From IMG/VR virus record IMGVR_UViG_3300048919_000048, positions 87,944 to 151,943 of that record: DNA of 64,000 nucleotides. One strand, 5' to 3'. A program made the position numbers and the translations under genes. This stretch comes from a virus. The notes beneath the pieces are model-generated. The model saw nothing but the letters and a program-made list of their open reading frames with translations. It had not been told where the DNA came from and searched no databases. Positions 1 to 64,000 of the stretch are shown in pieces. The first letter of the stretch is position 1; each line of letters starts with the position of its first letter.

Positions 1-397
1 AGCGAGGCACACCGGAAGACGGATACATATCTGCCTTCATCACGGTAAACCACGTCTGCCCGCCTCCGGAGTCCGGCAGCAACATCTGATCAGAAAGATG
101 CTCTGTGCCCTCTCGTGCTCGGAACAAAAGAGTCTCAGAGTAAACGGTGTAGGAGTCATAGTCCTCTTCACCGCCGATCATCAACTGGTTGTTCTGGTCA
201 CGGATGGCTTTGCCCCGCATCGGTTGGATAGTGCATTCAACGGCAGTGAAGGGGGTGTAAACCACCTCTCGCCCGCCGTTCAGGAACGGACTGTCAGGGT
301 CTGTCTTGACCCACTCACGTTTCCTGCATTGCACCTCGATTCGAGGAATGAGTTTGTTACGGCTTGAGAGCAACGAATAAGCTCTTGGCATCGCCAT
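1..397 (-). CDS. Putative head-completion (head-tail connector) protein, C-terminus cut by window edge
   Basis: The reading frame is open from an ATG at 397 to the left edge, so at least 132 residues are seen and the stop lies outside the window. An AGGAG ribosome site stands just upstream. The product starts MAMPRAYSLLSSRN and reads like a small beta-rich connector, with alternating hydrophobic strands such as the stretch around YDSYTVYSETLL. It is the last gene of the leftward virion block, downstream of two other connector-like genes, and that position is the main support for a head-closure or stopper role. No catalytic motif is visible. The function is inferred from context; the existence of the gene is well supported by the start, the ribosome site and the open frame. 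Confidence 0.6.
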   Translation of the reverse strand, partial: MAMPRAYSLLSSRNKLIPRIEVQCRKREWVKTDPDSPFLNGGREVVYTPFTAVECTIQPMRGKAIRDQNNQLMIGGEEDYDSYTVYSETLLFRAREGTEHLSDQMLLPDSGGGQTWFTVMKADMYPSSGVPR

Positions 398-407
398 CAG
401 TCACTCC

Positions 408-869
408 TTATTTGCCTTGGTACTTGACAACCTTGTACGTTGCCGCACTTGACAAGTCACCATAATGAATCATTGCGTCGTCAAACCCCTTGTAGCTCGC
501 CCAGTCTTTTGATACCTTAGGGTTACTGAATGTCCCAGTGGAGATCGTGAAGCGAATACTATCTGCTGCGTCCTTTCCGATTTTCTCCAAGTAGCTACTG
601 AAGTGGCGACCTTGGATGATCCCGTTGTGCATTCGTTTGATATGCTTCAGGAGACCTTCTTGGAAGTGCAGGGAGGTTGAGAACATGAAGTTACGCTCAG
701 GAAGGTTATTCCAGCCTTCTTCATGGATGGCGGCAAGAGTCGCCATGTTCAGCCCAGAATAGTGTTTCTCGTCGTAAAAACCAGATTCCACTTCTTTCTC
801 AGCTAAATCAGAGAGTTGGCTGAAATACCGCTTCAGTTCAGAGATGTCGGTGAACGACTTCTTTGCCAC
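408..869 (-). CDS. Putative HK97 gp10-like neck / tail-completion protein
   Basis: This 153-residue protein has a helical charged N-terminus followed by the segment MATLAAIHEEGWNNLPERNF. That layout is typical of phage neck or tail-completion proteins of the HK97 gp10 and virion-morphogenesis type, where a conserved HE-G element precedes a proline-arginine turn. The rest is rich in short helices with a GRHFSSYL element. It sits between two connector-like genes in the leftward structural operon, which fits a role at the head-tail joint. The ATG at 869 follows a GGGG-AAAT stretch and lies about 20 bases downstream of a promoter candidate. The family call rests on one motif and on position, so it is moderate. 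Confidence 0.55.
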   Translation of the reverse strand: MAKKSFTDISELKRYFSQLSDLAEKEVESGFYDEKHYSGLNMATLAAIHEEGWNNLPERNFMFSTSLHFQEGLLKHIKRMHNGIIQGRHFSSYLEKIGKDAADSIRFTISTGTFSNPKVSKDWASYKGFDDAMIHYGDLSSAATYKVVKYQGK

Positions 870-889
870 GGTATTTCCCCATGAAAGTT

Positions 890-918
890 ATTTTACCACA
901 TTAGGTTAGCAAAAGCAA
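890..918 (-). promoter_or_regulatory. Left-arm sigma70-like promoter for the head-completion genes
   Basis: On the minus strand TTGCTT is followed after exactly 17 bases by TAAAAT, just upstream of the gene starting at 869. The same 17-base spacing and TAAAAT box recur upstream of genes starting at 10727 and 19634, which supports a shared promoter type. Confidence 0.55.
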
Positions 919-931
919 CAAAGTCAACGCT

Positions 932-1459
932 TTAGCGAACCATCCAAGGACTGCGTCTCGCTTGGCTGCAAGGCCATGCTGACTGCTTAGGGATCGCCGG
1001 GGTTGGATACACACCCTGTTCCATAAAGCCGTTCACAGAGTTAGGGTTGTTCTTCACACGGAAGAATTCATCTTTACGTACACCACCAATGATCACGAGG
1101 GCATTGTTGAATCCAAGGGATGGGTCAACATAATCCGGGTTCAGTTCGAGCCAGTCAAGGAAGTCTTTCCATGATTCCCAGCTTGATCCGCCTTTGATGG
1201 AAATAGTCTCGTCACCGATTTTCTCGAATCGCTCACGAATAGATGAAGCACCGCTGGAAACTTCCTGAACAATCAACCAACGGACGCAGTCAACGACGGT
1301 GTTGTACAGGGCCAGTGGGGTTTTATCCGGGTTGTTGTCCAAGTCATACGTCAACTTCCACTTGGTCCAGAAGAAGAGGATCGTCGCATCCGAAATCTCC
1401 TCGGTGGTGATACCACCCAAGAGCATACGGACGATCTCAATTACTTGTTCGTCGGTCAT
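932..1459 (-). CDS. Putative head-tail connector / adaptor protein
   Basis: A 175-residue, largely helical acidic protein beginning MTDEQVIEIVRMLLGG. The N-terminal half is built like phage head-tail adaptors: a helix, the segment ILFFWTKWKLTYD, a helix with VVDCVRWLIVQEVSSG, and a short strand before a WESWKDFLDWLE helix. The C-terminal 40 residues look extended and proline-rich. It lies upstream of the two other head-completion candidates in the same operon. No enzyme motif is present. The ATG at 1459 follows a GGAGG site with good spacing. The adaptor role is inferred from the helical pattern and gene order; tail-terminator type proteins are an alternative. Confidence 0.5.
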   Translation of the reverse strand: MTDEQVIEIVRMLLGGITTEEISDATILFFWTKWKLTYDLDNNPDKTPLALYNTVVDCVRWLIVQEVSSGASSIRERFEKIGDETISIKGGSSWESWKDFLDWLELNPDYVDPSLGFNNALVIIGGVRKDEFFRVKNNPNSVNGFMEQGVYPTPAIPKQSAWPCSQARRSPWMVR

Positions 1460-1488
1460 AAAAGGGGCCTCCAGTAAGGGTAGACTTC

Positions 1489-1517
1489 ATGTTACCATAT
1501 TTTGCACAAAAAGTCAT
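1489..1517 (-). promoter_or_regulatory. Candidate promoter upstream of the connector gene
   Basis: Minus-strand ATGACT and TAACAT lie 17 bases apart, about 30 bases upstream of the ATG at 1459 and just after the terminator of the collagen-like gene. Both boxes match the consensus at four positions, so this is a weak candidate supported by location and by the 17-base spacing used elsewhere on this arm. Confidence 0.35.
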
Positions 1518-1525
1518 TGACAGAC

Positions 1526-1550
1526 AAAAAGAAAGCCGCCCGAAGGCGGC
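1526..1550 (-). terminator. Rho-independent terminator after the 269-residue collagen-like gene
   Basis: A 6 bp GC stem (GCCGCC/GGCGGC) with a TTCG loop is followed on the minus strand by a T-rich run. It ends the gene whose stop codon lies at 1556. Confidence 0.85.
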
Positions 1551-1555
1551 TGTAC

Positions 1556-2365
1556 TTAGTTGGTGTACAACTTGATTTGAACTTCAAGGAATGTTAAGTT
1601 CATATCAACCCCGGTGGTATTGACAAGCCACAGGGTACAACCATCCACAGTAAAGGGGTCGGTTACGGTGTGGGTCCAAGAGTCCAAGGAGATTGCACCC
1701 CTGTCCAGTGATGTACCGGAAACCTTTACCCTCGTGGCTGCTGCCAGTTGAGTTGTACCGTCGGCACGACGCAAGTCAACACGCCATTCACGGGCTTGGT
1801 TAGCACCGCCTGACAGTTCGCCTTGAAGTCGAACAACAAATCGGACATCTCGCCAGCCGTCCACTGCTGGGAACTTGGCTACCCCAGTCGAGGAATTGAA
1901 ATCAATCTGTGCGTTACTGTCCGCCAACAGTGCCCAACCAGGCGCGGTCCCGATGTTAAGGGACTGTCCATTTGTGATGGTGATTGCGTTAGTTGTTCTT
2001 CGAACATCAATGCTGAAGACGGCACCATCATCTCCCGCCGGGCCTTGTGTTCCTTGAGTCCCTTGCGGACCTTGGATTCCCTGAATACCTTGGTCGCCTT
2101 TATCTCCTTTCGGCCCAGTAGCACCAGTCAGTCCAGTGTCTCCCTTCAGACCTTGTTCACCCGCCGGGCCTGTAGGGCCTGCCGGGCCAATTGGTCCTTG
2201 GGGTCCTGGGTCGCCAGGGTCTCCCTTATCCCCTTTTGGTCCCACAGTTCCTCCCCCGGAACCGATCGAGGCAAAAGGAATCATCGTCTCTGACTGGAGG
2301 TCATACAATGCATACCCAAAGTATACACCGTTTTGCTCTCCCGTAATACCTCTTAGTGTTGCCAT
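1556..2365 (-). CDS. Collagen-like fibre protein with C-terminal beta-sandwich-like domain
   Basis: A 269-residue structural protein in three parts. Residues 1-35 form a globular tip beginning [20 protein letters not shown]. Residues about 36-110 are an almost unbroken Gly-X-Y collagen repeat rich in GPKGDKGD and GPQGPIGP triplets. Residues about 115-269 are beta-rich and resemble the trimeric C-terminal caps of collagen-like phage fibres. Collagen-like phage proteins normally trimerise through the triplet rod. The gene is bounded by hairpin terminators on both sides, so it may form its own transcript. It sits among head genes rather than tail genes, which makes a capsid-surface fibre as likely as a tail fibre. 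The collagen part is certain; the exact virion location is not. Confidence 0.8.
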
Positions 2366-2382
2366 ACTGACTCCTTATACAG

Positions 2383-2403
2383 AAAAACCGCCCCGAAGGG
2401 CGG
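2383..2403 (-). terminator. Rho-independent terminator after the head-fibre-like gene
   Basis: The stem CCGCCC/GGGCGG closes on a TTCG loop and is followed by five T residues on the minus strand. It directly follows the stop codon of the gene ending at 2409. Confidence 0.85.
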
Positions 2404-2408
2404 CTTTA

Positions 2409-2804
2409 TTATGCTCCCGGAGCAAACAATCCTGTAGCCCTGATAGCAGCTAGCAGATTGTTGAAATCCGCCATTGTCGGATCAGCGGTGATATTTGGGA
2501 AATCTCCTTGGAGAACCCCACCACGCTGTGTTGTAGTTGGAACCTTATTCCCAGCCATTGCTGTGGTTCCAGTTGTACCGATAACAAGGTCGGATGTTCC
2601 AGCGCCGATCGCTGAACGGGCAGTAGCTTGGTCTGCCCCAGCCGCGATAACAGCAGGTTTGTCAGTCACGTCAGCCCATGCTACAGAGCCGCCGCCACCG
2701 CTGCCTTCAAAAAGTTCAGTCAGGGTTTTAGTTTCCCCGGTTGCCTGATCCATGATCTGGTAACCAGTCAGTGTGCCGAGTGATGCACCGCCAATTGCTG
2801 CCAT
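2409..2804 (-). CDS. Head-fibre-like structural protein
   Basis: A 131-residue protein with a Gly/Ser linker (GSGGGGS) near residue 35, then a segment WADVTDKPAVIAAG and ATARSAIGAG that recurs in many phage fibre and baseplate-attached proteins. The last third (GGVLQGDFPNI, then FNNLLAAIRATGLF) resembles the C-terminal part of phi29 gp8.5-type head-fibre proteins. The sequence is low in charged residues and predicted to be extended, as in fibrous attachments. It follows the DUF4376-like gene by one base and ends in its own terminator. The head-fibre call is a recalled resemblance and is moderate; a structural role is likely. Confidence 0.5.
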   Translation of the reverse strand: MAAIGGASLGTLTGYQIMDQATGETKTLTELFEGSGGGGSVAWADVTDKPAVIAAGADQATARSAIGAGTSDLVIGTTGTTAMAGNKVPTTTQRGGVLQGDFPNITADPTMADFNNLLAAIRATGLFAPGA

Positions 2805-2805
2805 G

Positions 2806-3456
2806 TTATTCTCCTACAAAAGTAGTTGGGACTTCAGGGATGTCTGTGATGACAGAGGTGTCGTACACAGATTTTACGTAGGCCAGGAGGTTTTGGTGGA
2901 CCTTCCCGGTTGCGACCATAATCGCATCAATCTTCGCCACTGCGTCTGCGGAAGGCAAAGTAAGGGTTGAAAAATCCGTTTTACGGATTAGAATGTCTTT
3001 GTCAGGATGGGCTTGAGCATACGCCTTGATGGTGTCGAGGTTGATAAGCTCACGAGGCTCAACCGAGAAAGTATCCCCGTCAACAGTTACCCCGGCAGAC
3101 AGGTCTGCGGTATACTGCTGGTAGGCACGGCTACGATGATCTTCTTTGGCCCGGACCAAGTTCTCTGCGATCTCTTCAGGATAGAAATCACGAGCTACCC
3201 AAGTCTTGTACCAGAGGTCATCGTCAGGATTTAGTTTGGGAGTTCCCTCTGTGACAACATCACCGACAGGGATCTCTGAGTCATGAACCATGCAATAACC
3301 CCACAGGTCACGCATGTCAGCTTCCCATACATAAGAGCCGATACTGACGTTGGTATGCTCTTTCAGGAAGTCACTGAGGTAAACGGGGTATTTCATGTCG
3401 GACATGCGAATCATCGGTGTCCAAGCATAAACCTTGCTGGTAGGATCTACAGCCAT
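2806..3456 (-). CDS. DUF4376-like fibre-associated protein
   Basis: The open frame extends further upstream, but the ATG at 3456 has an AAGGAG site with ideal spacing and sits just after a hairpin, so the product is taken as 216 residues starting MAVDPTSKVYAW. The C-terminal half (about residues 95-210) matches the helical DUF4376 pattern: a run of charged residues DHRSRAYQQY, a central GVTVDGDTFSV strand pair, and a final helix ending in a VKSVYDTS segment. DUF4376 proteins are usually coded beside phage fibres and are thought to belong to the fibre or to help assemble it. Placement directly downstream of the 1093-residue fibre agrees. No enzymatic residues are apparent. Confidence 0.65.
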   Translation of the reverse strand: MAVDPTSKVYAWTPMIRMSDMKYPVYLSDFLKEHTNVSIGSYVWEADMRDLWGYCMVHDSEIPVGDVVTEGTPKLNPDDDLWYKTWVARDFYPEEIAENLVRAKEDHRSRAYQQYTADLSAGVTVDGDTFSVEPRELINLDTIKAYAQAHPDKDILIRKTDFSTLTLPSADAVAKIDAIMVATGKVHQNLLAYVKSVYDTSVITDIPEVPTTFVGE

Positions 3457-3467
3457 TTGGATCTCCT

Positions 3468-3489
3468 TTAAAGGGGCCGAAGCCCCTTT
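3468..3489 (-). terminator. Hairpin between the long fibre gene and the DUF4376-like gene
   Basis: An AAAGGGGC/GCCCCTTT stem has a TTCG loop. It is weakly T-tailed and is followed at once by the next ribosome site, so it may only partly terminate transcription. Confidence 0.6.
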
Positions 3490-3494
3490 TGGTA

Positions 3495-6400
3495 TTAGTC
3501 TACAGTCATCGCCTGAACACCCGTCAGGTCCGTGCCGTCCCAGAAGAACGTCAGGATGGTACGGGTTGTACCAAGCGCAGGCTGGGTTCCGTTTGACCAA
3601 GCCATCGGGGTAGGCCACGTCATAGAGCCGCCTTTACCGATGAACTTAACAACTACCGTCATCGCACGGCCTGCTGGCAGGTTGGAGATGGTAATTGTCT
3701 TGGACGTGGTTCCGTCAACGGTGAACACGTTAGACACAGCAGCATCCAGCGCACCAGTGGCAGACATCACACGGAGGTCGTAACGGTCAAGCTTCTTCCA
3801 CGCACCGTTTGAACGGACGTAGTAGCCGGAATCCTGAGGCGCTTCAAGAACGCTGATCAGTGTCCAGTCACCGTCGATACGGGAATACTGCTTACCATCC
3901 TTAGGTGCATCGTAGACGTTACCACCACCCATGTGGCCCAGAGAACCCCAAGTGGTTGCGTTTGTCTTCAGGAAGAACTCAAGGGTAGAGGAGTTCAGGA
4001 AGTAATCCCCGACACGTCCATCAGCAGGGGTAGGGTTACGGGCAAACACGATCCACAAGGAACCTTGGTCACCTTTATCACCTTTAACACCCTGAGGTCC
4101 GGTAGGACCTGTGTTACCTTGAGGACCAGTAGGTCCGATTGGACCTTGGATAGGACCCAAGTTTTCGTAGGCAGAACCCGTCCAACCCCAGAAATCGCCA
4201 TCGATCAGGTAACCCTGTCCCAGCGTCCCGGTTGGCGGCAGTTCAGAACTGCTGTTCAGCTTACCGATGATTTCTACACCCGGACCCATGTCACCTTGAG
4301 GACCCTGAGGACCGATATCCCCCTTGTCACCCTTAGGACCTTGTGCCCCAGTGGCACCAGTTTCACCTGTGGCACCTGTAGGACCAACTGGACCACGAAC
4401 AACGCCCATGTTAACCCAAGTGCTGCCGTTCCAAGAGAAGCCTGTTCCGGTGTCCTCGGTCACGTAGTAATCACCGACGGTGTTACCAGATGACGGCAGG
4501 GAGCCTTGGTTAGGGACAGTCCCTTTAGGGATTACTCCTGCACCATTATCGCCAGTGTCGCCCTTCGGACCAGCAGGTCCGGTATCACCAGTGTCGCCTT
4601 TAGGTCCGGTGTTACCACGTGCCATCCCGGTATTAACCCACTGGAGGCCGTCCCAAGCAAATCCTTCACCTGTGTCAACAGTTGTCCAGAAGTCACCCTT
4701 CACGTTGTCGGTGGTAGGGAGGGAAGCTTCGTTAGGAACAGTGCCTTTCGGATTCAGGCCAGTACCTTGTGGACCAACGTCACCTTGGTCACCTTTTGGA
4801 CCTTGTTCGCCCGCCGGGCCAGCAGGTCCGGTAGCGCCAGTGTCACCTTTAGGCCCGGCTGGACCCTGCGCTCCAGTATCACCCTTCGGACCACGAACTG
4901 GTCCAACGTTCTGCCATGCAGTACCGTTAAAGATGTACAGGTCGTCACCGATCAGCCATGCATCACCCGTCACCGGATTTGCAGGAAGATCTGCTTCGCT
5001 CGCTTTCTCACCAAGGATAGCTACACCTTCACCAACAGGACCTTGAGGACCTGTCAGGCCAGTGTTACCACGTGGACCCTGAGGGCCAGTGTCACCTTTT
5101 GCACCTTTCAGGCTGGCAAGATATTCGTTCAGCGAACCTGTGAATCCAGCTTCAACCGCAAGAGCATAGTTGTCCTTACCAGTTGCGCCCGGGTCGCCTT
5201 TCACGCCCTGAGGGCCTTGAGGGCCAGTATCGCCCGTATCACCTTTAGGGCCTTGGAATGCCCCGAGGTTCTCCCAGTTTCCGTTACCAGTTGATACCCA
5301 AACATCCGTGCCGATCAGGTATGCATCACCTGCATCTGCTCCGGCAGGGAGACTACCTTCGTCTGCTACCTTACCGAGAATGTTGATGGCGTTGGCGTTT
5401 GTACCGTCTACACCGGGATCACCCTTATCGCCCTTCGGCCCGGTTGGTCCGGTTGGTCCGATGAGAGAGTTCAGGAAGTCAACCTGAGAACCAGTGTGAC
5501 CGTTATCCAGCCAAACCTGATACGCAGACTTACCTTCCGGCCCGACTTGGCCTACAGTTTGCCATTTATCGGTGTCACCTGTCCAGACATACATCTTGTC
5601 TTGGATGATGTAGCAATCGCCGTTGCTGTTGCCTTCCATTGGGAGGAAGGATGGATCAGGGAAAGATCCGAGGATCTGGAGACCGATGCCGTCAGCCCCT
5701 TTCAGGGAACTCAGCCATTCGTCCTCTGTCCCAACGAAGCCTGCGTTAACTGCGACTTCATACGCAGACAGACCCTGAGGACCAGCAAAGCTGCCGAGGT
5801 TTTTCCACTGCTTAACGCCACCCTCTTCTACCACCGTCCAGAAGTTCTGGTTGATGACGTAAGTGTCGCCGAGTTCCATATCCGCAACTGGTGGCAACTG
5901 GGTAACATCACTCAGTTGGTCGATGACGTTGATGCCGATCCCTGCTGGGCCTTTAGGACCTTCCGGACCACGGGCACCCTGTGCCCCGGCTGGGCCAGCG
6001 GGACCTGTTGCACCTTGAGGGCCAGTTTCGCCCTGAGGACCTTGTGGTCCTGTCAAACCTTCTGGGCCTTCCGGACCCTGTGGTCCTGTTGGACCAATCG
6101 GACCTTGCGGCCCGGTAGCACCAGTGTCGCCCTTATCACCCTTGACAGTCTCGACGAAAATACCGTCAGACTTCATCTCGATCTTGTTCGCCGGGTCAGC
6201 AGAGATTTTGGTCTCTTGCGGGCGAACATACATAGCGCCTTGGCGGATTTCGAGCATGTTGTCCTGTGCAGTGGACACAGGGACATTCAGGCCAGCAGAA
6301 CCAGCCTTCAGGGCGTTCTGAGCACTTGGATCAACAATCACATCAATCTGAGTCTTGGCCTTCCCGGTAGGGTCAGCTTTGATATCCAGAGTCTTGTTTG

Positions 6401-6776
6401 GTGACGTGGTTGATACGTTGACAGGATCGGAGTATACTCCTTCCAGCGCTGGGTTACCAGCGTTAGCTGCATCCTGTGCAGAAATGTACGTTACCGTGTT
6501 CCCTTCTTTTGAGGAAATCTTGGTGTCGGAACTTCCAACAAAGAGGCCCTGTTCGTCTGAGGAGCTTACCACCTGGAGGCGGTTACCTGCACGACGGGAT
6601 ACGTTGACATTTGCCAGAAGAGGAGAGGATTGAGTACCATCACCGATCAGTGTGGTAGATACGGTGTCTTGTGTCTCGATCCCCGTGAAAGGGGCACCAG
6701 ACCCACCTGAGGTGCTCGTAGAAGGATCTGGTACGGTAACCAGTACCTCTACGACCTTATCTTCGTATTGTGCCAT
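3495..6776 (-). CDS. Giant modular collagen-like fibre protein
   Basis: A 1093-residue fibre. Residues 1-205 form a beta-rich base with threonine/serine repeats. From about 210 to 930, runs of Gly-X-Y collagen triplets alternate with seven or eight copies of a small beta module of the form G-x-SLP-x-GD-Y-W-x-G-W-x-NLG. Three copies of a second motif (AY, then AVEAGF, then SLKG) are also present. The final 130 residues are a beta cap with a glycine-rich entry (GHMGGGN) and a domain ending in LTGVQAMTVD. Proteins of this design trimerise into long thin fibres that touch the host. Position between capsid and connector genes is unusual for a tail fibre and leaves open a head fibre. Internal DNA repeats invite recombination. 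The start has a GGAG site at suitable distance. Confidence 0.9.
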   Translation of the reverse strand: MAQYEDKVVEVLVTVPDPSTSTSGGSGAPFTGIETQDTVSTTLIGDGTQSSPLLANVNVSRRAGNRLQVVSSSDEQGLFVGSSDTKISSKEGNTVTYISAQDAANAGNPALEGVYSDPVNVSTTSPNKTLDIKADPTGKAKTQIDVIVDPSAQNALKAGSAGLNVPVSTAQDNMLEIRQGAMYVRPQETKISADPANKIEMKSDGIFVETVKGDKGDTGATGPQGPIGPTGPQGPEGPEGLTGPQGPQGETGPQGATGPAGPAGAQGARGPEGPKGPAGIGINVIDQLSDVTQLPPVADMELGDTYVINQNFWTVVEEGGVKQWKNLGSFAGPQGLSAYEVAVNAGFVGTEDEWLSSLKGADGIGLQILGSFPDPSFLPMEGNSNGDCYIIQDKMYVWTGDTDKWQTVGQVGPEGKSAYQVWLDNGHTGSQVDFLNSLIGPTGPTGPKGDKGDPGVDGTNANAINILGKVADEGSLPAGADAGDAYLIGTDVWVSTGNGNWENLGAFQGPKGDTGDTGPQGPQGVKGDPGATGKDNYALAVEAGFTGSLNEYLASLKGAKGDTGPQGPRGNTGLTGPQGPVGEGVAILGEKASEADLPANPVTGDAWLIGDDLYIFNGTAWQNVGPVRGPKGDTGAQGPAGPKGDTGATGPAGPAGEQGPKGDQGDVGPQGTGLNPKGTVPNEASLPTTDNVKGDFWTTVDTGEGFAWDGLQWVNTGMARGNTGPKGDTGDTGPAGPKGDTGDNGAGVIPKGTVPNQGSLPSSGNTVGDYYVTEDTGTGFSWNGSTWVNMGVVRGPVGPTGATGETGATGAQGPKGDKGDIGPQGPQGDMGPGVEIIGKLNSSSELPPTGTLGQGYLIDGDFWGWTGSAYENLGPIQGPIGPTGPQGNTGPTGPQGVKGDKGDQGSLWIVFARNPTPADGRVGDYFLNSSTLEFFLKTNATTWGSLGHMGGGNVYDAPKDGKQYSRIDGDWTLISVLEAPQDSGYYVRSNGAWKKLDRYDLRVMSATGALDAAVSNVFTVDGTTSKTITISNLPAGRAMTVVVKFIGKGGSMTWPTPMAWSNGTQPALGTTRTILTFFWDGTDLTGVQAMTVD

Positions 6777-6809
6777 TACTTACTTCTCCGGGGAAGGGAT
6801 GGGAGAGAT

Positions 6810-6826
6810 GGCCCCGTGAAGGGGCC
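6810..6826 (-). terminator. Hairpin after the 200-residue head-block gene
   Basis: GGCCCC and GGGGCC form a 6 bp stem with a five-base loop. It lacks a T run, so it could be a transcript-stabilising hairpin or a weak terminator between the genes starting at 7437 and 6776. Confidence 0.4.
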
Positions 6827-6834
6827 GGAGGGAA

Positions 6835-7437
6835 TTACAGTGCAGCTTTCAGATCTTCCAACATTGCATCGAAAGTCTTAGCCTTGCTCAGGGAGATTCC
6901 CAGAGTCAGGGCGTAGGATTCCAGAGCGGCCTTTGCAGCAGCTTTCTTGGTATCGTCACGCAGAGTTTCTGCATGGGCGAGGATCTCTGCCTTTTCTTCA
7001 TCAGTGCGAGAAGAAACAGCTTTTTCCTCAACTTCTTCCTTGACTTCTGACGTTGGTTCGATTACAGTTGTCTGTACCAAACCAGCGAGAGGAGAAACTT
7101 CCTCAACGTCAGGAGGGATAACGTTGGCGCGGGCCACACGGATCTCTTCGACATTCGCCAAGAATTTCTCTGGGGTCTTAGGTGTCTCATGGAAGAAAAT
7201 GAGGAACGCCGCACCCTTACGGACAGAGGCGACAGTGTTGATTCCCAACGCCGTCATTTCCTCGATCTGAGTCAGGAATTCATACAGGTTACGGCCCATG
7301 ACGAGTTCATTGTCATAGGAATAAAGGAAAGGTGCCAGGCGGGCTGATGCATCTACATCCAGTTTCGGCAGGTATTGACCGAAGAACTTCAGCATGTGAT
7401 ATTCGCTCTGGAACACTTCCATATGCGGTTGTGCCAT
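6835..7437 (-). CDS. Head-block protein with C-terminal HeH/SAP-like helical motif
   Basis: A 200-residue protein in three parts: a folded N-terminus (about 1-105) starting MAQPHMEVFQSEYHMLKFF, an acidic linker (about 110-150) rich in Glu and Val, and a C-terminal helix-loop-helix (AALESYALTLGI, then FDAMLEDLKAAL). This last part resembles the HeH/SAP-type motifs that close many proteins coded beside major capsid genes. It lies immediately downstream of the capsid gene, separated by a terminator and a candidate promoter. Its exact role is unknown; a head-associated or connector function is likely. The start is supported by a GGAG site eleven bases upstream. Confidence 0.55.
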   Translation of the reverse strand: MAQPHMEVFQSEYHMLKFFGQYLPKLDVDASARLAPFLYSYDNELVMGRNLYEFLTQIEEMTALGINTVASVRKGAAFLIFFHETPKTPEKFLANVEEIRVARANVIPPDVEEVSPLAGLVQTTVIEPTSEVKEEVEEKAVSSRTDEEKAEILAHAETLRDDTKKAAAKAALESYALTLGISLSKAKTFDAMLEDLKAAL

Positions 7438-7471
7438 TATAGGATACTCCTTCGTTGTGAATCAAAAGCCT

Positions 7472-7500
7472 ATCTTACAATGGTACACTATTTTGGTTAA
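7472..7500 (-). promoter_or_regulatory. Candidate promoter downstream of the capsid gene
   Basis: Minus-strand TTAACC and TAAGAT are separated by 17 bases in the gap between the capsid-gene terminator and the gene starting at 7437. The TAAGAT box is preceded by TG. It could restart transcription after the strong capsid terminator. Confidence 0.45.
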
Positions 7501-7521
7501 AATGTACAGTTATACCGGAAC

Positions 7522-7550
7522 CAATAAAAAAGGCCACCCGAAGGTGACCT
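7522..7550 (-). terminator. Strong terminator after the major capsid gene
   Basis: An 8 bp stem (AGGTCACC/GGTGGCCT with one G-U pair) closes on a TTCG loop and is followed by six T residues. Nearly the same hairpin ends the methylase-like gene near 50475. Confidence 0.9.
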
Positions 7551-7557
7551 TTTTCAA

Positions 7558-8556
7558 TTATGCAGTGAACTTACCTGTTGACTTAACAACCAGTTCAGGA
7601 CGGTTGTTTACGGTCAGGAAGGAAGTCTCAGATTCGATCTTCGCTTCACGCAGGTAGTTGGACTCTTTGAAGAACACGTACAGTTCCTGAGCCACCTGGT
7701 TTGCATCACGCAGGGTGTCGCTCGGAGCGTAGTAGATCTCGAACATACGAGAGATACCACGTGGGAAGATATACGCTTCACCTGCCGGGATGTTACCGGA
7801 GATATCTTCGATGAACAGGATGTTCTTGTGTTCGAAGATACGGTTGTTAGCGTTACCGCCCAGACGACGACGCAGCATTTCCTGAGTGGATGGGTACTGA
7901 GAGTACGCACCAGTCACCTGTGGGTGAGCGATCAGAGCGGAGAACCACTGACGGGACGCCAGAACGACGATCTCGTAGTTGTCACCGTTGTCACCAGCCC
8001 AGTCGATGATGTGAGCACGAGCTTCAGCTTCCAGAACCTCGATTGGGTCAACACCCAGTTTGGTGAAGTCTACGTCAGCCGTAGTCTGGGTTGCACCCCA
8101 AACGTCGTAGTAGTCGTAGTCACAGGTCGGGTCATCCGGAGACCAAGAGGTGCCCTTCAGAGCAGCATACATGGCTTTGGACTTCAGGATCGCATGGCTG
8201 CGACGGATACGTGCCATGTGGCGCTGAACTTCAGCGTCAACCGTGGCTGGGGCGTTCTCGGTGCCGAACTCACGGAAGTTCTGGATATCAGCACGGTCGA
8301 TGGAACGGTCCAGTGGGAAGAACGGAATGTTCAGGTTGATGATCTTTTTACGATCGTTCGCCAGGTGCTGACGTACACCACCACGCTGAACAGCCTTGAT
8401 GTCACCAGCGCCGTCATCACGACGCTCGATACGAGCCACAGTGGTACGACCATAGTGTTCGGAGAACAGGTTCATGCTCTGGAGCAGAGTGTCCACACGT
8501 GGCATGGTAGAGATCAGGCCAGTGTAGTCAAGAATCTGGAAATCACCGTTTTGCAT
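7558..8556 (-). CDS. Major capsid protein (lambda gpE family)
   Basis: A 332-residue protein with the pattern of the lambda gpE-type capsid family. An N-terminal arm (MQNGDFQILDYTGLI) leads to a strand TTVARIERRDDG, then PFFPLDRSIDRADIQNF, a long helical segment around KSKAMYAALKG, and a C-terminal half ending with YAPSDTLRDANQ and PELVVKSTG. The length is normal for this family. It would form the hexamers and pentamers of the icosahedral shell. The gene follows the scaffold-like and decoration genes and ends in the strongest terminator of the block, as expected for a highly expressed virion gene. AGGAGATATTTAA before the ATG provides the ribosome site. Confidence 0.9.
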   Translation of the reverse strand: MQNGDFQILDYTGLISTMPRVDTLLQSMNLFSEHYGRTTVARIERRDDGAGDIKAVQRGGVRQHLANDRKKIINLNIPFFPLDRSIDRADIQNFREFGTENAPATVDAEVQRHMARIRRSHAILKSKAMYAALKGTSWSPDDPTCDYDYYDVWGATQTTADVDFTKLGVDPIEVLEAEARAHIIDWAGDNGDNYEIVVLASRQWFSALIAHPQVTGAYSQYPSTQEMLRRRLGGNANNRIFEHKNILFIEDISGNIPAGEAYIFPRGISRMFEIYYAPSDTLRDANQVAQELYVFFKESNYLREAKIESETSFLTVNNRPELVVKSTGKFTA

Positions 8557-8575
8557 TTAAATATCTCCTGTTGAA

Positions 8576-9034
8576 TTACAGTACGGAACCGATGAACTGG
8601 GTGCCGACAATCTTATCAGTTACCTGGTTACCTTGGGCTTCCAGAACCTTGATACCTGCGGCGTCGATCGCGGTGCCGTCAGCGTATTTGACTTTCAGAG
8701 CGTTCAGGGTCAGGCCGCGAACCGCCAGAACCATAGGAACTTTCTCGCCTGGTGTGAAAACACCAACGTAGTGTTCAACACCCGGCAGAACCTTACGGTC
8801 AACCAGAACACCGTAGATGTCAGCAGCGTCAGCAGGAGCGGCAACCGGAGTACCGTCTTCTTTTACCAACAGGCCAGCAAACAGGGTAGTTTTTGAATCC
8901 GCAGCCGCGCCGGATGCGATAAAGGTCATATCCACTTCTTTGAAGTTCCAGCCAGTGTCACCGAAGGCAACAACACGGCCCAGAACGATATCGGAGTAGT
9001 TACCTTCGAGGGTAGCAACGTGTGCTTTAGCCAT
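8576..9034 (-). CDS. Putative capsid decoration protein
   Basis: A 152-residue, Gly/Ala/Val-rich beta protein starting MAKAHVATLEGNYSD. The core segment ADIYGVLVDRKVLPG and the following GVFTPGEKVPMVLAVRG have the layout of lambda gpD-like head-stabilising proteins, which bind as trimers on the expanded shell. It lies directly upstream of the capsid gene and downstream of the protease and scaffold genes, exactly where decoration genes are usually found. No enzymatic motif is visible. The ATG has a ribosome site of weak GGGG type. The role is inferred from pattern and order. Confidence 0.7.
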   Translation of the reverse strand: MAKAHVATLEGNYSDIVLGRVVAFGDTGWNFKEVDMTFIASGAAADSKTTLFAGLLVKEDGTPVAAPADAADIYGVLVDRKVLPGVEHYVGVFTPGEKVPMVLAVRGLTLNALKVKYADGTAIDAAGIKVLEAQGNQVTDKIVGTQFIGSVL

Positions 9035-9051
9035 TTTTAGGGGTCTCCAGA

Positions 9052-10155
9052 TTAGGCGTTAATGAATTCAGCAGAGCCAGAAGCTTTCGCCAGTTCTGCT
9101 TGACGTTCTTTGATCACACGGTCCAGACGGGCCTGTGCATCTTCGGAACCCTTGGCGACTTCGGTCAGGGTGCCGTCAGCACCGATGCCTTTGCCATCAG
9201 CGAAGGATTTTTTAATCTGCTCGATCTCTGCATCTTTAGCAACAAGAGCGTCGTCTTTTGCTTTCAGATCAGCGGCAGCTTTTTCCAGTACAGAAACCAA
9301 GACGGCCTGCGCTGGGTTTTCGATCACATCGGCAACAACTTCACGCTGGTCAGCAGCTACGAAGGAAAAGCCGGAGGCTTTCTCAATAGCTACGGCGCGT
9401 TTAGCTGCCAGTTGAGCCTTAACGATTTCCTCAGCAGCACCAAAGGTTTTCTGCATAGAGGTCATCTGGGCAACCAGAGCTTCATTGGCCTTCATCAGAT
9501 CAATGAACTGCTGGGATTTGGTTACGTCAACTTCTTTCTCCACGGGATTCTCCTCGATGGTGTTGGTAGATGCTCCAGCGGAGCTTTCAGTTGGTGCCTC
9601 AGCAGTAGACTTTTGTGTTTCCACAACAGGCTTGACTTCTGGAGCAGGTTCGGTTACAGTCTTATCACCGAAGTCGATACCCAAGTCACGGCAACCGTCT
9701 TCAAAGTCCTTGCGGGCCTTGATAAGCTCGAACTGTTCCATAAGGGACAATTCTGCGCCGTCACGGGCCTTTTTGATGATGGATACGGAGGCGAGTTTTT
9801 CATCCAGGTATTCCTGGTGTTTCTCGTTCCATTCCGCTTCCCATGAGTCATCATTAGGCGGGTTATCTTCGATGGACTGTTCGAACTCGGTTTTCATCCC
9901 AAGCACCTTGGTGAGCAACTCAGCGTCTCCACTCCACAAATGGAAGAAGCGGCGCAGGTACTCTTCCATGGAGATGGTGAGCGTAACCTGTTCGAGAGAT
10001 TTAAGGATGTCAACCGTGAGCTTGTCAGGGTCAACTTCAGATTTGGTCAGGAGGCTGACGTGGCGGTTATTCGCGCTGTAGCCCTGATCTTTGTGAGTGA
10101 GAGCAATGCCGCGAGACTTAATCTTGCGACCTTTCTCGATCCACGTCTTGATCAT
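9052..10155 (-). CDS. Putative prohead scaffold / core protein
   Basis: A 367-residue, highly charged protein. Residues about 1-170 are helical with many Glu and Lys. Residues about 170-215 form a Pro/Thr/Glu-rich linker. Residues about 215-350 are a heptad-rich coiled coil with a KAKDDALVAKDAEIEQ region. This composition and its place between protease and decoration genes match phage scaffolding proteins, which shape the prohead and are then degraded. Its first codons overlap the end of the protease gene by four bases, suggesting translational coupling. No enzymatic residues are seen. The scaffold role is a strong inference but not proven by a family motif. Confidence 0.7.
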   Translation of the reverse strand: MIKTWIEKGRKIKSRGIALTHKDQGYSANNRHVSLLTKSEVDPDKLTVDILKSLEQVTLTISMEEYLRRFFHLWSGDAELLTKVLGMKTEFEQSIEDNPPNDDSWEAEWNEKHQEYLDEKLASVSIIKKARDGAELSLMEQFELIKARKDFEDGCRDLGIDFGDKTVTEPAPEVKPVVETQKSTAEAPTESSAGASTNTIEENPVEKEVDVTKSQQFIDLMKANEALVAQMTSMQKTFGAAEEIVKAQLAAKRAVAIEKASGFSFVAADQREVVADVIENPAQAVLVSVLEKAAADLKAKDDALVAKDAEIEQIKKSFADGKGIGADGTLTEVAKGSEDAQARLDRVIKERQAELAKASGSAEFINA

Positions 10156-10727
10156 TTGGCTTCCTCTTCTTCGAGTGAAATACTGAAGTCAAGTTGAGTC
10201 AGTTCGTTAGTCTCTTCGTTCAGCATTCCGCCGCACTGAAGTGACAGGCCACCGATAATTCCGGCCTTTTTCAACTCCCATGTTTCAGGGGTGTATTGAA
10301 CCTTCGCTACCCATGACCCAGCTTTAATTACTTCGCCTGTTTCAGCGACTGTGACGTCGAACTCTGGTTGAATCCAGTGGTCAACGATTTTCCAAGAGTC
10401 GGTATCAAAAAGGTGATACAGGTTCTCCGTGACAGCACCGAGTTCCTGAGCCTTTTTGAAATCCTGTTGGGCTTTTACCAAGGTATCCTTGGACATCCAT
10501 TGCCCGTGAAGGTCCGGGGTGTCAGGTTCATAAATGATCTCGTAAGAAACCATCTCCTCTGCACCTGCGGATTTCTGGACAAGGACGGAGCCAACGGCCC
10601 CGTCAATTGCAGCAGCTTTATTAAAACCCTGCGACAGAAGGTCGTTGGCCTTTTTCACAAACCGACTCTTTTGAATTCGAGTCAGAATAGCCTGTGAAGG
10701 AAGGTCGGAAAGGGTAATGTTTTCCAT
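10152..10727 (-). CDS. XkdF-like prohead protease
   Basis: The ATG at 10727 (191 residues, MENITLSDLPSQ) has a GGGAG site at better distance than the longer frame or the adjacent ATG at 10730. The core (about 75-180) carries the XkdF/S78-type pattern: YEIIYEPDTPDLHGQWMS, then AVTENLYHLFDTDSW, then IKAGSWVAKVQYTPETW and GGLSLQCGG. XkdF-like proteins are presumed prohead proteases that process scaffold and capsid; the LYHLF histidine and the LSLQ serine are the likely active residues. The gene sits between portal and scaffold-like genes. A promoter candidate (TTGCAA, 17 bases, TAAAAT) lies just upstream. Family membership looks clear; the catalytic assignment is inference. Confidence 0.8.
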   Translation of the reverse strand: MENITLSDLPSQAILTRIQKSRFVKKANDLLSQGFNKAAAIDGAVGSVLVQKSAGAEEMVSYEIIYEPDTPDLHGQWMSKDTLVKAQQDFKKAQELGAVTENLYHLFDTDSWKIVDHWIQPEFDVTVAETGEVIKAGSWVAKVQYTPETWELKKAGIIGGLSLQCGGMLNEETNELTQLDFSISLEEEEAK

Positions 10728-10746
10728 CATTGCTCCCGTGATAATT

Positions 10747-10775
10747 ATTTTAGCACTGAACTGACTGTTTTGCAA
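10747..10775 (-). promoter_or_regulatory. Left-arm promoter upstream of the prohead protease
   Basis: Minus-strand TTGCAA is followed after exactly 17 bases by TAAAAT, 20 bases upstream of the protease start. It matches the spacing and -10 box of the promoters at 890 and 19669. Confidence 0.6.
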
Positions 10776-10796
10776 CAGGTTGTTTTCACGACCGGA

Positions 10797-12320
10797 TTAA
10801 TTATCCAAATTAGCCGCTGAATTATCCCGTGCAGCAGAGATTTTACCAGTACCGTTACCGGAAGAACCCTTCGTCATGCCGTCCCCGGCGCGACTGGTAT
10901 CTTCTCCCAACAGCTTCATGAGTCCCTCTTGAGAAATGTCTTCCTCAATCTTCTCATCAATGCCCAGAACTTCAAGAACACGGTTGATAACCTTAGGAGT
11001 CTTCGGCAGGTAGCCAACGGCACCGATACGCTGAATCGCCTTAGAGAAACCTTCCATGTCTACGTCCACAATCTCCCCAGCCTTGACGTATGGCATCTCT
11101 GTCTCTGGGAGGCGGATGTCATTCAGGGCCAGCAGTTGTGGCAGCAGGTTTTCGTTCAGAGCTTCCAGAATGATCTCGTTTACACGCTGAACAAACTGGG
11201 TGTGGATGGTCTGTTTTGACTCAGACAGGTTGTAAGAACCGCCCTTGTCGTTACCCACGTTGATGAATCCAGCACCGAGGCGGTCAAGGATGGACTTCTT
11301 ACGGTCGCTAATCAACTGTGCGGTACTGTACTGCTTGCCCATCCCATCGATCCCTTTCAGGGTCATGGAATACTGAGGGGCGTTGTCCTTGGTGTCAGAA
11401 GGCAGCATGAAGAATGACTGCTCACCAGAGTGGGCGTTTGCAGCATCTTCCATCAGGCCACGAACCATCTCCGCTTCCGGGGAGGACGGGTCCATAGCCG
11501 CCTTGTTAAGGATCTGGGAAGGGATCTTCAATTCGATCACACCGCCCATGTCCTTGGTGGCACCAACGACTTCGAGGTTCTCAATCAGAATCTTTTCACG
11601 CCAGGCGCGGTAACATCCTACCAGGGGTGATACGCCGAGAGCTTGGGAGGAAGAACCACCCGTATTCATGAGCATCACACGGTTGATAGGGATGATTACG
11701 TCACTCATCCGGGTGGATGTACCACCAACGCCGATTTCGCTGGCTGTGTAGTTCTGGAAAGCCGACAGGGATTGTTTTACACCGACGATAGCAGAACCAT
11801 CTTCGTTATAGACAATCGGGTTTGTACGGCTCAGTGAAGCTTGTGGTCGGAAAGCAAGGTTTTTAATCTTGTACTTGCCGATGTATTCTCCAACTGTTAC
11901 CTGCGTGTAGACTTTCTCCACAACGGACAGGCCATACTCGTTGAATGTCGCAGCATCACGGGCGAACTGGCGGAGGGTCTGACCATCCATGTTCTTCAGG
12001 CAATACTCGACGAACTTAGCAGCCTTTTTGGACTCCTCAGATTCACCAGGGATTACCTTGAAGTCCTTGAACGCTTTTTCCACGAAAGTGTACAGCATGT
12101 CAAGGCCAGTCGCAACAGTCGCATCCTGCTTCATGGATTCAACTGTGCCGATCAGGTTAGGCCAGCGGATCTCTTCCGCCTTCATACGTTCTGAGTCAAC
12201 CTGAACCTTTGCCAAAGCAAAAGTCCCCTGCTCACTCATACGCATACGGGATACGTTGACCTGTTCGCTGGTGGCCTTAGCCACACGAACTTGGCGATTA
12301 CGATTACGTTTTCTTGACAC
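10797..12320 (-). CDS. Portal protein
   Basis: A 507-residue protein with portal architecture of the Mu gp29/DUF935-like kind. A basic N-terminus (MSRKRNRNRQVRV) precedes a helix with WPNLIGTVESMKQD and an EKAFKDFKVIPGES wing segment. Further features are NEYGLSVVEKVY, GVSPLVGCYRAWREK, a stem region around DRLGAGFINVGND, and a C-terminal acidic clip and tail. Portals form the dodecameric ring at one capsid vertex through which DNA enters. It lies directly downstream of the large terminase with an 18-base gap. Length and order are normal. The start has a GGGG-type site; a competing internal start is not needed. Confidence 0.9.
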   Translation of the reverse strand: MSRKRNRNRQVRVAKATSEQVNVSRMRMSEQGTFALAKVQVDSERMKAEEIRWPNLIGTVESMKQDATVATGLDMLYTFVEKAFKDFKVIPGESEESKKAAKFVEYCLKNMDGQTLRQFARDAATFNEYGLSVVEKVYTQVTVGEYIGKYKIKNLAFRPQASLSRTNPIVYNEDGSAIVGVKQSLSAFQNYTASEIGVGGTSTRMSDVIIPINRVMLMNTGGSSSQALGVSPLVGCYRAWREKILIENLEVVGATKDMGGVIELKIPSQILNKAAMDPSSPEAEMVRGLMEDAANAHSGEQSFFMLPSDTKDNAPQYSMTLKGIDGMGKQYSTAQLISDRKKSILDRLGAGFINVGNDKGGSYNLSESKQTIHTQFVQRVNEIILEALNENLLPQLLALNDIRLPETEMPYVKAGEIVDVDMEGFSKAIQRIGAVGYLPKTPKVINRVLEVLGIDEKIEEDISQEGLMKLLGEDTSRAGDGMTKGSSGNGTGKISAARDNSAANLDN

Positions 12321-12338
12321 GGCATATCCCCTGTGGTA

Positions 12339-13826
12339 TTAATAACGTCGTGAAGCGTACAAAGTAGGGGCATTTGGTCGAGGAATAGCGACGGCGCGGA
12401 CAACCTCGGTCTTCTCCAGGAAGTTAATTCCTGATGCCACGGCATCCGCCCAGTCATCCTTACGGGACCCAGTAGAACGCTCACCGTTGAAAGCTTCAAG
12501 CTCTTTCATCAGGGCGATATACGTGTCCATCGGGAATGACTTTTTGACGATCCGGACAAATCCGTTTTGAGCCAATTGGGCGAACGGAGAGAAGCGGGTA
12601 AGCTTCGATTTGTTACCGGGCGTCGGGTCTTTTTCCACCAAGTACCCTTTGGAGATAAGATCTCTGGATGACGTTGTAAACTCAGAAATACCTGCTTGGC
12701 CCGGGTCAACGGAGAAGATGATGATTGTATCGTCACCATCAATGATCGCCTGTTTGGTGATCAGTACATCACGCTCGCCAGCCTTTTTACAAAAGCGGCC
12801 TGCGGTCCCGGTAGACCATTCACCGTCGTCGATGAAGTCTTCATGGTAATCTCCGAACAGGTAGTAAAACCCGTCGTCATCACGCGCCACACCGATCCCG
12901 GCAGTGAAGTCGGGGGTCTTGTTAGCTGTGGAGCGCTCCGTGCCTGCCTTATCGTAAGCACGTACTTTAGTGACGTTCAGTGGGAGGCAATCAACCTCTT
13001 TCAGGAACTCACGTTTGAAATAGTTTGCACCTTCCGGGCGGGCATCCCAGTTGCCGTGAAGCAGACGGGCGCGGTCAACGTCGTTCAGACCTTCCAACTG
13101 GGCAAGGTATTCCGGGTTGTTGATCAGCATCGGAGGGTTGTCGTAAATGGTGGAAGAGATGAAGCTGAAAGATACCGGGCGAGTTTTCTTGCCGTATCTC
13201 TCTTGGAGTTCTTCCTTGGTGGCACCCCAAATGTAGTTGTCGTCAATACGGACAAACCAGCGGATGACACCGTCACGCTCTGGGATCGGGAAGCCGTTCT
13301 CGTCCAGATACCAGTCAATCATTTCCCGGAGTTTGTGATCCGGGTCCGGGTTACAAGAGATAACCATGCGGGAAGGATATTTCGAGCCAGAACGCAAACG
13401 AGACATCATGTACTCAAGCTGTTCCCACTCAAACTGTGTTCCTTCGTCCACGCCGATGAAAGTAAATTCCAGACCCTGGATGTTGTACTTATCGTTGATA
13501 TGCTGCATGGACTGCCACTTCACCGTCGCCCCGTTAGGGAACGTCGCAATCATCTCGTTCTCTTTGAACTTCGGCTTGACGATTGGTGGAAGCTGGTTGT
13601 AAATATCTTTAGCCTTGTCGAACAGACCGCCCTGACCACGAATCTGAGGCACTGTACGGCGGAACATGATACATGCTGTACGAGGATCGTCTACGATCAG
13701 GAGCGGCATCAACTGGAGCAGGTAAGACTTACCTGAACCTGCTGCACCACCCATGACGAGGATCTGGGCCTTGGATTCGAGAACCATCTGTTGCTTACGG
13801 CTCGCAGGTGCGAACGTAGCTGACAT
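12339..13826 (-). CDS. terL: Terminase large subunit
   Basis: A 495-residue packaging motor. Residues 26-34 form the Walker A loop GGAAGSGKS. The adenine-binding region precedes it. A Walker B with catalytic glutamate lies around FTFIGVDEG near 130-140. ISCNPDP (about 162-168) is the coupling motif. The C-terminal half has the nuclease pattern with acidic residues at AYDKAGTE, FSVDPGQAG and RKDDWADAVASG. It cuts concatemeric DNA and pumps it through the portal using ATP. The gene heads the leftward virion operon. A small-subunit gene is not obvious next to it; the AT-hook protein at 17515-17889 is a possible candidate. AGGAG precedes the ATG. Confidence 0.95.
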   Translation of the reverse strand: MSATFAPASRKQQMVLESKAQILVMGGAAGSGKSYLLQLMPLLIVDDPRTACIMFRRTVPQIRGQGGLFDKAKDIYNQLPPIVKPKFKENEMIATFPNGATVKWQSMQHINDKYNIQGLEFTFIGVDEGTQFEWEQLEYMMSRLRSGSKYPSRMVISCNPDPDHKLREMIDWYLDENGFPIPERDGVIRWFVRIDDNYIWGATKEELQERYGKKTRPVSFSFISSTIYDNPPMLINNPEYLAQLEGLNDVDRARLLHGNWDARPEGANYFKREFLKEVDCLPLNVTKVRAYDKAGTERSTANKTPDFTAGIGVARDDDGFYYLFGDYHEDFIDDGEWSTGTAGRFCKKAGERDVLITKQAIIDGDDTIIIFSVDPGQAGISEFTTSSRDLISKGYLVEKDPTPGNKSKLTRFSPFAQLAQNGFVRIVKKSFPMDTYIALMKELEAFNGERSTGSRKDDWADAVASGINFLEKTEVVRAVAIPRPNAPTLYASRRY

Positions 13827-13845
13827 AATTCTCCTGAAATAAATG

Positions 13846-13873
13846 TTGACAACTAATGCAATATGGGTATATT
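13846..13873 (+). promoter_or_regulatory. Rightward sigma70 promoter antisense to the virion operon leader
   Basis: TTGACA and TATATT are separated by 16 bases on the plus strand in the gap between terminase and Rz1. A start near 13880 would run straight into the hairpin at 13893, giving a transcript of about 40 bases if the hairpin works in this direction. Confidence 0.5.
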
Positions 13874-13892
13874 ACCATAATACGGCCCAAAA

Positions 13893-13922
13893 GAAAAGGC
13901 CCTCCACGTATGGAGAGCCTTT
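13893..13922. terminator. Terminator after the spanin genes, possibly bidirectional
   Basis: An AAGGC-CTCCA arm pairs with TGGAG-GCCTT around a CGTA loop, with T-rich flanks on both strands. On the minus strand it follows the stop of the Rz1-like gene at 13931. Confidence 0.75.
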
Positions 13923-13930
13923 TGGCACAA

Positions 13931-14245
13931 TCACTTACCCTTGTCGCAGACTTCCCCAACCGAATCGTGGAAGAGGTTGCAGACGTATTGCTGGAGGTCT
14001 TCGAACCTGCGTTCTATTGTCCCTGCACGTAAGTTGTTGTTACTAACCACAACTCCGGCCTCACCGTTGTCAGCACCCCTCTTCAGGTACTGCTTTGGCG
14101 GCGACTTACGCATTAGCTCTCTGTCCGGCTTTGCTGCAAGGTCTTCTATCGTGGTGCCCTTGAAGGCAACCTCTGGGATTCTGTCTTTATTGCTACATCC
14201 TGATAGTGCCAGAACCATGAACATTCCGAGAATAAACTTCCTCAT
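13931..14245 (-). CDS. Rz1-like outer-membrane spanin lipoprotein
   Basis: A 104-residue protein with a classic lipoprotein signal: MRKF, a hydrophobic core, then the lipobox LSGC with the cysteine at about residue 17. The mature part is short, charged and lacks the long helix of an inner spanin. It would be lipidated and anchored in the outer membrane, reaching across the periplasm to the inner spanin during lysis. Its ATG overlaps the stop of the inner-spanin gene by one base (TGATG), so translation is likely coupled. Separate, non-nested genes are one of the known spanin layouts. The signal and the gene pairing make the call strong. Confidence 0.85.
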   Translation of the reverse strand: MRKFILGMFMVLALSGCSNKDRIPEVAFKGTTIEDLAAKPDRELMRKSPPKQYLKRGADNGEAGVVVSNNNLRAGTIERRFEDLQQYVCNLFHDSVGEVCDKGK

Positions 14246-14616
14246 CAGTCCCCCAAGGATTCATTGTACAGGTCGATAAAGTCATCATCCAGCCCTTTCT
14301 TCCGGGCGGCTTCAGTCTTGTTGTATTCGATCTGCTTGTGAGTTACATCCTGGGTACGCTTCTCTTCAAGCTTGCGCTTCTCTTCAGATACCCGGGCCAG
14401 TTGTTCGTTAAGAGACACGTTCTCGGCCTTACCTTTGTCGATAAGGTCAACGTACTCCTTCCCTTTCTTCTCCCACTGGACATTAGCAGACTGGAACCCA
14501 CGGTCATATGCCGCAGACTCCTTCGTACCGACGTACCAGTTGAAGGAGAAGATCAGTGCGATCGCCACTGCAATGCCGATCAGATACTTCTTGTATTTCA
14601 GAATAAATGCGTTCAT
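14245..14616 (-). CDS. Rz-like inner-membrane spanin
   Basis: The product is 123 residues from the ATG at 14616, which has a GAGGAGGG ribosome site; the longer upstream frame lacks one. Residues about 8-26 (YLIGIAVAIALIFSFNWYV) form a single N-terminal membrane anchor. The remainder is a periplasmic coiled coil with heptad-spaced Leu and many Lys/Glu, such as EEKRKLEEKR. This is the expected form of an i-spanin, which fuses inner and outer membranes with its lipoprotein partner coded next. The endolysin and holin candidates are over 30 kb away, so the lysis genes are dispersed here. Confidence 0.85.
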   Translation of the reverse strand: MNAFILKYKKYLIGIAVAIALIFSFNWYVGTKESAAYDRGFQSANVQWEKKGKEYVDLIDKGKAENVSLNEQLARVSEEKRKLEEKRTQDVTHKQIEYNKTEAARKKGLDDDFIDLYNESLGD

Positions 14617-14652
14617 ACTTCCCTCCTCTGAGTAGTTTATCACCGTTTGCAC

Positions 14653-14682
14653 AAATAAAAAAGCCCTCCACGAAGGGAGGGC
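14653..14682 (-). terminator. Strong terminator at the end of the tRNA transcript
   Basis: A 7 bp stem (GCCCTCC/GGAGGGC) is followed by TTTTTTATT on the minus strand. It separates the tRNA cluster from the spanin genes. Confidence 0.9.
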
Positions 14683-14725
14683 ACTGAGGCGAAGGAGAGG
14701 AGATATTTCTGTTATTATAAGAATG

Positions 14726-14801
14726 TGGTGGAACTGAACGGATTTGAACCGCCGACGCGATGCTCTTCAGGCAACCGCTCTACCAACTGAGCTACAGTTC
14801 C
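14726..14801 (-). tRNA. tRNA-Phe(GAA)
   Basis: The 7 bp acceptor GGAACTG/CAGTTCC, D arm GCTC/GAGC, anticodon loop CTGAAGA and encoded CCA are all present. The anticodon stem has one T-T mismatch. The last tRNA of the leftward cluster. Confidence 0.95.
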
Positions 14802-14802
14802 A

Positions 14803-14898
14803 AAATAATCAGGGACTTGCGTTACTCCAGTATCGGAATCCACATTGAGTACGCCTACTCAACCCTACTCACATTCAACCGGAGCCTGATTATCTATT
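14803..14898. other. Unassigned 96-base spacer in the tRNA cluster
   Basis: This spacer between the Phe and Ser tRNAs shows no complete cloverleaf, open frame with a ribosome site, or terminator. It may hold processing sequence or a decayed tRNA. Confidence 0.4.
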
Positions 14899-14985
14899 TG
14901 GCAGAAGAGGAGAGACTTGAACTCTCAGGCCCCTAGGGACCCCGGATTAGCAGTCCGGTGCGGCTACCAATTTCGCCACTCTTCT
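14899..14985 (-). tRNA. tRNA-Ser(GCT)
   Basis: A class II tRNA of 87 bases with acceptor AGAAGAG/CTCTTCT, anticodon stem CCGGA/TCCGG, loop CTGCTAA, a long variable arm and discriminator G before CCA. It reads AGC/AGU serine codons. Confidence 0.95.
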
Positions 14986-14989
14986 AAAT

Positions 14990-15082
14990 TGGCGGAAGAT
15001 AATAGAGTCGAACTATCACCGTGGGGTCGCCACAGCGGGCCGGGGTTCAAATCCGGGTGCGTACCACTACGCCCTATCTTCC
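14990..15082 (-). tRNA. tRNA-Ser(TGA), with A-C mismatch in the anticodon stem
   Basis: A 93-base class II tRNA. The acceptor GGAAGAT/ATCTTCC is perfect, the variable arm is long and discriminator G fits serine. The loop TTTGAAC gives anticodon TGA, but the closing 31-39 pair is A-C and position 38 is C, so decoding quality is uncertain. Confidence 0.8.
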
Positions 15083-15083
15083 A

Positions 15084-15746
15084 TTATTTGATAGAAATCC
15101 AAGCCGTTTTAGTGTTTGTCGGGTAGGTTGAATTTCTGAAAAGTGTAAGAGGTGCTGCGCCAGCTCCACCTTGTGCGTTAACAAAGGCTGAAAGTTGGGC
15201 ATCACTGACGGGCTGGAAAAACACTTCAACTCCGTCCAAGGAAAGATGGATTCCATCGCTTCCCATATAATAAGAGATAAGATGCCAACCCGTCTTTACG
15301 TTTTCCGTCCCGGACATCGGGTTTGCTTGACCATTCCAGCCATAGAAGCAAACCCTTAATTGATCACTTACCAACTTTAGCCCGAAAGACCAATAGTTTA
15401 TACCGGAATTCTGAACCATGAATCCGATCAGGGTGGGGTGGATCTGGTTAGGATAAACATCATTCACCCTATCAACATAAACCATGGCGTCTACCCTTGC
15501 CCCTCTTCGAAAGGCAGATAAGTTTGACCCGTAGTTGTACGAGATGTATCCGTTATTTGATTGAATAACATCGTTACCACCAAACAATGTCTTTGTTACA
15601 CCAGAATAACCTGTTGGAGACCTATTACCAGACAAATCGGGATTCATGCCATTCTGAGCCGAGGCCAAGAACAAGCAAGTCGATGGATCTGGCGGTGGAA
15701 GATACACGCCCGCCGGGCGACCACCAACCATTAGAATTTCGTTCAT
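15084..15746 (-). CDS. Lectin-like (LamG/concanavalin-fold) protein gene inside the tRNA cluster
   Basis: The frame is open further upstream across a tRNA, but the ATG at 15746 has a GAGGTG site and gives 220 residues starting MNEILMVGGRP. After a short proline-rich entry the protein is beta-strand-rich. It has the spacing of a LamG/concanavalin-like jelly roll: VDAMVYVDRVNDVY, then TLIGFMVQNSG, then YWSFGLKLVSDQLRVCFYG, then GWHLISYYMGSDGIHLSLDG. Such domains bind sugars or mediate adhesion and are common in phage fibres. There is no signal peptide. It lies between Ser and His tRNA genes in the same direction, so it would be cut out of the tRNA transcript. A virion accessory role is inferred. 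Confidence 0.7.
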   Translation of the reverse strand: MNEILMVGGRPAGVYLPPPDPSTCLFLASAQNGMNPDLSGNRSPTGYSGVTKTLFGGNDVIQSNNGYISYNYGSNLSAFRRGARVDAMVYVDRVNDVYPNQIHPTLIGFMVQNSGINYWSFGLKLVSDQLRVCFYGWNGQANPMSGTENVKTGWHLISYYMGSDGIHLSLDGVEVFFQPVSDAQLSAFVNAQGGAGAAPLTLFRNSTYPTNTKTAWISIK

Positions 15747-15759
15747 ACACACCTCGAAT

Positions 15760-15835
15760 TGGGGTGACCTGTGGGACTTGAACCCACGACTGCCCGGTTC
15801 ACAACCGGGGATTCTACCTGCTGAATTAAGGCCAC
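15760..15835 (-). tRNA. tRNA-His(GTG)
   Basis: Acceptor GTGGCCT/AGGTCAC, loop TTGTGAA in stem CCCGG/CCGGG, discriminator C and CCA are present. The usual G at position -1 is not encoded (the base is T), which would require later addition or unusual processing. Confidence 0.93.
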
Positions 15836-15906
15836 ATTTCAGTGCTCTCCTGTTGAAGCCATCACAGCGTTGCTGATCCATCATTCAACCCAAAAGCACT
15901 CAAAAA

Positions 15907-15982
15907 TGGCGGGGGATGGAGGATTCGAACCTCGCGTTAGCGGGATCAAAACCCGCTGTTTTGCCAATTAAACTAATCCCCT
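15907..15982 (-). tRNA. tRNA-Gln(TTG)
   Basis: Anticodon stem GCGGG/CCCGC with loop TTTTGAT. The first acceptor pair is A-C, in line with the weak 1-72 pair usual for glutamine tRNAs. Discriminator G and CCA are encoded. Confidence 0.93.
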
Positions 15983-16022
15983 ACGCTGGGTGAGATAACC
16001 CGATCACCACGGGCAATAAAAT

Positions 16023-16096
16023 TGGAGCGGACATCCGGGATCGAACCGGACTCATTAGCTTGGAAGGCTAAGGCACAACCACTATACCATGCCCGC
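16023..16096 (-). tRNA. tRNA-Gly(TCC)
   Basis: A compact 74-base tRNA with acceptor GCGGGCA/TGTCCGC, anticodon stem TTAGC/GCTAA, loop CTTCCAA, discriminator T and CCA. It reads GGA/GGG. Confidence 0.95.
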
Positions 16097-16102
16097 TTTA
16101 TG

Positions 16103-16180
16103 TGGTACTCCAGGAGAGATTCGAACTCATCACTGACATGATCCTAAATCAAGTGCCTCTACCAATTGGGCTACTGGAGC
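16103..16180 (-). tRNA. tRNA-Leu(TAG) with short variable arm
   Basis: Acceptor GCTCCAG/CTGGAGT, D stem GCC/GGC, loop TTTAGGA and discriminator A fit leucine. However, the variable region is only about six bases (TCAGTG), whereas leucine tRNAs normally carry a long extra arm. The T stem has two mismatches. Confidence 0.8.
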
Positions 16181-16185
16181 GAAGA

Positions 16186-16260
16186 TGGATGCGGGGGTCG
16201 GATTCGAACCGACGACATGAGGCGTATGAGACCTCCGCGCTACCGCTGGGCCACCCCGCA
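16186..16260 (-). tRNA. tRNA-Met(CAT), initiator-like in places
   Basis: The loop CTCATAC gives anticodon CAT. The body TGCGGGG-TG and T arm GTCGG/CCGAC resemble initiator tRNA. However, the 1-72 pair is intact (T-A), the anticodon stem lacks three G-C pairs, and discriminator is T. Elongator Met or an Ile tRNA with modified CAT cannot be excluded. Confidence 0.85.
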
Positions 16261-16266
16261 ATAATT

Positions 16267-16343
16267 TGGTCGGTGTACGAGGACTCGAACCTCGGACCTA
16301 ATGCTCCCAAAGCAATCGCTCTACCAAACTGAGCTACACACCG
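16267..16343 (-). tRNA. tRNA-Pro(TGG)
   Basis: Acceptor CGGTGTG/TACACCG, loop TTTGGGA, discriminator A and CCA. One T-T mismatch in the anticodon stem, as in the Phe tRNA of the cluster. Confidence 0.93.
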
Positions 16344-16347
16344 TGTA

Positions 16348-16423
16348 TGGTTGGAGATGGTGGTTTCGAACCACCGACCTGACCCTTATCAAGAGCCTGC
16401 TCTACCAACTGAGCTAATCCCCA
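16348..16423 (-). tRNA. tRNA-Ile(GAT)
   Basis: Acceptor TGGGGAT/ATCTCCA, D arm GCTC/GAGC, loop TTGATAA, discriminator A and CCA. Two G-T pairs lie in the anticodon stem. Confidence 0.93.
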
Positions 16424-16427
16424 AAAG

Positions 16428-16503
16428 TGGCGGTCCTAACGGGATTCGAACCCGCGACTCTCCCGTGACAGGGGAGTATGTTTACCGCTAATACCATAGG
16501 ACC
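16428..16503 (-). tRNA. tRNA-Asp(GTC)
   Basis: Acceptor GGTCCTA/TAGGACC, anticodon stem CTCCC/GGGAG with loop CTGTCA plus C, discriminator G and CCA, as expected for Asp. Confidence 0.93.
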
Positions 16504-16509
16504 TGAATT

Positions 16510-16616
16510 TGGTTTTGAGATGAGAGTCCGAGTCTTGTACAGCCTTACCCGTTGTCAATTGGCAGCTATCGCGCGATTCGCACTTCCGACACGGGATTTA
16601 ACTGTTACACCTCAAA
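16510..16616 (-). other. Unresolved tRNA-like segment
   Basis: This 107-base stretch begins TTTGAGGT and ends ATCTCAAA-A-CCA on the minus strand, so its ends can form an 8 bp acceptor-like stem with a CCA tail. It is packed two bases from tRNA-Trp and six from tRNA-Asp. A normal D, anticodon and T arm could not be assigned. It may be a decayed, interrupted or unusual tRNA. Confidence 0.35.
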
Positions 16617-16618
16617 GA

Positions 16619-16700
16619 TGGCAGGAAGGTGAGGAGTCGAACCCCCGGAGCCGGGGTTGGAACCCGGTGGAGTTCCACAACCCCATTAATCTACCAACCT
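16619..16700 (-). tRNA. tRNA-Trp(CCA), with poor acceptor pairing
   Basis: Anticodon stem CCGGG/CCCGG and loop TTCCAAC give anticodon CCA, with discriminator G. The acceptor AGGTTGG/CCTTCCT carries two T-T mismatches and the D loop is enlarged (82 bases in total), so this may be degenerate or strongly modified. Confidence 0.75.
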
Positions 16701-16706
16701 AAAAAC

Positions 16707-16784
16707 TGGTACACCCAACGGGACTCGAACCCGTATTTGCCGACGTGAAAGGTCGGTGTCCTATTCCAATTAGACGATAGGTGC
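16707..16784 (-). tRNA. tRNA-Glu(TTC)
   Basis: Acceptor GCACCTA/TGGGTGT with wobble pairs, anticodon stem CCGAC/GTCGG, loop CTTTCAC and CCA. Discriminator is A rather than the usual G. Confidence 0.92.
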
Positions 16785-16834
16785 TTTTAACGAATAGCCA
16801 TCGAAATGACTATTGATTAATTACACATATTGTT

Positions 16835-16910
16835 TGGCTGACGGTACTGGATTCGAACCAGTTATCCTGGGCTTAACAGGCCCCCGCATGTCCATATATG
16901 CTCACCGTCA
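16835..16910 (-). tRNA. tRNA-Asn(GTT)
   Basis: Perfect acceptor TGACGGT/ACCGTCA, D stem GCAT/ATGC, loop CTGTTAA, discriminator G and CCA. Confidence 0.95.
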
Positions 16911-17077
16911 ATAATAGGGTGCGCCCCTTCCGGTGTGATTACGCAGTTATCGTCGAGGGAACTCGTAAACAGGGACCTTCAGTTGGACGACTTGCGGTTA
17001 GCTAATCCGCTTCCTTTCTTTACCGTGGGCCGCAGGGAATGCAAGCATTTTACCTGAAGATATTTCCACGGTTTACC
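16911..17077. other. Unassigned 167-base spacer in the tRNA cluster
   Basis: No coding frame with a ribosome site is seen. A 7 bp stem ACCGTGG (17022-17028) with CCACGGT (17066-17072) encloses a 37-base loop, and a GCGG-loop-CCGC hairpin lies near 17000. No complete cloverleaf or CCA end could be placed. It may be a processing spacer, a decayed tRNA or a small structured RNA. Confidence 0.4.
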
Positions 17078-17154
17078 TGGTGGACCGTCAGGGACTCGAA
17101 CCCCGAACCTCGGGATTAAAAGTCCCTTGCTCTAACCAATTGAGCTAACGATCC
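17078..17154 (-). tRNA. tRNA-Lys(TTT)
   Basis: Acceptor GGATCGT/ACGGTCC with one wobble, D arm GCTC/GAGC, loop CTTTTAA, discriminator A and CCA. Confidence 0.95.
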
Positions 17155-17158
17155 GATC

Positions 17159-17253
17159 TGGCAGTAGGAGGGAGATTTGAACTCCCGGGACCAGGGGCTA
17201 CCTGATCCGACACCTTTCCAAGATGCTGCTTTAAGCCACTCAGCCATCCTACT
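17159..17253 (-). tRNA. tRNA-Ser(GGA)
   Basis: A 95-base class II tRNA with acceptor AGTAGGA/TCCTACT, loop TTGGAAA, a long variable arm, discriminator G and CCA. It is the third serine tRNA of the cluster. Confidence 0.94.
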
Positions 17254-17259
17254 AAAATT

Positions 17260-17347
17260 TGGTGGGGAGTGATGGAGTCGAACCACCCGAGTCGCAATGA
17301 CAACAGATTTACAGTCTGCACCGCTACCTCTACGGAAATAACTCCCC
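17260..17347 (-). tRNA. tRNA-Tyr(GTA)
   Basis: Acceptor GGGGAGT/ACTCCCC, anticodon stem GCAGA/TCTGT with loop CTGTAAA, an extended variable arm as usual for bacterial Tyr, discriminator A and CCA. Confidence 0.94.
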
Positions 17348-17489
17348 GAAATTCTCTTTTGTTCGGCTCACCTGATATCCATGAGGCTGCGCTACCTCAT
17401 ATAGACCTTATTCGCTGGACCGCCCCGTTGTACACCGTGACTATCTTGCGAGTTCGTTAACAGATGCCCGACAGAAGAGAACTTTAATA
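17348..17489. other. Non-coding spacer between tRNA-Tyr and the AT-hook gene terminator
   Basis: Only a short hairpin (TGAGG/CCTCA, near 17379-17399) stands out. No tRNA, promoter box pair or credible frame was found. Confidence 0.4.
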
Positions 17490-17510
17490 AAGGCCCCTAA
17501 TGAGGGCCTT
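17490..17510 (-). terminator. Terminator after the AT-hook protein gene
   Basis: AAGGCCC and GGGCCTT form a 7 bp stem with a seven-base loop followed by a T-rich stretch on the minus strand. It may be read through to reach the downstream tRNAs, or those have another source. Confidence 0.75.
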
Positions 17511-17514
17511 TCAA

Positions 17515-17889
17515 TTACTCATCTTCCCCTACCACTTTATACTCACGAATTTCGGTTGTCAATGGCATAACCGCTTTTAGTTCATCAGATGAACCTGAGT
17601 GAGTCTGGGAGGAGGCAGATGTTGTGCCGCCTGCTGCGTCGTCTTCGTTATCCTCTTCAGTGTAGAGGTTGTTAACCTCTTTCGCCTGCTCAAGGATATA
17701 CTTCGCCGTCGTTTCTTTCACCTTCTCTGTGCCGGAGGTCAGAAGACCTTCGAGAGTGGAGATAGCTTTCGGCGTCAGACGGGCTAATTCGCCTCGGAGA
17801 TTAATCATTGCCTTTTCAAGGGCAATGGCTGTACTCTCCTCTTTGCTTGGGCGACCACGCTTACGAGTTACAATCGCAGCCTTGCTCAT
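17515..17889 (-). CDS. AT-hook-containing small protein, possible DNA-binding or small terminase-like role
   Basis: A 124-residue protein. The N-terminus carries the AT-hook-like core KRGRPSK (residues about 10-16), which binds the minor groove of AT-rich DNA in other proteins. Residues about 20-75 form two helices with EKAMINLRGELARL and KYILEQAKEVNNLY. The remainder is an acidic Ser/Thr-rich tail. It has its own promoter (TTGACA, 17 bases, TAAGAT) and terminator, and splits the tRNA cluster into two groups. A small-terminase role is possible because no other candidate was found near the large terminase, but nothing in the sequence proves it. A regulator or nucleoid-type protein is the alternative. 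Confidence 0.6.
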   Translation of the reverse strand: MSKAAIVTRKRGRPSKEESTAIALEKAMINLRGELARLTPKAISTLEGLLTSGTEKVKETTAKYILEQAKEVNNLYTEEDNEDDAAGGTTSASSQTHSGSSDELKAVMPLTTEIREYKVVGEDE

Positions 17890-17915
17890 AATGCCCCCAT
17901 TGAGTTAGTGTATTC

Positions 17916-17944
17916 ATCTTAGCAGTATAATTACACTATGTCAA
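17916..17944 (-). promoter_or_regulatory. Strong promoter for the AT-hook gene
   Basis: Minus-strand TTGACA is followed after 17 bases by TAAGAT, upstream of the ATG at 17889. The -35 box is perfect. Confidence 0.75.
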
Positions 17945-17960
17945 TAGGTTACATGAAAAT

Positions 17961-18083
17961 TGGCAGCGACTCCAGGATTCGAACCCGAACAGCCCGGCGA
18001 TCAACCCGGGAGCGAAGTACCCTATTGGATAGATGGTCTACTCATGCCTGAGCGATTCCCATTTCTCCTCAACCTCAGTCGCC
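17961..18083 (-). tRNA. Atypical 123-base tRNA-like gene, anticodon loop of eight bases
   Basis: The ends form a 7 bp acceptor GGCGACT/AGTCGCT (one G-U) with discriminator G and CCA. The T arm TCGGG/CCTGG with loop TTCGAAT and a D-like stem GGTT/AATC are recognisable. The anticodon stem CCCGG/CCGGG is perfect but encloses an eight-base loop, GTTGATCG. About 45 extra bases, themselves able to form small hairpins, separate the D stem from the anticodon stem. It is packed six bases from the next tRNA. It may be an interrupted tRNA or a decoding oddity; Ile(GAT) is the nearest normal reading. Confidence 0.5.
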
Positions 18084-18089
18084 AATGTG

Positions 18090-18169
18090 TGGTGCCCCTC
18101 CCCGGAGTCGAACCGGGAACTCCTGCCGTTTGAAAGCAGAGCCTCTACCTTTTGTTGGGCCAGAGGGGC
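18090..18169 (-). tRNA. tRNA-Leu(CAA) with short variable arm
   Basis: Acceptor GCCCCTC/GAGGGGC, loop TTCAAAC in stem CTGCT/GGCAG, discriminator A and CCA. The variable region is only about five bases before the T stem CCCGG/CCGGG, again lacking the long arm expected of leucine tRNAs. Confidence 0.85.
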
Positions 18170-18170
18170 T

Positions 18171-18247
18171 TGGAGCAACGTACTGGATTCGAACCAGTGA
18201 ACACCTCGTTTGCAGCGAGAGCCGTTACCAGACTCCGGCAACGTTGC
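18171..18247 (-). tRNA. tRNA-Cys(GCA)
   Basis: Perfect acceptor GCAACGT/ACGTTGC, stem TCTCG/CGAGG with loop CTGCAAA, and discriminator T, the main cysteine identity element. CCA is encoded. Confidence 0.95.
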
Positions 18248-18253
18248 ATGATC

Positions 18254-18329
18254 TGGTGCTGGATGCAGGGGTCGAACCCGCGACCTTCTGATTACAAATC
18301 AGTTGCTCTACCAACTGAGCTAATCCAGC
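18254..18329 (-). tRNA. tRNA-Thr(TGT)
   Basis: Acceptor GCTGGAT/ATCCAGC, D arm GCTC/GAGC, loop TTTGTAA, discriminator A and CCA. It is the first tRNA transcribed in the cluster. Confidence 0.95.
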
Positions 18330-18594
18330 AAATCTCCCAGCAAGTCCGGTAGCTGTTACACTCCGGGGGAGGGAGAAATGGGCAGAGGACGTATGCCCGT
18401 GGGGTTGACTTCCCCTTACCGTCCAGCAAAACATGTTTCACGTTACGGGTGGTCGTAAGACCTGAAGCAACCGTCGCTATTCCAGAGGTCGTCGATGGAG
18501 CCGCTGTCTTCCGGCTGAACTGGCCCAACGTCATCGCAGAGGGTCCACTTTATCCATCCACCTACTTGATTGTCATCTCGTTCGGGACATATTC
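18330..18594. other. Leader of the tRNA cluster, about 265 non-coding bases
   Basis: The region lies between the promoter at 18595 and tRNA-Thr. Short open frames on both strands lack ribosome sites and family-like sequence, so no gene is called. It would be the 5' leader of the tRNA precursor. No complete cloverleaf was found in it. Confidence 0.5.
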
Positions 18595-18623
18595 AGATTA
18601 CTTGGAGTCATGTTCTTTGTCAA
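18595..18623 (-). promoter_or_regulatory. Promoter for the tRNA cluster
   Basis: Minus-strand TTGACA and TAATCT are spaced by 17 bases. The boxes overlap the last codons and stop of the zinc-ribbon gene, and the first tRNA lies about 260 bases downstream. Confidence 0.7.
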
Positions 18624-18780
18624 CAGGCTTTTTATCGTTTGCACAAAGATTGCACATTATACTCCGTTTTGGACCGAGATATCGGTTACCGCACACGAAA
18701 CAGAGGCAGATGTAGCCCTTGTATTCGTGGTTCCGGGGGTCATCAGCCCCCGGCAGGTGATTAAAGGTCCGGGCGCTCAT
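18598..18780 (-). CDS. Small zinc-ribbon protein
   Basis: The ATG at 18780 has a GGGGAG site six bases upstream and gives 60 residues, better than the longer frame. Two CxxC-type knuckles are visible, CFVC and CNLC, about 16 residues apart, joined by GNRYLGPKRSI, with a preceding NHEYKGY element. This is a compact zinc ribbon, a fold common in small phage regulators that bind nucleic acid or protein. The gene overlaps the preceding 30-residue peptide gene by 20 bases and its end overlaps the tRNA-cluster promoter. The function is unknown. Confidence 0.75.
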   Translation of the reverse strand: MSARTFNHLPGADDPRNHEYKGYICLCFVCGNRYLGPKRSIMCNLCANDKKPVDKEHDSK

Positions 18781-18853
18781 CGAAAACTCCCCAGTCCTCT
18801 TCATTTCTTATACCCTCACCCCAGCCTACGAAACCGTCGAACTCGTCTTTCAT
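18761..18853 (-). CDS. Microprotein B, 30 residues, paralogue of its upstream neighbour
   Basis: An ATG at 18853 with GGGGAG six bases upstream opens a 30-residue acidic peptide containing the core VGWGEGIRNEEDW. The neighbouring peptide at 18855-18944 has the matching core IGYGDGIRDEEDF, so the two look like a tandem duplication. The stop of the first peptide is one base from the start of the second. The shared GxGxGIRxEED pattern across two separate frames argues that both are translated. No function is recognised. Confidence 0.65.
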   Translation of the reverse strand: MKDEFDGFVGWGEGIRNEEDWGVFDERPDL

Positions 18854-18854
18854 G

Positions 18855-18944
18855 TCAGACTCCCCAATTGTGTTCAAAGAACTCAAAATCTTCTTCGTCA
18901 CGGATACCATCTCCGTATCCAATCACCAATTCAGTGCTGTTCAT
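18855..18944 (-). CDS. Microprotein A, 29 residues, paralogue of its downstream neighbour
   Basis: Starting at an ATG at 18944 with GGAGG ten bases upstream, this frame codes 29 residues with the core IGYGDGIRDEEDFEFFE. It is strongly acidic. The next gene codes a close relative with GWGEGIRNEED. The start overlaps the end of the 73-residue gene before it by four bases, so it fits the operon's coupled layout. No function is recognised; a small inhibitor or adaptor peptide is a reasonable guess only. Confidence 0.65.
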   Translation of the reverse strand: MNSTELVIGYGDGIRDEEDFEFFEHNWGV

Positions 18945-19162
18945 ACTGAAATATCCTCCACATAGTAGGTTAATCCCGGGAGACCATCTCCCTTCATGTC
19001 GTTATCGACAAGCTCTTTAATCCCGGATGCAAGAAGTTTATGCATTTCAACCTTGATCTGGTCCATAGACAACTGCTTCAACTTTTCCTCCAGATAAGGG
19101 GCCAAGTCGGCATTGCTGTAGTCCATTTCAAAAGTGACCTTCACTTCGATAACCTGCTTCAT
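18941..19162 (-). CDS. Small protein of unknown function (73 residues)
   Basis: The product starts MKQVIEVKVTFEMDY and looks like a strand followed by two helices, with DLAPYLEEKLKQL and MHKLLASGIKELV, then a short strand TYYVEDISV. It overlaps the gene before and after by four bases, giving a coupled operon of small early-type genes. Its beta-alpha-alpha-beta outline resembles its upstream neighbour (VVTIDLDDDY start), so they may be distant relatives. No domain is recognised. Confidence 0.7.
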   Translation of the reverse strand: MKQVIEVKVTFEMDYSNADLAPYLEEKLKQLSMDQIKVEMHKLLASGIKELVDNDMKGDGLPGLTYYVEDISV

Positions 19163-19386
19163 TTAACCTCTCCGTCGAAGGTTACAGAGACTTTGGTCGC
19201 TCCAGCTTCACCCATCCCCCGCATCAAGGTTTCTGTTATTGCCTCTGGGAACTTGTCTTCCGCTACAGAGTATACCGGGTTACTCTCGTCAACACCAGGC
19301 ACATTCTTCAGTTCTTTGATGACCTCTGGTGTAGATAGATAATCATCATCCAGATCAATCGTAACGACATACTGAAATTTTCTCAA
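19159..19386 (-). CDS. Small protein of unknown function (75 residues)
   Basis: The product starts MRKFQYVVTIDLDDDYLS, has a central helix ITETLMRGMGEAG and ends with a strand TKVSVTFDGEV. It is acidic. The start overlaps the upstream gene by four bases and the end overlaps the downstream gene by four bases. It shares the strand-helix-strand outline of its downstream neighbour. No family is recognised. Confidence 0.7.
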   Translation of the reverse strand: MRKFQYVVTIDLDDDYLSTPEVIKELKNVPGVDESNPVYSVAEDKFPEAITETLMRGMGEAGATKVSVTFDGEVK

Positions 19387-19634
19387 ATTTCCTCCTTCAA
19401 AATTGCCAGTTTATAACGAGAGGTCTTATCAACCTCATTTGGGTAAAACGAGTATAAACGGTTACCATCTCCAAAGTCAACACTTTGCCAATGCTCAAGT
19501 GGGAACCCTACGGTGCTGAAGGCTAAATCGTCCGCATCGTCGAGGGCATCTTGAAGTGTGGGGTAATGCTCAGAGTGTTCTTCGGAAGTGTAATCGGGGG
19601 TGACAAAACTGAGAGTGAGTTTATAGGGATTCAT
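19383..19634 (-). CDS. Small acidic protein of unknown function (83 residues)
   Basis: First gene of a coupled operon reading leftwards to the tRNA promoter. The product starts MNPYKLTLSFVTPDY and has an aspartate-rich helix (LQDALDDADDLAF) followed by WQSVDFGDGNRLYSF. A promoter of the TTGACT-17-TAAAAT type stands 35 bases upstream. No domain is recognised; expression early in infection is inferred from the setting. Confidence 0.7.
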   Translation of the reverse strand: MNPYKLTLSFVTPDYTSEEHSEHYPTLQDALDDADDLAFSTVGFPLEHWQSVDFGDGNRLYSFYPNEVDKTSRYKLAILKEEI

Positions 19635-19668
19635 AAGTCCAACAGTAAGTTAATCAAGTGATATGGTC

Positions 19669-19697
19669 ATTTTACTGGAGGACTTAACGATAGTCAA
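19669..19697 (-). promoter_or_regulatory. Left-arm promoter for the small-gene operon
   Basis: Minus-strand TTGACT and TAAAAT are separated by 17 bases. Both boxes match other left-arm promoters. It overlaps the 3' end of the gene at 19694. Confidence 0.7.
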
Positions 19698-20023
19698 CGC
19701 TTGACGAAGGAGTCAAGGAAATCGGCAAGCAGGCCGGGGGTTGGGGTCAAGGTTAGCTCGACACGTAGCGTCCGGCTCTTCGTATCCTCCTCGGAAAGAG
19801 GGAGGCATTTTACGGCAGGAGTGAAGTCAACCAGGGGCTTAACTTCCTCCCCGTCAATAAAGCACCTGACTTCCTTGTTGTCATAAACGCGCTGTGCGAC
19901 GTTCTCAGCGTTTTCTGCGTAGTAGTCAAGCAAACCCTCGTCTACGGTCTGTTGTGGCTCCTTAGAGCGATCCAGGTGGGTTGCTGCACGGTTCCTGTCA
20001 TGTTTTGCGACAAGGTTTCTCAT
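19694..20023 (-). CDS. Protein of unknown function (109 residues), conserved-looking N-terminus
   Basis: The product opens MRNLVAKHDRNRAATHLDRSKE, a basic start resembling a small family of phage proteins with an N-terminal VAKH motif. A helical LLDYYAENAENVAQRVY segment and a beta C-terminal half (TLRVELTLTPTPG) follow. It begins at an ATGA overlap with the 56-residue gene. The start is fixed by that overlap and a GAG-rich stretch. No function is known. Confidence 0.7.
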   Translation of the reverse strand: MRNLVAKHDRNRAATHLDRSKEPQQTVDEGLLDYYAENAENVAQRVYDNKEVRCFIDGEEVKPLVDFTPAVKCLPLSEEDTKSRTLRVELTLTPTPGLLADFLDSFVKR

Positions 20024-20190
20024 TCGCTGTGCTCCGAGATGATTGAATGGATGTTTCCGAGTTCAACATCGACGGTATCGAGTTCATCAAGAGGCTCGAA
20101 GTCTTCAATGTTTCCTTGTCGGTCCAAATACACTATGGCGATCTCAGTGATGGTCCGGGTAATAGTTGCCTTTACCTTACGAGGTTTCAT
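20020..20190 (-). CDS. Small protein of unknown function (56 residues)
   Basis: An ATG at 20190 with a CAGGAG site opens a 56-residue frame starting MKPRKVKATITRTITEI. It ends in a four-base overlap with the next gene, so it fits the operon. A basic N-terminus precedes an acidic second half (DFEPLDELDTVDVEL). It lies directly after the terminator of the nadV-like gene, so it is probably reached by read-through or an unseen promoter. Confidence 0.65.
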   Translation of the reverse strand: MKPRKVKATITRTITEIAIVYLDRQGNIEDFEPLDELDTVDVELGNIHSIISEHSE

Positions 20191-20203
20191 ATTTTCTCCT
20201 GTG

Positions 20204-20227
20204 AGAAAACCGCCCCGAAGGGCGGTT
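20204..20227 (-). terminator. Terminator after the nadV-like gene
   Basis: AACCGCCC/GGGCGGTT with a TTCG loop, then TTCTC on the minus strand. It follows the stop at 20232 directly. Confidence 0.85.
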
Positions 20228-20231
20228 GAAA

Positions 20232-22022
20232 TTATTTCAGGTTTGCTGTGACACGCTCACGGATTTCAGTCAGCGTTTCGTCAACCAACAGTTTGCCGTC
20301 ACGGAACACGACACGGAGTTCGTTATCGGCATCGTTGACTTGCTCCAGTTGGAGGTTATCAACCAGCTTCAGTTCTCCGTCTTCACCACGAACAACCTTC
20401 AGGAAGCCCTGAGCAGACTTCTTGCCAAGGTCGGTCTTAGGCTCTTTGACGACCATGATTTGCTGACCGTCGATAACCGCGCCAGTTGCCTTCACGGCCT
20501 GACCCAGAGAATCACGGGTGTTGAACTGAGTGGTGAAAGAACCAACACCAAACACAACGTTGCTTGATGCAAAGCCCTTCGCTTCCAGACGCTCGAAGAT
20601 CTCTTTGGCGCGGGCCACGGTGATGGAGTCACCGTAAATCAGACCGACATGAGTATCCAGAGTGCGGTAGCCTTTGGAGTTCACATCTCCGCCGAACACA
20701 TCGTGCAGGAGTTCAACAGAACCTTTCTGCTCGTTGGTCAGTTCTGGCTTGTCGATAGCCGTCACCTTGCTACCATCAACGTAGTAATACGTGTATTCAG
20801 CACGGTTCCACTCAATGGAGCCACTCATGCGGTACAGTTCACCGTCGAACAGGAAGAAACGCTCAACGATGTCATCGCCACGTTCACCATGTGGAGTATC
20901 CTGACGGACCTCTTCAACGGCGCTTTCCAGTGCCCAGCTTGCCGCTTTTTCCAGAGTACCAGCTTCATCGAGTGCCTCGATTTTACGCCAGTCGAGTGTG
21001 CCACAGATGATATCTTCCGGTACGCCGGAGTCCGGGCGGAATACCACACGACCGTCACGGGCCATGATTTCATCTTTCAGGATGCGAACACCCTCAGTGA
21101 TCAGACGGAACCAGTCATAGCTATCGCCGACATATGACACGAAACCTTTCGGGAAGATTTCCGTGATGTAACGACGCAGGAACTCGACCTCTGCGTGGAA
21201 ACGCAGGTCATCCAGCGACATTTCCGGATGCTCAGAACGAAGGCGTCCGATGATGAAGCCGATGTTCGTTGTTGCAACGCTGTGCTCGGATGCCGGGATG
21301 GAGCCGGATACGAACTTACCCTTCATACCGTAATAACGGTTTGCATACAGAATCGCCGGGATGGTATCTGTACCCTGGGAGTTCATCAGTTGACCGAACT
21401 CAGACTGCGCCGCATCGTGAGTACCAGCCTGACCACGATAAGCAAAGCAGTGGATCTGGTATGGAACGTGCAGGTTGTTGTCACAGGTTTTCTGCGCCCA
21501 CAGTTCAGCCAGCTTACGATACTGCCAGAAAATGGTTGCCGTGGTTACGGTTTTCCAGTTTTCAGAGGAGATCACCGACTCCAGATAGTTAGGTAACCAG
21601 TAGAAGTCCGGATGCGTGTTCTGAATGGTGAACAGCGGAACCTGTACCGGAGAAAGTGTACCTTCCGGCAGAGCACGGATTTCAACAGGCAGGTAACCCA
21701 AGTCGTGCAGCTTTTCAAAGCCCCACGTTTCAACCATGTCCGGGCCGATAGCCAGGTCACAGGTTTCTTTGAATTCGCCGATAGCGTCTTCCTTCGGACG
21801 ACCGAAGAACTCACGGTTGAAGTGGTCGATCAGGAACCACTTGATAAAACCTTGCAGTCCGGCAGACATGACGCGCTGGTCATTGTCGGAGAAATGCTGG
21901 AAGTGCTTGCTTGATCGTGGTGTCATGTTGTCCTGTACGATTTCAGACTTTTTGCTGTACATGGAGATGTGGCTTGGTTTATACCAGTCAGCAAACAGAA
22001 TAGGCAGGTCATTATGTAACAT
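20232..22022 (-). CDS. nadV: Nicotinamide phosphoribosyltransferase family enzyme (NadV / Nampt, possibly Namat)
   Basis: A 596-residue protein of the Nampt family, longer than the human enzyme (491). The family's active-site blocks are in order: AYRGQAGTHD and EFGQLMNSQGTD (about 190-215), SIPASEHSVAT with the catalytic-region histidine (about 240-250), YVGDSYDWFRL, VFRPDSGVPED with the Arg-Asp pair (about 330-340), and VVFGVGSF plus TRDSLGQAVKATG. Nampt couples nicotinamide with PRPP to give NMN. In phages with an adjacent Prs-like gene, as here, the enzyme may instead be Namat, which joins nicotinamide to ADP-ribose pyrophosphate and restores NAD+ directly (NARP1). The two cannot be told apart by eye. 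A GAGGAG site fixes the start. A hairpin separates it from prs. Confidence 0.92.
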   Translation of the reverse strand: MLHNDLPILFADWYKPSHISMYSKKSEIVQDNMTPRSSKHFQHFSDNDQRVMSAGLQGFIKWFLIDHFNREFFGRPKEDAIGEFKETCDLAIGPDMVETWGFEKLHDLGYLPVEIRALPEGTLSPVQVPLFTIQNTHPDFYWLPNYLESVISSENWKTVTTATIFWQYRKLAELWAQKTCDNNLHVPYQIHCFAYRGQAGTHDAAQSEFGQLMNSQGTDTIPAILYANRYYGMKGKFVSGSIPASEHSVATTNIGFIIGRLRSEHPEMSLDDLRFHAEVEFLRRYITEIFPKGFVSYVGDSYDWFRLITEGVRILKDEIMARDGRVVFRPDSGVPEDIICGTLDWRKIEALDEAGTLEKAASWALESAVEEVRQDTPHGERGDDIVERFFLFDGELYRMSGSIEWNRAEYTYYYVDGSKVTAIDKPELTNEQKGSVELLHDVFGGDVNSKGYRTLDTHVGLIYGDSITVARAKEIFERLEAKGFASSNVVFGVGSFTTQFNTRDSLGQAVKATGAVIDGQQIMVVKEPKTDLGKKSAQGFLKVVRGEDGELKLVDNLQLEQVNDADNELRVVFRDGKLLVDETLTEIRERVTANLK

Positions 22023-22036
22023 ATGAATCTCCTCAG

Positions 22037-22061
22037 TTAAAAATCGGGGCGGTGTGCCCCG
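22037..22061 (-). terminator. Hairpin between prs and nadV, terminator or attenuator
   Basis: CGGGGC/GCCCCG with a five-base loop and ATTTTT tail lies on the minus strand, between the prs stop and the nadV ribosome site. It would lower nadV expression relative to prs unless read through. Confidence 0.6.
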
Positions 22062-22075
22062 GAACGTGATATAAG

Positions 22076-22966
22076 TTACTGGAACTTCACCATCTTGTCA
22101 ACCGATTTGAAAATTTTATTTTCGTTTCGGCCTTCGAGGTTCTTCATCCACGGGTATGCGGAGTAAACCTCGTCGATGACATCCTTAAACACATCCGCAC
22201 CGTAGGAATAAATCCCATGGGTGGTGTACAGAATGACTTCGCTTGCGCCTTGGTCACGAAGGACCTTGCCCAGTTCGATGAAGGTTCGACCGCCATCGCA
22301 GATGTCATCAACCATAATCACACGCTTGCCCTTAACGTCAGGGCCGGAGTATGTGGTATCCGTGATCTCATTGGTAATGAGGTTTCGGTGCTTCGTACCA
22401 ACACCAATATGTCGGTGACCAACCTTCTTCGCCAGCTTGGTGACTTTCTTAATCGCCCCGGCGTCAGGTGCCACAATGACAGCGTCATCAAAGAAGCCCG
22501 GGCCGAGAATATCCAGAGCCAGTTCGTATTGCTCGAAGACGGATACGTTTTTGATGTGGGACGGGGACACGTCTGAGTGCGGGTCATCCACAATAATTCG
22601 GTCAAAGGAGCACAGCCCCAGAATTCGACCAAACACCTCAGCCGACAGCGGCTCACCTGGAACCATAACCCGGTCTTGTCGGGCATACGGGATGTAGGGC
22701 AGGTGGCAAACCTTTTTCACCAAGTGCCCGGTGCCACGACCCAGACGGTTGAATGCGTCGGTGAACAGGAGCAGGTCCATGATGGCATCTGAACTGTCCA
22801 CGTTGGCATAGACCACCAGGTCTTTACCTTCCGGCATGTTTTCTTTCAGATCGGGGTTGAATGGGCTGGTCAGCATATACCCGTTGATACGGACGCTGCG
22901 CTCACCCCCGGCGAATGTTCCAAATTCGATATCCAGTTGGCTACCGCCAAGATATGCACGAATCAT
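22076..22966 (-). CDS. prs: Ribose-phosphate pyrophosphokinase family enzyme (Prs, possibly Adps)
   Basis: A 296-residue enzyme of the PRPP synthetase family. Visible family blocks are YIPYARQDR (canonical ATP/flexible loop region, about residue 90-98), IIVDDPHSDVSPS, APDAGA (canonical SPDAG) near 170, and the PRPP loop VIMVDDICDGGRT near 220. Classical Prs transfers pyrophosphate from ATP to ribose 5-phosphate. In NARP1 phages the homologue next to a Nampt-like gene is Adps, which pyrophosphorylates ADP-ribose. The departures in the PRPP loop (DGGRT in place of the DTAGT-like form) and the neighbouring nadV make Adps a serious option. Acts in the cytoplasm of the infected cell. AGAGGAG precedes the ATG. 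Confidence 0.92.
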   Translation of the reverse strand: MIRAYLGGSQLDIEFGTFAGGERSVRINGYMLTSPFNPDLKENMPEGKDLVVYANVDSSDAIMDLLLFTDAFNRLGRGTGHLVKKVCHLPYIPYARQDRVMVPGEPLSAEVFGRILGLCSFDRIIVDDPHSDVSPSHIKNVSVFEQYELALDILGPGFFDDAVIVAPDAGAIKKVTKLAKKVGHRHIGVGTKHRNLITNEITDTTYSGPDVKGKRVIMVDDICDGGRTFIELGKVLRDQGASEVILYTTHGIYSYGADVFKDVIDEVYSAYPWMKNLEGRNENKIFKSVDKMVKFQ

Positions 22967-22999
22967 ATTTCTCTCCTCTCAGTTAAAGTGTCTGCATGG

Positions 23000-23033
23000 T
23001 ACAAAAATAAAAAGGCCCCGTCAAGAGCCTTTT
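23000..23033 (-). terminator. Terminator overlapping the end of the winged-helix gene
   Basis: AAAAGGC/GCCTTTT with a ten-base loop is followed by TTTTTATTTTT on the minus strand. The stem begins inside the last codons of the gene ending at 23021. Confidence 0.75.
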
Positions 23034-23386
23034 AAAATATTCGGGTCATTTACCACAATGTACAGCCGGGACTTCACCTTACCCTCGTACACGGTGTCTT
23101 CCTTGTGCGTCGAGATGTAACCCATCTCCTCCATCCTCTTCAGGAATTGTCCAACCTTGGTTCTTGAGTTTACAGACATGCCAAAGAGAGCCGCAAGCTT
23201 ACCCTGCGATTCATAATAGCACTTCTCGACCGGGATACCTTCCTTCACCGCCTTACGTGCAAAAAATCCAAACCTCCAATGAAGAATCACCATCTTCTTT
23301 ACATCGTCCCCCTTCATGTCCATCACCCACTGCATTGGGAACTGGATGAAGGCACCCTCCGGGACGAAACAATCAAACTCTTCCAC
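23021..23386 (-). CDS. Winged-helix-like DNA-binding protein
   Basis: A 121-residue protein with helical N-terminus (FIQFPMQWVMDMKGDDVKKM), then a pattern typical of a winged helix: GKLAALFGMSVNSRTKVGQF as helix-turn-helix and LKRMEEMGYISTHK leading into a beta wing with KVKSRLYIVV. Such proteins in phages act as replication initiators or transcription regulators. It is the first leftward gene beside the AT-rich divergent region, the natural position for a regulator or origin-binding protein. The DNA contact residues are not identifiable by eye. A regulator is the safest reading. Confidence 0.65.
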   Translation of the reverse strand: MEEFDCFVPEGAFIQFPMQWVMDMKGDDVKKMVILHWRFGFFARKAVKEGIPVEKCYYESQGKLAALFGMSVNSRTKVGQFLKRMEEMGYISTHKEDTVYEGKVKSRLYIVVNDPNILKGS

Positions 23387-23413
23387 TTGCCCTCCTTACT
23401 CTAACCCGACTCC

Positions 23414-23442
23414 AGTTTGCCATCTTGTCTTCCACATGTCAA
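23414..23442 (-). promoter_or_regulatory. Candidate leftward promoter of the divergent region
   Basis: A perfect minus-strand TTGACA lies 17 bases from CAAACT, upstream of the winged-helix gene. The -10 box is poor (three of six), so the site may need activation. Confidence 0.35.
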
Positions 23443-23482
23443 CCATGTAGCCCAAAAGGCACACAAGAGTATATAACTACAT

Positions 23483-23519
23483 AAAACCTCGCTACGCTCG
23501 CCCTCCGGGCTACGGTTTT
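23483..23519. terminator. Bidirectional terminator-like hairpin in the divergent region
   Basis: AAAACC and GGTTTT flank an inner GCCC/GGGC hairpin, giving A/T-rich ends on both strands. It could block transcription crossing between the two arms. Confidence 0.55.
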
Positions 23520-23683
23520 ATTAATCTTATAATTTATTCGTTACACTCATAAATTATTAATCTTATAATTATTATTCATATTCATTCATAATAATTATTA
23601 AAAAGAAGAAAACAATAGAAGATTTCTATCAATCTTAAAGATCTTTATATAGATCTTACATGAAAAATTTTAAATTTAAAGTA
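23520..23683. other. AT-rich divergent region with direct and inverted repeats, candidate origin
   Basis: This stretch is far richer in A+T than its surroundings. A 15-base direct repeat ATTAATCTTATAATT occurs at 23520 and 23556. Inverted repeats are AATTTAT/ATAAATT (23531-23555), AATTATTA/TAATAATT (23567-23596) and a perfect AAGATCT-ttatat-AGATCTT palindrome (23638-23657). No gene is present. It separates leftward from rightward transcription. This is the expected look of a replication origin or a control region, but no known initiator box was recognised. Confidence 0.5.
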
Positions 23684-23712
23684 TTGACAGGAGGATCATC
23701 AGATCATAGAAT
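23684..23712 (+). promoter_or_regulatory. First promoter of the rightward arm
   Basis: TTGACA is followed after 17 bases by TAGAAT, 40 bases upstream of the first rightward gene. It stands at the edge of the AT-rich repeats. Confidence 0.7.
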
Positions 23713-23751
23713 GAATACATCGAAACGAGACAACCGTATGAGGGTTATAGA

Positions 23752-24033
23752 ATGTTAAGTAATAAGAAACGTAATAAAATTGATGAACTGGAATTAGCTC
23801 ATCTGGAAGCTGTGCGTGAGGCATGGCACTCAGCGAAAGCTGGCCTGAAGGTCTGCATGGTGTCTGTTTACGAGTGTGGATGGGACACCCTGTTGGGTAA
23901 ATATTATGGTGTGATGATCAAATATGTTGAGAAGGGCTTGATTTATCATCGTGTGGAAGATAGTATGAAGCCTGAACTCCAGCTTACCGCTGATGACCTT
24001 GACAATGTACTGATTACGATGGAGATGATCTGA
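23752..24033 (+). CDS. Protein of unknown function (93 residues), first gene of the right arm
   Basis: The product starts MLSNKKRNKIDELEL with a basic then acidic helix (ELAHLEAVREAWHSAKAG), followed by strands KVCMVSVY and YHRVEDSM and an acidic C-terminal helix ADDLDNVLITM. The ATG follows GAGGG at workable distance. A 15-codon frame starting at 23713 overlaps its first bases and could be a leader. Its position right after the first promoter suggests very early expression. No family is recognised. Confidence 0.7.
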   Translation: MLSNKKRNKIDELELAHLEAVREAWHSAKAGLKVCMVSVYECGWDTLLGKYYGVMIKYVEKGLIYHRVEDSMKPELQLTADDLDNVLITMEMI

Positions 24034-24260
24034 TGAAACAGTGTGTGAATGATATTGTGGCCTTCGGCCTGAATCAACGCGAGTTGGACTTGGTGGCCTT
24101 TGTGGTGATCATTGTGCTTGGAATTGTGCTTGGCCGATGGATGCTGTCCTACCTCGACCACGGGTTGGAGACTAAAGAGGAGCGCTGGGCACGGAAGAAC
24201 CCGTTCTTGGCGGTTGACTTGGACATGCACCCTCGTGGGAAGAAACGAAATGTGTGGTAA
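24033..24260 (+). CDS. Small single-span membrane protein
   Basis: A 75-residue protein with a membrane segment at about residues 20-40 (LVAFVVIIVLGIVLGRW) and a basic cytoplasmic-type tail (KKRNVW end). It starts at a TGATG overlap with the gene before it, so translation is coupled. There is no signal-peptide cleavage site. It could modify the host envelope early in infection, which is a guess from position. Confidence 0.7.
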   Translation: MKQCVNDIVAFGLNQRELDLVAFVVIIVLGIVLGRWMLSYLDHGLETKEERWARKNPFLAVDLDMHPRGKKRNVW

Positions 24261-24450
24261 CTGTGATGATGGTTCATACCCTCACTACGGTGTTGGACCA
24301 CATATCTGCTTCTACAAGATACCGGGCGCGGTGATCGGGCAATCAATAACTTTGTCCACAGCACCTCCAAATTACGTGGAGGATTCTGACTGCCCCGGGT
24401 TGGGTGTTTGGTACTGCCCGGAGTGCCGGGCTGGAATGAAGGAGAAATAA
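24250..24450 (+). CDS. Small cysteine-rich, zinc-binding-like protein
   Basis: The ATG at 24250 gives 66 residues starting MCGNCDDGSYPHYG; the longer frame upstream lies inside the previous gene. CxxC pairs at CGNC and CPEC, with histidines and another cysteine between (VGPHICFYK), suggest a zinc-binding fold. A GGGAAG site is eight bases upstream. It overlaps its neighbours by eleven bases and one base. The function is unknown. Confidence 0.65.
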   Translation: MCGNCDDGSYPHYGVGPHICFYKIPGAVIGQSITLSTAPPNYVEDSDCPGLGVWYCPECRAGMKEK

Positions 24451-24752
24451 TGGCTTTAAATTTCCGAGATGGTGTTGTCGATCGGATGGAGGAGATCTAC
24501 CGGGCACAAGAGAAGCCTCGATTCTACAAGTGGTCTATTGATCTGAATGACCAGTTGGAGTATCTTGAGGAACGGATGCACCGGGCCAATATCGACTTCA
24601 CTGTGACCAAGGTAAAACAGAACTGTGACAACATGCACTTGACAGTGTCAGGAGACCCGGATCAAGTGGCATGGATGGACATGGCGCTGCTTGTGTGGGC
24701 AAACAATAAACGGTGCAAGCACCTGTTGGTACTGGAGCATGTTGATGGATGA
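24450..24752 (+). CDS. Protein of unknown function (100 residues)
   Basis: The ATG at 24450 follows AAGGAG with a six-base gap, so the product starts MALNFRDGVVDRMEE. It is helical at the start, then has strands IDFTVTKVKQN and MHLTVSGDPD and a final helix VAWMDMALLVWANN. This alternation suggests a compact alpha-beta fold. It overlaps the previous stop by one base. No family is recognised. Confidence 0.65.
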   Translation: MALNFRDGVVDRMEEIYRAQEKPRFYKWSIDLNDQLEYLEERMHRANIDFTVTKVKQNCDNMHLTVSGDPDQVAWMDMALLVWANNKRCKHLLVLEHVDG

Positions 24753-25077
24753 GACAATCATCGCCTACAAATTGTTTCGTGTTCGGAAGGATGGCACAAT
24801 AGGCCCCCTATTCATCAACAGGAAGCTCGTGGTGGCCCCTGGTGAGTGGATGGAGGCAGAGTGCCACCCGACAAAAGGGTTCGCTTTACGGCCCGGCTGG
24901 CACTGCACACTGGCCCCTGTGGCCCCGCACCTAAGCACCAACCTGAAATCCGGTGAAGTGCGTAAATGGTTTAAGGTGGAGGTTCAGGGTATTACAACCT
25001 TCCAGCGTCCGGAGTCCCAAGGTGGGACGTGGGTCCTGGCTAAAAGACTCCGTGTCGTGGAGGAAGTGGATGTGTAA
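24745..25077 (+). CDS. Phage protein of unknown function with HPTKGF / RPGWHC motif
   Basis: The ATG at 24745 overlaps the previous stop and gives 110 residues starting MDETIIAYKLFRVRKDG. It carries a run of conserved-looking motifs: GPLFINRKLVV, then HPTKGFALRPGWHCTLAP, then PHLS, a KWFKVEV strand and FQRPESQGGTWVLAKRL. This set recurs in a widespread phage protein family of unknown function, as far as can be recalled. The His, Cys and Arg residues in the central motif could bind metal or nucleotide. No role is proven. Confidence 0.7.
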   Translation: MDETIIAYKLFRVRKDGTIGPLFINRKLVVAPGEWMEAECHPTKGFALRPGWHCTLAPVAPHLSTNLKSGEVRKWFKVEVQGITTFQRPESQGGTWVLAKRLRVVEEVDV

Positions 25078-25288
25078 CTGTGAAGAATGCAAGCGCTGGA
25101 GCCGGGTTTATGAAATCCAAGTCTTCCTGCGGCACCATGGAGAAGAGGCATTGCTCGACGGTCTTGATGAACTGTATGAGACGTATGTCCATGACAGCAT
25201 GGATCACGAGCATCTGAAGGCGATCGTGGACAACAAGTGGCCTTCTGCGGAGGCATACATGAAAGAAAAGGGGTGGGTTCGTGGCTAA
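25070..25288 (+). CDS. Small CxCxxC protein of unknown function
   Basis: The product is 72 residues starting MCNCEECKRWSRVYE from an ATG at 25070, eight bases after GGAGG. The opening CNCEEC could bind a metal. Two helices follow (LLDGLDELYETYVHD and a final PSAEAYMKEKGW). The gene overlaps its upstream neighbour by eight bases. Similar small phage proteins with an N-terminal CxCxxC and a later DxxWP motif (DNKWPSAE here) are recalled, but their role is unknown. Confidence 0.65.
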   Translation: MCNCEECKRWSRVYEIQVFLRHHGEEALLDGLDELYETYVHDSMDHEHLKAIVDNKWPSAEAYMKEKGWVRG

Positions 25289-25706
25289 GAGTTTATCGGA
25301 GATGTGGTTGGATGCAGGAATCGACCGCTGCCTTGAGCAGCCTAAGATTGAGGAAGCCCTTCGTGAGAAGTTGAAGGATTTCTCAAATGAAGAAGATATC
25401 CAACCTTTTGACGAAGAGGAGGAACCGGAGTACGACTCACCTAACGGAAGTGTGTGGATCGTAGCTGTCGATTACGCCGGGAGGGTAACTGTTCTGGAAA
25501 CCCCGAACATTCACCCGGCACTGCTGGACAACGGCCCGGAGGCAGAATATCTCGGCCTCCCGCCGGACGTGGATGACATGGACCCAGGGGTTTATCGCTG
25601 GACGTGCAGTTATCACACCCATATTGACCGGGAGTCTGGTCAAGTTGATGATTACGACTTTGAGATAGAGGAGTCGGTATTGCTCTGGTCACCAGATAAT
25701 GCTTGA
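25281..25706 (+). CDS. Acidic protein of unknown function (141 residues), GTG start
   Basis: The frame opens at GTG 25281 with GGGGTGGG upstream and overlaps the previous gene by eight bases. The product begins MAKSLSEMWLDAGID and is strongly acidic around DEEEEPEYD. The central part has GSVWIVAVDYAGRVTVLE strands and the end DYDFEIEESVLLWS. No domain is recognised. An acidic composition of this kind occurs in DNA mimics and inhibitors, but that is only a possibility. Confidence 0.65.
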   Translation: MAKSLSEMWLDAGIDRCLEQPKIEEALREKLKDFSNEEDIQPFDEEEEPEYDSPNGSVWIVAVDYAGRVTVLETPNIHPALLDNGPEAEYLGLPPDVDDMDPGVYRWTCSYHTHIDRESGQVDDYDFEIEESVLLWSPDNA

Positions 25707-25818
25707 CGCGGTTCGGTTCCTTGCGGTATTCTTGGTTTTCGGCGGGGTTGTCCTCGCCGGACTTACCATAATGGCGATGGCAGGAGGTGTCGGCGGTGAG
25801 AAGTGTAAAGGAGATTGA
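25699..25818 (+). CDS. Small membrane peptide (39 residues)
   Basis: ATG 25699 opens a 39-residue frame with one long hydrophobic segment (residues about 5-30, FLAVFLVFGGVVLAGLTIM) ending in MAMAGGVGG and a polar tail EKCKGD. It overlaps the previous stop by eight bases and the next gene by about 22 bases. No ribosome site is strong, but coupling by overlap is plausible. A membrane role is inferred only from hydrophobicity. Confidence 0.5.
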   Translation: MLDAVRFLAVFLVFGGVVLAGLTIMAMAGGVGGEKCKGD

Positions 25819-25987
25819 GGCTGACCTGAAAAAGCAAGATTTTAGGATCTACTATCGGGCGGTTAAGGCGAGAAGCCGCCTGCAAGGCTGGCTCCCGGCA
25901 CTGATTAAGGCAAACGACGAATTTTTCCGAGATAATCCGGACTACGTCGAAGGTGCAATGTGTGGAAAACTGAAGGAGAAACAATGA
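25796..25987 (+). CDS. Small helical protein, GTG start (63 residues)
   Basis: AGGAGGT at 25782 sets the start at GTG 25796; a GTG nine bases upstream is possible. The product is basic and helical (SVKEIEADLKKQDFRIYYRAVKARSRL). The C-terminus overlaps the ligase start by four bases. It may be translated together with the ligase. No family is recognised. Confidence 0.6.
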   Translation: MRSVKEIEADLKKQDFRIYYRAVKARSRLQGWLPALIKANDEFFRDNPDYVEGAMCGKLKEKQ

Positions 25988-27363
25988 GTAACGTAACGAG
26001 TATTCTTGCAGAGTTGTCAGCAACCCGATCCTTGAAGGAGAAGGAAGCGATCCTGCGAGCAAATGCGGATAATGATGGCCTTAAACAAGCCTTCCAGATC
26101 GCATATTCCAAAGAACTGAACTTCTTCGTTCGTGGGCTGCGTGTCCCGTTCTTCACCCCCGGCCTTCGGACACTGTCAGATAGTGTCCAAATGTTGGTTG
26201 AAAACATCGCCGGGCGTGTATATACTGGTGACGATGCCAAGTCGTACATGACCCAACTGGTGCAGACCTGCGAAGAGCCGGACACCCTGATGAAGATCAT
26301 CAACCGAGACCTGGAATGTGGCATCCAGACCACGCTGACCAACAAGGTGTGGAAAGACCTGATCACGGAACCTCCGTACCAGAGCTACACCCTGTTCAAA
26401 GAGGACCTGTTGCGTAAGTTCAACTACAAGGGCGCTTTCTCCGACGAGAAAATGGACGGCCTGTATGCGGACATCATGGTGTGGCCTGAGCAGGTGGTCT
26501 ACCGATCACGTTCCGGCAAGGAACTGAACTTCCGCGCCCCGGAGAACGTTGAACGTGCGCTGATGAAAGCGGCTGTTGACGATGACGGCACGGCGAAGCC
26601 ATACGTGGCACACGGAGAAGGTCTGGTTATTGATCCAAACGGGTTGCACGGTGTTATGGAACGTGCCGAAGGCAACGGATACCTGAACCAAGACCCGGCA
26701 GATATCGATCGTGACCGTGTTCGCCTGGTGATCTGGGACCGTGTGACGATGGATGAGTATATTGCCCGCAAGTCGAAGCGTCCGTACAGCGAACGCCGCC
26801 TGTCTGCGCAGGGCCTCGCCTGGTGGGTGGAAGATCCGGAGCACATGCAGTTCGTGAAAGGTCGACAGATCAACAGCCTCAAAGAGGCGATCGATCACTT
26901 CATCGAGATGCGTCTCCAGAAGAAAGAAGGCACGGTCCTGAAAGAGGCCGCGATGCCTTGGGGCGACAATAAGACGAAGAAAGGCGTCAAACTGAAGAAC
27001 GAGTTCGATGTGGATCTGGAAGTTGTCGGGACGACCCCGCACAAGAAAGATCCAACACTGATCGGCTCACTGATCTGTCGTACTCGTGACGGACTGCTTG
27101 AAGTTGGTGTCGGCTCCGGCCTGACCGACGCGCTTCGTAAGAAGCCTGCGGAATATTTCATCGGACAGATCATCACGATCAAGGCCAACGACATCACGAA
27201 GTCGGAGACCAAAGAGCTTCAGTCTCTGTTCCTGCCGCGCCTCAACTACAAATTCGTTGAGATCCGCTTGGACAAGACGGTCGCAAACAGTCTGCCGGAA
27301 GTGATCGAGGCGTCTGACTCACTGCTGGATCTGCTGCGGGCCATCGCGGAGGACCTGGAATGA
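25984..27363 (+). CDS. ATP-dependent DNA ligase
   Basis: The product is 459 residues from an ATG with AAGGAG upstream. The layout is that of T4-type ligases: a helical N-terminal domain, the adenylation motif KMDG near residue 157 with the nucleophilic lysine, further nucleotidyltransferase motifs (HGEGLVI near 210), and the closing lysine motif VKLKNEFD near 340 followed by an OB-fold domain (GVGSGLTDALRK). It seals nicks in replicating DNA using ATP. It is the first large gene of the right arm and overlaps small genes on both sides by four bases, which ties its expression to theirs. Confidence 0.9.
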   Translation: MSNVTSILAELSATRSLKEKEAILRANADNDGLKQAFQIAYSKELNFFVRGLRVPFFTPGLRTLSDSVQMLVENIAGRVYTGDDAKSYMTQLVQTCEEPDTLMKIINRDLECGIQTTLTNKVWKDLITEPPYQSYTLFKEDLLRKFNYKGAFSDEKMDGLYADIMVWPEQVVYRSRSGKELNFRAPENVERALMKAAVDDDGTAKPYVAHGEGLVIDPNGLHGVMERAEGNGYLNQDPADIDRDRVRLVIWDRVTMDEYIARKSKRPYSERRLSAQGLAWWVEDPEHMQFVKGRQINSLKEAIDHFIEMRLQKKEGTVLKEAAMPWGDNKTKKGVKLKNEFDVDLEVVGTTPHKKDPTLIGSLICRTRDGLLEVGVGSGLTDALRKKPAEYFIGQIITIKANDITKSETKELQSLFLPRLNYKFVEIRLDKTVANSLPEVIEASDSLLDLLRAIAEDLE

Positions 27364-27800
27364 CAGGATTTTGGATCGGTGCTGTCGCCTGCGTCATTCT
27401 CGGGTGTGTTTGGTACTGGGACAAGTTCATAACGCCAAAGCGTATGACCCGGCCCCCGGTAAATCGGATCATGGAGCTTATTGCAGAGAAGAAGCTGGAA
27501 GTGTACGACAATCCGTCACAAGCGGATCGGGATCGCTGTAGCCACTTTGTTGACTATGTGATCCTCGACACCCAGCGCGGCGCAAAGACCTTCATGTACC
27601 GGGATGCCTTCCACGGATCTGCTGTTACCTCCGGAGATCTTGACTGGATGAATCGCTGGGAGCAAAACCGAGTTCTTAAACTGGTCGAGCAGATCTGCGG
27701 TGCCCGAAGGAAGGCGTATCGTAAAGCGTGTGCCGTCGAGAGGGAGGCCCGTGACGAGCGCCGACGGGAAGAAGCACAAAAGATTTACGAAAGTCGTTGA
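27360..27800 (+). CDS. Membrane-anchored protein of unknown function (146 residues)
   Basis: The product starts MTGFWIGAVACVILGCVWYW, a single N-terminal membrane anchor at about 4-20. A soluble part follows with KLEVYDNPSQADRDRC and a highly basic and acidic C-terminal helix with RRKAYRKACAVEREARDERRREE. The ATG overlaps the ligase stop (ATGA). Its stop codon lies inside the -35 box of the next promoter. The function is unknown; it would sit on the inner membrane. Confidence 0.65.
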   Translation: MTGFWIGAVACVILGCVWYWDKFITPKRMTRPPVNRIMELIAEKKLEVYDNPSQADRDRCSHFVDYVILDTQRGAKTFMYRDAFHGSAVTSGDLDWMNRWEQNRVLKLVEQICGARRKAYRKACAVEREARDERRREEAQKIYESR

Positions 27801-27824
27801 CAGTGTGCCGGGGCCATGTATAAT
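27797..27824 (+). promoter_or_regulatory. Consensus promoter with palindrome across the -10 box
   Basis: TTGACA-16-TATAAT is a perfect sigma70 match. An 8-base perfect inverted repeat, GGGGCCAT/ATGGCCCC, flanks GTATA and covers the -10 box (27810-27830), a possible operator. The TGA stop of the upstream gene lies inside TTGACA. Confidence 0.85.
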
Positions 27825-27855
27825 GGCCCCCACTGAAACAGAAAAGGAGAAGTTG

Positions 27856-28218
27856 ATGTCGCAGTTTATTAAAGATGCCATTCGTACCGAGTCCCACAAT
27901 TTCTATCTGGATGCGGTTGGGCCGCGCCTGATTCACGCCTCTATGGGTCTGGTAACGGAAGCGGCAGAGTTTCAGGATGCTCTGAAGAAGTCACTGTTCT
28001 ACGGTAAGCCGCTGGACACCACCAACCTGAAAGAAGAGGTGGGTGACCTGCTGTGGTATCTGGCGCTGGCGATGGACGCACTGAACACCGATTTCGATGC
28101 GGAGCAGGATCGTGTGATCCGTAAGCTAAAGGCTCGTTACCCAAGCAAGTTCGATAACGAACTGGCAGAGAACCGCGATCTGGCAACCGAGCGCAAGATC
28201 TTGGAGACCGACAAGTAA
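27856..28218 (+). CDS. MazG-like nucleotide pyrophosphohydrolase
   Basis: The product is 120 residues starting MSQFIKDAIRTESHN, taken at the ATG with AAGGAG upstream. The four-helix metal-binding pattern is present: GLVTEAAEFQDAL (Glu35, Glu38) and KEEVGDLLWYLALAMD (Glu60, Glu61, Asp64). MazG-type enzymes hydrolyse NTPs or dNTPs to monophosphates and pyrophosphate; phage versions are thought to adjust nucleotide pools or alarmone signalling. It is the first gene after a consensus promoter. A second MazG-like gene is at 55512. Confidence 0.8.
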   Translation: MSQFIKDAIRTESHNFYLDAVGPRLIHASMGLVTEAAEFQDALKKSLFYGKPLDTTNLKEEVGDLLWYLALAMDALNTDFDAEQDRVIRKLKARYPSKFDNELAENRDLATERKILETDK

Positions 28219-28394
28219 TGCCGATGTATTCTTACAAATGCCCCGAGTGCGGGTCAGTATTTGACAAGAATCGAAAGATTGCAGAGCGCGAAACTGCCCC
28301 TTGCAATTGCGGCGGTACTGCGGTAAAGTCTCTTTCTGCTCCCCGGGGCATTAAGAATGGTTATTTTGAACAAGGGCGAATGTTCGTCCGATAG
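28218..28394 (+). CDS. FmdB-type zinc-ribbon protein
   Basis: A 58-residue protein starting MPMYSYKCPECGSVFDKNR. The CPEC and CNCGG pairs, the spacing, and the opening MPxYxYxC are those of the FmdB/CxxC-CxxC-SSSS regulatory zinc ribbon. A short basic tail follows. It begins at a TAATG overlap with the MazG-like gene, so it is coupled to it. FmdB-like domains are thought to regulate transcription, but no target is known. It is too small to show more. Confidence 0.75.
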   Translation: MPMYSYKCPECGSVFDKNRKIAERETAPCNCGGTAVKSLSAPRGIKNGYFEQGRMFVR

Positions 28395-28402
28395 GAGGAC
28401 TA

Positions 28403-28738
28403 ATGGAAACTAAAATGACAATGCAGAGCCTGGTACCGTTCGCATACGACCCGACCAAAAACGCTGTGATTTTCGATGGTCATCGCGTAACTGGTTTTGC
28501 ACAGCCACTGAAGTACCGCCGTGTTGAGGAGGATACTCACGAGCTTCATCTTCAGGTCGTGAGCGAGTTCCTCCAGAAGATCGGTGTCGGTAATACTGGC
28601 GTACTAACCATCGGCGCACATGCGGGTGGCGAACGTAAAGTTTCGATCAACTGCGGTGTTCTTCGTGTGGAAACCATTTACATCAAAGAACTGACCGGAG
28701 ATGTACCTGAGGTTGTGGTAGTTCTGAAAAAAGTTTAA
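28403..28738 (+). CDS. Protein of unknown function (111 residues)
   Basis: A ribosome site AGGAGG precedes the ATG. The product starts METKMTMQSLVPFAYDP and is a beta-rich protein with VIFDGHRVTGFAQPL, a helix LQVVSEFLQKIG, and strands TGVLTIGAHAGGERKVSIN and DVPEVVVVLKK. No cysteine motif or signal is seen. It is the last gene before a new promoter. No family is recognised. Confidence 0.65.
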   Translation: METKMTMQSLVPFAYDPTKNAVIFDGHRVTGFAQPLKYRRVEEDTHELHLQVVSEFLQKIGVGNTGVLTIGAHAGGERKVSINCGVLRVETIYIKELTGDVPEVVVVLKKV

Positions 28739-28745
28739 GTTTTTG

Positions 28746-28774
28746 TTTACACGCTGAGTTAAAACGAGCATAAT
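28746..28774 (+). promoter_or_regulatory. Promoter upstream of the 105-residue helical protein
   Basis: TTTACA-17-CATAAT lies between genes at 28738 and 28808. The match is good at both boxes. Confidence 0.6.
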
Positions 28775-28807
28775 GCTCACACATTCACTGAAGAGGAGTA
28801 ATACACA

Positions 28808-29125
28808 ATGGCTAAAATCAAAATCGAACTGCTGAACACCCTGCCTTCTGATCCGGCTGTCCGTAAGCGCCTGGCAAACATCGTTCAGGAAGGTGTTGAT
28901 GCGATTCGTAAGCAGAAAGATGGCGCAGAGGATCTGAAAAGCATCCTGGCGATCACCAAAGAAGACCTTAACATCGATCCGAAATTCCTGCGTACCCTGA
29001 TCAATGGTGAGTACGACAAGCAGGATGCCGCAGAGAAAAAACGTGCGGCGCTGGAAGGCCAGATCGAACAACTGAACGAACTGGACATCCTGATGGGTCG
29101 TAAGGCCGACGAAGACGGCGAGTAA
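28808..29125 (+). CDS. Helical protein of unknown function, possibly DNA-binding
   Basis: A 105-residue all-helical protein starting MAKIKIELLNTLPSDPAVRKR, with a heptad-like C-terminus (AAEKKRAALEGQIEQLNELDIL). It recalls small T4 DsbA-type double-stranded DNA-binding proteins in its NIDPKFLRTLINGEYDKQ segment, but that is only a faint likeness. It has its own promoter and good GAGGAG site, suggesting high expression. An alternative is a small structural or chaperone-like protein. Confidence 0.6.
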   Translation: MAKIKIELLNTLPSDPAVRKRLANIVQEGVDAIRKQKDGAEDLKSILAITKEDLNIDPKFLRTLINGEYDKQDAAEKKRAALEGQIEQLNELDILMGRKADEDGE

Positions 29126-29143
29126 TACCCCGCTATGCAGTAC

Positions 29144-29161
29144 CCGCCCCTCCGGGGGCGG
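29144..29161 (+). terminator. GC hairpin after the 105-residue gene
   Basis: CCGCCCC/GGGGCGG closes on a TCCG loop but lacks a T run. It could stabilise the transcript or partly terminate. Confidence 0.45.
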
Positions 29162-29198
29162 TTAACCCCAAATAATAATTGAGAAAGGAGATTTACCC

Positions 29199-29477
29199 AT
29201 GAATATCAACTTCAACGATGCAACCTTCGAAAAACTGCGTTTCCTGGCTGACCGTGAAGGTCGCTCCGTAGCCGCATTCGTTTCCATGCGTATGGATGAA
29301 CTGGCAGACCAACTGGTAAACACCACCTTCACTCTGAACGAACTTCCGGCGGGTGTGCAACTGGCACATCTGGACCCGACACCGCGCCCGGCCCCGGTGC
29401 GTAGCGGAGAACAAGCGTTCTACGTTCTGCCAAGCGATAATCAGAATGAGCGCCGTTACGCTGAAGACCAATACTAA
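29199..29477 (+). CDS. Small protein of unknown function (92 residues)
   Basis: Preceded by GAAAGGAG, the product starts MNINFNDATFEKLRFLADRE and has a strand-helix-helix N-terminus like ribbon-helix-helix regulators (FEKLRFLADREGRSVAAFVS), then a proline-rich tail. A regulator is possible but the sequence does not prove it. It ends just before a terminator and is cleanly spaced from both neighbours, as expected for a well-expressed gene. Confidence 0.65.
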   Translation: MNINFNDATFEKLRFLADREGRSVAAFVSMRMDELADQLVNTTFTLNELPAGVQLAHLDPTPRPAPVRSGEQAFYVLPSDNQNERRYAEDQY

Positions 29478-29480
29478 AAT

Positions 29481-29505
29481 AACCGCCCTTCGGGGCGGTT
29501 TTTCT
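29481..29505 (+). terminator. Strong terminator after the 92-residue gene
   Basis: AACCGCCC/GGGCGGTT with a TTCG loop is followed by TTTCTTT on the plus strand. Confidence 0.9.
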
Positions 29506-29516
29506 TTATATCCCTA

Positions 29517-29544
29517 TTGACTCCTGCCAACCATCCTGTATACT
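29517..29544 (+). promoter_or_regulatory. Right-arm promoter
   Basis: TTGACT-16-TATACT lies directly after the terminator at 29505 and about 30 bases before the next start. It has the 16-base spacing and TG before the -10 box shared by the right-arm group. Confidence 0.75.
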
Positions 29545-29575
29545 ACTCACATCAAACAACGAAAGAGGAAATATC

Positions 29576-30094
29576 ATGTCGAACAGCATTAACCTGACCT
29601 TCATCGAAAAATGGATCAACAATGTATCGATCTACCCTCCGGCAGAGATTTTCTTCCAAGCTCCAAAGAGCCAAGAGAAGAAAGAGAAGCGCTGCAAGGA
29701 GATTTGTGAGTCTCTATACCGTTTCAACTGGGAGGACTCCCCGGTGCCAAACCCAATAGGCACTGTTCGTGAGATTGTCCGGGAGATGGTGGTGGTTGAT
29801 AAACTGTTCGAATACAACCGATTCCCACCGGATTACCAGAACATCCTGAAATTGCTTGCGAGGTTTTTGAAGGCGGCATGTTATCTGATCGACCAGTTGA
29901 ACGATATGCACAAAGAGCATGAGAAACTGAGCGAATGGTACTTGGAATGGCGACGTGGTCAGTTGCACATCATAATGAACGCAAACCGCTGGGGTGCTGA
30001 CATCCTGCGATTGCCGACAGAGGGCGAGTACGCCGATCAGATTCAAAAACAGTTTTTAGACGACGTATCACTGACACTGAAGGAAATGGAATGA
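29576..30094 (+). CDS. Helical protein of unknown function (172 residues)
   Basis: The product starts MSNSINLTFIEKWINNVS and is predominantly helical, with a charged KSQEKKEKRCKEICESL segment near residue 35 and a LARFLKAACYLIDQLNDMHK helix near 100. It has no signal or membrane segment. AGAGGAA precedes the ATG. It heads the operon of small genes transcribed from the promoter at 29517. No family is recognised. Confidence 0.65.
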   Translation: MSNSINLTFIEKWINNVSIYPPAEIFFQAPKSQEKKEKRCKEICESLYRFNWEDSPVPNPIGTVREIVREMVVVDKLFEYNRFPPDYQNILKLLARFLKAACYLIDQLNDMHKEHEKLSEWYLEWRRGQLHIIMNANRWGADILRLPTEGEYADQIQKQFLDDVSLTLKEME

Positions 30095-30294
30095 GGACAG
30101 ATATGAAATGGCGTGACCTAGCCTTGCAGTTCGATGGTCATCGTATGCAGGCTCTCTGTTTTCTGAAGCAGATTCTCGGATCTTTGCCGGAAACGGAGTT
30201 CCCAGAGGCCCGGCAGTTTTTGAAAGAAGGTCCAATCCCCGGCGAAGAGATCCTTCGTCAACGTCTACAGGAAATGATGGAGAAAATAAAATGA
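30091..30294 (+). CDS. Small protein of unknown function (67 residues)
   Basis: The product starts MRTDMKWRDLALQFDGHRMQ, is helical, and overlaps the genes on both sides by four bases (ATGA-type). The end is FLKEGPIPGEEILRQRLQE. A coupled member of the operon; no family is recognised. Confidence 0.6.
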   Translation: MRTDMKWRDLALQFDGHRMQALCFLKQILGSLPETEFPEARQFLKEGPIPGEEILRQRLQEMMEKIK

Positions 30295-30497
30295 AATACT
30301 TCGCACTGGGCTTTTCTATCGCAGCACTGGTTGCCGTCATTATGATGGGTAATGCACAGGCGGCACAGACGCTTGACCTGGAGGATTACTACACCGACGG
30401 CAGCGACAAGGTATGCATCTACAGCAACGGTCGAACCACTGTGGCAATCACTCACGAGGGGGGCGGTTCTTGCCCTTCCAAATACGTTAAGCACTGA
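30291..30497 (+). CDS. Small exported protein with signal peptide
   Basis: A 68-residue protein with an N-terminal signal: MKYFALGFSIAALVAVIMMGNAQA, cleavage likely after AQA at about residue 24. The mature part of some 44 residues has two cysteines (VCIY and GGSCPSK) that could form a disulfide bond in the periplasm. It is coupled to the gene before it by a four-base overlap. An exported protein of this size could block superinfection or alter the envelope; that is inference. No domain is recognised. Confidence 0.7.
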   Translation: MKYFALGFSIAALVAVIMMGNAQAAQTLDLEDYYTDGSDKVCIYSNGRTTVAITHEGGGSCPSKYVKH

Positions 30498-30504
30498 GGT
30501 GACA

Positions 30505-30717
30505 ATGACATATTTCAAAATTAAGTCAGCGCACCTGCCGTGGCTGGAGATGGAGATTTGCAAGGGGACGATCTTTTATCAGCACTACAGCTTCGCCACA
30601 CCAGACTGGGTTCCATGCGGAGCTTACCGGGAAGGCAGTGCCAGCTATGATCGTCTGTCGGCAGAAGAGGTCAGCCGCATGATCAAAAAAGACAAAAACG
30701 TATACTGGAGGAACTGA
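30505..30717 (+). CDS. Small protein of unknown function (70 residues)
   Basis: The ATG at 30505 with GAGGTGA upstream gives 70 residues starting MTYFKIKSAHLPWLEMEIC; the longer frame upstream lies across the exported-protein gene and is not used. Aromatic residues are frequent (YQHYSFATPDWVPCG). A basic helix ends the protein. The stop overlaps the next start by one base. No family is recognised. Confidence 0.6.
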   Translation: MTYFKIKSAHLPWLEMEICKGTIFYQHYSFATPDWVPCGAYREGSASYDRLSAEEVSRMIKKDKNVYWRN

Positions 30718-31229
30718 TGACTTTATTCGAAGAGTACGCGATGTTGGTGTCCAACGGCAATGCTGACTTGCACAAGGACCTCCACGGGTGTTATGATGAC
30801 CCACAAGTGATGTTGCTGCTGGTGGACTTTGAGCGCAAGGTGAAAGCCAATCTCTTCAGTGTATTCGACGAGATGGCTCCTGAAGGTCTCCCGGATGTTT
30901 GCTACAAAGTGGCGGATTGGTGGGACGGACGTAAGTTGCAGCGCCGGATTGTGTCGGCAGCAAATCGCTTCGAACTGAAGGACGGTGGGACTCTGGTTAT
31001 CCCCGGTGCCCGTCACTACTCCCGCGATATGGCGGCGGTTATTGACCAAGTACGCGACAAACTGGTGAATGATCATGTGCATGGGGATGACCAAGGGTTC
31101 ATCGACCAGTGGGGAGAGTACCACACCCGCGAAGAAGCAGTTATCATCGCCACCCACGCCGGACAGATTGACCGCTGGCGTCGAAAAGGTGGTCCGGCAA
31201 ACGAATTATTCAGCGAGGACCTTTACTGA
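30717..31229 (+). CDS. Conserved-looking phage protein of unknown function (170 residues)
   Basis: The product starts MTLFEEYAMLVSNGNADLH. The C-terminal half carries the motif series VIPGARHYSRDM, then GDDQGFIDQWGEYHTREEA, then GQIDRWRRKGG and ELFSEDLY. This series recurs in a widespread phage family of unknown function, as far as can be recalled. The His, Asp and Glu residues are spaced as in a possible active or metal site. The start overlaps the previous stop by one base. Confidence 0.7.
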   Translation: MTLFEEYAMLVSNGNADLHKDLHGCYDDPQVMLLLVDFERKVKANLFSVFDEMAPEGLPDVCYKVADWWDGRKLQRRIVSAANRFELKDGGTLVIPGARHYSRDMAAVIDQVRDKLVNDHVHGDDQGFIDQWGEYHTREEAVIIATHAGQIDRWRRKGGPANELFSEDLY

Positions 31230-31468
31230 TGGGTAGGTTAAGGGTCGGTGAAAGTCATGACAATCCATTTATGACTTTATCACAATTCCAGAAGTATGCG
31301 TCCCCACGCGACTGGAAATGGTTCTCCACATCGTTCTTTGAGGCGGGGTATGGAAACGACACACCCGGCGAGGTTATGATTCACTTCTATGAGTGCAGAA
31401 ACAAGTACATGTCTGAAAGATGCGCTGAAGAAATGAGCGCTTGGTACAATAAGGAGAGAGGGATTTAA
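31229..31468 (+). CDS. Small protein of unknown function (79 residues)
   Basis: The product starts MGRLRVGESHDNPFMT and is rich in aromatic residues, with DWKWFSTSFFEAGYG. It overlaps the stop of the gene before it and the start of the gene after it by one base each. No family or motif is recognised; the coupled position is the main support that it is translated. Confidence 0.6.
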   Translation: MGRLRVGESHDNPFMTLSQFQKYASPRDWKWFSTSFFEAGYGNDTPGEVMIHFYECRNKYMSERCAEEMSAWYNKERGI

Positions 31469-31626
31469 TGAAAATCTGGACAATCTTTTACAAAGTTGAT
31501 GGCGTTGAGAAAACGTACCAAATCCCGGCGGAAGACTATATTCACGCCCTTGTGCGCCTGGGTCAGATCTACGGCGACAAAGAAGGCAAAGATGATCGTG
31601 TAATCGTCGTGCAGAAGGTGATGTGA
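31468..31626 (+). CDS. Small protein of unknown function (52 residues)
   Basis: An ATG at 31468 with AAGGAGAGAGG upstream opens a 52-residue frame starting MKIWTIFYKVDGVEK. Strands alternate with a helix DYIHALVRLGQIY. It ends with an overlap on the next start. Its length is below common annotation cut-offs, but site and overlaps support it. Confidence 0.6.
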   Translation: MKIWTIFYKVDGVEKTYQIPAEDYIHALVRLGQIYGDKEGKDDRVIVVQKVM

Positions 31627-31964
31627 TGGAAACTGTGACTATCGAAGTATTTGCGGTGGATATGTCGAAGGCTGTCGGGTTCCGCAAGATGGAGCCTACT
31701 GGCCCGGCGGGGCTACGATTCGGACTGTATCTTCCGGCGAAGGGTGAGAAATTGACCCGATTTGGTCAATTGGTGGATATTCTTGACGCCCATTTGATTG
31801 ACAGCCCGTTGTTCCCGTGGAAGATTTCCTATATCCACATCAACCCCGGGTATTACAAAGAGGATTCCAGTATTCTGCTGGCGCAGTATCTTCCGGAGCT
31901 TCCTTTGTCGGCAGACTGCCGCATCAGTTGCCCGGCGTCCCTAATTTTTGGAGATGGACTATGA
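31626..31964 (+). CDS. Protein of unknown function (112 residues)
   Basis: The ATG at 31626 overlaps the previous stop; a GTG one codon upstream is possible. The product starts METVTIEVFAVDMSKAVGF and has glycine and proline in the middle (MEPTGPAGLRFGLYL), a helix FGQLVDILDAHLI, and a C-terminal CRISCPASL stretch. Beta-alpha-beta character is likely. No family is recognised. Confidence 0.6.
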   Translation: METVTIEVFAVDMSKAVGFRKMEPTGPAGLRFGLYLPAKGEKLTRFGQLVDILDAHLIDSPLFPWKISYIHINPGYYKEDSSILLAQYLPELPLSADCRISCPASLIFGDGL

Positions 31965-32161
31965 TTAAGATTCTTTTTGCATTTCTCTATGTCGTGTTCA
32001 TCGTCGCTATGAGTTGCATTATTCCGGCGATTATGATCCCGGTGTTCCAAGACTACGGGTTGTATGCCCGAGATGTGGTCGGTTTCACCCTGACGATCAC
32101 CCTAATTTCTGATATAATCCTGCTCGGATTTGGGGCAGTGGTGTGGAGCGTATACGCATGA
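31961..32161 (+). CDS. Small membrane protein (66 residues)
   Basis: The ATG at 31961 overlaps the previous stop (ATGA). Two hydrophobic spans are seen at about 4-28 (LFAFLYVVFIVAMSCIIPAI) and 42-64, with a short polar turn. Small two-span proteins of this sort can be holins or membrane modifiers. Its place far from the endolysin makes a holin role less likely than for the protein at 60073. Confidence 0.6.
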   Translation: MIKILFAFLYVVFIVAMSCIIPAIMIPVFQDYGLYARDVVGFTLTITLISDIILLGFGAVVWSVYA

Positions 32162-32355
32162 AAGTGATTCATCCAATCAAAAACGGCATGTTCCCGATCC
32201 AGACAGTCCTGCGGGACCTTGCTAACCAAGAGAACTGCGATGGTGATCCATATGACCAGATGTATCAGGCCGCTGATTACATCGACGATCTGGAGGCTCG
32301 CTTGGAGTTCTTCCGTGAAAAGTACAACCGACTTGCCGGGGAGTTTAACGTATGA
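32158..32355 (+). CDS. Small protein of unknown function (65 residues)
   Basis: The ATG at 32158 overlaps the previous stop, giving MKVIHPIKNGMFPIQTV. It has a long C-terminal helix (ADYIDDLEARLEFFREKYNRL) that could be a coiled coil. It overlaps the next gene by four bases. A longer in-frame start at 32143 lies inside the previous gene and is less likely. Confidence 0.6.
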   Translation: MKVIHPIKNGMFPIQTVLRDLANQENCDGDPYDQMYQAADYIDDLEARLEFFREKYNRLAGEFNV

Positions 32356-32540
32356 GTTATGTTGCGGGTTTTTACATGATCACTCAGCGAAATGGCCTGA
32401 CGCCGATCAAGTTCCGCATTGATGGTCATCAAGTCATACCGACATTCTCGTCATATCGTGAGGCATCTATGTTCGCCGACGATAACGTTCCGATGGATGT
32501 TGACTACCGTGTCACTGAAGTAGCTATTGGGAGAGCATAA
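32352..32540 (+). CDS. Small protein of unknown function (62 residues)
   Basis: The product starts MSYVAGFYMITQRNGLTP and alternates strands (KFRIDGHQVIPTF) with a helix REASMFADD and a final strand VDYRVTEVAI. It overlaps the genes before and after. No family is recognised. Confidence 0.6.
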   Translation: MSYVAGFYMITQRNGLTPIKFRIDGHQVIPTFSSYREASMFADDNVPMDVDYRVTEVAIGRA

Positions 32541-33097
32541 TGAAAGTAACCGATAAGCATGTGTTCTTTTACTCGTGGAAGGACATGTTTAGCAATCATT
32601 ACCGCAATGACCGGGCTTTCGCTTTACCGCGCCATGAGCAGGAAGGTGTGAAGTTCTACACTGGGGAGCACATGATGATGTACGAAAAGGCCATGCTGTT
32701 TGCCGATCACAATATCGCCCGGCAGATCACAGAGGTCTTCCACCCGCAAGAGGCCAAGATGCTGGGCCGTAAGGTAAAGGGATTCAACAACGTACTGTGG
32801 GAGAAGTCCAGAGAGCAGATCGTCGAGAACGTCTGCTACTGCCGCCTGGTGTTCGACCTCGGCCTCCGCTGCGAGGCGATACAGCACCGACTGGCGGGCC
32901 GCAGTTTCGTCGAGGCATCTGACCGGGATCGCATCTGGGGTGTGGGTCTGAGCCAAGATCACCCGATGATTGATGACGAGGCCAACTGGCTGGGCCTGAA
33001 CCTACTGGGTAAGGCGTGGGACCGGGCGACTGACGCCCTTATTGATCGCTGCGGCGGATATGACCGTGTGAGAGGTGATTTTGCAGATCAAGCATAA
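32540..33097 (+). CDS. NADAR (YbiA/RibX-like) family protein
   Basis: A 185-residue protein matching the NADAR (DUF1768) pattern over most of its length: an opening strand VFFYSWKDMFSN, then FYTGEHMMMYEKAMLFAD, then AKMLGRKVKGFNNVLWEKSREQIV, then CEAIQHRLAGRSFVEASDRDRIWGVGLS and GLNLLGKAWDRA. Conserved Trp, Glu, Lys, Arg and Asp residues of the presumed active site are in place. NADAR proteins act as N-glycosidases on riboflavin intermediates or on ADP-ribosylated nucleotides and DNA bases. In a phage also carrying nadV and prs, an ADP-ribose counter-defence role is attractive. The exact substrate is inference. Confidence 0.85.
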   Translation: MKVTDKHVFFYSWKDMFSNHYRNDRAFALPRHEQEGVKFYTGEHMMMYEKAMLFADHNIARQITEVFHPQEAKMLGRKVKGFNNVLWEKSREQIVENVCYCRLVFDLGLRCEAIQHRLAGRSFVEASDRDRIWGVGLSQDHPMIDDEANWLGLNLLGKAWDRATDALIDRCGGYDRVRGDFADQA

Positions 33098-33584
33098 GAT
33101 TTGTCTAATCCCACAAACGGCGTGGGATAACAACCTTCGCTCCTACCTCACCCAAGCTGGGTGGGATAAGGTGCGCCGTAAGTGCTATGCCGAGCACAAC
33201 TATACCTGCCAGATCTGTGGCGGGCAGGGTGGTAACGGAAGAAAACATCCGGTTGAGTGCCATGAAAGCTGGACATTCGAAAACGGAGAGGTTAAACTGG
33301 TCGGCCTCATGAGCCTGTGTCCGCCGTGCCATGAGTTCCACCACCCGGGACTCGCAGAGAAGAACGGGAAATTGGAAAGAGCGATCAAGCAATTCATGAA
33401 GGTCAATGGGATCAGTCGTGATCAGGCCATTGCCTATCTGAAAAGTGAGTTCGCCACATGGCAGCAGCGCAGCCAGCAGGAGTGGTCGCTTAACATCGAC
33501 TACCTGAGTGAGTACATGGGGCCGGACTTCAAGTTCAAGCGCCCCGTCAAGGAAGACAAGGATGATTTTGGTGATGCGTTCTAA
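33075..33584 (+). CDS. HNH-like endonuclease
   Basis: A 169-residue protein. Residues about 38-92 carry a zinc-bound HNH-type core: CQICGGQGG, then HPVECHESWTF and KLVGLMSLCPPCHEFHHPG. The second CxxC knuckle and the CHEFHH histidines fit a beta-beta-alpha metal nuclease. The helical C-terminus could bind DNA. The start is GTG 33075 inside the previous gene (23-base overlap); TTG 33081 is an alternative. It may be a homing-type endonuclease or take part in DNA processing. It lies just upstream of a FEN-like exonuclease. Confidence 0.75.
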   Translation: MILQIKHKICLIPQTAWDNNLRSYLTQAGWDKVRRKCYAEHNYTCQICGGQGGNGRKHPVECHESWTFENGEVKLVGLMSLCPPCHEFHHPGLAEKNGKLERAIKQFMKVNGISRDQAIAYLKSEFATWQQRSQQEWSLNIDYLSEYMGPDFKFKRPVKEDKDDFGDAF

Positions 33585-33596
33585 GAGGAGTAGGTA

Positions 33597-34709
33597 ATGG
33601 GTTATCCTGTAGTAGAAAACTTTAAGGATATTGTTACGGATGATGTTACTATTGTTCTTGATTTGGATCAGACGTGTTATGTTGCGGCGGCGGGCGCGGA
33701 AAAGCGAACCATTATCGCAACCCACATTAAGTCTGGTCGCCAGATGGAGTTCAAGAACAAGACGGAGTTCTGGGGCCGACAGCAAACCGTAGTTGGCGGC
33801 TGGCTGAAGGACCAGAACACCAACATGGAAGCCAAAATGCTGGCGTCGGGGAAGGAATTCAAACCTTGGACCCGTGAGGACTTCACGATCGAGGATAAGC
33901 AGACCCCGGAACCCGTGGAGAACTGCCTGCATTTGCTGAAGATCAAGATCAACGCGATCCTTGAGCATATGGGCACAACCAATGGGCTGGGCGTCCTTGG
34001 AGGGGAAGGTAATTTCCGGCTGGTTTTACCTACTCCGGAGATCTACAAAGGGAACCGTGAGGATACTATCCGGCCGCTCCTTTTGGCAGACACTCGTGAG
34101 TATGTCCAGCGTAAATACGGCGCGATCGTCATCGACGGTATCGAGGCCGATGACTACCTGACCATGAAGCAGTATGAAGGCTGGTTGCATTACAAAAAGA
34201 CTGGCAAATTCAACTACATTGTGGCATCCTTCGATAAGGATCAGGTGCAGTGCCCGGGGCTGATCTTCAACACCATGCGCGATTCGACAGAGCGCGACTG
34301 GAAGCACCCGCTCCCGTGGCTCATTGATGACTCCATGGGTGAGATCTGGATGGAGAGCGGGAAGGTTAAGGGCTGGGGCAAGAAGTTCTTTGGCTACCAG
34401 ATGCTGTTCGGTGACCAGTCGGATAACGTCAAGCCGTACCAGAACTTCGACAAGATCCGGTTTGGTGAAACATCTGCCTTCAAGGTCATCTCTCCTTGTC
34501 AGGACGAGAATGCCATGTGGGCAGCGATCGTTAATCAGTACAAGAAGTGGTTCCCTGACGGGGTTGAGTTCACTGACCACATGGGTGTTCCTCGTAAGTT
34601 CACCGCCGGGCAGTGGGCATCGGTTATCTTCCAGGCTGTCTACATGAAGCGTACACCGGACGATAACACCACTTTGGGAAATGTTCTTCGTAAAGCGGGG
34701 GTTGTGTAA
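33597..34709 (+). CDS. FEN-like 5'-3' exonuclease / flap nuclease
   Basis: A 370-residue protein with the acidic clusters of the FEN/PIN superfamily: IVLDLDQTCY (about 20-28), DGIEADDYLTM (about 182-190), IVASFDKDQVQCPG (about 210-222) and MLFGDQSDNVK (about 265-275). These Asp residues bind two metal ions. Phage relatives such as T5 and T7 exonucleases remove RNA primers and trim 5' ends during replication and recombination. A GAGGAG site precedes the ATG. It neighbours other nucleases in a DNA-processing block. Confidence 0.85.
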   Translation: MGYPVVENFKDIVTDDVTIVLDLDQTCYVAAAGAEKRTIIATHIKSGRQMEFKNKTEFWGRQQTVVGGWLKDQNTNMEAKMLASGKEFKPWTREDFTIEDKQTPEPVENCLHLLKIKINAILEHMGTTNGLGVLGGEGNFRLVLPTPEIYKGNREDTIRPLLLADTREYVQRKYGAIVIDGIEADDYLTMKQYEGWLHYKKTGKFNYIVASFDKDQVQCPGLIFNTMRDSTERDWKHPLPWLIDDSMGEIWMESGKVKGWGKKFFGYQMLFGDQSDNVKPYQNFDKIRFGETSAFKVISPCQDENAMWAAIVNQYKKWFPDGVEFTDHMGVPRKFTAGQWASVIFQAVYMKRTPDDNTTLGNVLRKAGVV

Positions 34710-35044
34710 TGAGTCAAGACGACGCCAAGGGTTTAGATTCTCGCGTCGAGGAGATGATTAAGGCCGATGAGATCCGGGCGGCGTTTGTGCCCGGTTCCTC
34801 AAAGAACTTTTATCTCATCGAGGAGCCATGGACAATGCTTGAAGAGCCATGGCGTATCCAGTGGTATGATAATCGTACCCGCAGCCTGTGTGAGGTTTAC
34901 CCGGTGGGTGTCCCTTACCCAGGGGACAAGTACGCCATGTTCACGGTGTACGACGAGATCAGTAAGGTCATTAAGAACTACGTGTTTTTGATGAACGAGT
35001 ACCATTTTATTGCTGAGGACGAAGATGCGCTTATTGTCGATTGA
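34709..35044 (+). CDS. Protein of unknown function (111 residues)
   Basis: The product starts MSQDDAKGLDSRVEEMIKA at a TAATG overlap with the exonuclease. It has repeated EEPWTMLEEPWRIQWYD and an acidic end (EDEDALIVD) that overlaps the RuvC-like gene by 20 bases. Its acidity and mixture of strands suggest a small accessory protein to the nucleases. No family is recognised. Confidence 0.6.
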   Translation: MSQDDAKGLDSRVEEMIKADEIRAAFVPGSSKNFYLIEEPWTMLEEPWRIQWYDNRTRSLCEVYPVGVPYPGDKYAMFTVYDEISKVIKNYVFLMNEYHFIAEDEDALIVD

Positions 35045-35648
35045 TCAGAGTATGGCCTCCTGTGCGTATGTTGTCCTTGATGACGGGGTTCCGATCTTCA
35101 AAGAGGTCTTGCATACGACCGGGTCTGAGAAAAAGGCAGGCTCGTCTTCAGACTGGTGTTTGTTCTTCAAACACCCGGCGGAGCAGATCGCATACATCTC
35201 CCGTAAAATTGCGGATGTGTGTGAGTCTTTCGAGGTCGAGCACATCGTGCTTGAATCTTTGAGTTTCGGCTCCGCTGGCAATGCGACCCGCGATCTGGCT
35301 GGTTTATTTTTTGGAATCCAGTTGACACTGCTTCGTGATGGGTATAGCATGGACAATATCCACACCATCGCGCCAACGTCCGTTAAATCTTGGGCACGTA
35401 AATGGCTTCCCGGCGAAGAGCAGGAAGTTCCTAATGCGAAAGGCACCAAGATGGACAAGGTTAAGATGGGCAAAGACGAAATGATGCGTGTCTGCGAGAT
35501 CCTCCACCCGGGGTTCTTGAAGGGCTATAACAAGTCCGGAAAGAATGGCGGGGCAACTGACCTCGCTGACGCCATCCTGATTGGAGGGTGTTTCCTTGAA
35601 AGAAATGGAGATCGACTGGGTTTCGCTAAGAAGGGAAGCAACACGTAA
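35025..35648 (+). CDS. RuvC-like Holliday junction resolvase
   Basis: The product is 207 residues from the ATG at 35025 (GAGGAC upstream). The RNase H-fold resolvase signature is visible: first Asp in MRLLSIDQS (residue 7), Glu in HIVLESLSFG (about 76), and the pair TDLADAIL near 180. A helical DNA-binding loop with KGTKMDKVKMGKDE lies between. RuvC enzymes cut four-way junctions in pairs. In phages they resolve branched DNA before packaging. An endonuclease VII-type resolvase is coded one gene away, an unusual pairing. Confidence 0.85.
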   Translation: MRLLSIDQSMASCAYVVLDDGVPIFKEVLHTTGSEKKAGSSSDWCLFFKHPAEQIAYISRKIADVCESFEVEHIVLESLSFGSAGNATRDLAGLFFGIQLTLLRDGYSMDNIHTIAPTSVKSWARKWLPGEEQEVPNAKGTKMDKVKMGKDEMMRVCEILHPGFLKGYNKSGKNGGATDLADAILIGGCFLERNGDRLGFAKKGSNT

Positions 35649-36279
35649 AATCGTCCTCTGCGGTGATCGGAACGACTGTGAGTATTGGCTGCACGGGCTT
35701 AGTGGTACACTGGGCCGTGACAACACCTATATCTCTCGTGCTCGTGGTAACAGGACGGAACTCTTGGTGCTCGATAAGGCGCTAAACCTCCTGTTCTTGG
35801 TGGAATTCATCAGTACGAACCAGTGGTCGTGGTACGAAAAGATGAGGGGCACCCGGTATGACGAGGTTCTCATCACCCGGCGCGGTATGCAGAGGATGCA
35901 ATACCCGGAACAACTGGCTGATACACTTTCTCGGAGGGAAAGGAATGGGACGGTATTGGAGATGTCTCTTTACTACCTCACGCAAAACGACAGCCAAGCA
36001 GTGAAAAAGTTGGGGCTGGAAACAGCCCAAAGCACTGCGCTCGATAACGGGGATGATGTCGGAACAATGTCGGAAGAATTTGACTTCCCTGTTTCACTTT
36101 TCCGTCGAAGCATGATGGGTTATTTTGAAGATTACCGCCGTCCAACACGTGAGGAATTTCTCTTCGCGCTGACAATGGAGAATATTAGTGGCAGTACGGC
36201 CCGGGAGAAGAAGGCGATCGAAGAGGCCCTCCTTTACGTCCAAAGTAAAGGCAACAACGCCAATTCGAGTTCCGCTTAG
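35596..36279 (+). CDS. Protein of unknown function with a C-terminal segment like the right-end paralogues
   Basis: The frame runs from 35581; TTG 35596 has a GGAGGG site seven bases upstream and is preferred, giving about 227 residues. The N-terminal half has GDRNDCEYWLHGLSGTLG and a LLVLDKALNLLFLVEF segment. The final 70 residues (FPVSLFRRSMMGYFED, then TREEFLFALTMEN, then a helix) resemble the C-terminal domain repeated in genes at 57.3-62.5 kb, where YPEE-like motifs follow a FFED-like strand. The function is unknown. The overlap with the resolvase is 53 bases. Confidence 0.55.
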   Translation: MKEMEIDWVSLRREATRKIVLCGDRNDCEYWLHGLSGTLGRDNTYISRARGNRTELLVLDKALNLLFLVEFISTNQWSWYEKMRGTRYDEVLITRRGMQRMQYPEQLADTLSRRERNGTVLEMSLYYLTQNDSQAVKKLGLETAQSTALDNGDDVGTMSEEFDFPVSLFRRSMMGYFEDYRRPTREEFLFALTMENISGSTAREKKAIEEALLYVQSKGNNANSSSA

Positions 36280-36757
36280 TAAGGACAAGTGGGTTTCTGG
36301 TTCCAAGAGCATAGCGGCTTACCGCGACCAACTCCTGCTGGAGCAAGGCGGTGTTTGTGCTATCCTTGGGGAGCCTATGACGGACCCATGTTTGGACCAT
36401 GATCACTATGACGGTAAGTGCCGTGGTGTGATTGGTTCCACACTGAACCTGTTTGAAGGCGGAGTCCAGAAGTTATGGGCAAAGCACATGGAAGGTAAAA
36501 CAGGGTTGACAATGAGTGAGACGTTGCGTAGACTGGCAGACTACCTTGAGACTGACCAGACGCACCGTAAGTTCCACGGCGAGATTGTTGCGGATCTTAA
36601 AAAGTCACTCAAGAGGTGGACTAAGGAGACTATCGCCCGTAACGCATACCTGAACTTCGGTATCGTTATCGACGAGAACCTGGACAAGGGCGTGATGATT
36701 ACCATCTACGTTACTGAGTTTGTCCGGAAATTGGAGGAAGACTATCTTTATGAGTAG
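36188..36757 (+). CDS. Endonuclease VII-like resolvase
   Basis: A 189-residue protein with a basic N-terminus (MAVRPGRRRRSKRPSF), then YRDQLLLEQGGVCAILGEPM, LDHDHYDGKCRGVIGSTLNLFEGG. This matches T4 endonuclease VII-type his-Me nucleases, with DHDH and the Asn-Leu helix. It cleaves branched DNA. The only start with a ribosome site is GTG 36188 (GGAG seven bases upstream), giving a 92-base overlap with the gene before it. No downstream start in the frame is plausible before the motif. One zinc cysteine pair of T4 gp49 is not evident. Confidence 0.8.
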   Translation: MAVRPGRRRRSKRPSFTSKVKATTPIRVPLSKDKWVSGSKSIAAYRDQLLLEQGGVCAILGEPMTDPCLDHDHYDGKCRGVIGSTLNLFEGGVQKLWAKHMEGKTGLTMSETLRRLADYLETDQTHRKFHGEIVADLKKSLKRWTKETIARNAYLNFGIVIDENLDKGVMITIYVTEFVRKLEEDYLYE

Positions 36758-36983
36758 CATTGATAGAAGTTTATACGCCGGGTTGGATACCCCATACATT
36801 CGATTCTTCTACCGTAACTGGAGAGGTGAATGCGGTTATCGAACCATCAAGGGTGCCCCGATGTTCTGGTACGGGGAAAGTCAGTACCATAAGGGTGCTC
36901 AGTGGTTCATCAAGGCCCACGATGTTGATAAAGACGACGTTCGTGATTTTGCCCTGGTAGACATTATCGAATTTTGTAAGTAA
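36750..36983 (+). CDS. Small protein of unknown function (77 residues)
   Basis: The ATG at 36750 overlaps the previous stop and gives MSSIDRSLYAGLDTPYIRF. The segment YIRFFYRNWRGECGYRTI, the later WYGESQYHKGAQWFIKAHDV and the final DFALVDIIEF recall a small conserved phage family with WYL-like strand character. Its role is unknown. Coupling to the nuclease gene is likely. Confidence 0.65.
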   Translation: MSSIDRSLYAGLDTPYIRFFYRNWRGECGYRTIKGAPMFWYGESQYHKGAQWFIKAHDVDKDDVRDFALVDIIEFCK

Positions 36984-36997
36984 TCGGGAGATTAATT

Positions 36998-38080
36998 TTG
37001 GCTAATGTAACTTTCACTGTTGAACAGGTTATGGCTCTGATGAAGGGTGGGTTGTCCCAACGCGAGGTGGCCCGTCAACTGGGCAAGGAATCTCAAGAGT
37101 CAACTGTACGCAACATGCTGAAGCGTGAACTGGAAGCACGTAATCTGGACTCTGTCCAAGAACTGATTGACAGCATCCCAACCCCGGACGAGTATGCTGA
37201 CTTTATGCAGCAAGAGGTTAGCTCCGGAAAAACCGTAGCCGAGATCCAAAAGAGCTTCATCGATCATGTACGTGATAGCAACCCCGGCGCGAAGGTGTTC
37301 TTGGGCGACGTGGAAACATCCCCAAGCATCGCGTATTCCTTTGGTCGCTTCAAGCAATTCATTGCTCCGAAACAGGTGATCATGGAACCGTACATGCTGA
37401 CGTTTGCCGGAAAGTGGCTGCACAACCCGTCGATCTTCAGCCGCAAGCTGACTGACTATCCGGAAGAGTTTAGCCGGGATCACCAGTCTGACCGAAAACT
37501 GATCGAAGACCTCTGGAAAGTGTTGGACGAGTGTGATATCTTCATCGCACACAATGCCCGCTTTGACCGTGGTTGGGCCAACCAGCGTTTCGCATACTAC
37601 GGTATGCAGCCGCCAAGCCCATATATCACGATCGACACCCTTGCGGCGCTGAAGGAGGCGTTCTCTCTTCCTTCAAACGCACTGGAAGCAGCGTGTAACT
37701 ACTTCGAGCTTGACAGCCGTAAGCTGTCTCACGAAGGTTTCGGACTGTGGCGTCGTTGTGTGGAAGGCGATCCTACCGCATTCGACGAGATGGAGGAGTA
37801 CAACATCGGGGACATCCCGACGCTGGAAGAGTTGTACCTGACTGTTCGTCCGTACATGCGTAAGCACCCGAACATCGCCCTGTTCCATCCGGATCAGTCA
37901 GTGATGCGCTGTGTGCGCTGTGGCTCCGACGACCTGGTGGAAGAGAAAGGCAAGTCTGCCCACACCTTCCTGTCCAAGTTCAAGGTGTACCGTTGTCAGG
38001 AGTGCGGATCTTGCGCTCGTGACCGTCAGAACGTTCGTGAGAAGGCAGCGATGAAGAAAACGCTGGCGAACATTCTGTAA
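36998..38080 (+). CDS. DEDD-family 3'-5' exonuclease with N-terminal HTH and C-terminal zinc ribbon, TTG start
   Basis: The product is 360 residues from TTG 36998 (GGGAG upstream). Residues 1-50 form a helix-turn-helix (LSQREVARQLGKESQES). Residues about 98-290 are an RNase H-like exonuclease core: VFLGDVETSP with Asp104 and Glu106, IFIAHNARFDRGW, and YNIGDIPTLEELY. Residues about 305-345 hold a zinc ribbon (CVRCGSDD and CQECGSC). Such a fold removes nucleotides from 3' ends, either for proofreading or host DNA decay. The added DNA-binding ends suggest a targeted nuclease. It ends in a strong terminator. Confidence 0.8.
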   Translation: MANVTFTVEQVMALMKGGLSQREVARQLGKESQESTVRNMLKRELEARNLDSVQELIDSIPTPDEYADFMQQEVSSGKTVAEIQKSFIDHVRDSNPGAKVFLGDVETSPSIAYSFGRFKQFIAPKQVIMEPYMLTFAGKWLHNPSIFSRKLTDYPEEFSRDHQSDRKLIEDLWKVLDECDIFIAHNARFDRGWANQRFAYYGMQPPSPYITIDTLAALKEAFSLPSNALEAACNYFELDSRKLSHEGFGLWRRCVEGDPTAFDEMEEYNIGDIPTLEELYLTVRPYMRKHPNIALFHPDQSVMRCVRCGSDDLVEEKGKSAHTFLSKFKVYRCQECGSCARDRQNVREKAAMKKTLANIL

Positions 38081-38086
38081 TCAAAG

Positions 38087-38108
38087 CCGCCCTTCGGGGC
38101 GGTTTTTC
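38087..38108 (+). terminator. Terminator after the DEDD exonuclease
   Basis: CCGCCC/GGGCGG with a TTCG loop is followed by TTTTTCTTTT. Confidence 0.9.
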
Positions 38109-38124
38109 TTTTGGCGAGGGGAAT

Positions 38125-38430
38125 ATGTATATTACGGCAGAAATGAAAGCGGCTCTTGACAAAAAGCAGTCCCATCGGGATAATGGTGACCAGTTCAAGT
38201 ACCGTCTTTTCTATGATCCTACCTCATACTTCTTTAAGTACAAGGTTCAGGAGTTCAGGTATGTTGAGAGTGAGCCTTATGTGGGGAGACCGCTTCACAA
38301 AAAAGGATGGAAAACTCTCCGCCAGTTCGCCAGTGAGGGTAAGGCTCGGGCGGTAATTGATGAGCTTGAGCGTATTAACGGTTATTTGGCTAAAAAGCCG
38401 TCTTGGTACAAAGAGGAGTTTGAGCAATAA
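38125..38430 (+). CDS. Protein of unknown function (101 residues)
   Basis: The product starts MYITAEMKAALDKKQSHRD and is rich in Tyr and Lys (FKYRLFYDPTSYFFKYK). It overlaps the next gene by one base. AGGGG upstream of the ATG is a weak site, and the gene stands just after a terminator, so another promoter may serve it. No family is recognised. Confidence 0.6.
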   Translation: MYITAEMKAALDKKQSHRDNGDQFKYRLFYDPTSYFFKYKVQEFRYVESEPYVGRPLHKKGWKTLRQFASEGKARAVIDELERINGYLAKKPSWYKEEFEQ

Positions 38431-39086
38431 TGATCCTGATTAATCTGAATGCCCCGGCGGGCGCTGGAAAAGATGCCCTGTGCGCCGAAATCGAGCAGTA
38501 TGTGAATACCCCGGGATACGAAGTGATCCACATGGAATTCAAAGAACTGCTGTTCGACATCGCCATCCGAGCATCCGGCGTCAGCCGTAAGCTGTGGTTT
38601 GCACTGTATGAGCGCGAGTACAAGGAAAAGCCTTGCCCTTACCTGCAAATCAATGGTGTTAACGTGAGTCCACGTGACTGGATGATCCACTGCTCCGAAA
38701 ACATCATGAAGCCGACATTCGGCAACGATGTGTTTGGGAAGGCATTTGCCGCCAAGCTGAAAAAGCTGAAGGAAGAGACTCCGAAGGGGATTAAGCGTAT
38801 TGTGGTGGTTAGCGATGGCGGGTTCATCGAAGAGTCCATTCCGGTTGTTGAAGTGGTTGGCCCGGACAATTATTTCCTGTGCCGAATCCACCGACTGAAA
38901 CCAGATGGGACGGAATATAACTTCGACGGTGACTCTCGCAGATACATCAGCGCGGATGAGTTCCCGGCGGATCTCCGTCCGTATGAAACGGACATTCTGA
39001 ACGAAGAGGGTGACCTGATCGGAACGGTGGTCAAGATCTTTGACTTTGTACAAGACATTAAAGGAGTTGGATTGAATGGCGCATAA
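38430..39086 (+). CDS. Deoxynucleoside monophosphate kinase-like protein
   Basis: A 218-residue P-loop protein starting MILINLNAPAGAGKD, the Walker A loop at residues 8-15. Further on, FKELLFDIAIRASGVSR, DWMIHCSENIMK and VVVSDGGF with EESIPVVEVVGP fit phage dNMP kinases such as T4 gp1 and T5 dNMP kinase. It phosphorylates dNMPs toward dNTPs. It belongs to the nucleotide metabolism block and overlaps the HAD gene by eleven bases. Confidence 0.8.
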   Translation: MILINLNAPAGAGKDALCAEIEQYVNTPGYEVIHMEFKELLFDIAIRASGVSRKLWFALYEREYKEKPCPYLQINGVNVSPRDWMIHCSENIMKPTFGNDVFGKAFAAKLKKLKEETPKGIKRIVVVSDGGFIEESIPVVEVVGPDNYFLCRIHRLKPDGTEYNFDGDSRRYISADEFPADLRPYETDILNEEGDLIGTVVKIFDFVQDIKGVGLNGA

Positions 39087-39687
39087 TAAAACCCCGATCC
39101 TGATCGATGTGGACCTGACTTTCGTAGACTCCGGCTGGCCTTGGTTGGAATGGATGGAAAATGTGTACCAGATCCCTGCTGATCGCCTGTTAATGGAGAA
39201 CGACCACAAGGAACATGGCCTTTTCAACTACAACCTGTCGAAATATTTCCCGACTCGTTGCAAAGAGGCTATTGCCCCATACGAGTTTTGGGAAGACCCG
39301 CACCTGTATGACAAAATGGTTCCTCGTGAAGGTGCTGTGGAGGCCGTCCGTCGTCTGCACGAAGCCGGGCACCCGATCCGCTTTGTGTCTTACTGCAAAA
39401 AGGGACACTTCAGCAGCAAGGTCCGCTTCCTGAAGCGCCACTGCCCATTCTTGGATTTGGACAACGGCACGGATGGTAGCGGGTTCTATGCGACCAAGGT
39501 GAAGGCTGGTGTAGCGGGTGGGGTTATCATTGATGATCGTAACCAGTTCCTCAATCAGTTCCCGGATGACGTGATTAAGGTTAAATTTAACACGCCGTTC
39601 ACTCAAGACGAGGAGCCTCGTACCCAGTACGACCTTACCTCCAACGACTGGAACGTGATTGCCGAGTGGCTCTTGGAAACACTGTAA
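39076..39687 (+). CDS. HAD-superfamily 5' nucleotidase / phosphatase
   Basis: A 203-residue HAD enzyme. Motif I with the nucleophile lies at ILIDVDLTFVDSG (residues about 8-20), motif II (IRFVSYCKKG, about 101-110) and motif IV (GVIIDDRNQF, about 150-158). It resembles small phage 5'(3')-deoxyribonucleotidases that dephosphorylate dNMPs. It may balance the dNMP kinase just upstream. The substrate cannot be read from the sequence. A GGAG ribosome site precedes the ATG. Confidence 0.75.
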   Translation: MAHNKTPILIDVDLTFVDSGWPWLEWMENVYQIPADRLLMENDHKEHGLFNYNLSKYFPTRCKEAIAPYEFWEDPHLYDKMVPREGAVEAVRRLHEAGHPIRFVSYCKKGHFSSKVRFLKRHCPFLDLDNGTDGSGFYATKVKAGVAGGVIIDDRNQFLNQFPDDVIKVKFNTPFTQDEEPRTQYDLTSNDWNVIAEWLLETL

Positions 39688-39869
39688 TGCGGTGTGGTAA
39701 AGGCAGGTATGTTGTCCGGTACGGGGAGCATATCGAGGTTAGATCGGAGCAGGGAGACCTGCTCACTTCTTTCCGGGTGACGAAGGACATGTGCAAAGAA
39801 ATGCTTGACCTGTACCTCGCCGTCCGGCACAATGTTGTTGTTCCTTACCGTTTGCGTAAGTTGAAGTAA
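39687..39869 (+). CDS. Small basic protein of unknown function (60 residues)
   Basis: The ATG at 39687 overlaps the previous stop (TAATG). The product starts MRCGKGRYVVRYGEHIEV and has a helix KDMCKEMLDLYLAVR. It is basic. No family is recognised. Confidence 0.6.
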   Translation: MRCGKGRYVVRYGEHIEVRSEQGDLLTSFRVTKDMCKEMLDLYLAVRHNVVVPYRLRKLK

Positions 39870-39883
39870 TTAGAGGAGATTTT

Positions 39884-40966
39884 ATGGGTCAGGTATTTAG
39901 CAAGGGAAACATCGAAGTTCAGATCATTGCGGATTCGGTGGGGCAGCGCAGCGGGCGTATCACGACGTTTGAACTGACGTACCCCCGTATCATCCACAGT
40001 GAGTTTATGACTCACCGACTGTTCAGCCGCAACGCGATGTCATCCCGCGCCGTGCCGATCAAGAAGATGGTTGAATTGATCCGTACCAACATGGCAATGC
40101 CTGTCCGATTCGGCTCAAACCAACCCGGGATGCAGGACAAAGGCGTCGAGCACGACGGTCAGGTTTGGTACGGTTGGACCGAAGACGAAGACGGCTCTAT
40201 GAAAGAACTGTACTGTACCGGGAGAGAGGCATGGCACCGTGCAGCAGAAGAAGCCTGCCGATGGGCAGAGCGTTTTGACGAAGCAGGGTATCACAAGCAG
40301 ATCGCCAATCGTCTGATTGAACCATTCCAGATGATGAAGACGGTCATGACCACAACGGAGATGGAAAACTTCCTGTGGCTGCGTGTCGATGCTGACGCTG
40401 ACCCGACGATCGAAGTGCTGGCAAACCTCATGAAAGAGGCGCTGGAAAACTCTGAACCTGAGTGGCTTCAGCCTGGCGTATGGCACACACCGTATGTTGA
40501 CCACGTTTACGGCTTCGGGCCGGAGGGCGACGCACACATCTTTGAAGGTTACTGCGTTCTGGACGAGAATGATCGCCCGGTAATGCTGACAGAGGAAGAG
40601 GCGCTACGCATCTCTGCCTCTTGCTGTGGTCAGGTTAGCTATCGCCGTCTGGATAGCACCAAGGACAAGGCTCTGGATATCTACACCCGCCTTGTGGCTG
40701 GCAAGAAGGTCCATGCATCTCCCTTCGAGCACCAGGCGAAAGAGATTGCGGCGGAGTACCACCGCACCAATGATTACGGGGAGGTTCTGTGGTCTATTAA
40801 CCACCCAACCAATTTCCGGTCTTGGGAGAAGGGTATCACCCACGTTGATCGTGACGGTAACTTCTGGAGCGGAAACTTCAAGGGATTCATTCAGCACAGA
40901 CAGCTTATCCCAGGTCATGTCAAGAACTGGGCTGAAGGGATACGAAGGGCCGTGGGGGTTCAGTGA
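39884..40966 (+). CDS. thyX: Flavin-dependent thymidylate synthase
   Basis: A 360-residue ThyX-type enzyme. The signature HRLFSRNAMSSR (about residues 44-55) corresponds to the RHR-x7-S FAD/dUMP motif. NRLIEPFQMMKTVMTTTEMENFLWLR follows near 145-170, and a C-terminal SPFEHQA near 280 closes the active site. It methylates dUMP to dTMP using FAD and folate, so it supplies thymidine independent of the host ThyA. It is longer than bacterial ThyX (about 220-260) because of a middle insertion. GAGGAG precedes the ATG. Confidence 0.9.
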   Translation: MGQVFSKGNIEVQIIADSVGQRSGRITTFELTYPRIIHSEFMTHRLFSRNAMSSRAVPIKKMVELIRTNMAMPVRFGSNQPGMQDKGVEHDGQVWYGWTEDEDGSMKELYCTGREAWHRAAEEACRWAERFDEAGYHKQIANRLIEPFQMMKTVMTTTEMENFLWLRVDADADPTIEVLANLMKEALENSEPEWLQPGVWHTPYVDHVYGFGPEGDAHIFEGYCVLDENDRPVMLTEEEALRISASCCGQVSYRRLDSTKDKALDIYTRLVAGKKVHASPFEHQAKEIAAEYHRTNDYGEVLWSINHPTNFRSWEKGITHVDRDGNFWSGNFKGFIQHRQLIPGHVKNWAEGIRRAVGVQ

Positions 40967-40980
40967 CTGGAAGATATGTG

Positions 40981-41009
40981 TTGACAAAGAAGTAACCTTA
41001 CCCTATTCT
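40981..41009 (+). promoter_or_regulatory. Right-arm promoter before the nrd region
   Basis: TTGACA-17-TATTCT lies between thyX and the next gene. The -35 is perfect. A GC-rich hairpin follows in the 5' leader. Confidence 0.65.
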
Positions 41010-41016
41010 GTTATGA

Positions 41017-41034
41017 CCGGGGCATTGACCCCGG
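41017..41034 (+). terminator. Leader hairpin before the 164-residue gene
   Basis: CCGGGG and CCCCGG form a 6 bp stem with a CATTGA loop, then GATTTTGTG. Lying just after a promoter, it could act as an attenuator or stabilise the transcript. Confidence 0.45.
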
Positions 41035-41058
41035 GATTTTGTGTACGAGGAGATGTAG

Positions 41059-41553
41059 ATGGCTTTTGGAAAGAATGTGAAATATGGCTCTGTGACTCTG
41101 GACTTCATCCTGGCCTGTGCGAAGATCCTTGATTTAAACCCGAAGGACGACAAGACTCTGCGTATCGTTCTGCACCGAATCGGATTCCAAGTCTCCGTCC
41201 TGAACGAAGAGACTGGCGAGTACGTTCCGTGCAAGATTGACCGCATGAATAACGTCAACGTCCGTTGTGCTGACAAGCCTTATATGTTCCGCAAAACCAC
41301 CGTTTTTTCTGGTCGCCTGCGTGATGAACGTGACTTCCCGTTTGTGGGAATTTATGATAAAGTGGATGTCCTCGACGTGGATAGTGCGATCGGCGCTGCC
41401 ATGGTAAACTCGCTGTCTTTTGACATTCCCTCTGTGGAAAAGGTCAACACCCGCAAGTATACCAAACGTGAGGATCGTAGCGACGTTGTTGTCATGGACC
41501 TCCCAGAGTTCGGTGACACGGATGACATCTTTAATCTGGTGAAAGGAGCGTAA
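41059..41553 (+). CDS. Protein of unknown function (164 residues)
   Basis: The product starts MAFGKNVKYGSVTLDFIL. It has a helical first third, strands QVSVLNEETGEYVPCKI and an acidic end (EFGDTDDIFNLVKG). GAGGAG stands upstream. It opens the operon that goes on to ribonucleotide reductase. No domain is recognised; it might be a regulator or partner of the reductase, but nothing proves this. Confidence 0.6.
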   Translation: MAFGKNVKYGSVTLDFILACAKILDLNPKDDKTLRIVLHRIGFQVSVLNEETGEYVPCKIDRMNNVNVRCADKPYMFRKTTVFSGRLRDERDFPFVGIYDKVDVLDVDSAIGAAMVNSLSFDIPSVEKVNTRKYTKREDRSDVVVMDLPEFGDTDDIFNLVKGA

Positions 41554-41555
41554 TC

Positions 41556-41786
41556 ATGACTAAAAAGAACAATGCTGTTCCGGACGAGCAGACCAAGTGG
41601 TTCAAACGTGGCTTCCAAAGCAAAGCCGAGTACATTGGCTGGTTGCAGTTCAACGATCTGTGTGACGAGTCGATGGGTTACGATGATACATACCACGACC
41701 CGTACTCCGGTAAAACGATCCGTCTCGGTGCGGCTTCCGAGGAAGATGTTGAGCAGTATGAAGTAAAACAGCCTGAAGCTAAGTAA
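41556..41786 (+). CDS. Small protein of unknown function (76 residues)
   Basis: The product starts MTKKNNAVPDEQTKWFKR and has a helical KAEYIGWLQFNDLCDE region followed by DTYHDPYSGKTIRL. It lies between the gene above and nrdA with an AAGGAG-containing gap. No family is recognised. Confidence 0.55.
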   Translation: MTKKNNAVPDEQTKWFKRGFQSKAEYIGWLQFNDLCDESMGYDDTYHDPYSGKTIRLGAASEEDVEQYEVKQPEAK

Positions 41787-41806
41787 TTCATAATAAGGAG
41801 ATTCGC

Positions 41807-44065
41807 TTGACCAGCATTAATGTTGTAAAAAATTCCGGCGAAACGGAGAAGTTCGACGCCGAGAAGGCTAACCGTGTGGTAGAGTGGGCCTGTGAAGGTC
41901 TCGATGTGAGTGCATCAGAGATCTTGATGAAAGCACAGATCCAGATGTTCGACGGCGTAACAACCCGGGCAATTCATGACACCCTGATCAAAGCCGCTTC
42001 AGACCTGATCAGTGTCCAGAACCCGGATTATCAGTATGCCGCTGCACGACTGCTGCTGTTCAAGATCCGAAAAGAGGCGTATGGTGACTTCAAGCCATTC
42101 AGCCTGTTCGAGCAGATTTATCTGAACGTTGGGAATGGGAAGTATGACCGTCACCTGCTGGAAGACTACAGCCGTGACGAAATCGACTTCCTTGACGGAA
42201 AGATCGTACACGATCGTGACTTCGACTACACTTATGCAGCAATGCGTCAGTACGAAGACAAGTATCTGGTCAAGAACCGTGTCTCCGGGGAGATTTACGA
42301 ATCCCCACAGATGGCACTGATGCTTATTGCGATGGGCCTGCTGTCCAAGGAGGACAAGGCCACTCGTCTGGAGCGTATCGTTGACCTGTACGAGAATGTG
42401 TCTCTGATGAAGGTGTCTCTGCCGACACCGATCATGGCGGGTGTTCGTACCCCGACACGCCAGTTCAGTTCTTGCGTATTGATCGAGTCCGGCGATGATA
42501 TCGACCAGATCTTCAACGCACTGACGGCGCAAGGTAAATACGCTGCCCAGCGAGCAGGGATCGGCCTTAACTTTGGCATGATTCGTGGTCAGGACGCACC
42601 AATCCGTGGCGGAGAGGTGAAACACGCAGGGACTGTGCCGATCGTCCGTTCTTACCAAGAAGGTCTTGGGTGGACATCTCAGGGCGGTGTACGTAAGGCT
42701 TCGGCTACTTACTTCTACCCGATGTGGCACTGGGATTTCGAAAATCTGATCGTGATGAAGAACAACCGTGGTACAGAGAGCACTCGTGCTCGTCACGTTG
42801 ACTATGGTCTGCAAATCAACAAAATGCTGTATGCACGTCTGCAACATGGGCGAAATATCACCCTGTTCCATCCTAACGTTGCAGGTGGCAAGCTGTACGA
42901 GTATTTCTTCTCCGATCAGAAGAAATTTGAAGAGTTGTACGAGAAGTTGGAAGCCGATCCGGAAGTGGCTAAGAAAACCATCTCCGCAGCGGAAGCCTTC
43001 TCCGTGGCTATGCAGGAGCGCAGTCAGACAGGACGCATCTACATTCAACACGTTGACCACTGCAACACCAACAGCCCGTTCAATCCAGAACTGGCCCCAG
43101 TGAAACAGTCCAACCTGTGCATGGAGATTGCCCTGCCTACTCACGCGATCAATGACCTCAAAGACCCTGAGGACGACGGGGAGATCGCACTCTGTACGCT
43201 GTCTGCAATTAACCTTGGCAAGGTTGAGAGTCTGGAAGACCTTCGTGGCCCGGTCCGCACCTTGGTGCGCTCACTTGACCGCCTGTTGGACTACCAGAAC
43301 TACCCGGTGCTGGCGGCAGAGAAGACTAAGGATCGTCGAACGTTGGGTATTGGCTGGACCAACCTTGCGTATTACCTGGCGAAGCGTGGGCTGAAGTACA
43401 GTGATCCTCGTGCTGCAAATGCGGTTCACGAACTGGCAGAAGCATTCCAGTTCTACCTGCTGGAAGCGTCGATGGATTTGGCGAAGGAACTTGGGAAGTG
43501 TAAGTTGTATGACCAAACCTCATACTCCCAAGGCATTCTGCCTATTGACCGTTACAAAAAGGAAGTGGATAATCTCCACACTGCTGAACTGAAGATGGAT
43601 TGGGAATGGCTCCGCTCTCAAATCGCTATTCATGGTCTGCGTAACTCTACGCTGTCAACCATGATGCCGTGTGAGACATCAAGTCAGATCACCAACTCAA
43701 CGAACGGGTTCGAGCCGCCTCGTGATGCGATTTCCTTCAAGAAGTCCGCTGCGGGTATGCTCCCAGTGTTGGTCCCGGGCGTTGGTGACCCAAGTGTGGT
43801 GTACGAGTACAAGTGGGACATGGAATCCCCTCTCCCTTATCTGGGACTCGTGGCTATCATGCAGAAGTTTATCGACCAGTCAGCTTCTGCCAACACGTTC
43901 TACAAGCCTTGGAGCTTCCCAGACGGTAAGCTGCCAATCAAGGTTGTCATTCGTGACATCATGTGGGCGTACAAGCACGGCCTGAAGACTCTGTACTACC
44001 AAGAGACTAAGGACGGCAACGATCAGGAAGATGATGGTTGCGGAAGTGGTGCATGTAAACTGTAA
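41807..44065 (+). CDS. nrdA: Ribonucleoside-diphosphate reductase, class Ia alpha subunit, TTG start
   Basis: The product is 752 residues from TTG 41807 (AAGGAG, six-base gap). An ATP-cone-like N-terminus (MTSINVVKNSGETEKFDAEKA) precedes the catalytic barrel with FSSCVLIESGDD, SNLCMEIALPTH (active-site cysteine), and later TLSTMMPCETSSQ. The C-terminal tail ends in CGSGACKL, the cysteine pair that is re-reduced by glutaredoxin or thioredoxin. It converts NDPs to dNDPs with NrdB. No intein or frameshift is seen. A strong terminator follows, and nrdB has its own promoter. Confidence 0.95.
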   Translation: MTSINVVKNSGETEKFDAEKANRVVEWACEGLDVSASEILMKAQIQMFDGVTTRAIHDTLIKAASDLISVQNPDYQYAAARLLLFKIRKEAYGDFKPFSLFEQIYLNVGNGKYDRHLLEDYSRDEIDFLDGKIVHDRDFDYTYAAMRQYEDKYLVKNRVSGEIYESPQMALMLIAMGLLSKEDKATRLERIVDLYENVSLMKVSLPTPIMAGVRTPTRQFSSCVLIESGDDIDQIFNALTAQGKYAAQRAGIGLNFGMIRGQDAPIRGGEVKHAGTVPIVRSYQEGLGWTSQGGVRKASATYFYPMWHWDFENLIVMKNNRGTESTRARHVDYGLQINKMLYARLQHGRNITLFHPNVAGGKLYEYFFSDQKKFEELYEKLEADPEVAKKTISAAEAFSVAMQERSQTGRIYIQHVDHCNTNSPFNPELAPVKQSNLCMEIALPTHAINDLKDPEDDGEIALCTLSAINLGKVESLEDLRGPVRTLVRSLDRLLDYQNYPVLAAEKTKDRRTLGIGWTNLAYYLAKRGLKYSDPRAANAVHELAEAFQFYLLEASMDLAKELGKCKLYDQTSYSQGILPIDRYKKEVDNLHTAELKMDWEWLRSQIAIHGLRNSTLSTMMPCETSSQITNSTNGFEPPRDAISFKKSAAGMLPVLVPGVGDPSVVYEYKWDMESPLPYLGLVAIMQKFIDQSASANTFYKPWSFPDGKLPIKVVIRDIMWAYKHGLKTLYYQETKDGNDQEDDGCGSGACKL

Positions 44066-44067
44066 GT

Positions 44068-44094
44068 AAACCGCCCTTCGGGGCGGTTTTTCTG
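44068..44094 (+). terminator. Terminator after nrdA
   Basis: AAACCGCCC/GGGCGGTTT with a TTCG loop, followed by TTTTCTG. Confidence 0.9.
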
Positions 44095-44104
44095 TCTTAG
44101 GGTA

Positions 44105-44132
44105 TTGACACTCGGTCCGTCATCCGTATAAT
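44105..44132 (+). promoter_or_regulatory. Consensus promoter for nrdB
   Basis: TTGACA-16-TATAAT is followed by GGACC. A GGTCC in the spacer (44114) pairs with GGACC (44133), an inverted repeat like the one at the 60016 promoter. Confidence 0.85.
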
Positions 44133-44163
44133 GGACCATAAGTTTAGAGAAAAGGAGAAAACA

Positions 44164-45261
44164 ATGTCTTACAGCACGTTTAACCAGAACAAGTTCGACT
44201 TTCTGACTCAGCCGATGTTCCTCGGCGAGACTCCGAACGTTTCTCGTTATGACCAGCAAAAACACGCCAAGTTCGAAAAGCTGATCGAAAAGCAACTGGC
44301 ATTCTTCTGGCGTCCGGAAGAGGTGAACGTAACCCGTGATCGAATTGACTATATGAATCTGCCGGATCACGAGAAGCACATCTTCATCAGCAACCTGAAG
44401 TATCAGACCCTTCTGGACTCTGTACAGGGCCGTGGTCCGAACGCAGTTCTTCTGCCGATCGTGTCAGACACGACCTTGGAAACGTGGATCGAGACTTGGG
44501 CGTTTAGTGAGACTATCCACTCTCGCTCATACACCCACATTATTCGCAACATCATAGCGGACCCTTCAATCGTCTTTGACGACATCATGAAGTCTCCGGA
44601 GATTATCGCCCGCGCCGAAGCTGTGACGAAGATGTATGACGACCTGTACGTGTTGAACTGCCGTAAGGCCCTGAACCTCCCGGTTGACCCGTACACCCAC
44701 GCCCGTGCGCTGTACCTGTGCCTGCACAACATCAACGCACTGGAGGCGATCCGCTTCTACGTGAGCTTCGCCTGCTCCTTCGCCTTCGGCGAGCGCGGGG
44801 TGATGCTGGGCAATACCAACATCATCGAGTTAATTGCTCGTGATGAAGCCTTGCATTTGTCAGGAACTCAGTATATTCTGAGAGAAATGCAAAATGGTAA
44901 CGAAGGGGACCTGTTTGCTCGTGTGGCAGAGGATTGCTACGAGGAAGCACGACAGGGCTTTATCGACGCTTCTGTGCAGGAGAAAGATTGGGGTAGCTTC
45001 CTGTTCAAAGACGGTTCAATGATCGGTCTGAACAAAGGTATGCTGGACGGATACATCGACTACATCACCGACCAGCGTATGCGAGCAGTTGGCCTGGGGG
45101 AACTGATCGGTAAGCCGACTAAGAACCCGATCCCTTGGATCAATAGTCACCTGAGCACCAGTAATGTGCAGGTAACACCACAGGAAACTGAGAACGGGCA
45201 ATACCTGTCCGGTCAGGTTGATTCTTCAATGTCTGCGGATGACTTCCGCATGGAACTCTAA
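44164..45261 (+). CDS. nrdB: Ribonucleoside-diphosphate reductase, class Ia beta subunit
   Basis: A 365-residue ferritin-like protein. The iron and radical residues are in recognisable helices: [19 protein letters not shown] (Glu and His ligands, radical Tyr nearby), [20 protein letters not shown], and [14 protein letters not shown]. The C-terminus (SADDFRMEL) is the tail that docks onto NrdA. It makes the tyrosyl radical needed by NrdA. The ATG follows AAGGAG. It has its own strong promoter and is followed by the glutaredoxin gene after a small gene. Confidence 0.95.
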
Positions 45262-45270
45262 GGGGGTTTT

Positions 45271-45492
45271 ATGGCAAAGTTGAAATGTTTGACCGTCGGT
45301 AAGCGATATGGTGAATTCTTCACCGTGGGAAAGGTTTACGGGGCGGATCTGGAATATGGAGTGGCTGATAACCATTCTTTTGACGACACCGACCACAACT
45401 GGGAGCTTGAGCCTGACGGAATCACCGTCCGGGAGACCTGTTGTGATGAAGACAGCGCCATCGTGGCTACCTTTGAAGTGGTGGAGGAGTAA
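45271..45492 (+). CDS. Small protein of unknown function (73 residues)
   Basis: The product starts MAKLKCLTVGKRYGEFFTVG and is beta-rich with a run VYGADLEYGVADNHSF and an acidic CCDEDSAIVATFEVVEE end. It resembles small SH3-like barrels in rhythm only. It lies between nrdB and the glutaredoxin gene, overlapping the latter's ATG by one base. Its role is unknown; co-expression with the reductase is likely. Confidence 0.6.
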   Translation: MAKLKCLTVGKRYGEFFTVGKVYGADLEYGVADNHSFDDTDHNWELEPDGITVRETCCDEDSAIVATFEVVEE

Positions 45493-45773
45493 TGTACTTT
45501 ACAGTCTTCGGTAAGGAAAACTGCCCGTACTGCGTGCGGGCGAAGGAACTCCTCCAGTCAAAAATGGCGGAGTTTACATACAAGGATGTGTTGGAGGACG
45601 AAGTGTTCTTCATGCAAATGAACGCTTGGGTAAAAGATGCGACGGGACGACCTGCTTCTACCGTGCCGCAGATTTTCCTTGACGATCAGTACATCGGTGG
45701 GTACACTGATTTAGTTGAGCATTTCAACAAGCCGGAAGAAATCAATCCTTCCGACTATTTTGGCGAACTGTAG
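45492..45773 (+). CDS. nrdC: Glutaredoxin
   Basis: A 93-residue thioredoxin-fold protein with the CPYC redox motif at residues 11-14 in MYFTVFGKENCPYC. The later TVPQIFLDD has the cis-proline loop and YIGGYTDLVEHF the closing helix. It reduces the cysteine pair of NrdA. It follows nrdB after one small gene and likely belongs to the same transcript. Length and motif are normal. Confidence 0.92.
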   Translation: MYFTVFGKENCPYCVRAKELLQSKMAEFTYKDVLEDEVFFMQMNAWVKDATGRPASTVPQIFLDDQYIGGYTDLVEHFNKPEEINPSDYFGEL

Positions 45774-45782
45774 GAGAAGGGA

Positions 45783-46187
45783 ATGGAGACAAGCACCATT
45801 GTTTCACCAGAAGATGCACATCTGAGCATCGTTCATAGCGTGGCTACTCGCCTTGCCGACATGAACATCGAACCACAGATCGAGGTGGCCTACAGTACAC
45901 TGGAGTTCCTCCAGGATATTGAGGATAAAACTGCCGACGATCTGCGCCGCATCAAGGAACAAGAAAAGCTGGTAGACATGCTCTCTGGCAACGATTATCG
46001 AAATCGTCTCCGGAATCTGTTTACTGAGCATCTGTCCAAGCTGGCTCCGGTTCACCTGAAGCAGTATCATTCCGATCTTCTGTATCAGGATGCCATTGAG
46101 CAGATGAACACAGAGATCATCCCGGCGCTTGAGGAAGCGCAGCAGGAGCTTCTTTATGGCGTAGTAAGTAAGCCAACCCTGCAATAA
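45783..46187 (+). CDS. Helical protein of unknown function (134 residues)
   Basis: The product starts METSTIVSPEDAHLSIVH and is all helix, with a charged central DLRRIKEQEKLVDML and an acidic end. It lies between glutaredoxin and the endolysin with a good GGAGAAGG site. No family is recognised; it is not hydrophobic enough for a holin. Confidence 0.6.
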   Translation: METSTIVSPEDAHLSIVHSVATRLADMNIEPQIEVAYSTLEFLQDIEDKTADDLRRIKEQEKLVDMLSGNDYRNRLRNLFTEHLSKLAPVHLKQYHSDLLYQDAIEQMNTEIIPALEEAQQELLYGVVSKPTLQ

Positions 46188-46196
46188 GGAGTTGTA

Positions 46197-46790
46197 GTGC
46201 CAGAACGCTTTAGTAAAGAGGGCATTATCCGTGCCAAGGTGAACATCGAGGCCGGATATGTCAACAACAAGAACGACCTGGGTGGTGAGACCAATCATGG
46301 GATCACTATTGCAACCGCCCGGGAGTTCGGTTACAAAGGTGCGATGAAGGACTTAACAGTTGCCCAAGCCTTGGACATTTATGACCGGGGTTGGTGGCAG
46401 CGTATGTGGTTGGACGATATCTTGGCTATCAGCCCGGCTATCGCTGACCGCATGTTTGACTTCGGGATTAACTCCGGACGTGCAAACGCAGTTAAAACCC
46501 TCCAACGTATGTTGAACGTATTGAATCGCCAAGGTAAACTCTACGGGGATATCGAGCCAGATGGTGGCATGGGTAAAAACACCCTCGCAGCACTGAAGGC
46601 ATTCCAGAAGGCGCGTGGAGACAAGGGAGTAAATATCCTTGCCTTCGCACTGACCTGCCACCAGGTGTCTTATTACACGGACATCAGTGAGAAGCGTCAG
46701 GCCAACGAGGAGTTCACCTACGGGTGGTACGATCGTGTGTTCCGGGAGATGCCGGAGTACAACGTTGAACTGGGCCTTTGCCAGAAGTAA
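46197..46790 (+). CDS. Endolysin, GH108-type peptidoglycan hydrolase, GTG start
   Basis: The product is 197 residues from GTG 46197 (AGGAG upstream). The catalytic block NIEAGYVNNKNDLGGETNHG (Glu18 as acid) is the hallmark of glycoside hydrolase 108 lysozymes. FDFGINSGRANAVKTLQRML and the C-terminal WYDRVFREMPEY region belong to the peptidoglycan-binding part. It cleaves the glycan strands at lysis. It has no signal or membrane anchor, so a holin must release it. The spanins are in the left arm. Felix O1-like phages carry the same endolysin type. Confidence 0.9.
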   Translation: MPERFSKEGIIRAKVNIEAGYVNNKNDLGGETNHGITIATAREFGYKGAMKDLTVAQALDIYDRGWWQRMWLDDILAISPAIADRMFDFGINSGRANAVKTLQRMLNVLNRQGKLYGDIEPDGGMGKNTLAALKAFQKARGDKGVNILAFALTCHQVSYYTDISEKRQANEEFTYGWYDRVFREMPEYNVELGLCQK

Positions 46791-46795
46791 CTGAC

Positions 46796-46812
46796 GGCCC
46801 CCGCCGGGGGCC
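46796..46812 (+). terminator. GC hairpin after the endolysin
   Basis: GGCCCCC/GGGGGCC with a GCC loop. It lacks a T run, so efficient termination is uncertain. Confidence 0.45.
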
Positions 46813-46834
46813 ATAAACAGCTTTGGGAGGTACT

Positions 46835-47572
46835 ATGCGTCATAGCAATCGTCAGGCACGTCAGGATCGTCGTAAGGATAAATTTTCAGCGGGTCGCCAG
46901 GTGACACCGAAGGCGGAGCCGGAACTGAAAAAGCCGATCACACCAAAGGGTCGGTTCCAAAAGGATCTTCTCAACGCCATTCACCAGCATCAGGCCGTTT
47001 TTGTTAACGCGCCCGCCGGGACTGGTAAGACGTTTGTAGTGATGAGTACCGCTATCGACTGGTTGAAGCAAGGCAAGATCGATAAAATCATTCTTTCCCG
47101 CCCAACAGTGGGGATGGGTAACAGTATCGGCCTCCTGCCCGGGACTATCCGGGAGAAGTTTGAGCCGTTCTTGGCAGCGCTGGTTCAGGTTGTCAAGGAT
47201 CGCTACGGTCACGGCTTCTATGAAACGCAGTTGGGTTGTGGTAACATTGAGTTCGTTCCGCTGGAATACGTTCGTGGTCGTTCTTTCGAGAACGCTGTGG
47301 TTATCGTCGATGAGTTCCAAAACACCGACATTGAAACAGCGTATACGATCATGACTCGTACCGGGGAAGGCTCTAAGCTGTATTGCTTGGGTGATATTTC
47401 CCAGAACGATATGAAGAGTCGTGAGACTGGTCTTAACTGGGCAATTGAGTTCATTGATCGACACGAACTGTTCGACTTTGCTGACTACGTGGAAGGGACG
47501 AGCGACGATATCGTTCGAAGCGACCTGTGTAAGGCAGTCGTCAAGGCTCGTGAGAAAGACCTGGAGGGTTAA
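46835..47572 (+). CDS. phoH: PhoH-like ATPase
   Basis: The product is 245 residues from the ATG at 46835 (GGGAGG upstream). After a basic N-terminus the P-loop APAGTGKT is at residues 59-66, followed by IILSRPTVGMGNS, LEYVRGRSFENAVVIVDEFQNTD with Walker B and YCLGDISQND. This is the PhoH/RNA-helicase-like ATPase common in phages, with a suspected role in RNA or phosphate metabolism. The next gene starts at an overlap with its stop. Confidence 0.88.
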   Translation: MRHSNRQARQDRRKDKFSAGRQVTPKAEPELKKPITPKGRFQKDLLNAIHQHQAVFVNAPAGTGKTFVVMSTAIDWLKQGKIDKIILSRPTVGMGNSIGLLPGTIREKFEPFLAALVQVVKDRYGHGFYETQLGCGNIEFVPLEYVRGRSFENAVVIVDEFQNTDIETAYTIMTRTGEGSKLYCLGDISQNDMKSRETGLNWAIEFIDRHELFDFADYVEGTSDDIVRSDLCKAVVKAREKDLEG

Positions 47573-48174
47573 TGACGGCATACACCGGGATTGGTTCCCG
47601 TGAAACCCCGGATGAAGTCGTAGGCGTCATGGAGGACGCCGCTTACCGACTGGCCCGAATGGGGTTTGTATTGCGTTCCGGAAAAGCAGCCGGGGCCGAT
47701 GCGGCGTTCCAACGTGGGGCGCAGAGGTTTAAAGGTGCAAAGTGCGAGATCTTTATCCCGTGGAGAGGGTTCACAGGCGGGGATGGACTGATTAGCGATT
47801 GGGACATAACCTTGGATGCTGTGGACAGGCAATTCCCAGAACACGCAGAAATGCGTTGGGATTGGGTTAAAGAAGTGCATGGTGGATGGGAGAGATTGTC
47901 CCAAGGCGCTCGCAAGCTGCACGAGCGTAACGTCCATCAGTTGTTTGGTGCGGATCTCGGCAACGCCTACTTGAACCAAAGCAAGTTCGTGATATATTAC
48001 GCTCTTGAAACCAAGAAGGGTGATCCAAAAGGTGGTACTGCGACGGCGGTAAATCTGGCGAAGAAGCAGGGTATCCGTACCTTGAATCTCCTCCACGATA
48101 AAAACCGAGAGGTGCTTGAGAAGTTCTTGGTGAGTATGGAGGTTAAGCGTGGCATTAAACAAGAGCAACCTTAA
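47572..48174 (+). CDS. DprA/SLOG-like Rossmann protein
   Basis: A 200-residue protein with a nucleotide-binding Rossmann start, MTAYTGIGSRETPDEVV, then LRSGKAAGADAAFQRGAQRF, and a later KGGTATAVNLAKKQGI. This is the layout of DprA/LOG (SLOG) proteins, whose GG-x-GTA motif binds nucleotides. Phage members are uncharacterised. SLOG domains bind NAD- or ADP-ribose-derived signals in some immune systems, so a decoy or cleavage role is possible but unproven. DNA-binding in transformation (DprA) is the other known role. It is coupled to phoH by one-base overlap. Confidence 0.7.
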   Translation: MTAYTGIGSRETPDEVVGVMEDAAYRLARMGFVLRSGKAAGADAAFQRGAQRFKGAKCEIFIPWRGFTGGDGLISDWDITLDAVDRQFPEHAEMRWDWVKEVHGGWERLSQGARKLHERNVHQLFGADLGNAYLNQSKFVIYYALETKKGDPKGGTATAVNLAKKQGIRTLNLLHDKNREVLEKFLVSMEVKRGIKQEQP

Positions 48175-48463
48175 CAACGCTTTTTCGTTGGGTAAGGACA
48201 AGAAGACAGGCAAGTGGTCTGTTGGACAGTGGGCAAATCAAACGCTGTGGGCCATCGACGGCTCCAATAAGCGGATCTGCTCCTTCAAGGAGATGACCCA
48301 TTGGCGGTATTTCCGTCAAGCGATGGAGCATGTGTCAGATGTGCCTTTGACACCGGGTGAACGTGTAAGTATCAGTGTTAAGCGAGGTATCAATGAGTGG
48401 TACTACGTTATTGACAAAATTACGTCAGATGACGGAAAATTTCACTACCTCGTCGGTATCTAA
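48149..48463 (+). CDS. Protein of unknown function (104 residues), GTG start
   Basis: GTG 48149 has a GGAGG site six bases upstream and overlaps the SLOG-like gene by 26 bases. The product starts MALNKSNLNNAFSLGKDKK and has a WRYFRQAMEHVSD helix and a final beta part (VSISVKRGINEWYYVIDKI). No family is recognised. Its coupling suggests a link to its neighbour. Confidence 0.6.
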   Translation: MALNKSNLNNAFSLGKDKKTGKWSVGQWANQTLWAIDGSNKRICSFKEMTHWRYFRQAMEHVSDVPLTPGERVSISVKRGINEWYYVIDKITSDDGKFHYLVGI

Positions 48464-48473
48464 GGGAGAGTTT

Positions 48474-48950
48474 ATGGATAAGGGTATTTTTGCTACGGTT
48501 GAACATCGTAAGCTGATGGAGCTTAAAAACTGTGGCGCTGTAGATGCCGCTCGCCTGGAGGATCTGGCGGAAGTTCTTTTCCTGAACATGAAGGAGGAGA
48601 TTATTGCTGTACGTAAGCTGGACACCAAAAAGGGATTCTGGGGCCGCTTGTTTAATCTGTCCATGCCAGTGGAACAAGAAGTTCCTCTGATGTTCTCTAC
48701 CCGGCAGGAGCTTGTTGACCACCTGTCCGAGATCGAGGTTCCGAGCCTCCTCTGTCCTGTCACAGAAGAGGGGAAGGAGCGCTTGGTGTTTGTTCACCGG
48801 GCGGCGAAGTACGCCGAGGAGGCTGTTAAGATCCTCGACATGTTTAAGCGTCACCACGAGGTGATTGTGGATTCAGATCGTTCCCAAGTGATCGACTGGA
48901 TTCTCCAGAACCACATTCGTGTCCGTACTGAACTGAGCAAGGGGGCCTGA
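48474..48950 (+). CDS. Protein of unknown function (158 residues)
   Basis: The ATG at 48474 with GGGAGAG upstream gives MDKGIFATVEHRKLMEL. It is helical at the start (LEDLAEVLFLNMKEEIIAV), has a middle section WGRLFNLSMPVEQE and a C-terminal helix VIDWILQNHIRVRTEL. An overlap of one base links it to the ClpP-like gene. No family is recognised. Confidence 0.6.
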   Translation: MDKGIFATVEHRKLMELKNCGAVDAARLEDLAEVLFLNMKEEIIAVRKLDTKKGFWGRLFNLSMPVEQEVPLMFSTRQELVDHLSEIEVPSLLCPVTEEGKERLVFVHRAAKYAEEAVKILDMFKRHHEVIVDSDRSQVIDWILQNHIRVRTELSKGA

Positions 48951-49960
48951 TGGAAGAGCAAGATATTATCGATCCAACGTACCGTGGCAATATCTGGTGT
49001 ACACCGCAGGAGCGTATGGACTGGCGTCTGTATGTGACAGAACTCGGGGATGATCCAAAGAATCATATCGAAGCTTTGGATATGATCCGGACGGCGGAAG
49101 AGGAAGATACAGTAGAGGTTCTGATCACCTCTCCGGGAGGATACTGCAACATCGCCGATATGTACTTGGCGGCTTTTGCTGACAGCAAGGCCAAGATCAT
49201 CACCCGTGCAATCGGGGAATGCTGCTCTGCGGCGACAACGATTTTCTTGGCAGGCCATGAGCGGGTGTGTGATGATGGCTGTTACTTCATGTTCCACAAC
49301 GTGCAGTTCGGTGGTCTCGGTGGAGATTCTGCAAATGTGTTCGGAAGAACCAAGTTCTACGAACGCCTGTTCAAGGAGAAGTCCTACCACCAAATGGCGG
49401 AAGTCCTGAACAAAGAAGAATTGGCTGAACTGTTTGACCGTGCCGGGGAAGTTTACCTGTCCGCAGCGGAAATGCGTGAACGTCTACAAAACAGTGAACG
49501 TCGTAGGGAGACGCTGAACTTACCGGAGACGGTAGCTGGGGTATGGGACGGTAAACCCGGGGCTGTTATGCGATTTGGGGATGGCAACATGCTGGGGTAT
49601 GGTATCACTGTAAGCCCAGAGGCCCGTGGGGAACTCACACCGAAGGAATGGTGGGATCTTGTGATTAAGAACCCAATGCGTGGAACCTCAACGTCTACGG
49701 TGAGTCTGCCATTCCCAGAGACGAAGGTGCGTTCGGCAACGGAGTTTGAACAAGGTGATGAGTTCGAGATCACCTTGGACGACGGGTACAAAAAGACTTT
49801 CCGCTTAAGCACCCTGGGTCCTCGTGACTTTGCAGAGTACAATACTGACGAGATCGTCGAGATGGGGCAGGCGTTCGGTGCAGATCTGAGTGGTATGCCA
49901 TATTATCAGGCGGTTGATGCACTGATTGAGGAAATTCAGAACGGCGGGGGTGAGCAGTAA
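48950..49960 (+). CDS. ClpP-like serine protease with C-terminal extension
   Basis: A 336-residue protein. Residues about 28-185 follow the ClpP fold: VEVLITSPGGYCNIADMY, the nucleophile region AIGECCSAATTIFLAG (Ser93), and the histidine in FMFHNVQFGG (His116). Residues about 190-336 form an added beta-rich domain with SLPFPETKVRS and FEITLDDGYKK. ClpP-type enzymes of phages usually process capsid proteins, but an XkdF-like protease already serves that role here and this gene is far from the head cluster. A regulatory or host-protein-degrading role is possible. Length is well above typical ClpP (about 200). Confidence 0.75.
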   Translation: MEEQDIIDPTYRGNIWCTPQERMDWRLYVTELGDDPKNHIEALDMIRTAEEEDTVEVLITSPGGYCNIADMYLAAFADSKAKIITRAIGECCSAATTIFLAGHERVCDDGCYFMFHNVQFGGLGGDSANVFGRTKFYERLFKEKSYHQMAEVLNKEELAELFDRAGEVYLSAAEMRERLQNSERRRETLNLPETVAGVWDGKPGAVMRFGDGNMLGYGITVSPEARGELTPKEWWDLVIKNPMRGTSTSTVSLPFPETKVRSATEFEQGDEFEITLDDGYKKTFRLSTLGPRDFAEYNTDEIVEMGQAFGADLSGMPYYQAVDALIEEIQNGGGEQ

Positions 49961-50472
49961 TGGCGGCATTGAAGCCAAAGGGTGAGCGTAAAGAGTACGA
50001 CGTTTATGAAACACCCGAGTGGGCCGTCAAATGCCTGTTCGATCTGATTCCAATCCGAAAGGGCTGGACGTACATGGAGCCGTGCCGCGCCTCCGGGCGC
50101 TTTTACAACGAACTGCCGATTGGTTCGGCGTGGGGAGAGATCCGGGAAGGTGTTGATTATCTTAATACCTCTTACGATCGTGTGGACTGCATTATCACCA
50201 ACCCCCCGTACTCGCTGGCGCAGGAGTTCGTCGAGAAGGCGCACAACGATGCTGACGTGGTGATTATGCTTCTCCGCTTGGGGTTCTTGGAGAGTATGCG
50301 CCGGGAGGAGTTCTGGAAAAAGTATCCGCTGGACAACCTGATCACCCTGTCGAAGCGCCCATCTTTCACAGAGGACGGTAAGACGGACGGTGCCGGGTAC
50401 GGGTTCTTTATTTGGGACCCGCTCAAAAAGCTGAATCTGGCAAACCCGTTCTATTGGGTATCTCCAAAATAA
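49960..50472 (+). CDS. Small adenine-methyltransferase-like protein
   Basis: A 170-residue protein with the NPPY catalytic motif at residues 81-84 (DCIITNPPYSLAQEF) and an opening TPEWAVKCLFDLIP, MEPCRASGRF SAM-binding region. Both are typical of N6-adenine DNA methyltransferases of the phage Dam-like type, but at 170 residues it lacks a full target-recognition domain. It could methylate phage DNA to resist host enzymes, or have lost that function. It ends in a strong terminator. Confidence 0.75.
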   Translation: MAALKPKGERKEYDVYETPEWAVKCLFDLIPIRKGWTYMEPCRASGRFYNELPIGSAWGEIREGVDYLNTSYDRVDCIITNPPYSLAQEFVEKAHNDADVVIMLLRLGFLESMRREEFWKKYPLDNLITLSKRPSFTEDGKTDGAGYGFFIWDPLKKLNLANPFYWVSPK

Positions 50473-50474
50473 TA

Positions 50475-50501
50475 AAAAGGTCACCTTCGGGTGGCCTTTT
50501 T
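50475..50501 (+). terminator. Strong terminator after the methylase-like gene
   Basis: AGGTCACC/GGTGGCCT with a TTCG loop, then TTTTTTG. It almost matches the terminator after the capsid gene (7531-7550). Confidence 0.9.
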
Positions 50502-50503
50502 TG

Positions 50504-50531
50504 TTGCATTGCGCCAGAGGATGTGTATAAT
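50504..50531 (+). promoter_or_regulatory. Right-arm promoter
   Basis: TTGCAT-16-TATAAT follows immediately after the terminator and lies 25 bases before the next start. Confidence 0.75.
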
Positions 50532-50556
50532 GACAACCACTGAAGAGGAGACAACC

Positions 50557-50889
50557 ATGAAATACGACATCTTTTACCGACCAGTGTTCACCAAGAAAGA
50601 ACGGAAACTCTCCGGCTACGAGATGATCGTGTACCCTCATGACTCCCCCCGCCCGGCGGGTGACTTCGACGTTATGACCATCGAGCCTGCGGCGGACAAT
50701 GAGTTCACCCGTTTTGAGAACATGCTCCGTAGTGGGTACGACCCGCTCAGTGATGTTTCTTTTGTTGACAAGCATCCGCTGAATATAATAAGATACCTGC
50801 GTGGTGAGAAAGAAATGCCCAAACGCACGATCGGCTGGGAAAAAGACATTGACCGCTGGTCTGTTAACTTACGAGGGGAGCGAGTATGA
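50557..50889 (+). CDS. Protein of unknown function (110 residues)
   Basis: The ATG at 50557 with GAGGAG upstream gives MKYDIFYRPVFTKKERKLS. It mixes strands (YEMIVYPHDS) with an acidic helix (DNEFTRFENMLRSGYD). It overlaps the next gene by four bases. No domain is recognised. Confidence 0.65.
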   Translation: MKYDIFYRPVFTKKERKLSGYEMIVYPHDSPRPAGDFDVMTIEPAADNEFTRFENMLRSGYDPLSDVSFVDKHPLNIIRYLRGEKEMPKRTIGWEKDIDRWSVNLRGERV

Positions 50890-51110
50890 GTCATGTAGTA
50901 AGAGATTATCTGTTCGAGGGGTGCCAAATACCCCAGAAATTCATGGATGCGGTATACAGCCCCTCTTGGGACGCAAGAAACATGCGATTCCAAGGGACTG
51001 ATCAGGCAGACTACGGCGAAGCGATCACCGTGCGCATATCGGCAGAGAGCAATGAGACCTTGGACTGGTTCCTCGGCGAATGGACCAACTGGAGAGAGGT
51101 GAAGCAGTGA
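50886..51110 (+). CDS. Small protein of unknown function (74 residues)
   Basis: The product starts MSHVVRDYLFEGCQIPQKF. It has tryptophans near both ends (SPSWDAR and DWFLGEWTNWREV). It is coupled by four-base overlaps to the genes before and after. No family is recognised. Confidence 0.6.
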   Translation: MSHVVRDYLFEGCQIPQKFMDAVYSPSWDARNMRFQGTDQADYGEAITVRISAESNETLDWFLGEWTNWREVKQ

Positions 51111-52426
51111 AAATTTATTTGGTTGGCGGGGCAGTCCGCGATGAACTGATGGGTGTGCCAAGCAAGGACCGTGATTACGTGGTTGTTGGCTCAACCCATG
51201 AAGAAATGCTGTCCTTGGGGTTCGGTATGCCGCACGGCGCTGCCTTCCCGGTGTACCTGCACCCGGAGACAAAGGAAGAGTATGCACTGGCACGTAAAGA
51301 GCGCTCTACCGGGGACGGATACCACGATTTCGAAGTTATGTTCAGCCCGGATGTGACCATCGAAGAGGACTTGGCCCGCCGGGACCTGACTATCAATGCG
51401 ATCGCAAAGGATCTGGAGACCGGGGAATACATCGATCCATACGGCGGCATCCGTGACATCCAAAAAGGTGTCCTGAGGAACGTATCAGCGGCAGCGATGC
51501 GTGAAGACCCTCTCCGAATCTACCGACTGGCCCGCTTCCTGGCCCGATTCGGCGGCAAGTTTGTGGTGGACCACTCAACGATGTTCATTTGTGAGAGTGC
51601 AAAAGCGACACTGGCGGCGCTCCCGAAAGAGCGCAAGATGGCGGAGATCCGAAAATGCTTCGAGGACCAGAGCAATGATAACCGACCATCGTTGATGATC
51701 GATATGCTCTGCAATCTCGGCGAGATGCCGGAGGTGGCGAACCTGCGTGGTGCTTTACAGCCTAAATCTCACCACCCAGAGGGCGACGCATACATCCACA
51801 CCCTCCTGTGCCTGGATTACGCCCAACGCATCATGTCGGCCCCGGAAACAAAGTGGGCTGTTCTGTGCCATGACCTCGGTAAAGTTCAGTATTTTGAGTA
51901 CGGAAATCTGCACGGGCACGAGGAGTTCGGTGTTGTATTGGTTGAACAACTGAGTAATCGCTTCGGCGTACCGAACAAATGGGTGGACCTCGCCAAGCGT
52001 GTTTGTGCCGATCACACCCGTCTGCACCGGATCATGGATCTGAAGCCACGCAAGGTGTTTGAGTTGATTGAGCGTATCAAGGCTCATAAGCCGGACGAAA
52101 ATCACTTTGCCTTGAAGTTTATGGAGGCTTGCCTGTGTGATGCACGGGGCCGTGGCCCAGAGAAAATGTTTGACATCTACGATCAGCCTCATGTATTATG
52201 GGCCTGTGCTGTGGAGTTGCACAAGAACCGACTGGAAATCTCTGAGAAAAGCAAAGAGATCTCCGCCCGGCTGGCAGGTCGTCGTGAATTAATCTCTTCA
52301 GAGATCAAAGCGATGAAAGTAAAATACGTTGCCCGCGCCCTTGTCAGGGTAAAGGCAGAACTTAAAAAATTAAGAGAGGAGGAAGGTTATGACGATTCCA
52401 ATTTACCTACTTGGCGTCTGTATTAG
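51107..52426 (+). CDS. cca: Multifunctional CCA tRNA nucleotidyltransferase, GTG start
   Basis: The product is 439 residues from GTG 51107, overlapping the previous stop (GTGA). The class II head KIYLVGGAVRDELMG (G7-G8, R11-D12) is followed by KDRDYVVVG, RRDLTINAIAKD and EDPLRIYRLARFLARFGG. An HD domain follows, with LCHDLGKVQYF and KRVCADHTRLHR, as in gammaproteobacterial CCA enzymes that also have phosphatase and phosphodiesterase activity. It adds or repairs the 3' CCA of tRNAs. Since the tRNAs here already encode CCA, repair of damaged ends is its most likely task. Confidence 0.92.
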   Translation: MKIYLVGGAVRDELMGVPSKDRDYVVVGSTHEEMLSLGFGMPHGAAFPVYLHPETKEEYALARKERSTGDGYHDFEVMFSPDVTIEEDLARRDLTINAIAKDLETGEYIDPYGGIRDIQKGVLRNVSAAAMREDPLRIYRLARFLARFGGKFVVDHSTMFICESAKATLAALPKERKMAEIRKCFEDQSNDNRPSLMIDMLCNLGEMPEVANLRGALQPKSHHPEGDAYIHTLLCLDYAQRIMSAPETKWAVLCHDLGKVQYFEYGNLHGHEEFGVVLVEQLSNRFGVPNKWVDLAKRVCADHTRLHRIMDLKPRKVFELIERIKAHKPDENHFALKFMEACLCDARGRGPEKMFDIYDQPHVLWACAVELHKNRLEISEKSKEISARLAGRRELISSEIKAMKVKYVARALVRVKAELKKLREEEGYDDSNLPTWRLY

Positions 52427-52718
52427 TGCGGTTGTGTGGTTCTTGGGAATCAAGATTCGCCAACGTGGGTATTACCTGCCAATGCCTCGTAAGTATGATG
52501 GCAATCTACTTGACCCGCTTGACAAGCCGGAGCGTATCGACTGGACACTCCTGATGCTTGGCTGGTTTATCATATCTGTGGCGTGGCCTTTCTGTTGGAC
52601 GGTGCTGATCCTGTTCTATGTTGTGTCGTGGGTAGTAACCATCTGCGGCTGGGTATGGGAGAAGACTCTCGGCAACGAAAAGTTCGCTCATAAAATTTTC
52701 GGGGTAAAAGGAGAGTAA
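52389..52718 (+). CDS. Membrane protein of unknown function (109 residues)
   Basis: The product starts MTIPIYLLGVCISAVVWFLG. It has one N-terminal hydrophobic span (about 4-20) and a pair of spans at about 53-90 (LLMLGWFIISVAWPFCWTVL). It overlaps cca by 38 bases, with GGAGG upstream of its ATG inside cca. Orientation is unknown. It begins a trio of membrane-protein genes. Confidence 0.65.
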   Translation: MTIPIYLLGVCISAVVWFLGIKIRQRGYYLPMPRKYDGNLLDPLDKPERIDWTLLMLGWFIISVAWPFCWTVLILFYVVSWVVTICGWVWEKTLGNEKFAHKIFGVKGE

Positions 52719-52719
52719 C

Positions 52720-53019
52720 ATGTTTGCATTTGTGCGTGAGTTTGTTGATACCGTTTTCAGTTTCTGTTCCCTACCGTGGGTGTGGGTTCCGTTGGGTGTC
52801 CTGACGTGGGTGGGGACAATCTATCTATTCGCTAAGAATTCCTCCCCTTACGAGCGAGAGTTCCACATTGCTGTCGGGGCAGTTCTCGGGGTGATCTTCG
52901 GGTTTATCGCCCCGGGTGTTGTGGCATTTTCTCCAATCATCTTGGCCTTTGTTGCCGTCATCATGCTGATAGTTTTGGCTGGTGCCGGAGTGGCTAAACT
53001 TCTGGGGGTGGACGAGTGA
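52720..53019 (+). CDS. Three-span membrane protein
   Basis: A 99-residue protein with spans at about 18-37, 49-69 and 71-93 (IILAFVAVIMLIVLAGAGVA). The short charged C-terminus follows. Three-span proteins of this length include class I holins, so this is one of two or three holin candidates in the window. It is not next to the endolysin. AAAGGAG precedes its ATG. Confidence 0.6.
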   Translation: MFAFVREFVDTVFSFCSLPWVWVPLGVLTWVGTIYLFAKNSSPYEREFHIAVGAVLGVIFGFIAPGVVAFSPIILAFVAVIMLIVLAGAGVAKLLGVDE

Positions 53020-53414
53020 AAGTATCCGAACTGATATCTGAGTTGCAGAAATGCAACCCGGAAGACAAAGTGGCGGTGCAGATCGACAAAGGCTTCGTGA
53101 CGATCGGCGGTACACCACGTGTCGGGGTAGAGTCTGCCCACAACGGGTTCGACTGGGACCACGGGACTGTCTTCTTGAAGCTGGAAGGCGGAAAAATGTT
53201 GACAGACATTTCTCGTGAAGAGTATACTGAGCATATCCGATACAAACAGTTGGTCAGCGGCCTTCGTGGCAAGCAGGACATTGAGCATTTGTCGAATATT
53301 TTCGTGAAAAAGGACTTCGTGATCAATCGACTTCTGCGACTGGTCAACGTCGAAGAACTTGAACCGTTCGAGGTCTCAGACCTCATTACTGATATTAGAG
53401 AGGAGCGTTTATAA
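53016..53414 (+). CDS. Protein of unknown function (132 residues), GTG start
   Basis: GTG 53016 overlaps the previous stop (GTGA). The product begins MKVSELISELQKCNPEDKV, a helix-strand opening found in a group of small phage proteins, then VAVQIDKGFVTIGG. It continues with a helical C-terminus (NRLLRLVNVEELEPFEV). No function is recognised. Confidence 0.6.
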   Translation: MKVSELISELQKCNPEDKVAVQIDKGFVTIGGTPRVGVESAHNGFDWDHGTVFLKLEGGKMLTDISREEYTEHIRYKQLVSGLRGKQDIEHLSNIFVKKDFVINRLLRLVNVEELEPFEVSDLITDIREERL

Positions 53415-53803
53415 TGTTGGCACCAATGTGGCAGTATTTCACGATGATGATCATGTTCTCCCTGGCCTTTGTCTTAAATATTATCGGGGTGGCGGCGGTT
53501 GTCTTTGCAGACCGTAAAATAATGACCAGTGGGAATTACGACACGGCGTTCGGCCTGTTCTTCCGTGTTGTTGTGTCAGGCATTATGATGTACGCTTCCT
53601 ACTCCCTGTTCCAGTGGTACACCGGACCTCTTGGCTTAGGAATTTTGTTGGTACACTGGGCATCGGTCATCTCAACCTTCCTGTACTCCCTGAGCATTTC
53701 AGGCCGTAAGGTAGAGTACACCTTAGGGAAGGCACTTTGGGGCGCTCTGTACACAGGCGGCATGGTGATCTCGTTGATCGTGTATGGCCTGTCATGTCTT
53801 TAA
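53414..53803 (+). CDS. Four-span membrane protein
   Basis: A 129-residue protein with spans at about 6-30, 46-66, 70-92 and 104-126 (LGKALWGALYTGGMVISLIVYG). It starts at a TAATG overlap. Its size and number of spans do not match a known family by eye. It might alter the host membrane or act in superinfection exclusion; this is conjecture. Confidence 0.65.
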   Translation: MLAPMWQYFTMMIMFSLAFVLNIIGVAAVVFADRKIMTSGNYDTAFGLFFRVVVSGIMMYASYSLFQWYTGPLGLGILLVHWASVISTFLYSLSISGRKVEYTLGKALWGALYTGGMVISLIVYGLSCL

Positions 53804-54024
53804 CCAAAGACTGTACCAACTGCGATAACTTCATCCGGGTTAAAAAGCCCGGATGGGTAGGTCTGTGTGATTTGCACGATTGGAGGATTAATGGAAAATA
53901 CCATTGTGGCAAGTGGAAGGGTAAAAAGCATCGTAGAGAAGCTGGAAAGTCACAAAGACGTATCGAAGGTGCTGATGTTATGTCTCGCCGGATCTCATGC
54001 GTATGGGACGGCGACTCCGACTAG
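53794..54024 (+). CDS. Small cysteine-rich protein overlapping the RlaP-like gene
   Basis: An ATG at 53794 opens 76 residues with CTNCDNF, GLCDLHDW and YHCGKWKGKK, a set of cysteines and histidines that suggests a metal-binding fold. Its C-terminal half overlaps the next gene by 134 bases in another frame, an unusually long overlap, so part of the frame may be fortuitous. The N-terminal motif set and a four-residue overlap with the previous gene favour translation. Confidence 0.45.
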   Translation: MSLTKDCTNCDNFIRVKKPGWVGLCDLHDWRINGKYHCGKWKGKKHRREAGKSQRRIEGADVMSRRISCVWDGDSD

Positions 54025-55015
54025 CGATACCGATATCCGTGGCATCATCGTGGCCCGCCCGGGAGTAATCCGGGCACCGTTCCGAACCCTGCGTGAGATG
54101 GGGATTGAGGACGAGGAGGACGGCAAGGTTTACGAACTGAACAACTTCATGGAATTGTTCTGCGACATGAACCCGAACATCATCGAACTGGGATTCACCG
54201 ATGACCAGGCGACGCTGTATAAGCACCCGGCTTGGGACTATTTAAGGTCCTTCCTGCCACAACTGCTTAACAAGAACGTTGCGTTCCGTTTCGGCGGCTA
54301 TGCCATGGCGCAGTTGAAACGCATCAAAGGCCACAACAAGCATATCAACAACCCTATGCCGGAGGCCAAGCCTACCCAACTGGAGTTTTTCCGCTTGGTG
54401 CAGAGCTATCTCGACGTGAAGGTGTTTAAGCATGAAGACTTTATGCGTAAACTGAACAACATGGAAGGCATTTGCACCTTGGTGCCGTTCGGTGCGGATA
54501 TCTACGGCGTTGTACCGGACCACCGTGAAAATGTTGGCCCGATGTTCAACCCGGATGGCTCGATCCGTAAGTTGCAGTACGACGAGATCCCGGAGTCTGT
54601 GAAAAAGCAGCCTCCTTTGTTCATCGTTAAGTATCTGAGGCAGGATCACATGGTTGCCAAGGATAAGCACCACAACTACTGGCAGTGGGTGAAGAACCGT
54701 AACGCCGCCCGGCACGAACTGGAAGAGAAGTTCGGTTACGACACCAAACATGCCATGCACTTGGTGCGACTGCTACGAATGGGGGAGGAAATCCTGGAGA
54801 CCGGGCAGGTTATCGTCCGCCGACCTGACGCAGATGAACTGCTCGGCATCCGCAACGGGACCCACAGCTACGATGATATCGTGGAATGGGCGTCCGACAA
54901 GGACAAACTGATCCGTGACGTTCTCTACCGCGAGAGTAAGTTGCCGAAGAACAGCAACAAGCGATTGGCGGAAGAACTGATCCTCAACGTCCAGGATGCC
55001 GCATGGGAAAAATGA
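53891..55015 (+). CDS. RlaP-type predicted nucleotidyltransferase
   Basis: The product is 374 residues from the ATG at 53891 with GGAGG seven bases upstream. The polymerase-beta-type core is at LAGSHAYGTATPTSDTDIRG (Gly34-Ser35, Asp46, Asp48). It has the length and long helical C-terminus of the RlaP (PF10127) family, which is found next to RNA ligases and thought to act in RNA repair. In this genome it sits three membrane genes downstream of the CCA enzyme. No RNA ligase gene is in the window. Its substrate is unknown. Confidence 0.8.
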   Translation: MENTIVASGRVKSIVEKLESHKDVSKVLMLCLAGSHAYGTATPTSDTDIRGIIVARPGVIRAPFRTLREMGIEDEEDGKVYELNNFMELFCDMNPNIIELGFTDDQATLYKHPAWDYLRSFLPQLLNKNVAFRFGGYAMAQLKRIKGHNKHINNPMPEAKPTQLEFFRLVQSYLDVKVFKHEDFMRKLNNMEGICTLVPFGADIYGVVPDHRENVGPMFNPDGSIRKLQYDEIPESVKKQPPLFIVKYLRQDHMVAKDKHHNYWQWVKNRNAARHELEEKFGYDTKHAMHLVRLLRMGEEILETGQVIVRRPDADELLGIRNGTHSYDDIVEWASDKDKLIRDVLYRESKLPKNSNKRLAEELILNVQDAAWEK

Positions 55016-55503
55016 CGAACGGAAGAATGGCATATCTTCTGTCTGTCGATACACACCGGGCCAAAAGCCCGGTTATCTCTTGGATAGAAGAAAACATCCG
55101 GACAGGGAAGGCTAACCCGGATTACGGGACGGCGTGTGCAGAAGTTATTCAAGAAGTTACTATCCGTTTGGTTGAAAACGTGGACTACGAGGTTGAAGAC
55201 GGAAAGGTGATCAGTGTCATCACGGGCTGGAAGTCAACACCTTATTTTGAGAACCCGTCAAAACCAACTAAACAAGAGATTGACTTGCTGGAAATATGCG
55301 AGCATAATCATTTTATCTGGCTGAGAGGCATGTGCTTTGAGATCCTCGATATGCTGGACCACCCTCACTCATGTTCCATTGACTATCACATTATGGAAGA
55401 GGAGTGCAGCGGACCCGGGTGTGAGAGAACAGGGCCAGTAAACTACCACGGGGGTAGAAGCTGGCAATATTATTGTGGTGGCGGGCCGCGCTGCTGCCCA
55501 TAG
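55012..55503 (+). CDS. Cysteine-rich protein of unknown function (163 residues)
   Basis: The ATG at 55012 overlaps the previous stop (ATGA); another ATG at 55003 adds three residues. The product is helical in the middle (KQEIDLLEICEHNHFIWL) and ends in a cysteine cluster: EEECSGPGCERTG, then YYCGGGPRCCP. These six cysteines may bind zinc. No family is recognised. Confidence 0.6.
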   Translation: MTNGRMAYLLSVDTHRAKSPVISWIEENIRTGKANPDYGTACAEVIQEVTIRLVENVDYEVEDGKVISVITGWKSTPYFENPSKPTKQEIDLLEICEHNHFIWLRGMCFEILDMLDHPHSCSIDYHIMEEECSGPGCERTGPVNYHGGRSWQYYCGGGPRCCP

Positions 55504-55511
55504 GAGAAGAG

Positions 55512-56009
55512 ATGAGCAAAACTATCGCCAATATCCTCCACGAGGTTAAAAATCGTGGTGAATTGAACATCATCACTCTTGAAAAATTCAAGGTGCGTGG
55601 ACAGTTTGGTAACAAGTTCCAAGCTTTAACGCCAAGTGATTACAACGACTTCGACGCATTCACTTTCGAAAAGGGGCTGTACGTCCGTTACAACGGTGGG
55701 TGGTACGACGGGACAAACCATCCGATGAGTCCATTCCCTGAGTGGAGAGACAGCCTTAATGCAGGATACCACCTGAAGAAGATCGAGAAGAGAAACTACG
55801 GGTCCTTCGGAAAGATAATGGAAGAGCTTGAAGAGTTGAACGATGCTCATGAACAGGGGAGCAAGATCATGCAACTGGTCGAACTTTCCGATCTGTACGG
55901 TGCGATCGAAGGCTACCTGCAAGAGCGATTCCCGGGTATGGAGATGCATGACCTCAAAAAATTCTCCGACATAACTAAGCGGGCGTTCAAAAACGGGCAC
56001 AGGGGGTAA
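55512..56009 (+). CDS. Second MazG-like protein
   Basis: The ATG at 55512 with AGGAGA upstream gives 165 residues. An N-terminal half of unknown fold precedes the MazG-type helices: GKIMEELEELNDAHEQG (about 103-118) and QLVELSDLYGAIEGYLQERF (about 123-142). The Glu and Asp residues are those of the metal site. It could hydrolyse NTPs or dNTPs. It differs clearly from the enzyme at 27856, so the two may have different substrates. The extra N-terminal part is unusual. Confidence 0.7.
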   Translation: MSKTIANILHEVKNRGELNIITLEKFKVRGQFGNKFQALTPSDYNDFDAFTFEKGLYVRYNGGWYDGTNHPMSPFPEWRDSLNAGYHLKKIEKRNYGSFGKIMEELEELNDAHEQGSKIMQLVELSDLYGAIEGYLQERFPGMEMHDLKKFSDITKRAFKNGHRG

Positions 56010-56010
56010 A

Positions 56011-56604
56011 ATGAAATATCCAATCAGCGCTGAAGTAATTATGGATGCGTATGCGTGGTGGTCACGTTGGTTTCGTGCCAAAAGGGTGCCGGGCTTGGTT
56101 GACCCGGATGTGATGGCGCACACCTGCCCGCCGGACGTACACGATGATCGGCTATACGGGGCCGGGGCGGATACGGTCGTCGCATCAGCGGAGCAGTCTT
56201 TCATCCAACTGGATAAGGACGGGGAATTGGCACCTGGTAGCTGGATGGCATTGACACCGTGCTATCGTGACGAACCCGTTCTCGACGAAGTACACCTGCC
56301 AGTGTTTCTGAAGCTGGAACTGATCCGTTTGAGCGACGAAAAGAATTTCTATACCCGTTCCGATGCCATGTGGCTGGCTGGGGAAATGCAGAAGTTCTTC
56401 AGCGAGTTCTACGGGATGCCGACTGAACTCGTAGAAACGATGGATGGGTTCGATGTCATGTATGACGGTCTGGAACTTGGATCGTTCGGAGTCAGGCGGA
56501 CCATGACCGGAAAATCGTATGTTTATGGCACCGGATTAGCCGAGCCGAGAGCATCGATCGCACTGATGCGTTTCCAGCAAAAATGTGAAAGCACTTTTGA
56601 CTAA
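56011..56604 (+). CDS. Class II aminoacyl-tRNA-synthetase-like core protein
   Basis: A 197-residue protein with segments resembling class II synthetase motifs. A motif 2-like TPCYRDEP with arginine and glutamate lies near 82-90, and a motif 3-like YVYGTGLAEPRASIAL near 172-188. A beta-sheet lies between. Full synthetases are much larger and have tRNA-binding domains, so this looks like a bare catalytic core. Paralogues of class II synthetases can adenylate amino acids for other uses. With CCA and RlaP-like genes upstream, a tRNA-linked role is a tempting inference, but the motif match is by eye only. Confidence 0.55.
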   Translation: MKYPISAEVIMDAYAWWSRWFRAKRVPGLVDPDVMAHTCPPDVHDDRLYGAGADTVVASAEQSFIQLDKDGELAPGSWMALTPCYRDEPVLDEVHLPVFLKLELIRLSDEKNFYTRSDAMWLAGEMQKFFSEFYGMPTELVETMDGFDVMYDGLELGSFGVRRTMTGKSYVYGTGLAEPRASIALMRFQQKCESTFD

Positions 56605-56621
56605 AAATTCATTGCAAGGTT

Positions 56622-56656
56622 ATGCCTATTGACCAGATCCCGACGATAGGCATTTT
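56622..56656 (+). terminator. Terminator after the synthetase-like gene
   Basis: ATGCCTAT/ATAGGCAT form an 8 bp stem with a 16-base loop, followed by TTTTC. Confidence 0.7.
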
Positions 56657-56699
56657 CGATGTATTAAAATCTATTTTACGGATTTAAATGTGAAACGGA

Positions 56700-56775
56700 G
56701 ATTTTGTTGTGTAAAATGACAACACGCCCTCTTTGTCAATAGTTTTCTGTTGTATTTTTGCATAACATGGTAAAA
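56700..56775 (+). promoter_or_regulatory. Control region with two TAAAAT boxes before the paralogue array
   Basis: TAAAAT occurs at 56712 inside an inverted repeat GTTGT/ACAAC (56706-56723), and again near 56769 with TTGTAT 15 bases upstream. The region is AT-rich, gene-free, and lies between a terminator and the gene at 56810. The TAAAAT boxes are like those of the left-arm promoters, so this array may be expressed with the virion genes. Confidence 0.45.
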
Positions 56776-56809
56776 TGGTTGTGCGGAATCTTACAACGGG
56801 AGGAAGGCT

Positions 56810-57253
56810 ATGTTTTACGCATACGTTCATCAACTTCCGATGGTAGAGGGTAACCTCGACCTGATCCGAGGAGATCGTCTTGAGTACCCCAGTGGGTCTA
56901 TCCGCCGGGCCAAGGCCGACACTTGGGGATTCAGGGCATATGTCTTGGAGGATAAGGTCCGAGGGGTTACTTACCGGGTAAATCGTCAAGGAATGGTGGT
57001 TGAGACACCTTCCGGGCCGATACCAGTCCCGAACCCCGGAGAGTTGAAGCACACTCCATTTGCCGTCTCTGGCGAGGAGGGGGAGATTAATGCATTCTTG
57101 ACGCTCTGCAAGAAGATCGTTGCGGACCACAAGAAACAGAACTCTCTTTCAAACCGTGTTCGGCGTTTCACACGCAAGCCTTTCGGGATCATCCTGATCG
57201 CCGGGGCTGCAATCTACACCATTGTGACAGTCATCGTGCTGTTCTTTGGATAA
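56810..57253 (+). CDS. C-terminally membrane-anchored protein of unknown function
   Basis: A 147-residue protein starting MFYAYVHQLPMVEGN, with strands SGSIRRAKADTWGF and VTYRVNRQGMVVETPS, a helix, and a C-terminal membrane segment (about 124-146, IILIAGAAIYTIVTVIVLFF). A tail-anchored topology is suggested. GGGAGG precedes the ATG. It is first in the rightmost block but does not share the domain of the following genes. Confidence 0.65.
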   Translation: MFYAYVHQLPMVEGNLDLIRGDRLEYPSGSIRRAKADTWGFRAYVLEDKVRGVTYRVNRQGMVVETPSGPIPVPNPGELKHTPFAVSGEEGEINAFLTLCKKIVADHKKQNSLSNRVRRFTRKPFGIILIAGAAIYTIVTVIVLFFG

Positions 57254-57267
57254 TCGGGTCGATCGTC

Positions 57268-57291
57268 GAAAGGCGGTCGGCCTTTCTTTTT
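57268..57291 (+). terminator. Terminator before the paralogue array
   Basis: GAAAGGC/GCCTTTC with a five-base loop is followed by TTTTT, then a GGAGG site for the next gene. Confidence 0.85.
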
Positions 57292-57300
57292 GGAGGTAAT

Positions 57301-57708
57301 ATGAACGCAGGGTTGACCATAAAGGGGACGGTTGCAAGCGTACATGGCCTGCCATGCCCTCCCCAGGCAGTATGCGCTGGCGATACATATATCGTGGGTT
57401 CTGACCTCTATGCCTGGGACGGTCGTCAATGGAACTGGGTGGGTCCAATATCTGGCCCAACAGGTGGTTGGTCGGCGATGAAACAATACACCTTGACCTA
57501 CAACGGCGTTTCTGCAACAATTTGGTCGTCGAACGAAATAACATCCCTGTTCTTTGACCCAGAGAACCTTGATATGGATGATTTGGCGATATTTGAGACG
57601 ACGTACCCTGAAGATTACAAAGCCTTCGAGGCGGAATGGTCGGAGAACAGAGCAAGACAATTGGCATCTGATGAACTGAACGTGTGGAGAGACAAATATG
57701 TCAAGTAG
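57301..57708 (+). CDS. Array member 1: fibre-like beta module plus shared C-terminal domain
   Basis: A 135-residue protein. Residues about 7-55 resemble the beta module of the giant fibre (IKGTV, LPCPPQAV, AGDTYIV, LYAWDGRQWNWVG, SGPTG). Residues about 62-135 hold the domain shared along the array: strands TLTYNGVSATIW, a FFDPENLDMDDL turn, the signature FETTYPEDY, and a helix with EAEWSEN and ELNVW. No enzyme motif is seen. The match of its first half to a virion fibre suggests a structural or assembly role. GGAGG sets the start. Confidence 0.65.
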   Translation: MNAGLTIKGTVASVHGLPCPPQAVCAGDTYIVGSDLYAWDGRQWNWVGPISGPTGGWSAMKQYTLTYNGVSATIWSSNEITSLFFDPENLDMDDLAIFETTYPEDYKAFEAEWSENRARQLASDELNVWRDKYVK

Positions 57709-58225
57709 AACAAGATACAATTTTAACCCAGACCATCTCCCGATTGGTTTGAGGTATCTCGGAGAGGTGCAGTCAGTAACAAATCTCCCAAATGATCCTA
57801 TGGTCGGTGACGTTGTGTATGCAAGGGACCAGCAAAGAGCTTTTGCTTGGGTGGGTGTAAACTGGTCAAACTTGGTATTGAGGCATTCCAGCCCTCAAAT
57901 ATCGCACGGTCTTGGTGGAGAGATACAGTGTATTCAACCGCCCCCTGTGTATGTTACCGATGGGCTTATGACCCATCAGAACAAATTGACTTACCGGGGG
58001 ATATCGTTTACCATCGAGTCTGAACACAACATAGCCGAGATGTTTTTGCAACAGCATAATCTAACCAAGCAAGACATGGGCATGTTCAAGATGATGTACC
58101 CTGAGGAATTCAAACAGTTCCGAGAGGGGTGGGCACACAGATGGGCGATCGAAAGAGCCAAAGAAGAATTTGACGAATGGGAGTTAGACTACTATGAGAA
58201 AAAGCCAAGAAGAGATTACCCGTGA
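57698..58225 (+). CDS. Array member 2: fibre-like module plus shared C-terminal domain
   Basis: A 175-residue protein that overlaps member 1 by eleven bases. Its first part (LGEVQSVTNLPNDP, VGDVVYARD, FAWVGVNWSNL) again resembles the fibre module. The second part has LTYRGISFTIES, AEMFLQQHNLTKQDMGMF, the signature KMMYPEEFKQF and a Trp-rich helix GWAHRWAIERAKEEF. It is among the best preserved array members and shows the pattern most clearly. Confidence 0.65.
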   Translation: MSSRTRYNFNPDHLPIGLRYLGEVQSVTNLPNDPMVGDVVYARDQQRAFAWVGVNWSNLVLRHSSPQISHGLGGEIQCIQPPPVYVTDGLMTHQNKLTYRGISFTIESEHNIAEMFLQQHNLTKQDMGMFKMMYPEEFKQFREGWAHRWAIERAKEEFDEWELDYYEKKPRRDYP

Positions 58226-58700
58226 GGTGTTTGGACAAGGTTCCCGCTGGATCGGCTGGAACCATTGGCTAACTCATCAGCTTGTTTTCAAATATATTTG
58301 GAACAAGGTTGAGCAAGGAACGATCCTTGGTAGCCGGGCATCCTTTTACCTCAGAACCAGGACGGAGTCTAACTGGGCCACCAAAGATATGATAAAAGTC
58401 AATATCGACAACCAAACTGGAGACCTGTCAAGTGTCGAGATCCCCGGTGGGGACGGAAAATCACGGCTAACGGTAATGGCAAACTGCTCTGTATGGTTAG
58501 ACTCTGACGGGGTATCGGTAACCCTATCGGAGATGTTCGAGGACCCATGGCGACCAACGTTCGAAGAGTTGGATCTTTTCCAAGTTTTGTACGGCGATGA
58601 GCAGATCCTTATTGATATCAACCGTGAATTTTTCGGAATCACCAGGAAGTTTGATAAGGCGGTTGGGAATATGACGATCAGCACGTTCTACCCTAAATAA
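58194..58700 (+). CDS. Array member 3: diverged N-terminus, recognisable C-terminal pattern
   Basis: A 168-residue protein overlapping member 2 by 32 bases. The first 100 residues (GQGSRWIGWNHWLTHQ, KYIWNKVEQG) are unlike the others. The end shows the array pattern in weaker form: GVSVTLSEMFEDPWRPTFEELDLFQVLYGDE and a helix DINREFFGITRKF. The function is unknown. Confidence 0.6.
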   Translation: MRKSQEEITREVFGQGSRWIGWNHWLTHQLVFKYIWNKVEQGTILGSRASFYLRTRTESNWATKDMIKVNIDNQTGDLSSVEIPGGDGKSRLTVMANCSVWLDSDGVSVTLSEMFEDPWRPTFEELDLFQVLYGDEQILIDINREFFGITRKFDKAVGNMTISTFYPK

Positions 58701-58708
58701 TTGGAGGT

Positions 58709-59182
58709 TTGATGAGCGAAATCAAAGATGTAATAGAGAGGTTGGCTAAAGACTGGAGTTGGGACTCGGTGATTAATCACCCTACCCGCCGCCATATCAT
58801 TACCACACTGGAGGGAAAACTCCGGGGATTGGGCATTGAGGTCCCTACCGGGCCGAATACCCACCGTGAGTTCACCATGCGTCACGAAAAGAAAAATGGG
58901 GACCTCCGCCTGTGGACCAAGAGCATGAGTGGACTGCTCCAGTGGAGAACCGACCCAGAGAAGGGTGATCGCCTTGTGTATCACCCATTTGGACGTGGCG
59001 GCACAGAGCGCCTGAAGATCGAGGAGATCTTCATGGACACCCACGATGTGGATGAGGGAGAAGTGGCCCTGTTCGAGATGCTGTACTCAGATCTTTCACC
59101 GATGGTGCCATTGTTTGCGGGCGCTCTCGACGAAGCTGACCGTTTATTGAAGGAGAAATATGGTGATCCAAAAGCAAATTGA
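58709..59182 (+). CDS. Array member 4: shared C-terminal domain, helical N-terminus
   Basis: The product is 157 residues from ATG 58709, or 156 from the next ATG at 58712; TGGAGG is upstream. The N-terminus is helical (SEIKDVIERLAKDW, RRHIITTLEGKLRG). The C-terminal part shows LKIEEIFMDTHDVDEGEVALFEMLYSDL and a helix ALDEADRLLKEKY, the array pattern without the proline-glutamate pair. It overlaps the next gene by 23 bases. Confidence 0.6.
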   Translation: MMSEIKDVIERLAKDWSWDSVINHPTRRHIITTLEGKLRGLGIEVPTGPNTHREFTMRHEKKNGDLRLWTKSMSGLLQWRTDPEKGDRLVYHPFGRGGTERLKIEEIFMDTHDVDEGEVALFEMLYSDLSPMVPLFAGALDEADRLLKEKYGDPKAN

Positions 59183-59576
59183 GTCTATGCAGAGGGCCGA
59201 GCAAATTCGGGCGCAACTTATGGCAAATATGTTTAGTGCAGACAGTGGCGTAATGGGGGTTAATGGTATGATGGGACCGGGGCCGGGACCTCAAGGTCCG
59301 AGGGGAGAACCAGGGACTCCGGGTATTGAAAGGGAAAAATACATCCTTCGCTATGCTGGCCTGCCCTTCGAAATCTGGCTGAAGCCTGGTACTTTTGCCA
59401 TGATCGAAGACGCGACCGAGGTTAACGGCGATGACCTTGAATTCATCAAGATGATGGATAAGGATGAATGGGAGAAGATCCGCGAGACGTGGTGTTTAGA
59501 ATGGCATAAGCGCCGGGGGCACCGGGCTTTTGAGGCGGGCCTCTACGAAGAGTTTGAAGCAGGGGTGGTATTATGA
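59160..59576 (+). CDS. Array member 5: short collagen segment plus shared domain
   Basis: A 138-residue protein. A helical start (QKQIESMQRAEQIRAQL) leads to a Gly-X-Y run (GPGPGPQGPRGEPGTPG, about 40-56), then LRYAGLPFEIWL, FAMIEDATEVNGDDLEFI, the signature KMMDKDEWEKIRETW and a helix CLEWHKRRGHRAFEAG. Collagen next to the shared domain ties the array to fibre proteins. GAAGG-type site; the start overlaps member 4. The start codon reads ATG within AAATATGG. Confidence 0.65.
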   Translation: MVIQKQIESMQRAEQIRAQLMANMFSADSGVMGVNGMMGPGPGPQGPRGEPGTPGIEREKYILRYAGLPFEIWLKPGTFAMIEDATEVNGDDLEFIKMMDKDEWEKIRETWCLEWHKRRGHRAFEAGLYEEFEAGVVL

Positions 59577-60019
59577 CAGAAAAGACATACCAGCAGGTTT
59601 TTAGCAGCAGCAACCTGTATGACTCTGGAACAGGATCGGGTCAGATAGACCCCTCTTGGCTGACTGGTCCGTCTATGAACACTGATTTCTCCCGCTGGGA
59701 GGAGGCCAAAAGGGAACTCCAGCGCAAGAGATTGGCGGATATCCTCAACAGCAACCCACCTTGGAAAGGTGCGGGCATGATCGCCGAGACTGATGACAAG
59801 CCAAAGTCACGTACCCGGACATTGAAGTTCAAAGATGTCACTTTTGTGGTGAGTCTTTTCGACGCAACCATGGAATTTTTCGAGGACGAAAGGATGATAA
59901 CTCAAGATGAGTTACGCCTTGTGCGGGTAACTTACCCCGAGGAGTACGAGAAGATAAGGAAGTCTTGGACTCATGCATGGAGAGAACTAAAAGCGATCGA
60001 AGCTTTCGAAAGTGATTGA
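59573..60019 (+). CDS. Array member 6: shared C-terminal domain with YPEE signature
   Basis: A 148-residue protein overlapping member 5 by four bases. The N-terminus is low-complexity (SSSNLYDSGTGSGQ), then a charged helix EEAKRELQRKRLADIL. The end is close to the consensus: LKFKDVTFVVSLFDATMEFFEDERMITQDELRLV, RVTYPEEYEKIRKSW and HAWRELKAIEAFES. Its TGA stop lies inside the -35 box of the next promoter. Confidence 0.65.
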   Translation: MTEKTYQQVFSSSNLYDSGTGSGQIDPSWLTGPSMNTDFSRWEEAKRELQRKRLADILNSNPPWKGAGMIAETDDKPKSRTRTLKFKDVTFVVSLFDATMEFFEDERMITQDELRLVRVTYPEEYEKIRKSWTHAWRELKAIEAFESD

Positions 60020-60043
60020 CATCCACATCTGGTCCTGTATGAT
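60016..60043 (+). promoter_or_regulatory. Promoter with inverted repeat around -10
   Basis: TTGACA-16-TATGAT is bracketed by GGTCC (60031) and GGACC (60044). It lies 30 bases before a small two-span membrane protein. Confidence 0.8.
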
Positions 60044-60072
60044 GGACCCATCAAACAACGAGGAGAGTAAAA

Positions 60073-60246
60073 ATGAGTAAAGTTACCATCGGCGAGAAAG
60101 CAGTGATTATCGGCACGTTATCCTTGATCGGGGGCTGTGTCGCTGTACTGGCGGACAAAGGCACCACAGGTGCGGCGATTATCGGTGTAATCTCCGGCAT
60201 TATCGGTGCGGGTGTGATTGGACTGTTGCACAAGGTGCGTAGCTGA
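60073..60246 (+). CDS. Small two-span membrane protein, holin candidate
   Basis: ATG 60073 with AGGAG upstream opens 57 residues with two hydrophobic spans, about 9-26 (AVIIGTLSLIGGCVAVLA) and 31-52 (TGAAIIGVISGIIGAGVIG), joined by a short charged turn (DKG), and a basic end HKVRS. This is the form of small class II holins. It has its own strong promoter, which would fit a timed lysis gene, and there is no holin next to the endolysin. The role is inferred from form alone; a membrane modifier is the alternative. Confidence 0.6.
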   Translation: MSKVTIGEKAVIIGTLSLIGGCVAVLADKGTTGAAIIGVISGIIGAGVIGLLHKVRS

Positions 60247-60545
60247 TGGGAAAATACACAAGATACTCTTCGCTTTTGGTTCATGCGATGTCTCCTGAAC
60301 TCCGAGAAAAATTCTTTTTGGATGGCGAGCAGGATACCGACGCCGGGTGGGATCTTTTCGAGACCTTGTACCCAGAGGAGGCAGATATTCTCATGGAGGT
60401 TCTGCAACCAAAACTGGATGAAATCATAAAAGACTTACAGTTCCGCCGGGATTACAATACACTTCTTGGCGAAGGTAAACAAACAGAGGCCACCCGGTTG
60501 CTAATCTGCCACCGGGCAGACAAACTTAACTGGGATAAGGACTAA
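60246..60545 (+). CDS. Array member 7: short form of the shared domain
   Basis: A 99-residue protein starting MGKYTRYSSLLVHAMSPEL at an overlap with the small membrane gene. It keeps the core FFLDGEQDTDAGWDLFETLYPEEADIL and a helix LQPKLDEIIKDLQFRRDYN, but has no N-terminal module. The YPEE signature is intact. It ends just before the next gene. It appears to be a minimal member of the array. Confidence 0.6.
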   Translation: MGKYTRYSSLLVHAMSPELREKFFLDGEQDTDAGWDLFETLYPEEADILMEVLQPKLDEIIKDLQFRRDYNTLLGEGKQTEATRLLICHRADKLNWDKD

Positions 60546-60548
60546 ATC

Positions 60549-60809
60549 ATGCTTCAAATGAACAAAGAGGTTACTATCGAGGCACTGACGGATGCGGCGG
60601 GATACACCCCGGGCCGGATGTTACTGGTATTTGCAAACAGTCACCATCATGCCGTCGGCGGATGGAAAGATTTCTTAGGTGTGGCTCTCTCCGTGGATAG
60701 CGCCAAGGAATTGATCCACAATTCAGGGATCACCTACGGTGATTACCAAGTTGTTGACTACAAAAGCCTTTCTGTAGTGGCAGAAGGCTCTTTTGGGAGC
60801 TTAAACTGA
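60549..60809 (+). CDS. Small protein of unknown function (86 residues)
   Basis: The product starts MLQMNKEVTIEALTDAAGY and mixes strands (RMLLVFANSHHHAVGG) with a helix SVDSAKELIHNSG. It has a histidine run HHH. It does not match the array domain. It overlaps the next gene by one base. No family is recognised. Confidence 0.6.
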   Translation: MLQMNKEVTIEALTDAAGYTPGRMLLVFANSHHHAVGGWKDFLGVALSVDSAKELIHNSGITYGDYQVVDYKSLSVVAEGSFGSLN

Positions 60810-61093
60810 TGCGGTCACGTTTCGGAAGTGTTGTATACATGGCAGTTGTTGGCGGACAAGCCTCCAACTGCGGTTTTGCCCGGAACTGTAAGAGCATGAT
60901 CCTGACCGCCTTTCCGGGTATGCCCCGGGAAGTTTTTGACCGGGAAGACATCAAAAAGATGATGTTTGAGGTTGACAACGTGTCGGGCGCTCTGTATGTT
61001 ATTGAGCCAGTGGAGGGTAATCCTCTTATCATGAACTCAACCCTTGAGGGTTTGCAGAAGGAGTATGACGAATGGTTGGACCGTACATCGTAG
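60809..61093 (+). CDS. Small protein of unknown function (94 residues)
   Basis: The product starts MRSRFGSVVYMAVVGGQAS and has two cysteines (NCGFARNC), a helix REVFDREDIKKMMFEV and a C-terminal acidic helix. The ATG overlaps the previous stop. It overlaps the 30-residue membrane peptide by 22 bases. No family is recognised. Confidence 0.6.
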   Translation: MRSRFGSVVYMAVVGGQASNCGFARNCKSMILTAFPGMPREVFDREDIKKMMFEVDNVSGALYVIEPVEGNPLIMNSTLEGLQKEYDEWLDRTS

Positions 61094-61164
61094 CTGCGCT
61101 GTTCTCTGTCATCTGGATCGGGTGCTGCATTTGGATCGGACTTATGCTGGGGAAACGCCGATGA
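61072..61164 (+). CDS. Membrane micropeptide (30 residues)
   Basis: ATG 61072 opens a 30-residue frame with one span (IVAALFSVIWIGCCIWIGLML, about 6-26; shown in full length 21, so only the ends IVAAL and IGLML are diagnostic) and a basic end GKRR. The GGAG site is about ten bases upstream, inside the previous gene. Its stop overlaps the next start, the gene of an exported protein, so the pair is coupled. Confidence 0.5.
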   Translation: MVGPYIVAALFSVIWIGCCIWIGLMLGKRR

Positions 61165-61367
61165 AAAAGGTGCTGATTTTACTGGGACTGTTGGCCTTCG
61201 GGGCCAGTGCCGAGGAAGAGGTGAAGAATTGTACCATCCATGACCATGGCGGCGGGGCGACGATCATCGCCTGCCCGGACTACGTCATCACAAAGACTTC
61301 CGAAAAGACGATGATTTGTCGTCTAATGCAAGGCAGTCCCAATGCCAGTTGCACACAGGTTCCTTAA
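61161..61367 (+). CDS. Small exported protein with signal peptide and disulfide-type cysteines
   Basis: A 68-residue protein. MKKVLILLGLLAFGASA is a signal peptide, cut after ASA at about residue 17. The mature part has four cysteines (VKNCTIHD, IIACPDY, MICRL and NASCTQV) that suggest two disulfide bonds in the periplasm. It is coupled to the membrane micropeptide. Small periplasmic phage proteins include lysis regulators and exclusion proteins. No family is recognised. Confidence 0.65.
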   Translation: MKKVLILLGLLAFGASAEEEVKNCTIHDHGGGATIIACPDYVITKTSEKTMICRLMQGSPNASCTQVP

Positions 61368-61379
61368 AACGCTCTACAA

Positions 61380-61451
61380 CGCGTTCTGAGAGCTTTTAAG
61401 ACGAGGCAAGGTGATTTATCATCTTCTCCCAGAAAACCTCTCAGAAACGCG
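61380..61451 (+). ncRNA. Structured 72-base element in a gene-free gap
   Basis: CGCGTTCTGAGAG at 61380 pairs with CTCTCAGAAACGCG at 61438 with one bulged base. An inner AAGGTGA/TCATCTT hairpin with a TTTA loop lies between. The long stem lacks a T run, so it is not a simple terminator. It could be a small RNA or a regulatory leader of the gene at 61503. No known RNA family was recognised. Confidence 0.5.
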
Positions 61452-61463
61452 CTGGTGAATCCT

Positions 61464-61479
61464 GACGGGCATTCCCGTC
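61464..61479 (+). promoter_or_regulatory. Leader hairpin before the 110-residue gene
   Basis: GACGGG/CCCGTC with a CATT loop lies 24 bases upstream of the ATG at 61503. It follows the larger stem at 61380, so the leader carries two consecutive hairpins. Confidence 0.5.
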
Positions 61480-61502
61480 TCAAACTTTATCGGAGAACTC
61501 AA

Positions 61503-61835
61503 ATGAAAGTACAAGGTGCCCTTTGGAAGCAATTTTATAACGACGAAGAATACTGGAAAGGTTATTATCACGATGACACCGTTGTGACATTTGATGGTGT
61601 TGAGCAGGAAGATTATGACAACCCGTCTGACGACGCTGTTGTTAACATCGAATCTGGCTATGTGTACAAGGAAGGTGATGAGTACCACTCCCGGGATGTG
61701 ACACTGGTAACGTTCTTCCGTCGATGGAAGAAGATTCAAACCACAACCGTGATCGTAGTTACCGTGGACAAGGACTACGCCGAATCTGTCCGCGACGAGA
61801 TTGATCGTCTCGATGGCGTCAAGGCGGTGAAATAA
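61503..61835 (+). CDS. Protein of unknown function (110 residues)
   Basis: The ATG at 61503 with GGAGAA upstream gives MKVQGALWKQFYNDEEYW. It is acidic and aromatic at the start (YWKGYYHDDTVVTFDG), then has strands VTLVTFFRRWKKIQTTTVIVV and a C-terminal helix DYAESVRDEID. No family is recognised. The preceding hairpins suggest post-transcriptional control. Confidence 0.65.
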   Translation: MKVQGALWKQFYNDEEYWKGYYHDDTVVTFDGVEQEDYDNPSDDAVVNIESGYVYKEGDEYHSRDVTLVTFFRRWKKIQTTTVIVVTVDKDYAESVRDEIDRLDGVKAVK

Positions 61836-62035
61836 TGGCAACATTGATGGCAATATTTATGTGGGTGTTCGGGGTAATATTCCCGGTCGTAGGCCTGGTA
61901 TATGTCCTGTACTGGTGCATGGAAATGGCAAGCCATGTGATCAAAGGTCTGCTGGGCCTGTTCGCATACTTACTTGTGGGCCTGCCAATCTACTACACGG
62001 TGATGTTTTTCATCGGGAAGATTATCTTTGGCTAA
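61835..62035 (+). CDS. Small two-span membrane protein (66 residues)
   Basis: The product has spans at about 5-30 (AIFMWVFGVIFPVVGLVYVL) and 38-63, nearly all hydrophobic, with a short polar link (MEMASHVIKG). It starts at an overlap with the previous stop. It is another possible holin-type protein by size, though its charge pattern is poor. Its end overlaps the next gene by eight bases. Confidence 0.6.
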   Translation: MATLMAIFMWVFGVIFPVVGLVYVLYWCMEMASHVIKGLLGLFAYLLVGLPIYYTVMFFIGKIIFG

Positions 62036-62534
62036 GTTCGATCTTTGTGAGGGATTAGAGGATCTTCTTCGTCGGGCCGGGTATAAAGTGCCCGCCGGGG
62101 AGATATTTTCTTACATCCGCACTATAGCAGCGGCGGAAATTTGCAACACACCCGGGCCACCAGGGCCACCTGGACCTATGGGTCCGGTAGGCGCACCAGG
62201 GGAACCCGGACCTGCTGGTCAGGATGCGTGGGACAAGTACCGATGGGATTCCAAGACGGAGACCATGTTCACATCCAGTTGGAAGGGGATTGAGTTTACA
62301 TTTCCCCTGCCGACTTGTTTTGTTGAAGGATTCCCCGAGGGTGAACTAAGCTACGGGGATATAAACTACATCCGCACCATCTATGGCAATATGGTGGTGG
62401 AAACCATGGCAGTCTTCTGGCGCAGAGCCTACGATTACCATACGGATATGCAACTTTTCATCAACGAGGAGGACTCATGTCGTTTGCAGAGTATCAACCA
62501 ATCAAATTCGTTTCCGGACCCTTTGAAGGACTGA
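62028..62534 (+). CDS. Array member 8: collagen segment plus diverged shared domain, TTG start
   Basis: TTG 62028 with GGGAAG upstream gives 168 residues. A helical start (CEGLEDLLRRAGYKVPAG) precedes a Gly-X-Y run (GPPGPPGPMGPVGAPG, about 43-66). Then come SSWKGIEFTFPLP, CFVEGFPEGELSYGDINYIRTIYG and a helix VFWRRAYDYHTDM, which follow the array pattern with IYGN in place of YPEE. It is the second member with collagen. Its 3' end overlaps the KOW-like gene by 58 bases. Confidence 0.6.
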   Translation: MAKFDLCEGLEDLLRRAGYKVPAGEIFSYIRTIAAAEICNTPGPPGPPGPMGPVGAPGEPGPAGQDAWDKYRWDSKTETMFTSSWKGIEFTFPLPTCFVEGFPEGELSYGDINYIRTIYGNMVVETMAVFWRRAYDYHTDMQLFINEEDSCRLQSINQSNSFPDPLKD

Positions 62535-62647
62535 CCGGGAAAACACTTTCTGCCGTTCCAGATACGGAGAACTGGTACGTGGAAGTTAAAATCGGCCTGA
62601 ACCCGGTGATTCAAGAGGTCCCGGAGTCAGACATCGCCCCTCTGTAA
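62477..62647 (+). CDS. Stand-alone KOW-like domain protein (56 residues)
   Basis: ATG 62477 with GAGGAGGA upstream gives 56 residues. The stretch IKFVSGPFEGLTGKTLSAV, followed by WYVEVKIG and PVIQEVPESDI, matches the KOW fold seen at the C-terminus of NusG and RfaH, where a VxxGPFxGxxG turn is typical. KOW domains touch ribosomal protein S10, Rho or RNA. Here it is not attached to a NusG N-terminal domain. It might mimic NusG to change termination or coupling. The match is by eye. It overlaps the end of array member 8. Confidence 0.6.
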   Translation: MSFAEYQPIKFVSGPFEGLTGKTLSAVPDTENWYVEVKIGLNPVIQEVPESDIAPL

Positions 62648-62698
62648 GGTGAATTTCACAGGGATGTGTGATAAAATTACCTTTTAAAAGGAGGATCT

Positions 62699-63859
62699 AT
62701 GTTCGAAATGATGACTGCTATGGGGAAGCCACCACTCCCGGCGGGAAACATAAAAAAGTTCAGTACAGGCGCAAATGCCATTGTGGCCCTTTCAAAGAGC
62801 GGTAATCTGTACTCCATCGGGGACTCGTGGTTCAGTGGAACTGGCGGAACTACAACCGTTTGGACCCTGGTGGGATCGGGTGTTGAAGAATTTTGGACCG
62901 GATACCGACAACTTCTCGTTAAGATGGTTGATGGACGATGGATGTTCATGGGGTCTAACCGCCAATTCCCGCTTACCATTGGGACAAGTCCCACAACCCT
63001 GCAAGATGTAACTGCCTATATGCAATACACGGCGGGGCTTAGCATTAAGCAGGTTGTTGTCGGGAACTATTCCCTGGCAGTTGTGTTCACCAATGGTCAG
63101 TATGCCATGTGTGGTGCCAATTCCAACGGTGGCCTGGGGCTTGGTAACCAGACGGCTGTCCGTGGCCTGACAATGAGAACAGACTTCACTAACGTCAAGA
63201 AAATTGATTTTGAGTGGGCACTTCCTGATACGTCATACATGCTACTGAATGACGGAAGGGTGTTTGCAGCAGGGGATTCTTCAACAGGCTGCGCCGGAGT
63301 GGCAAGCGGGAACGTCTTGACATGGACCCAACAGGCTGTCGCTGTTTCTGGGTCACCTTGCATCGACATCGTTGCCGGGGCTAGCGGATGGTTTCGTGTC
63401 GTAGAGACACCGTCAGACTATAGGATATTTGGGCAGGGTCGCCAGTTCGATGGTTCCTTGGGGACCGGACAAACAAGTTCGACAAACATGACAACCCCGA
63501 CGTTGTCATACACTGTCACAAGTAAGTCTGGAGGTCCACCTGTTGTTCAGGTCGGGTTGTATTGTGCAAGGTTTATTCACCCGGTGACTCTCAAAGAGAT
63601 GTACACAGGGACCAACTCTAACTCTCAGCAGGGCGGGGGGTTGGCTTGGGCTTCTCCTGTCAGGTATTCCTTTACAGAGATGCCTGTAACACCTGTGGTT
63701 GGTGATTTCACGAACATGCGGGCAAATTATTCTGGGGCCTACAAGGTCAGTAACAACATCCTGTATGGGGTTGGTGTGAATACCGCTTCCGGCTATCTCC
63801 CGGGGCTTGGTACAAGGGTCTATGAGTTCACGCCTTTAGATACGACACTTATCAATTAA
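62699..63859 (+). CDS. RCC1-like beta-propeller protein
   Basis: A 386-residue protein built of repeats resembling RCC1 blades: NAIVALSKSGNLYSIGDS, YSLAVVFTNGQYAMCGANSNGGLGLGN, SYMLLNDGRVFAAGDSS, SGWFRVVETPSDYRIFGQG and a late YSGAYKVSNNILYGVG. Each gives the strand, D/NG turn and glycine-rich loop of an RCC1 repeat, so a six- or seven-bladed propeller is likely. In phages such propellers may serve as adhesins, tail-tip or host-binding proteins. No signal peptide is present. GGAGGA precedes the ATG. A strong terminator follows. Confidence 0.75.
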   Translation: MFEMMTAMGKPPLPAGNIKKFSTGANAIVALSKSGNLYSIGDSWFSGTGGTTTVWTLVGSGVEEFWTGYRQLLVKMVDGRWMFMGSNRQFPLTIGTSPTTLQDVTAYMQYTAGLSIKQVVVGNYSLAVVFTNGQYAMCGANSNGGLGLGNQTAVRGLTMRTDFTNVKKIDFEWALPDTSYMLLNDGRVFAAGDSSTGCAGVASGNVLTWTQQAVAVSGSPCIDIVAGASGWFRVVETPSDYRIFGQGRQFDGSLGTGQTSSTNMTTPTLSYTVTSKSGGPPVVQVGLYCARFIHPVTLKEMYTGTNSNSQQGGGLAWASPVRYSFTEMPVTPVVGDFTNMRANYSGAYKVSNNILYGVGVNTASGYLPGLGTRVYEFTPLDTTLIN

Positions 63860-63885
63860 CCGCCTTCGGGCGGTTTTTTTTTTAT
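63858..63885 (+). terminator. Terminator after the RCC1-like gene
   Basis: AACCGCC/GGCGGTT with a TTCG loop, followed by ten T residues. Confidence 0.92.
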
Positions 63886-63888
63886 TGC

Positions 63889-63916
63889 TTGCAATCCGTA
63901 AACAGTCGTGTATACT
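63889..63916 (+). promoter_or_regulatory. Right-arm promoter for the last gene
   Basis: TTGCAA-16-TATACT with TG before the -10 box follows the terminator directly. The transcript would start about 60 bases before the ATG at 63985. Confidence 0.75.
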
Positions 63917-63926
63917 GGTCATGTTG

Positions 63927-63976
63927 GTTATCCCTTTTAGGGGATAAGTTATTGATTACCCTCTGAAGGGGATACA
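63927..63976 (+). promoter_or_regulatory. Leader with two small hairpins
   Basis: TTATCCC/GGGATAA and CCCT/AGGG hairpins lie one after the other in the leader of the gene starting at 63985. They could protect the transcript or control translation. Confidence 0.45.
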
Positions 63977-63984
63977 GGAGGTCT

Positions 63985-64000
63985 ATGTCTAACGGTAATA
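63985..64000 (+). CDS. Start of a gene cut by the window edge
   Basis: ATG 63985 follows AGGAGGT and begins MSNGN before the window ends. The promoter, leader and ribosome site show that a gene starts here. Its product cannot be judged. Confidence 0.6.

Follow-up and report, generated by a model that had tools for sequence, protein, structure and literature searches.

Small paralogous proteins with a common C-terminal domain and exchangeable heads form a family in Certrevirus, and some members resemble parts of the collagen fibre

A gene array in the genome of a Certrevirus encodes a paralogous family of small proteins that are related through their C-terminal ends and carry different N-terminal heads. 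There is good support for both the family and its modular organisation, and the heads of several copies suggest that these proteins may act beside the collagen fibre of the phage. The array lies in a window of 64,000 nucleotides (the whole stretch of DNA analysed), which corresponds to positions 87,944–151,943 of a circular virus record of 151,943 bases. The last 9 kb of the window are 94% identical to Cronobacter phage CR9 across 80% of their length, and by this comparison the source phage is a Certrevirus (Vequintavirinae), ∼94% identical to CR9 in the array region. The CR9 counterparts of the array, gp206–gp200 and gp194, are all annotated as hypothetical.

All eight open reading frames that a preliminary description had assigned to the array were confirmed, each on the plus strand. 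Gene A1 (57301–57708; orthologue CR9 gp206) consists of a head with one fibre-repeat unit (57313–57465) and the C-terminal domain (57478–57705), and A2 (57698–58225) of a diverged fibre-repeat head (57758–57874) and the domain at 57971–58222. Gene B (58194–58700) has an unrelated head and a C-terminal motif at 58464–58697. The most widespread member, C (58709–59182, probably starting at the ATG at 58712), has a non-fibre alpha/beta head and its motif at 58958–59179. D (59160–59576) carries a short collagen-like run (59247–59330) followed by the domain (59331–59573), and E (59573–60019) a non-fibre head and the domain at 59807–60016. F (60246–60545) is headless, and G (62028–62534) combines a helical start, a collagen-like run (62154–62225), and the domain at 62259–62531. 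Thus, the heads do differ between copies, being a fibre unit, a collagen run, non-fibre, helical, or missing altogether. Adjacent genes overlap by 4–32 nt or lie 8 nt apart, which agrees with the short overlaps described earlier except before F, where a small ORF with a counterpart in CR3 intervenes.

An additional motif-level member is encoded at 55003–55503 (plus strand; its CR9 orthologue is annotated from the position of 55027), and two further members lie past the window end, at the record start (L021:553–1041 and L021:1254–1589). The last ∼30 residues of the 55003 product form a Cys-rich tail (CSGPGCERTGPVNYHGGRSWQYYCGGGPRCCP), which is also present in small Serratia-phage ORFs and in Achromobacter phages and looks like a separate metal-binding module. 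The neighbourhood of the array is metabolic, with nucleotidyltransferase and HisRS-like genes. Terminator-like hairpin sequence is found directly 5′ of A1 (57256–57286, plus strand), where phiTE has an annotated terminator, and a second such hairpin (63858–63875, plus strand) lies 3′ of a gene for an RCC1-like protein (62699–63859, plus strand). Elsewhere in the window, 18 tRNA genes are clustered on the minus strand (14726–18329), and a small gene at 53414–53803 shows ∼40% identity to most relatives compared with 85–95% for its neighbours, a possible allele swap.

A profile HMM made from the C termini of A1, A2, D, and E found orthologues of these four genes in the other Certrevirus genomes examined; orthologues of D and E were absent from phiTE and CB7. 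The remaining array genes scored above ORFs elsewhere in the region and in CR9, so the C-terminal profiles place the array above the in-genome background. All-against-all hhalign of 35 aligned gene families of the region (595 pairs) confined every pair above 14%, apart from orthologue groups entered twice, to eleven families, namely the eight of the array, the 55003 gene, and the CR9 gp192 and gp190 types. The top pair of an array with a non-array family reached 13.8%. Once the heads and the bulk of the collagen had been trimmed, the majority of the 55 array pairs aligned in register and exceeded the best (10.6%) of 187 array-versus-other pairs taken as negatives.

These links are graded in strength. 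The core four (A1, A2, D, and E) align with one another at 96.5–100% (E 1e-10 to 1e-47) and also cross-hit in PHROGs; judged from these alignments, their homology is unequivocal. G aligns with E at 82% with most of its collagen trimmed off, and both profile and predicted fold argue strongly for its place in the domain family. B, C, and F have 25–40 residues in register with their best array partners, at 55–95% probability, and this common motif comprises the FF-x-D turn and a D/E-hhhF helix. B pairs with C at 95.4% and with the core families A1/A2 at 85–86%, and F with C, A2, and A1 at 65, 60, and 55%, respectively. The 55003 gene (92.4% with the CR9 gp192 type, 88.4% with B) and the gp192 and gp190 types join the family at motif level as well. 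The claim that eight genes end in one pattern therefore stands for the core four and G and holds at motif level only for B, C, and F. A ninth copy proposed near 35596 (35581) did not hold up, its best match being 22.5% over 18 columns and all others <10%. In all, the family is real and larger than first described, with three members missed (55003 and the two record-start genes) and one claimed copy failing. For the members linked only by the 25–40 residue motif, convergence is conceivable but unlikely.

Searches of the array proteins against Pfam, NCBIfam, and PDB sequences matched no family, in keeping with the earlier view of an unrecognised domain. PHROGs splits the array over families 13666, 19834, 21419, 12009, 12686, 15823, 16086, 12113, 12307, and 36514, all of “unknown function,” and no record in the literature searched merges these into one family or names their domain. 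Scans of viral contigs detected the array in CR3 and phiTE only, and scans of genome contigs returned none. The acidity of the C-terminal domains (net −3 to −10) raised the possibility of DNA mimicry, but several other genes of the phage are equally acidic, and this candidate was rejected.

The AlphaFold2 model of A1 (pLDDT 84.7) comprises a head of four strands and the C-terminal domain, in which two strands (residues 61–67 and 70–76) precede a short helix (92–101) and a long helix (103–133). The alignments for structure prediction were shallow (8 and 5 rows). A Foldseek search of this model against the PDB gave no match at E ≤ 0.001. Among viral models, the whole protein or its C-terminal domain matched array proteins of PBES 02, CR8, and phiTE, and the head matched many tail-fibre and collagen proteins. 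The matched CR8 protein has 152 aa, the length of the E orthologue, and phiTE K9L555 (166 aa), assigned as the G orthologue by length, superimposed on the A1 model with an rmsd of 2.1 Å over 64 columns at 9% identity. The model of C is weak (pLDDT 66). Its helix order, short then long, is that of A1, and it significantly retrieved only its own orthologue and gp192-type proteins, not the core members. The fold comparison therefore brings A1 together with E-type and, by length, G-type database models, but because of the low confidence of the C model, a single fold for the whole family cannot be claimed.

The virion collagen fibre of this phage (3495–6776, minus strand; 1093 aa; CR9 counterpart gp8) contains eight repeat units of the A1-head type, and its orthologue CB7_10 is confirmed by MS. 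A profile built solely from these eight units matched the heads of A1 (E 4.8e-12) and A2 (E 1.2e-4); across 3,288 ORFs, those of almost the entire CR9 genome among them, it matched only the fibre, these two heads, and their orthologues. The link to fibre parts suggested in the preliminary description is thus real. Within the array, the repeat unit is restricted to A1 and A2. The A1 head also carries the beginning of a G-X-Y run, and the collagen runs of D and G comprise four or more G-X-Y triplets. No array protein has long collagen or multiple units, the maximum being one unit and ∼9 triplets. As the fibre module is widespread in phage fibres, the A1-type head probably, though not certainly, descends from the collagen fibre of this phage. 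The collagen runs of D and G presumably imply homotrimers, and the array proteins may be trimeric. The repeat unit (57313–57465; fibre 3495–6776) also resembles one kelch-type propeller blade, with a weak match to designed SAKe propellers.

In a tree of the core domain, A1, A2, D, and E form four old lineages that predate the Certrevirus species split. This rules out recent tandem duplication. The earlier reading of one duplicated domain with different heads is supported, the duplications being old. Most relatives carry either A1 or A2 at a single locus; both are retained in the window phage and CR9. Identity to CR3 is 35–62% for A1, A2, D, E, F, and G, compared with 95% for the neighbouring nucleotidyltransferase; C and 55003 are 82 and 91% identical. 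All array members are under purifying selection, every one having a dN/dS of 0.00–0.18 against CR9, and these values exclude decayed, functionless fragments in the window.

Relatives have broken or lost single copies. A1 of CB7 is interrupted by nonsense codons, E of PcCB7V has a frameshift, and G of DU_PP_I is lost except for its tail. In phiTE (L012:6380–7045), a deletion has produced a natural head-to-tail swap, in which the collagen head is D-type (59160 family) and the tail comes from the 60809 family; the same fusion in CB7 is suggested by a gene comparable in length and location. Together, these genomes show single array copies to be naturally dispensable. Septuagintavirus W70 also encodes the C, 55003, B, and gp192 types and a single core copy, with the core-like copy and the B and C orthologues adjacent to one another, and C is found in Serratia and Acinetobacter phages as well. 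In PBES 02 (L015:6064–7059), the A2 and B orthologues form one 331-aa ORF, which UniProt names “virion structural protein,” by annotation only.

The 205-base gap before 56810 contains a conserved box, TGGTAAAAT or TGATAAAAT, in 13 relatives aligned. An extended −10-like promoter, ATGGTAAAAT (56767–56776, plus strand), lies upstream of 56810 and the array and is of a type found before virion genes. In CR9, 5 of 33 virion-region genes have [AG]TGNTAANAT in the 90 bases upstream, compared with 2 of 246 others, one of the latter being the array leader. The Fisher value (3e-4) does not count as independent evidence, since the motif was recognised in these sequences and then tested in the genome of its discovery. 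The RCC1 gene of the window is also preceded by [AG]TGNTAANAT. Candidate extended −10 promoters of the form [AG]TGNTAAAAT are located in the window at 56767, 62668, 890 (minus strand), and 10747 (minus strand) and in CR9 at 3071, 11995, 19132, 22681, and 109577, mostly before virion genes. This candidate is distinct from the published early TTGAC-N-TATAAT type and may be the Certrevirus late promoter; we infer late expression of the array.

Published proteomes of purified virions list 26 proteins for CB7 (PMC7344957 Table 4) and 28 for W70 (PMC11370258 Table 2), and no array orthologue is among them. Both phages encode orthologues of 55003, B, C, and the gp192 type; CB7 also encodes the G orthologue, and W70 the core domain and the F type. 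The lists cover no intact fibre-headed core copy, the CB7 orthologue of A1 being broken and the W70 core head non-fibre. The collagen fibre was detected in both virions (CB7_10, 39 unique peptides, PMC7344957; W70_131, 2032 spectra, PMC11370258), and the two proteins belong to the same PHROG, phrog_3904. W70 virions also contain three RCC1 proteins, W70_237–239, whose genes closely follow the array (PMC11370258), and proteins of 14–17 kDa were detected in the published lists (PMC7344957, PMC11370258). Absence from a virion protein list is not proof of absence from the particle; still, the earlier suggestion of accessory virion proteins is unsupported, as encoded array orthologues are missing from both lists. 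The RCC1-like gene of the window, a homologue of W70_237–239, is missing from the compared stretches of CR9, CR3, and CR8 and present in varying number in KaOmega, F1M1E, POP15, and W70.

Tentatively, we favour the possibility that the array encodes late accessory proteins, probably oligomeric and sharing a docking domain, which would work beside the fibres during assembly and remain unpackaged. This reading was judged best because it brings together the heads made of fibre units, the absence from virions, and the type of promoter. On this view, Certrevirus and related Vequintavirinae phages would possess a family of small accessory paralogues. Their C-terminal domain, built of a beta hairpin, an FF-x-D turn, a short helix, and a long helix, would provide a common docking or oligomerisation unit and the exchangeable heads a separate partner for every copy. 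In A1, A2, D, and G, the heads with fibre units or collagen point to the trimeric collagen fibre as the partner, and from these features we infer fibre binding and a role in assembly. Synthesised late, the proteins would operate alongside the fibre or virion as it assembles or matures, folding, capping, or modifying fibres, and would not be packaged in detectable amounts. Fibre binding cannot explain the whole family, since its most conserved and widespread members (C, 55003, B, and the gp192 type) have non-fibre heads. None of the copies broken or lost in CB7, PcCB7V, DU_PP_I, and phiTE can be an essential chaperone, and the presence of a separate tail fibre assembly gene in the genome (CR9 gp28) also counts against a role in fibre assembly.

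Because there are conserved members that lack fibre heads and single copies can be dispensed with, another reading follows closely, although we consider it rather unlikely: intracellular adaptors for host takeover or counter-defence, whose C-terminal domain binds one host or phage target, whose heads add specificities, and which merely acquired fibre and collagen pieces as handy oligomerisation heads. The absence from both virion lists, the faster divergence of A1, A2, D, E, F, and G relative to the nucleotidyltransferase, and the metabolic neighbourhood fit such adaptors, but the promoter box resembles that of virion genes rather than the early type, and two heads of the phage's own fibre-unit type are left unexplained. 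Very low-copy or loosely bound virion parts, decorating the collagen fibre or the head and either overlooked or removed when the particles were purified, would fit those heads, the collagen runs, and the RCC1 virion proteins encoded directly downstream, and the MS lists cover no fibre-headed core copy, A1 being broken in CB7 and the W70 core copy having another head. This is nevertheless unlikely, as B, C, 55003, and the gp192 type in both phages, G in CB7, and the core domain in W70 went undetected where 14–17 kDa proteins were seen, and the label of the PBES 02 protein lends no weight. Finally, homology might be limited to the core four and G, with the motif of B, C, and F being convergent, as its short span and the failure of the C model to retrieve core members would allow. 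We regard this as quite improbable, given that the in-register matches far exceed the 187 negative pairs, that all members cluster at one locus, and that W70 too has a core-like copy side by side with B and C orthologues.

Small, non-virion, fibre-related proteins are known as tail fibre assembly chaperones, such as T4 gp38, Tfa, and T4 gp57A. The likeness of the array proteins to these is a functional analogy, with which their absence from virion lists is consistent; unlike gp38 and Tfa, they have no Pfam or NCBIfam match, and several copies are individually dispensable in nature. With the collagen fibres of phrog_3904 (CB7_10, W70_131), A1 has one unit in common and D and G short collagen runs, but the array proteins end in a new domain, are encoded far from the virion module, and are not in CB7 or W70 virions. 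The RCC1-like virion proteins (phrog_4219; W70_237–239) are encoded directly downstream on the same strand with the same promoter-box type; unlike the array, they form a different family (annotated RCC1 repeats) that lacks the array domain and is present in virions. It is distinctly unlikely, though conceivable, that the array represents a hitherto unrecognised class of late “fibre companions,” in which fast-diverging paralogues with a common docking domain and collagen stubs or single units of the phage's own fibre type modify, cap, or diversify the fibre without being packaged.

Our results unite some ten phage protein families of “unknown function” into one domain family, part of which is thereby connected with the main type of fibre in phages under study for biocontrol. 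Should the proteins be host-takeover adaptors, these paralogues would lend themselves to the search for a shared host target. If they act on fibres from outside the particle, they would constitute a new layer of fibre control.
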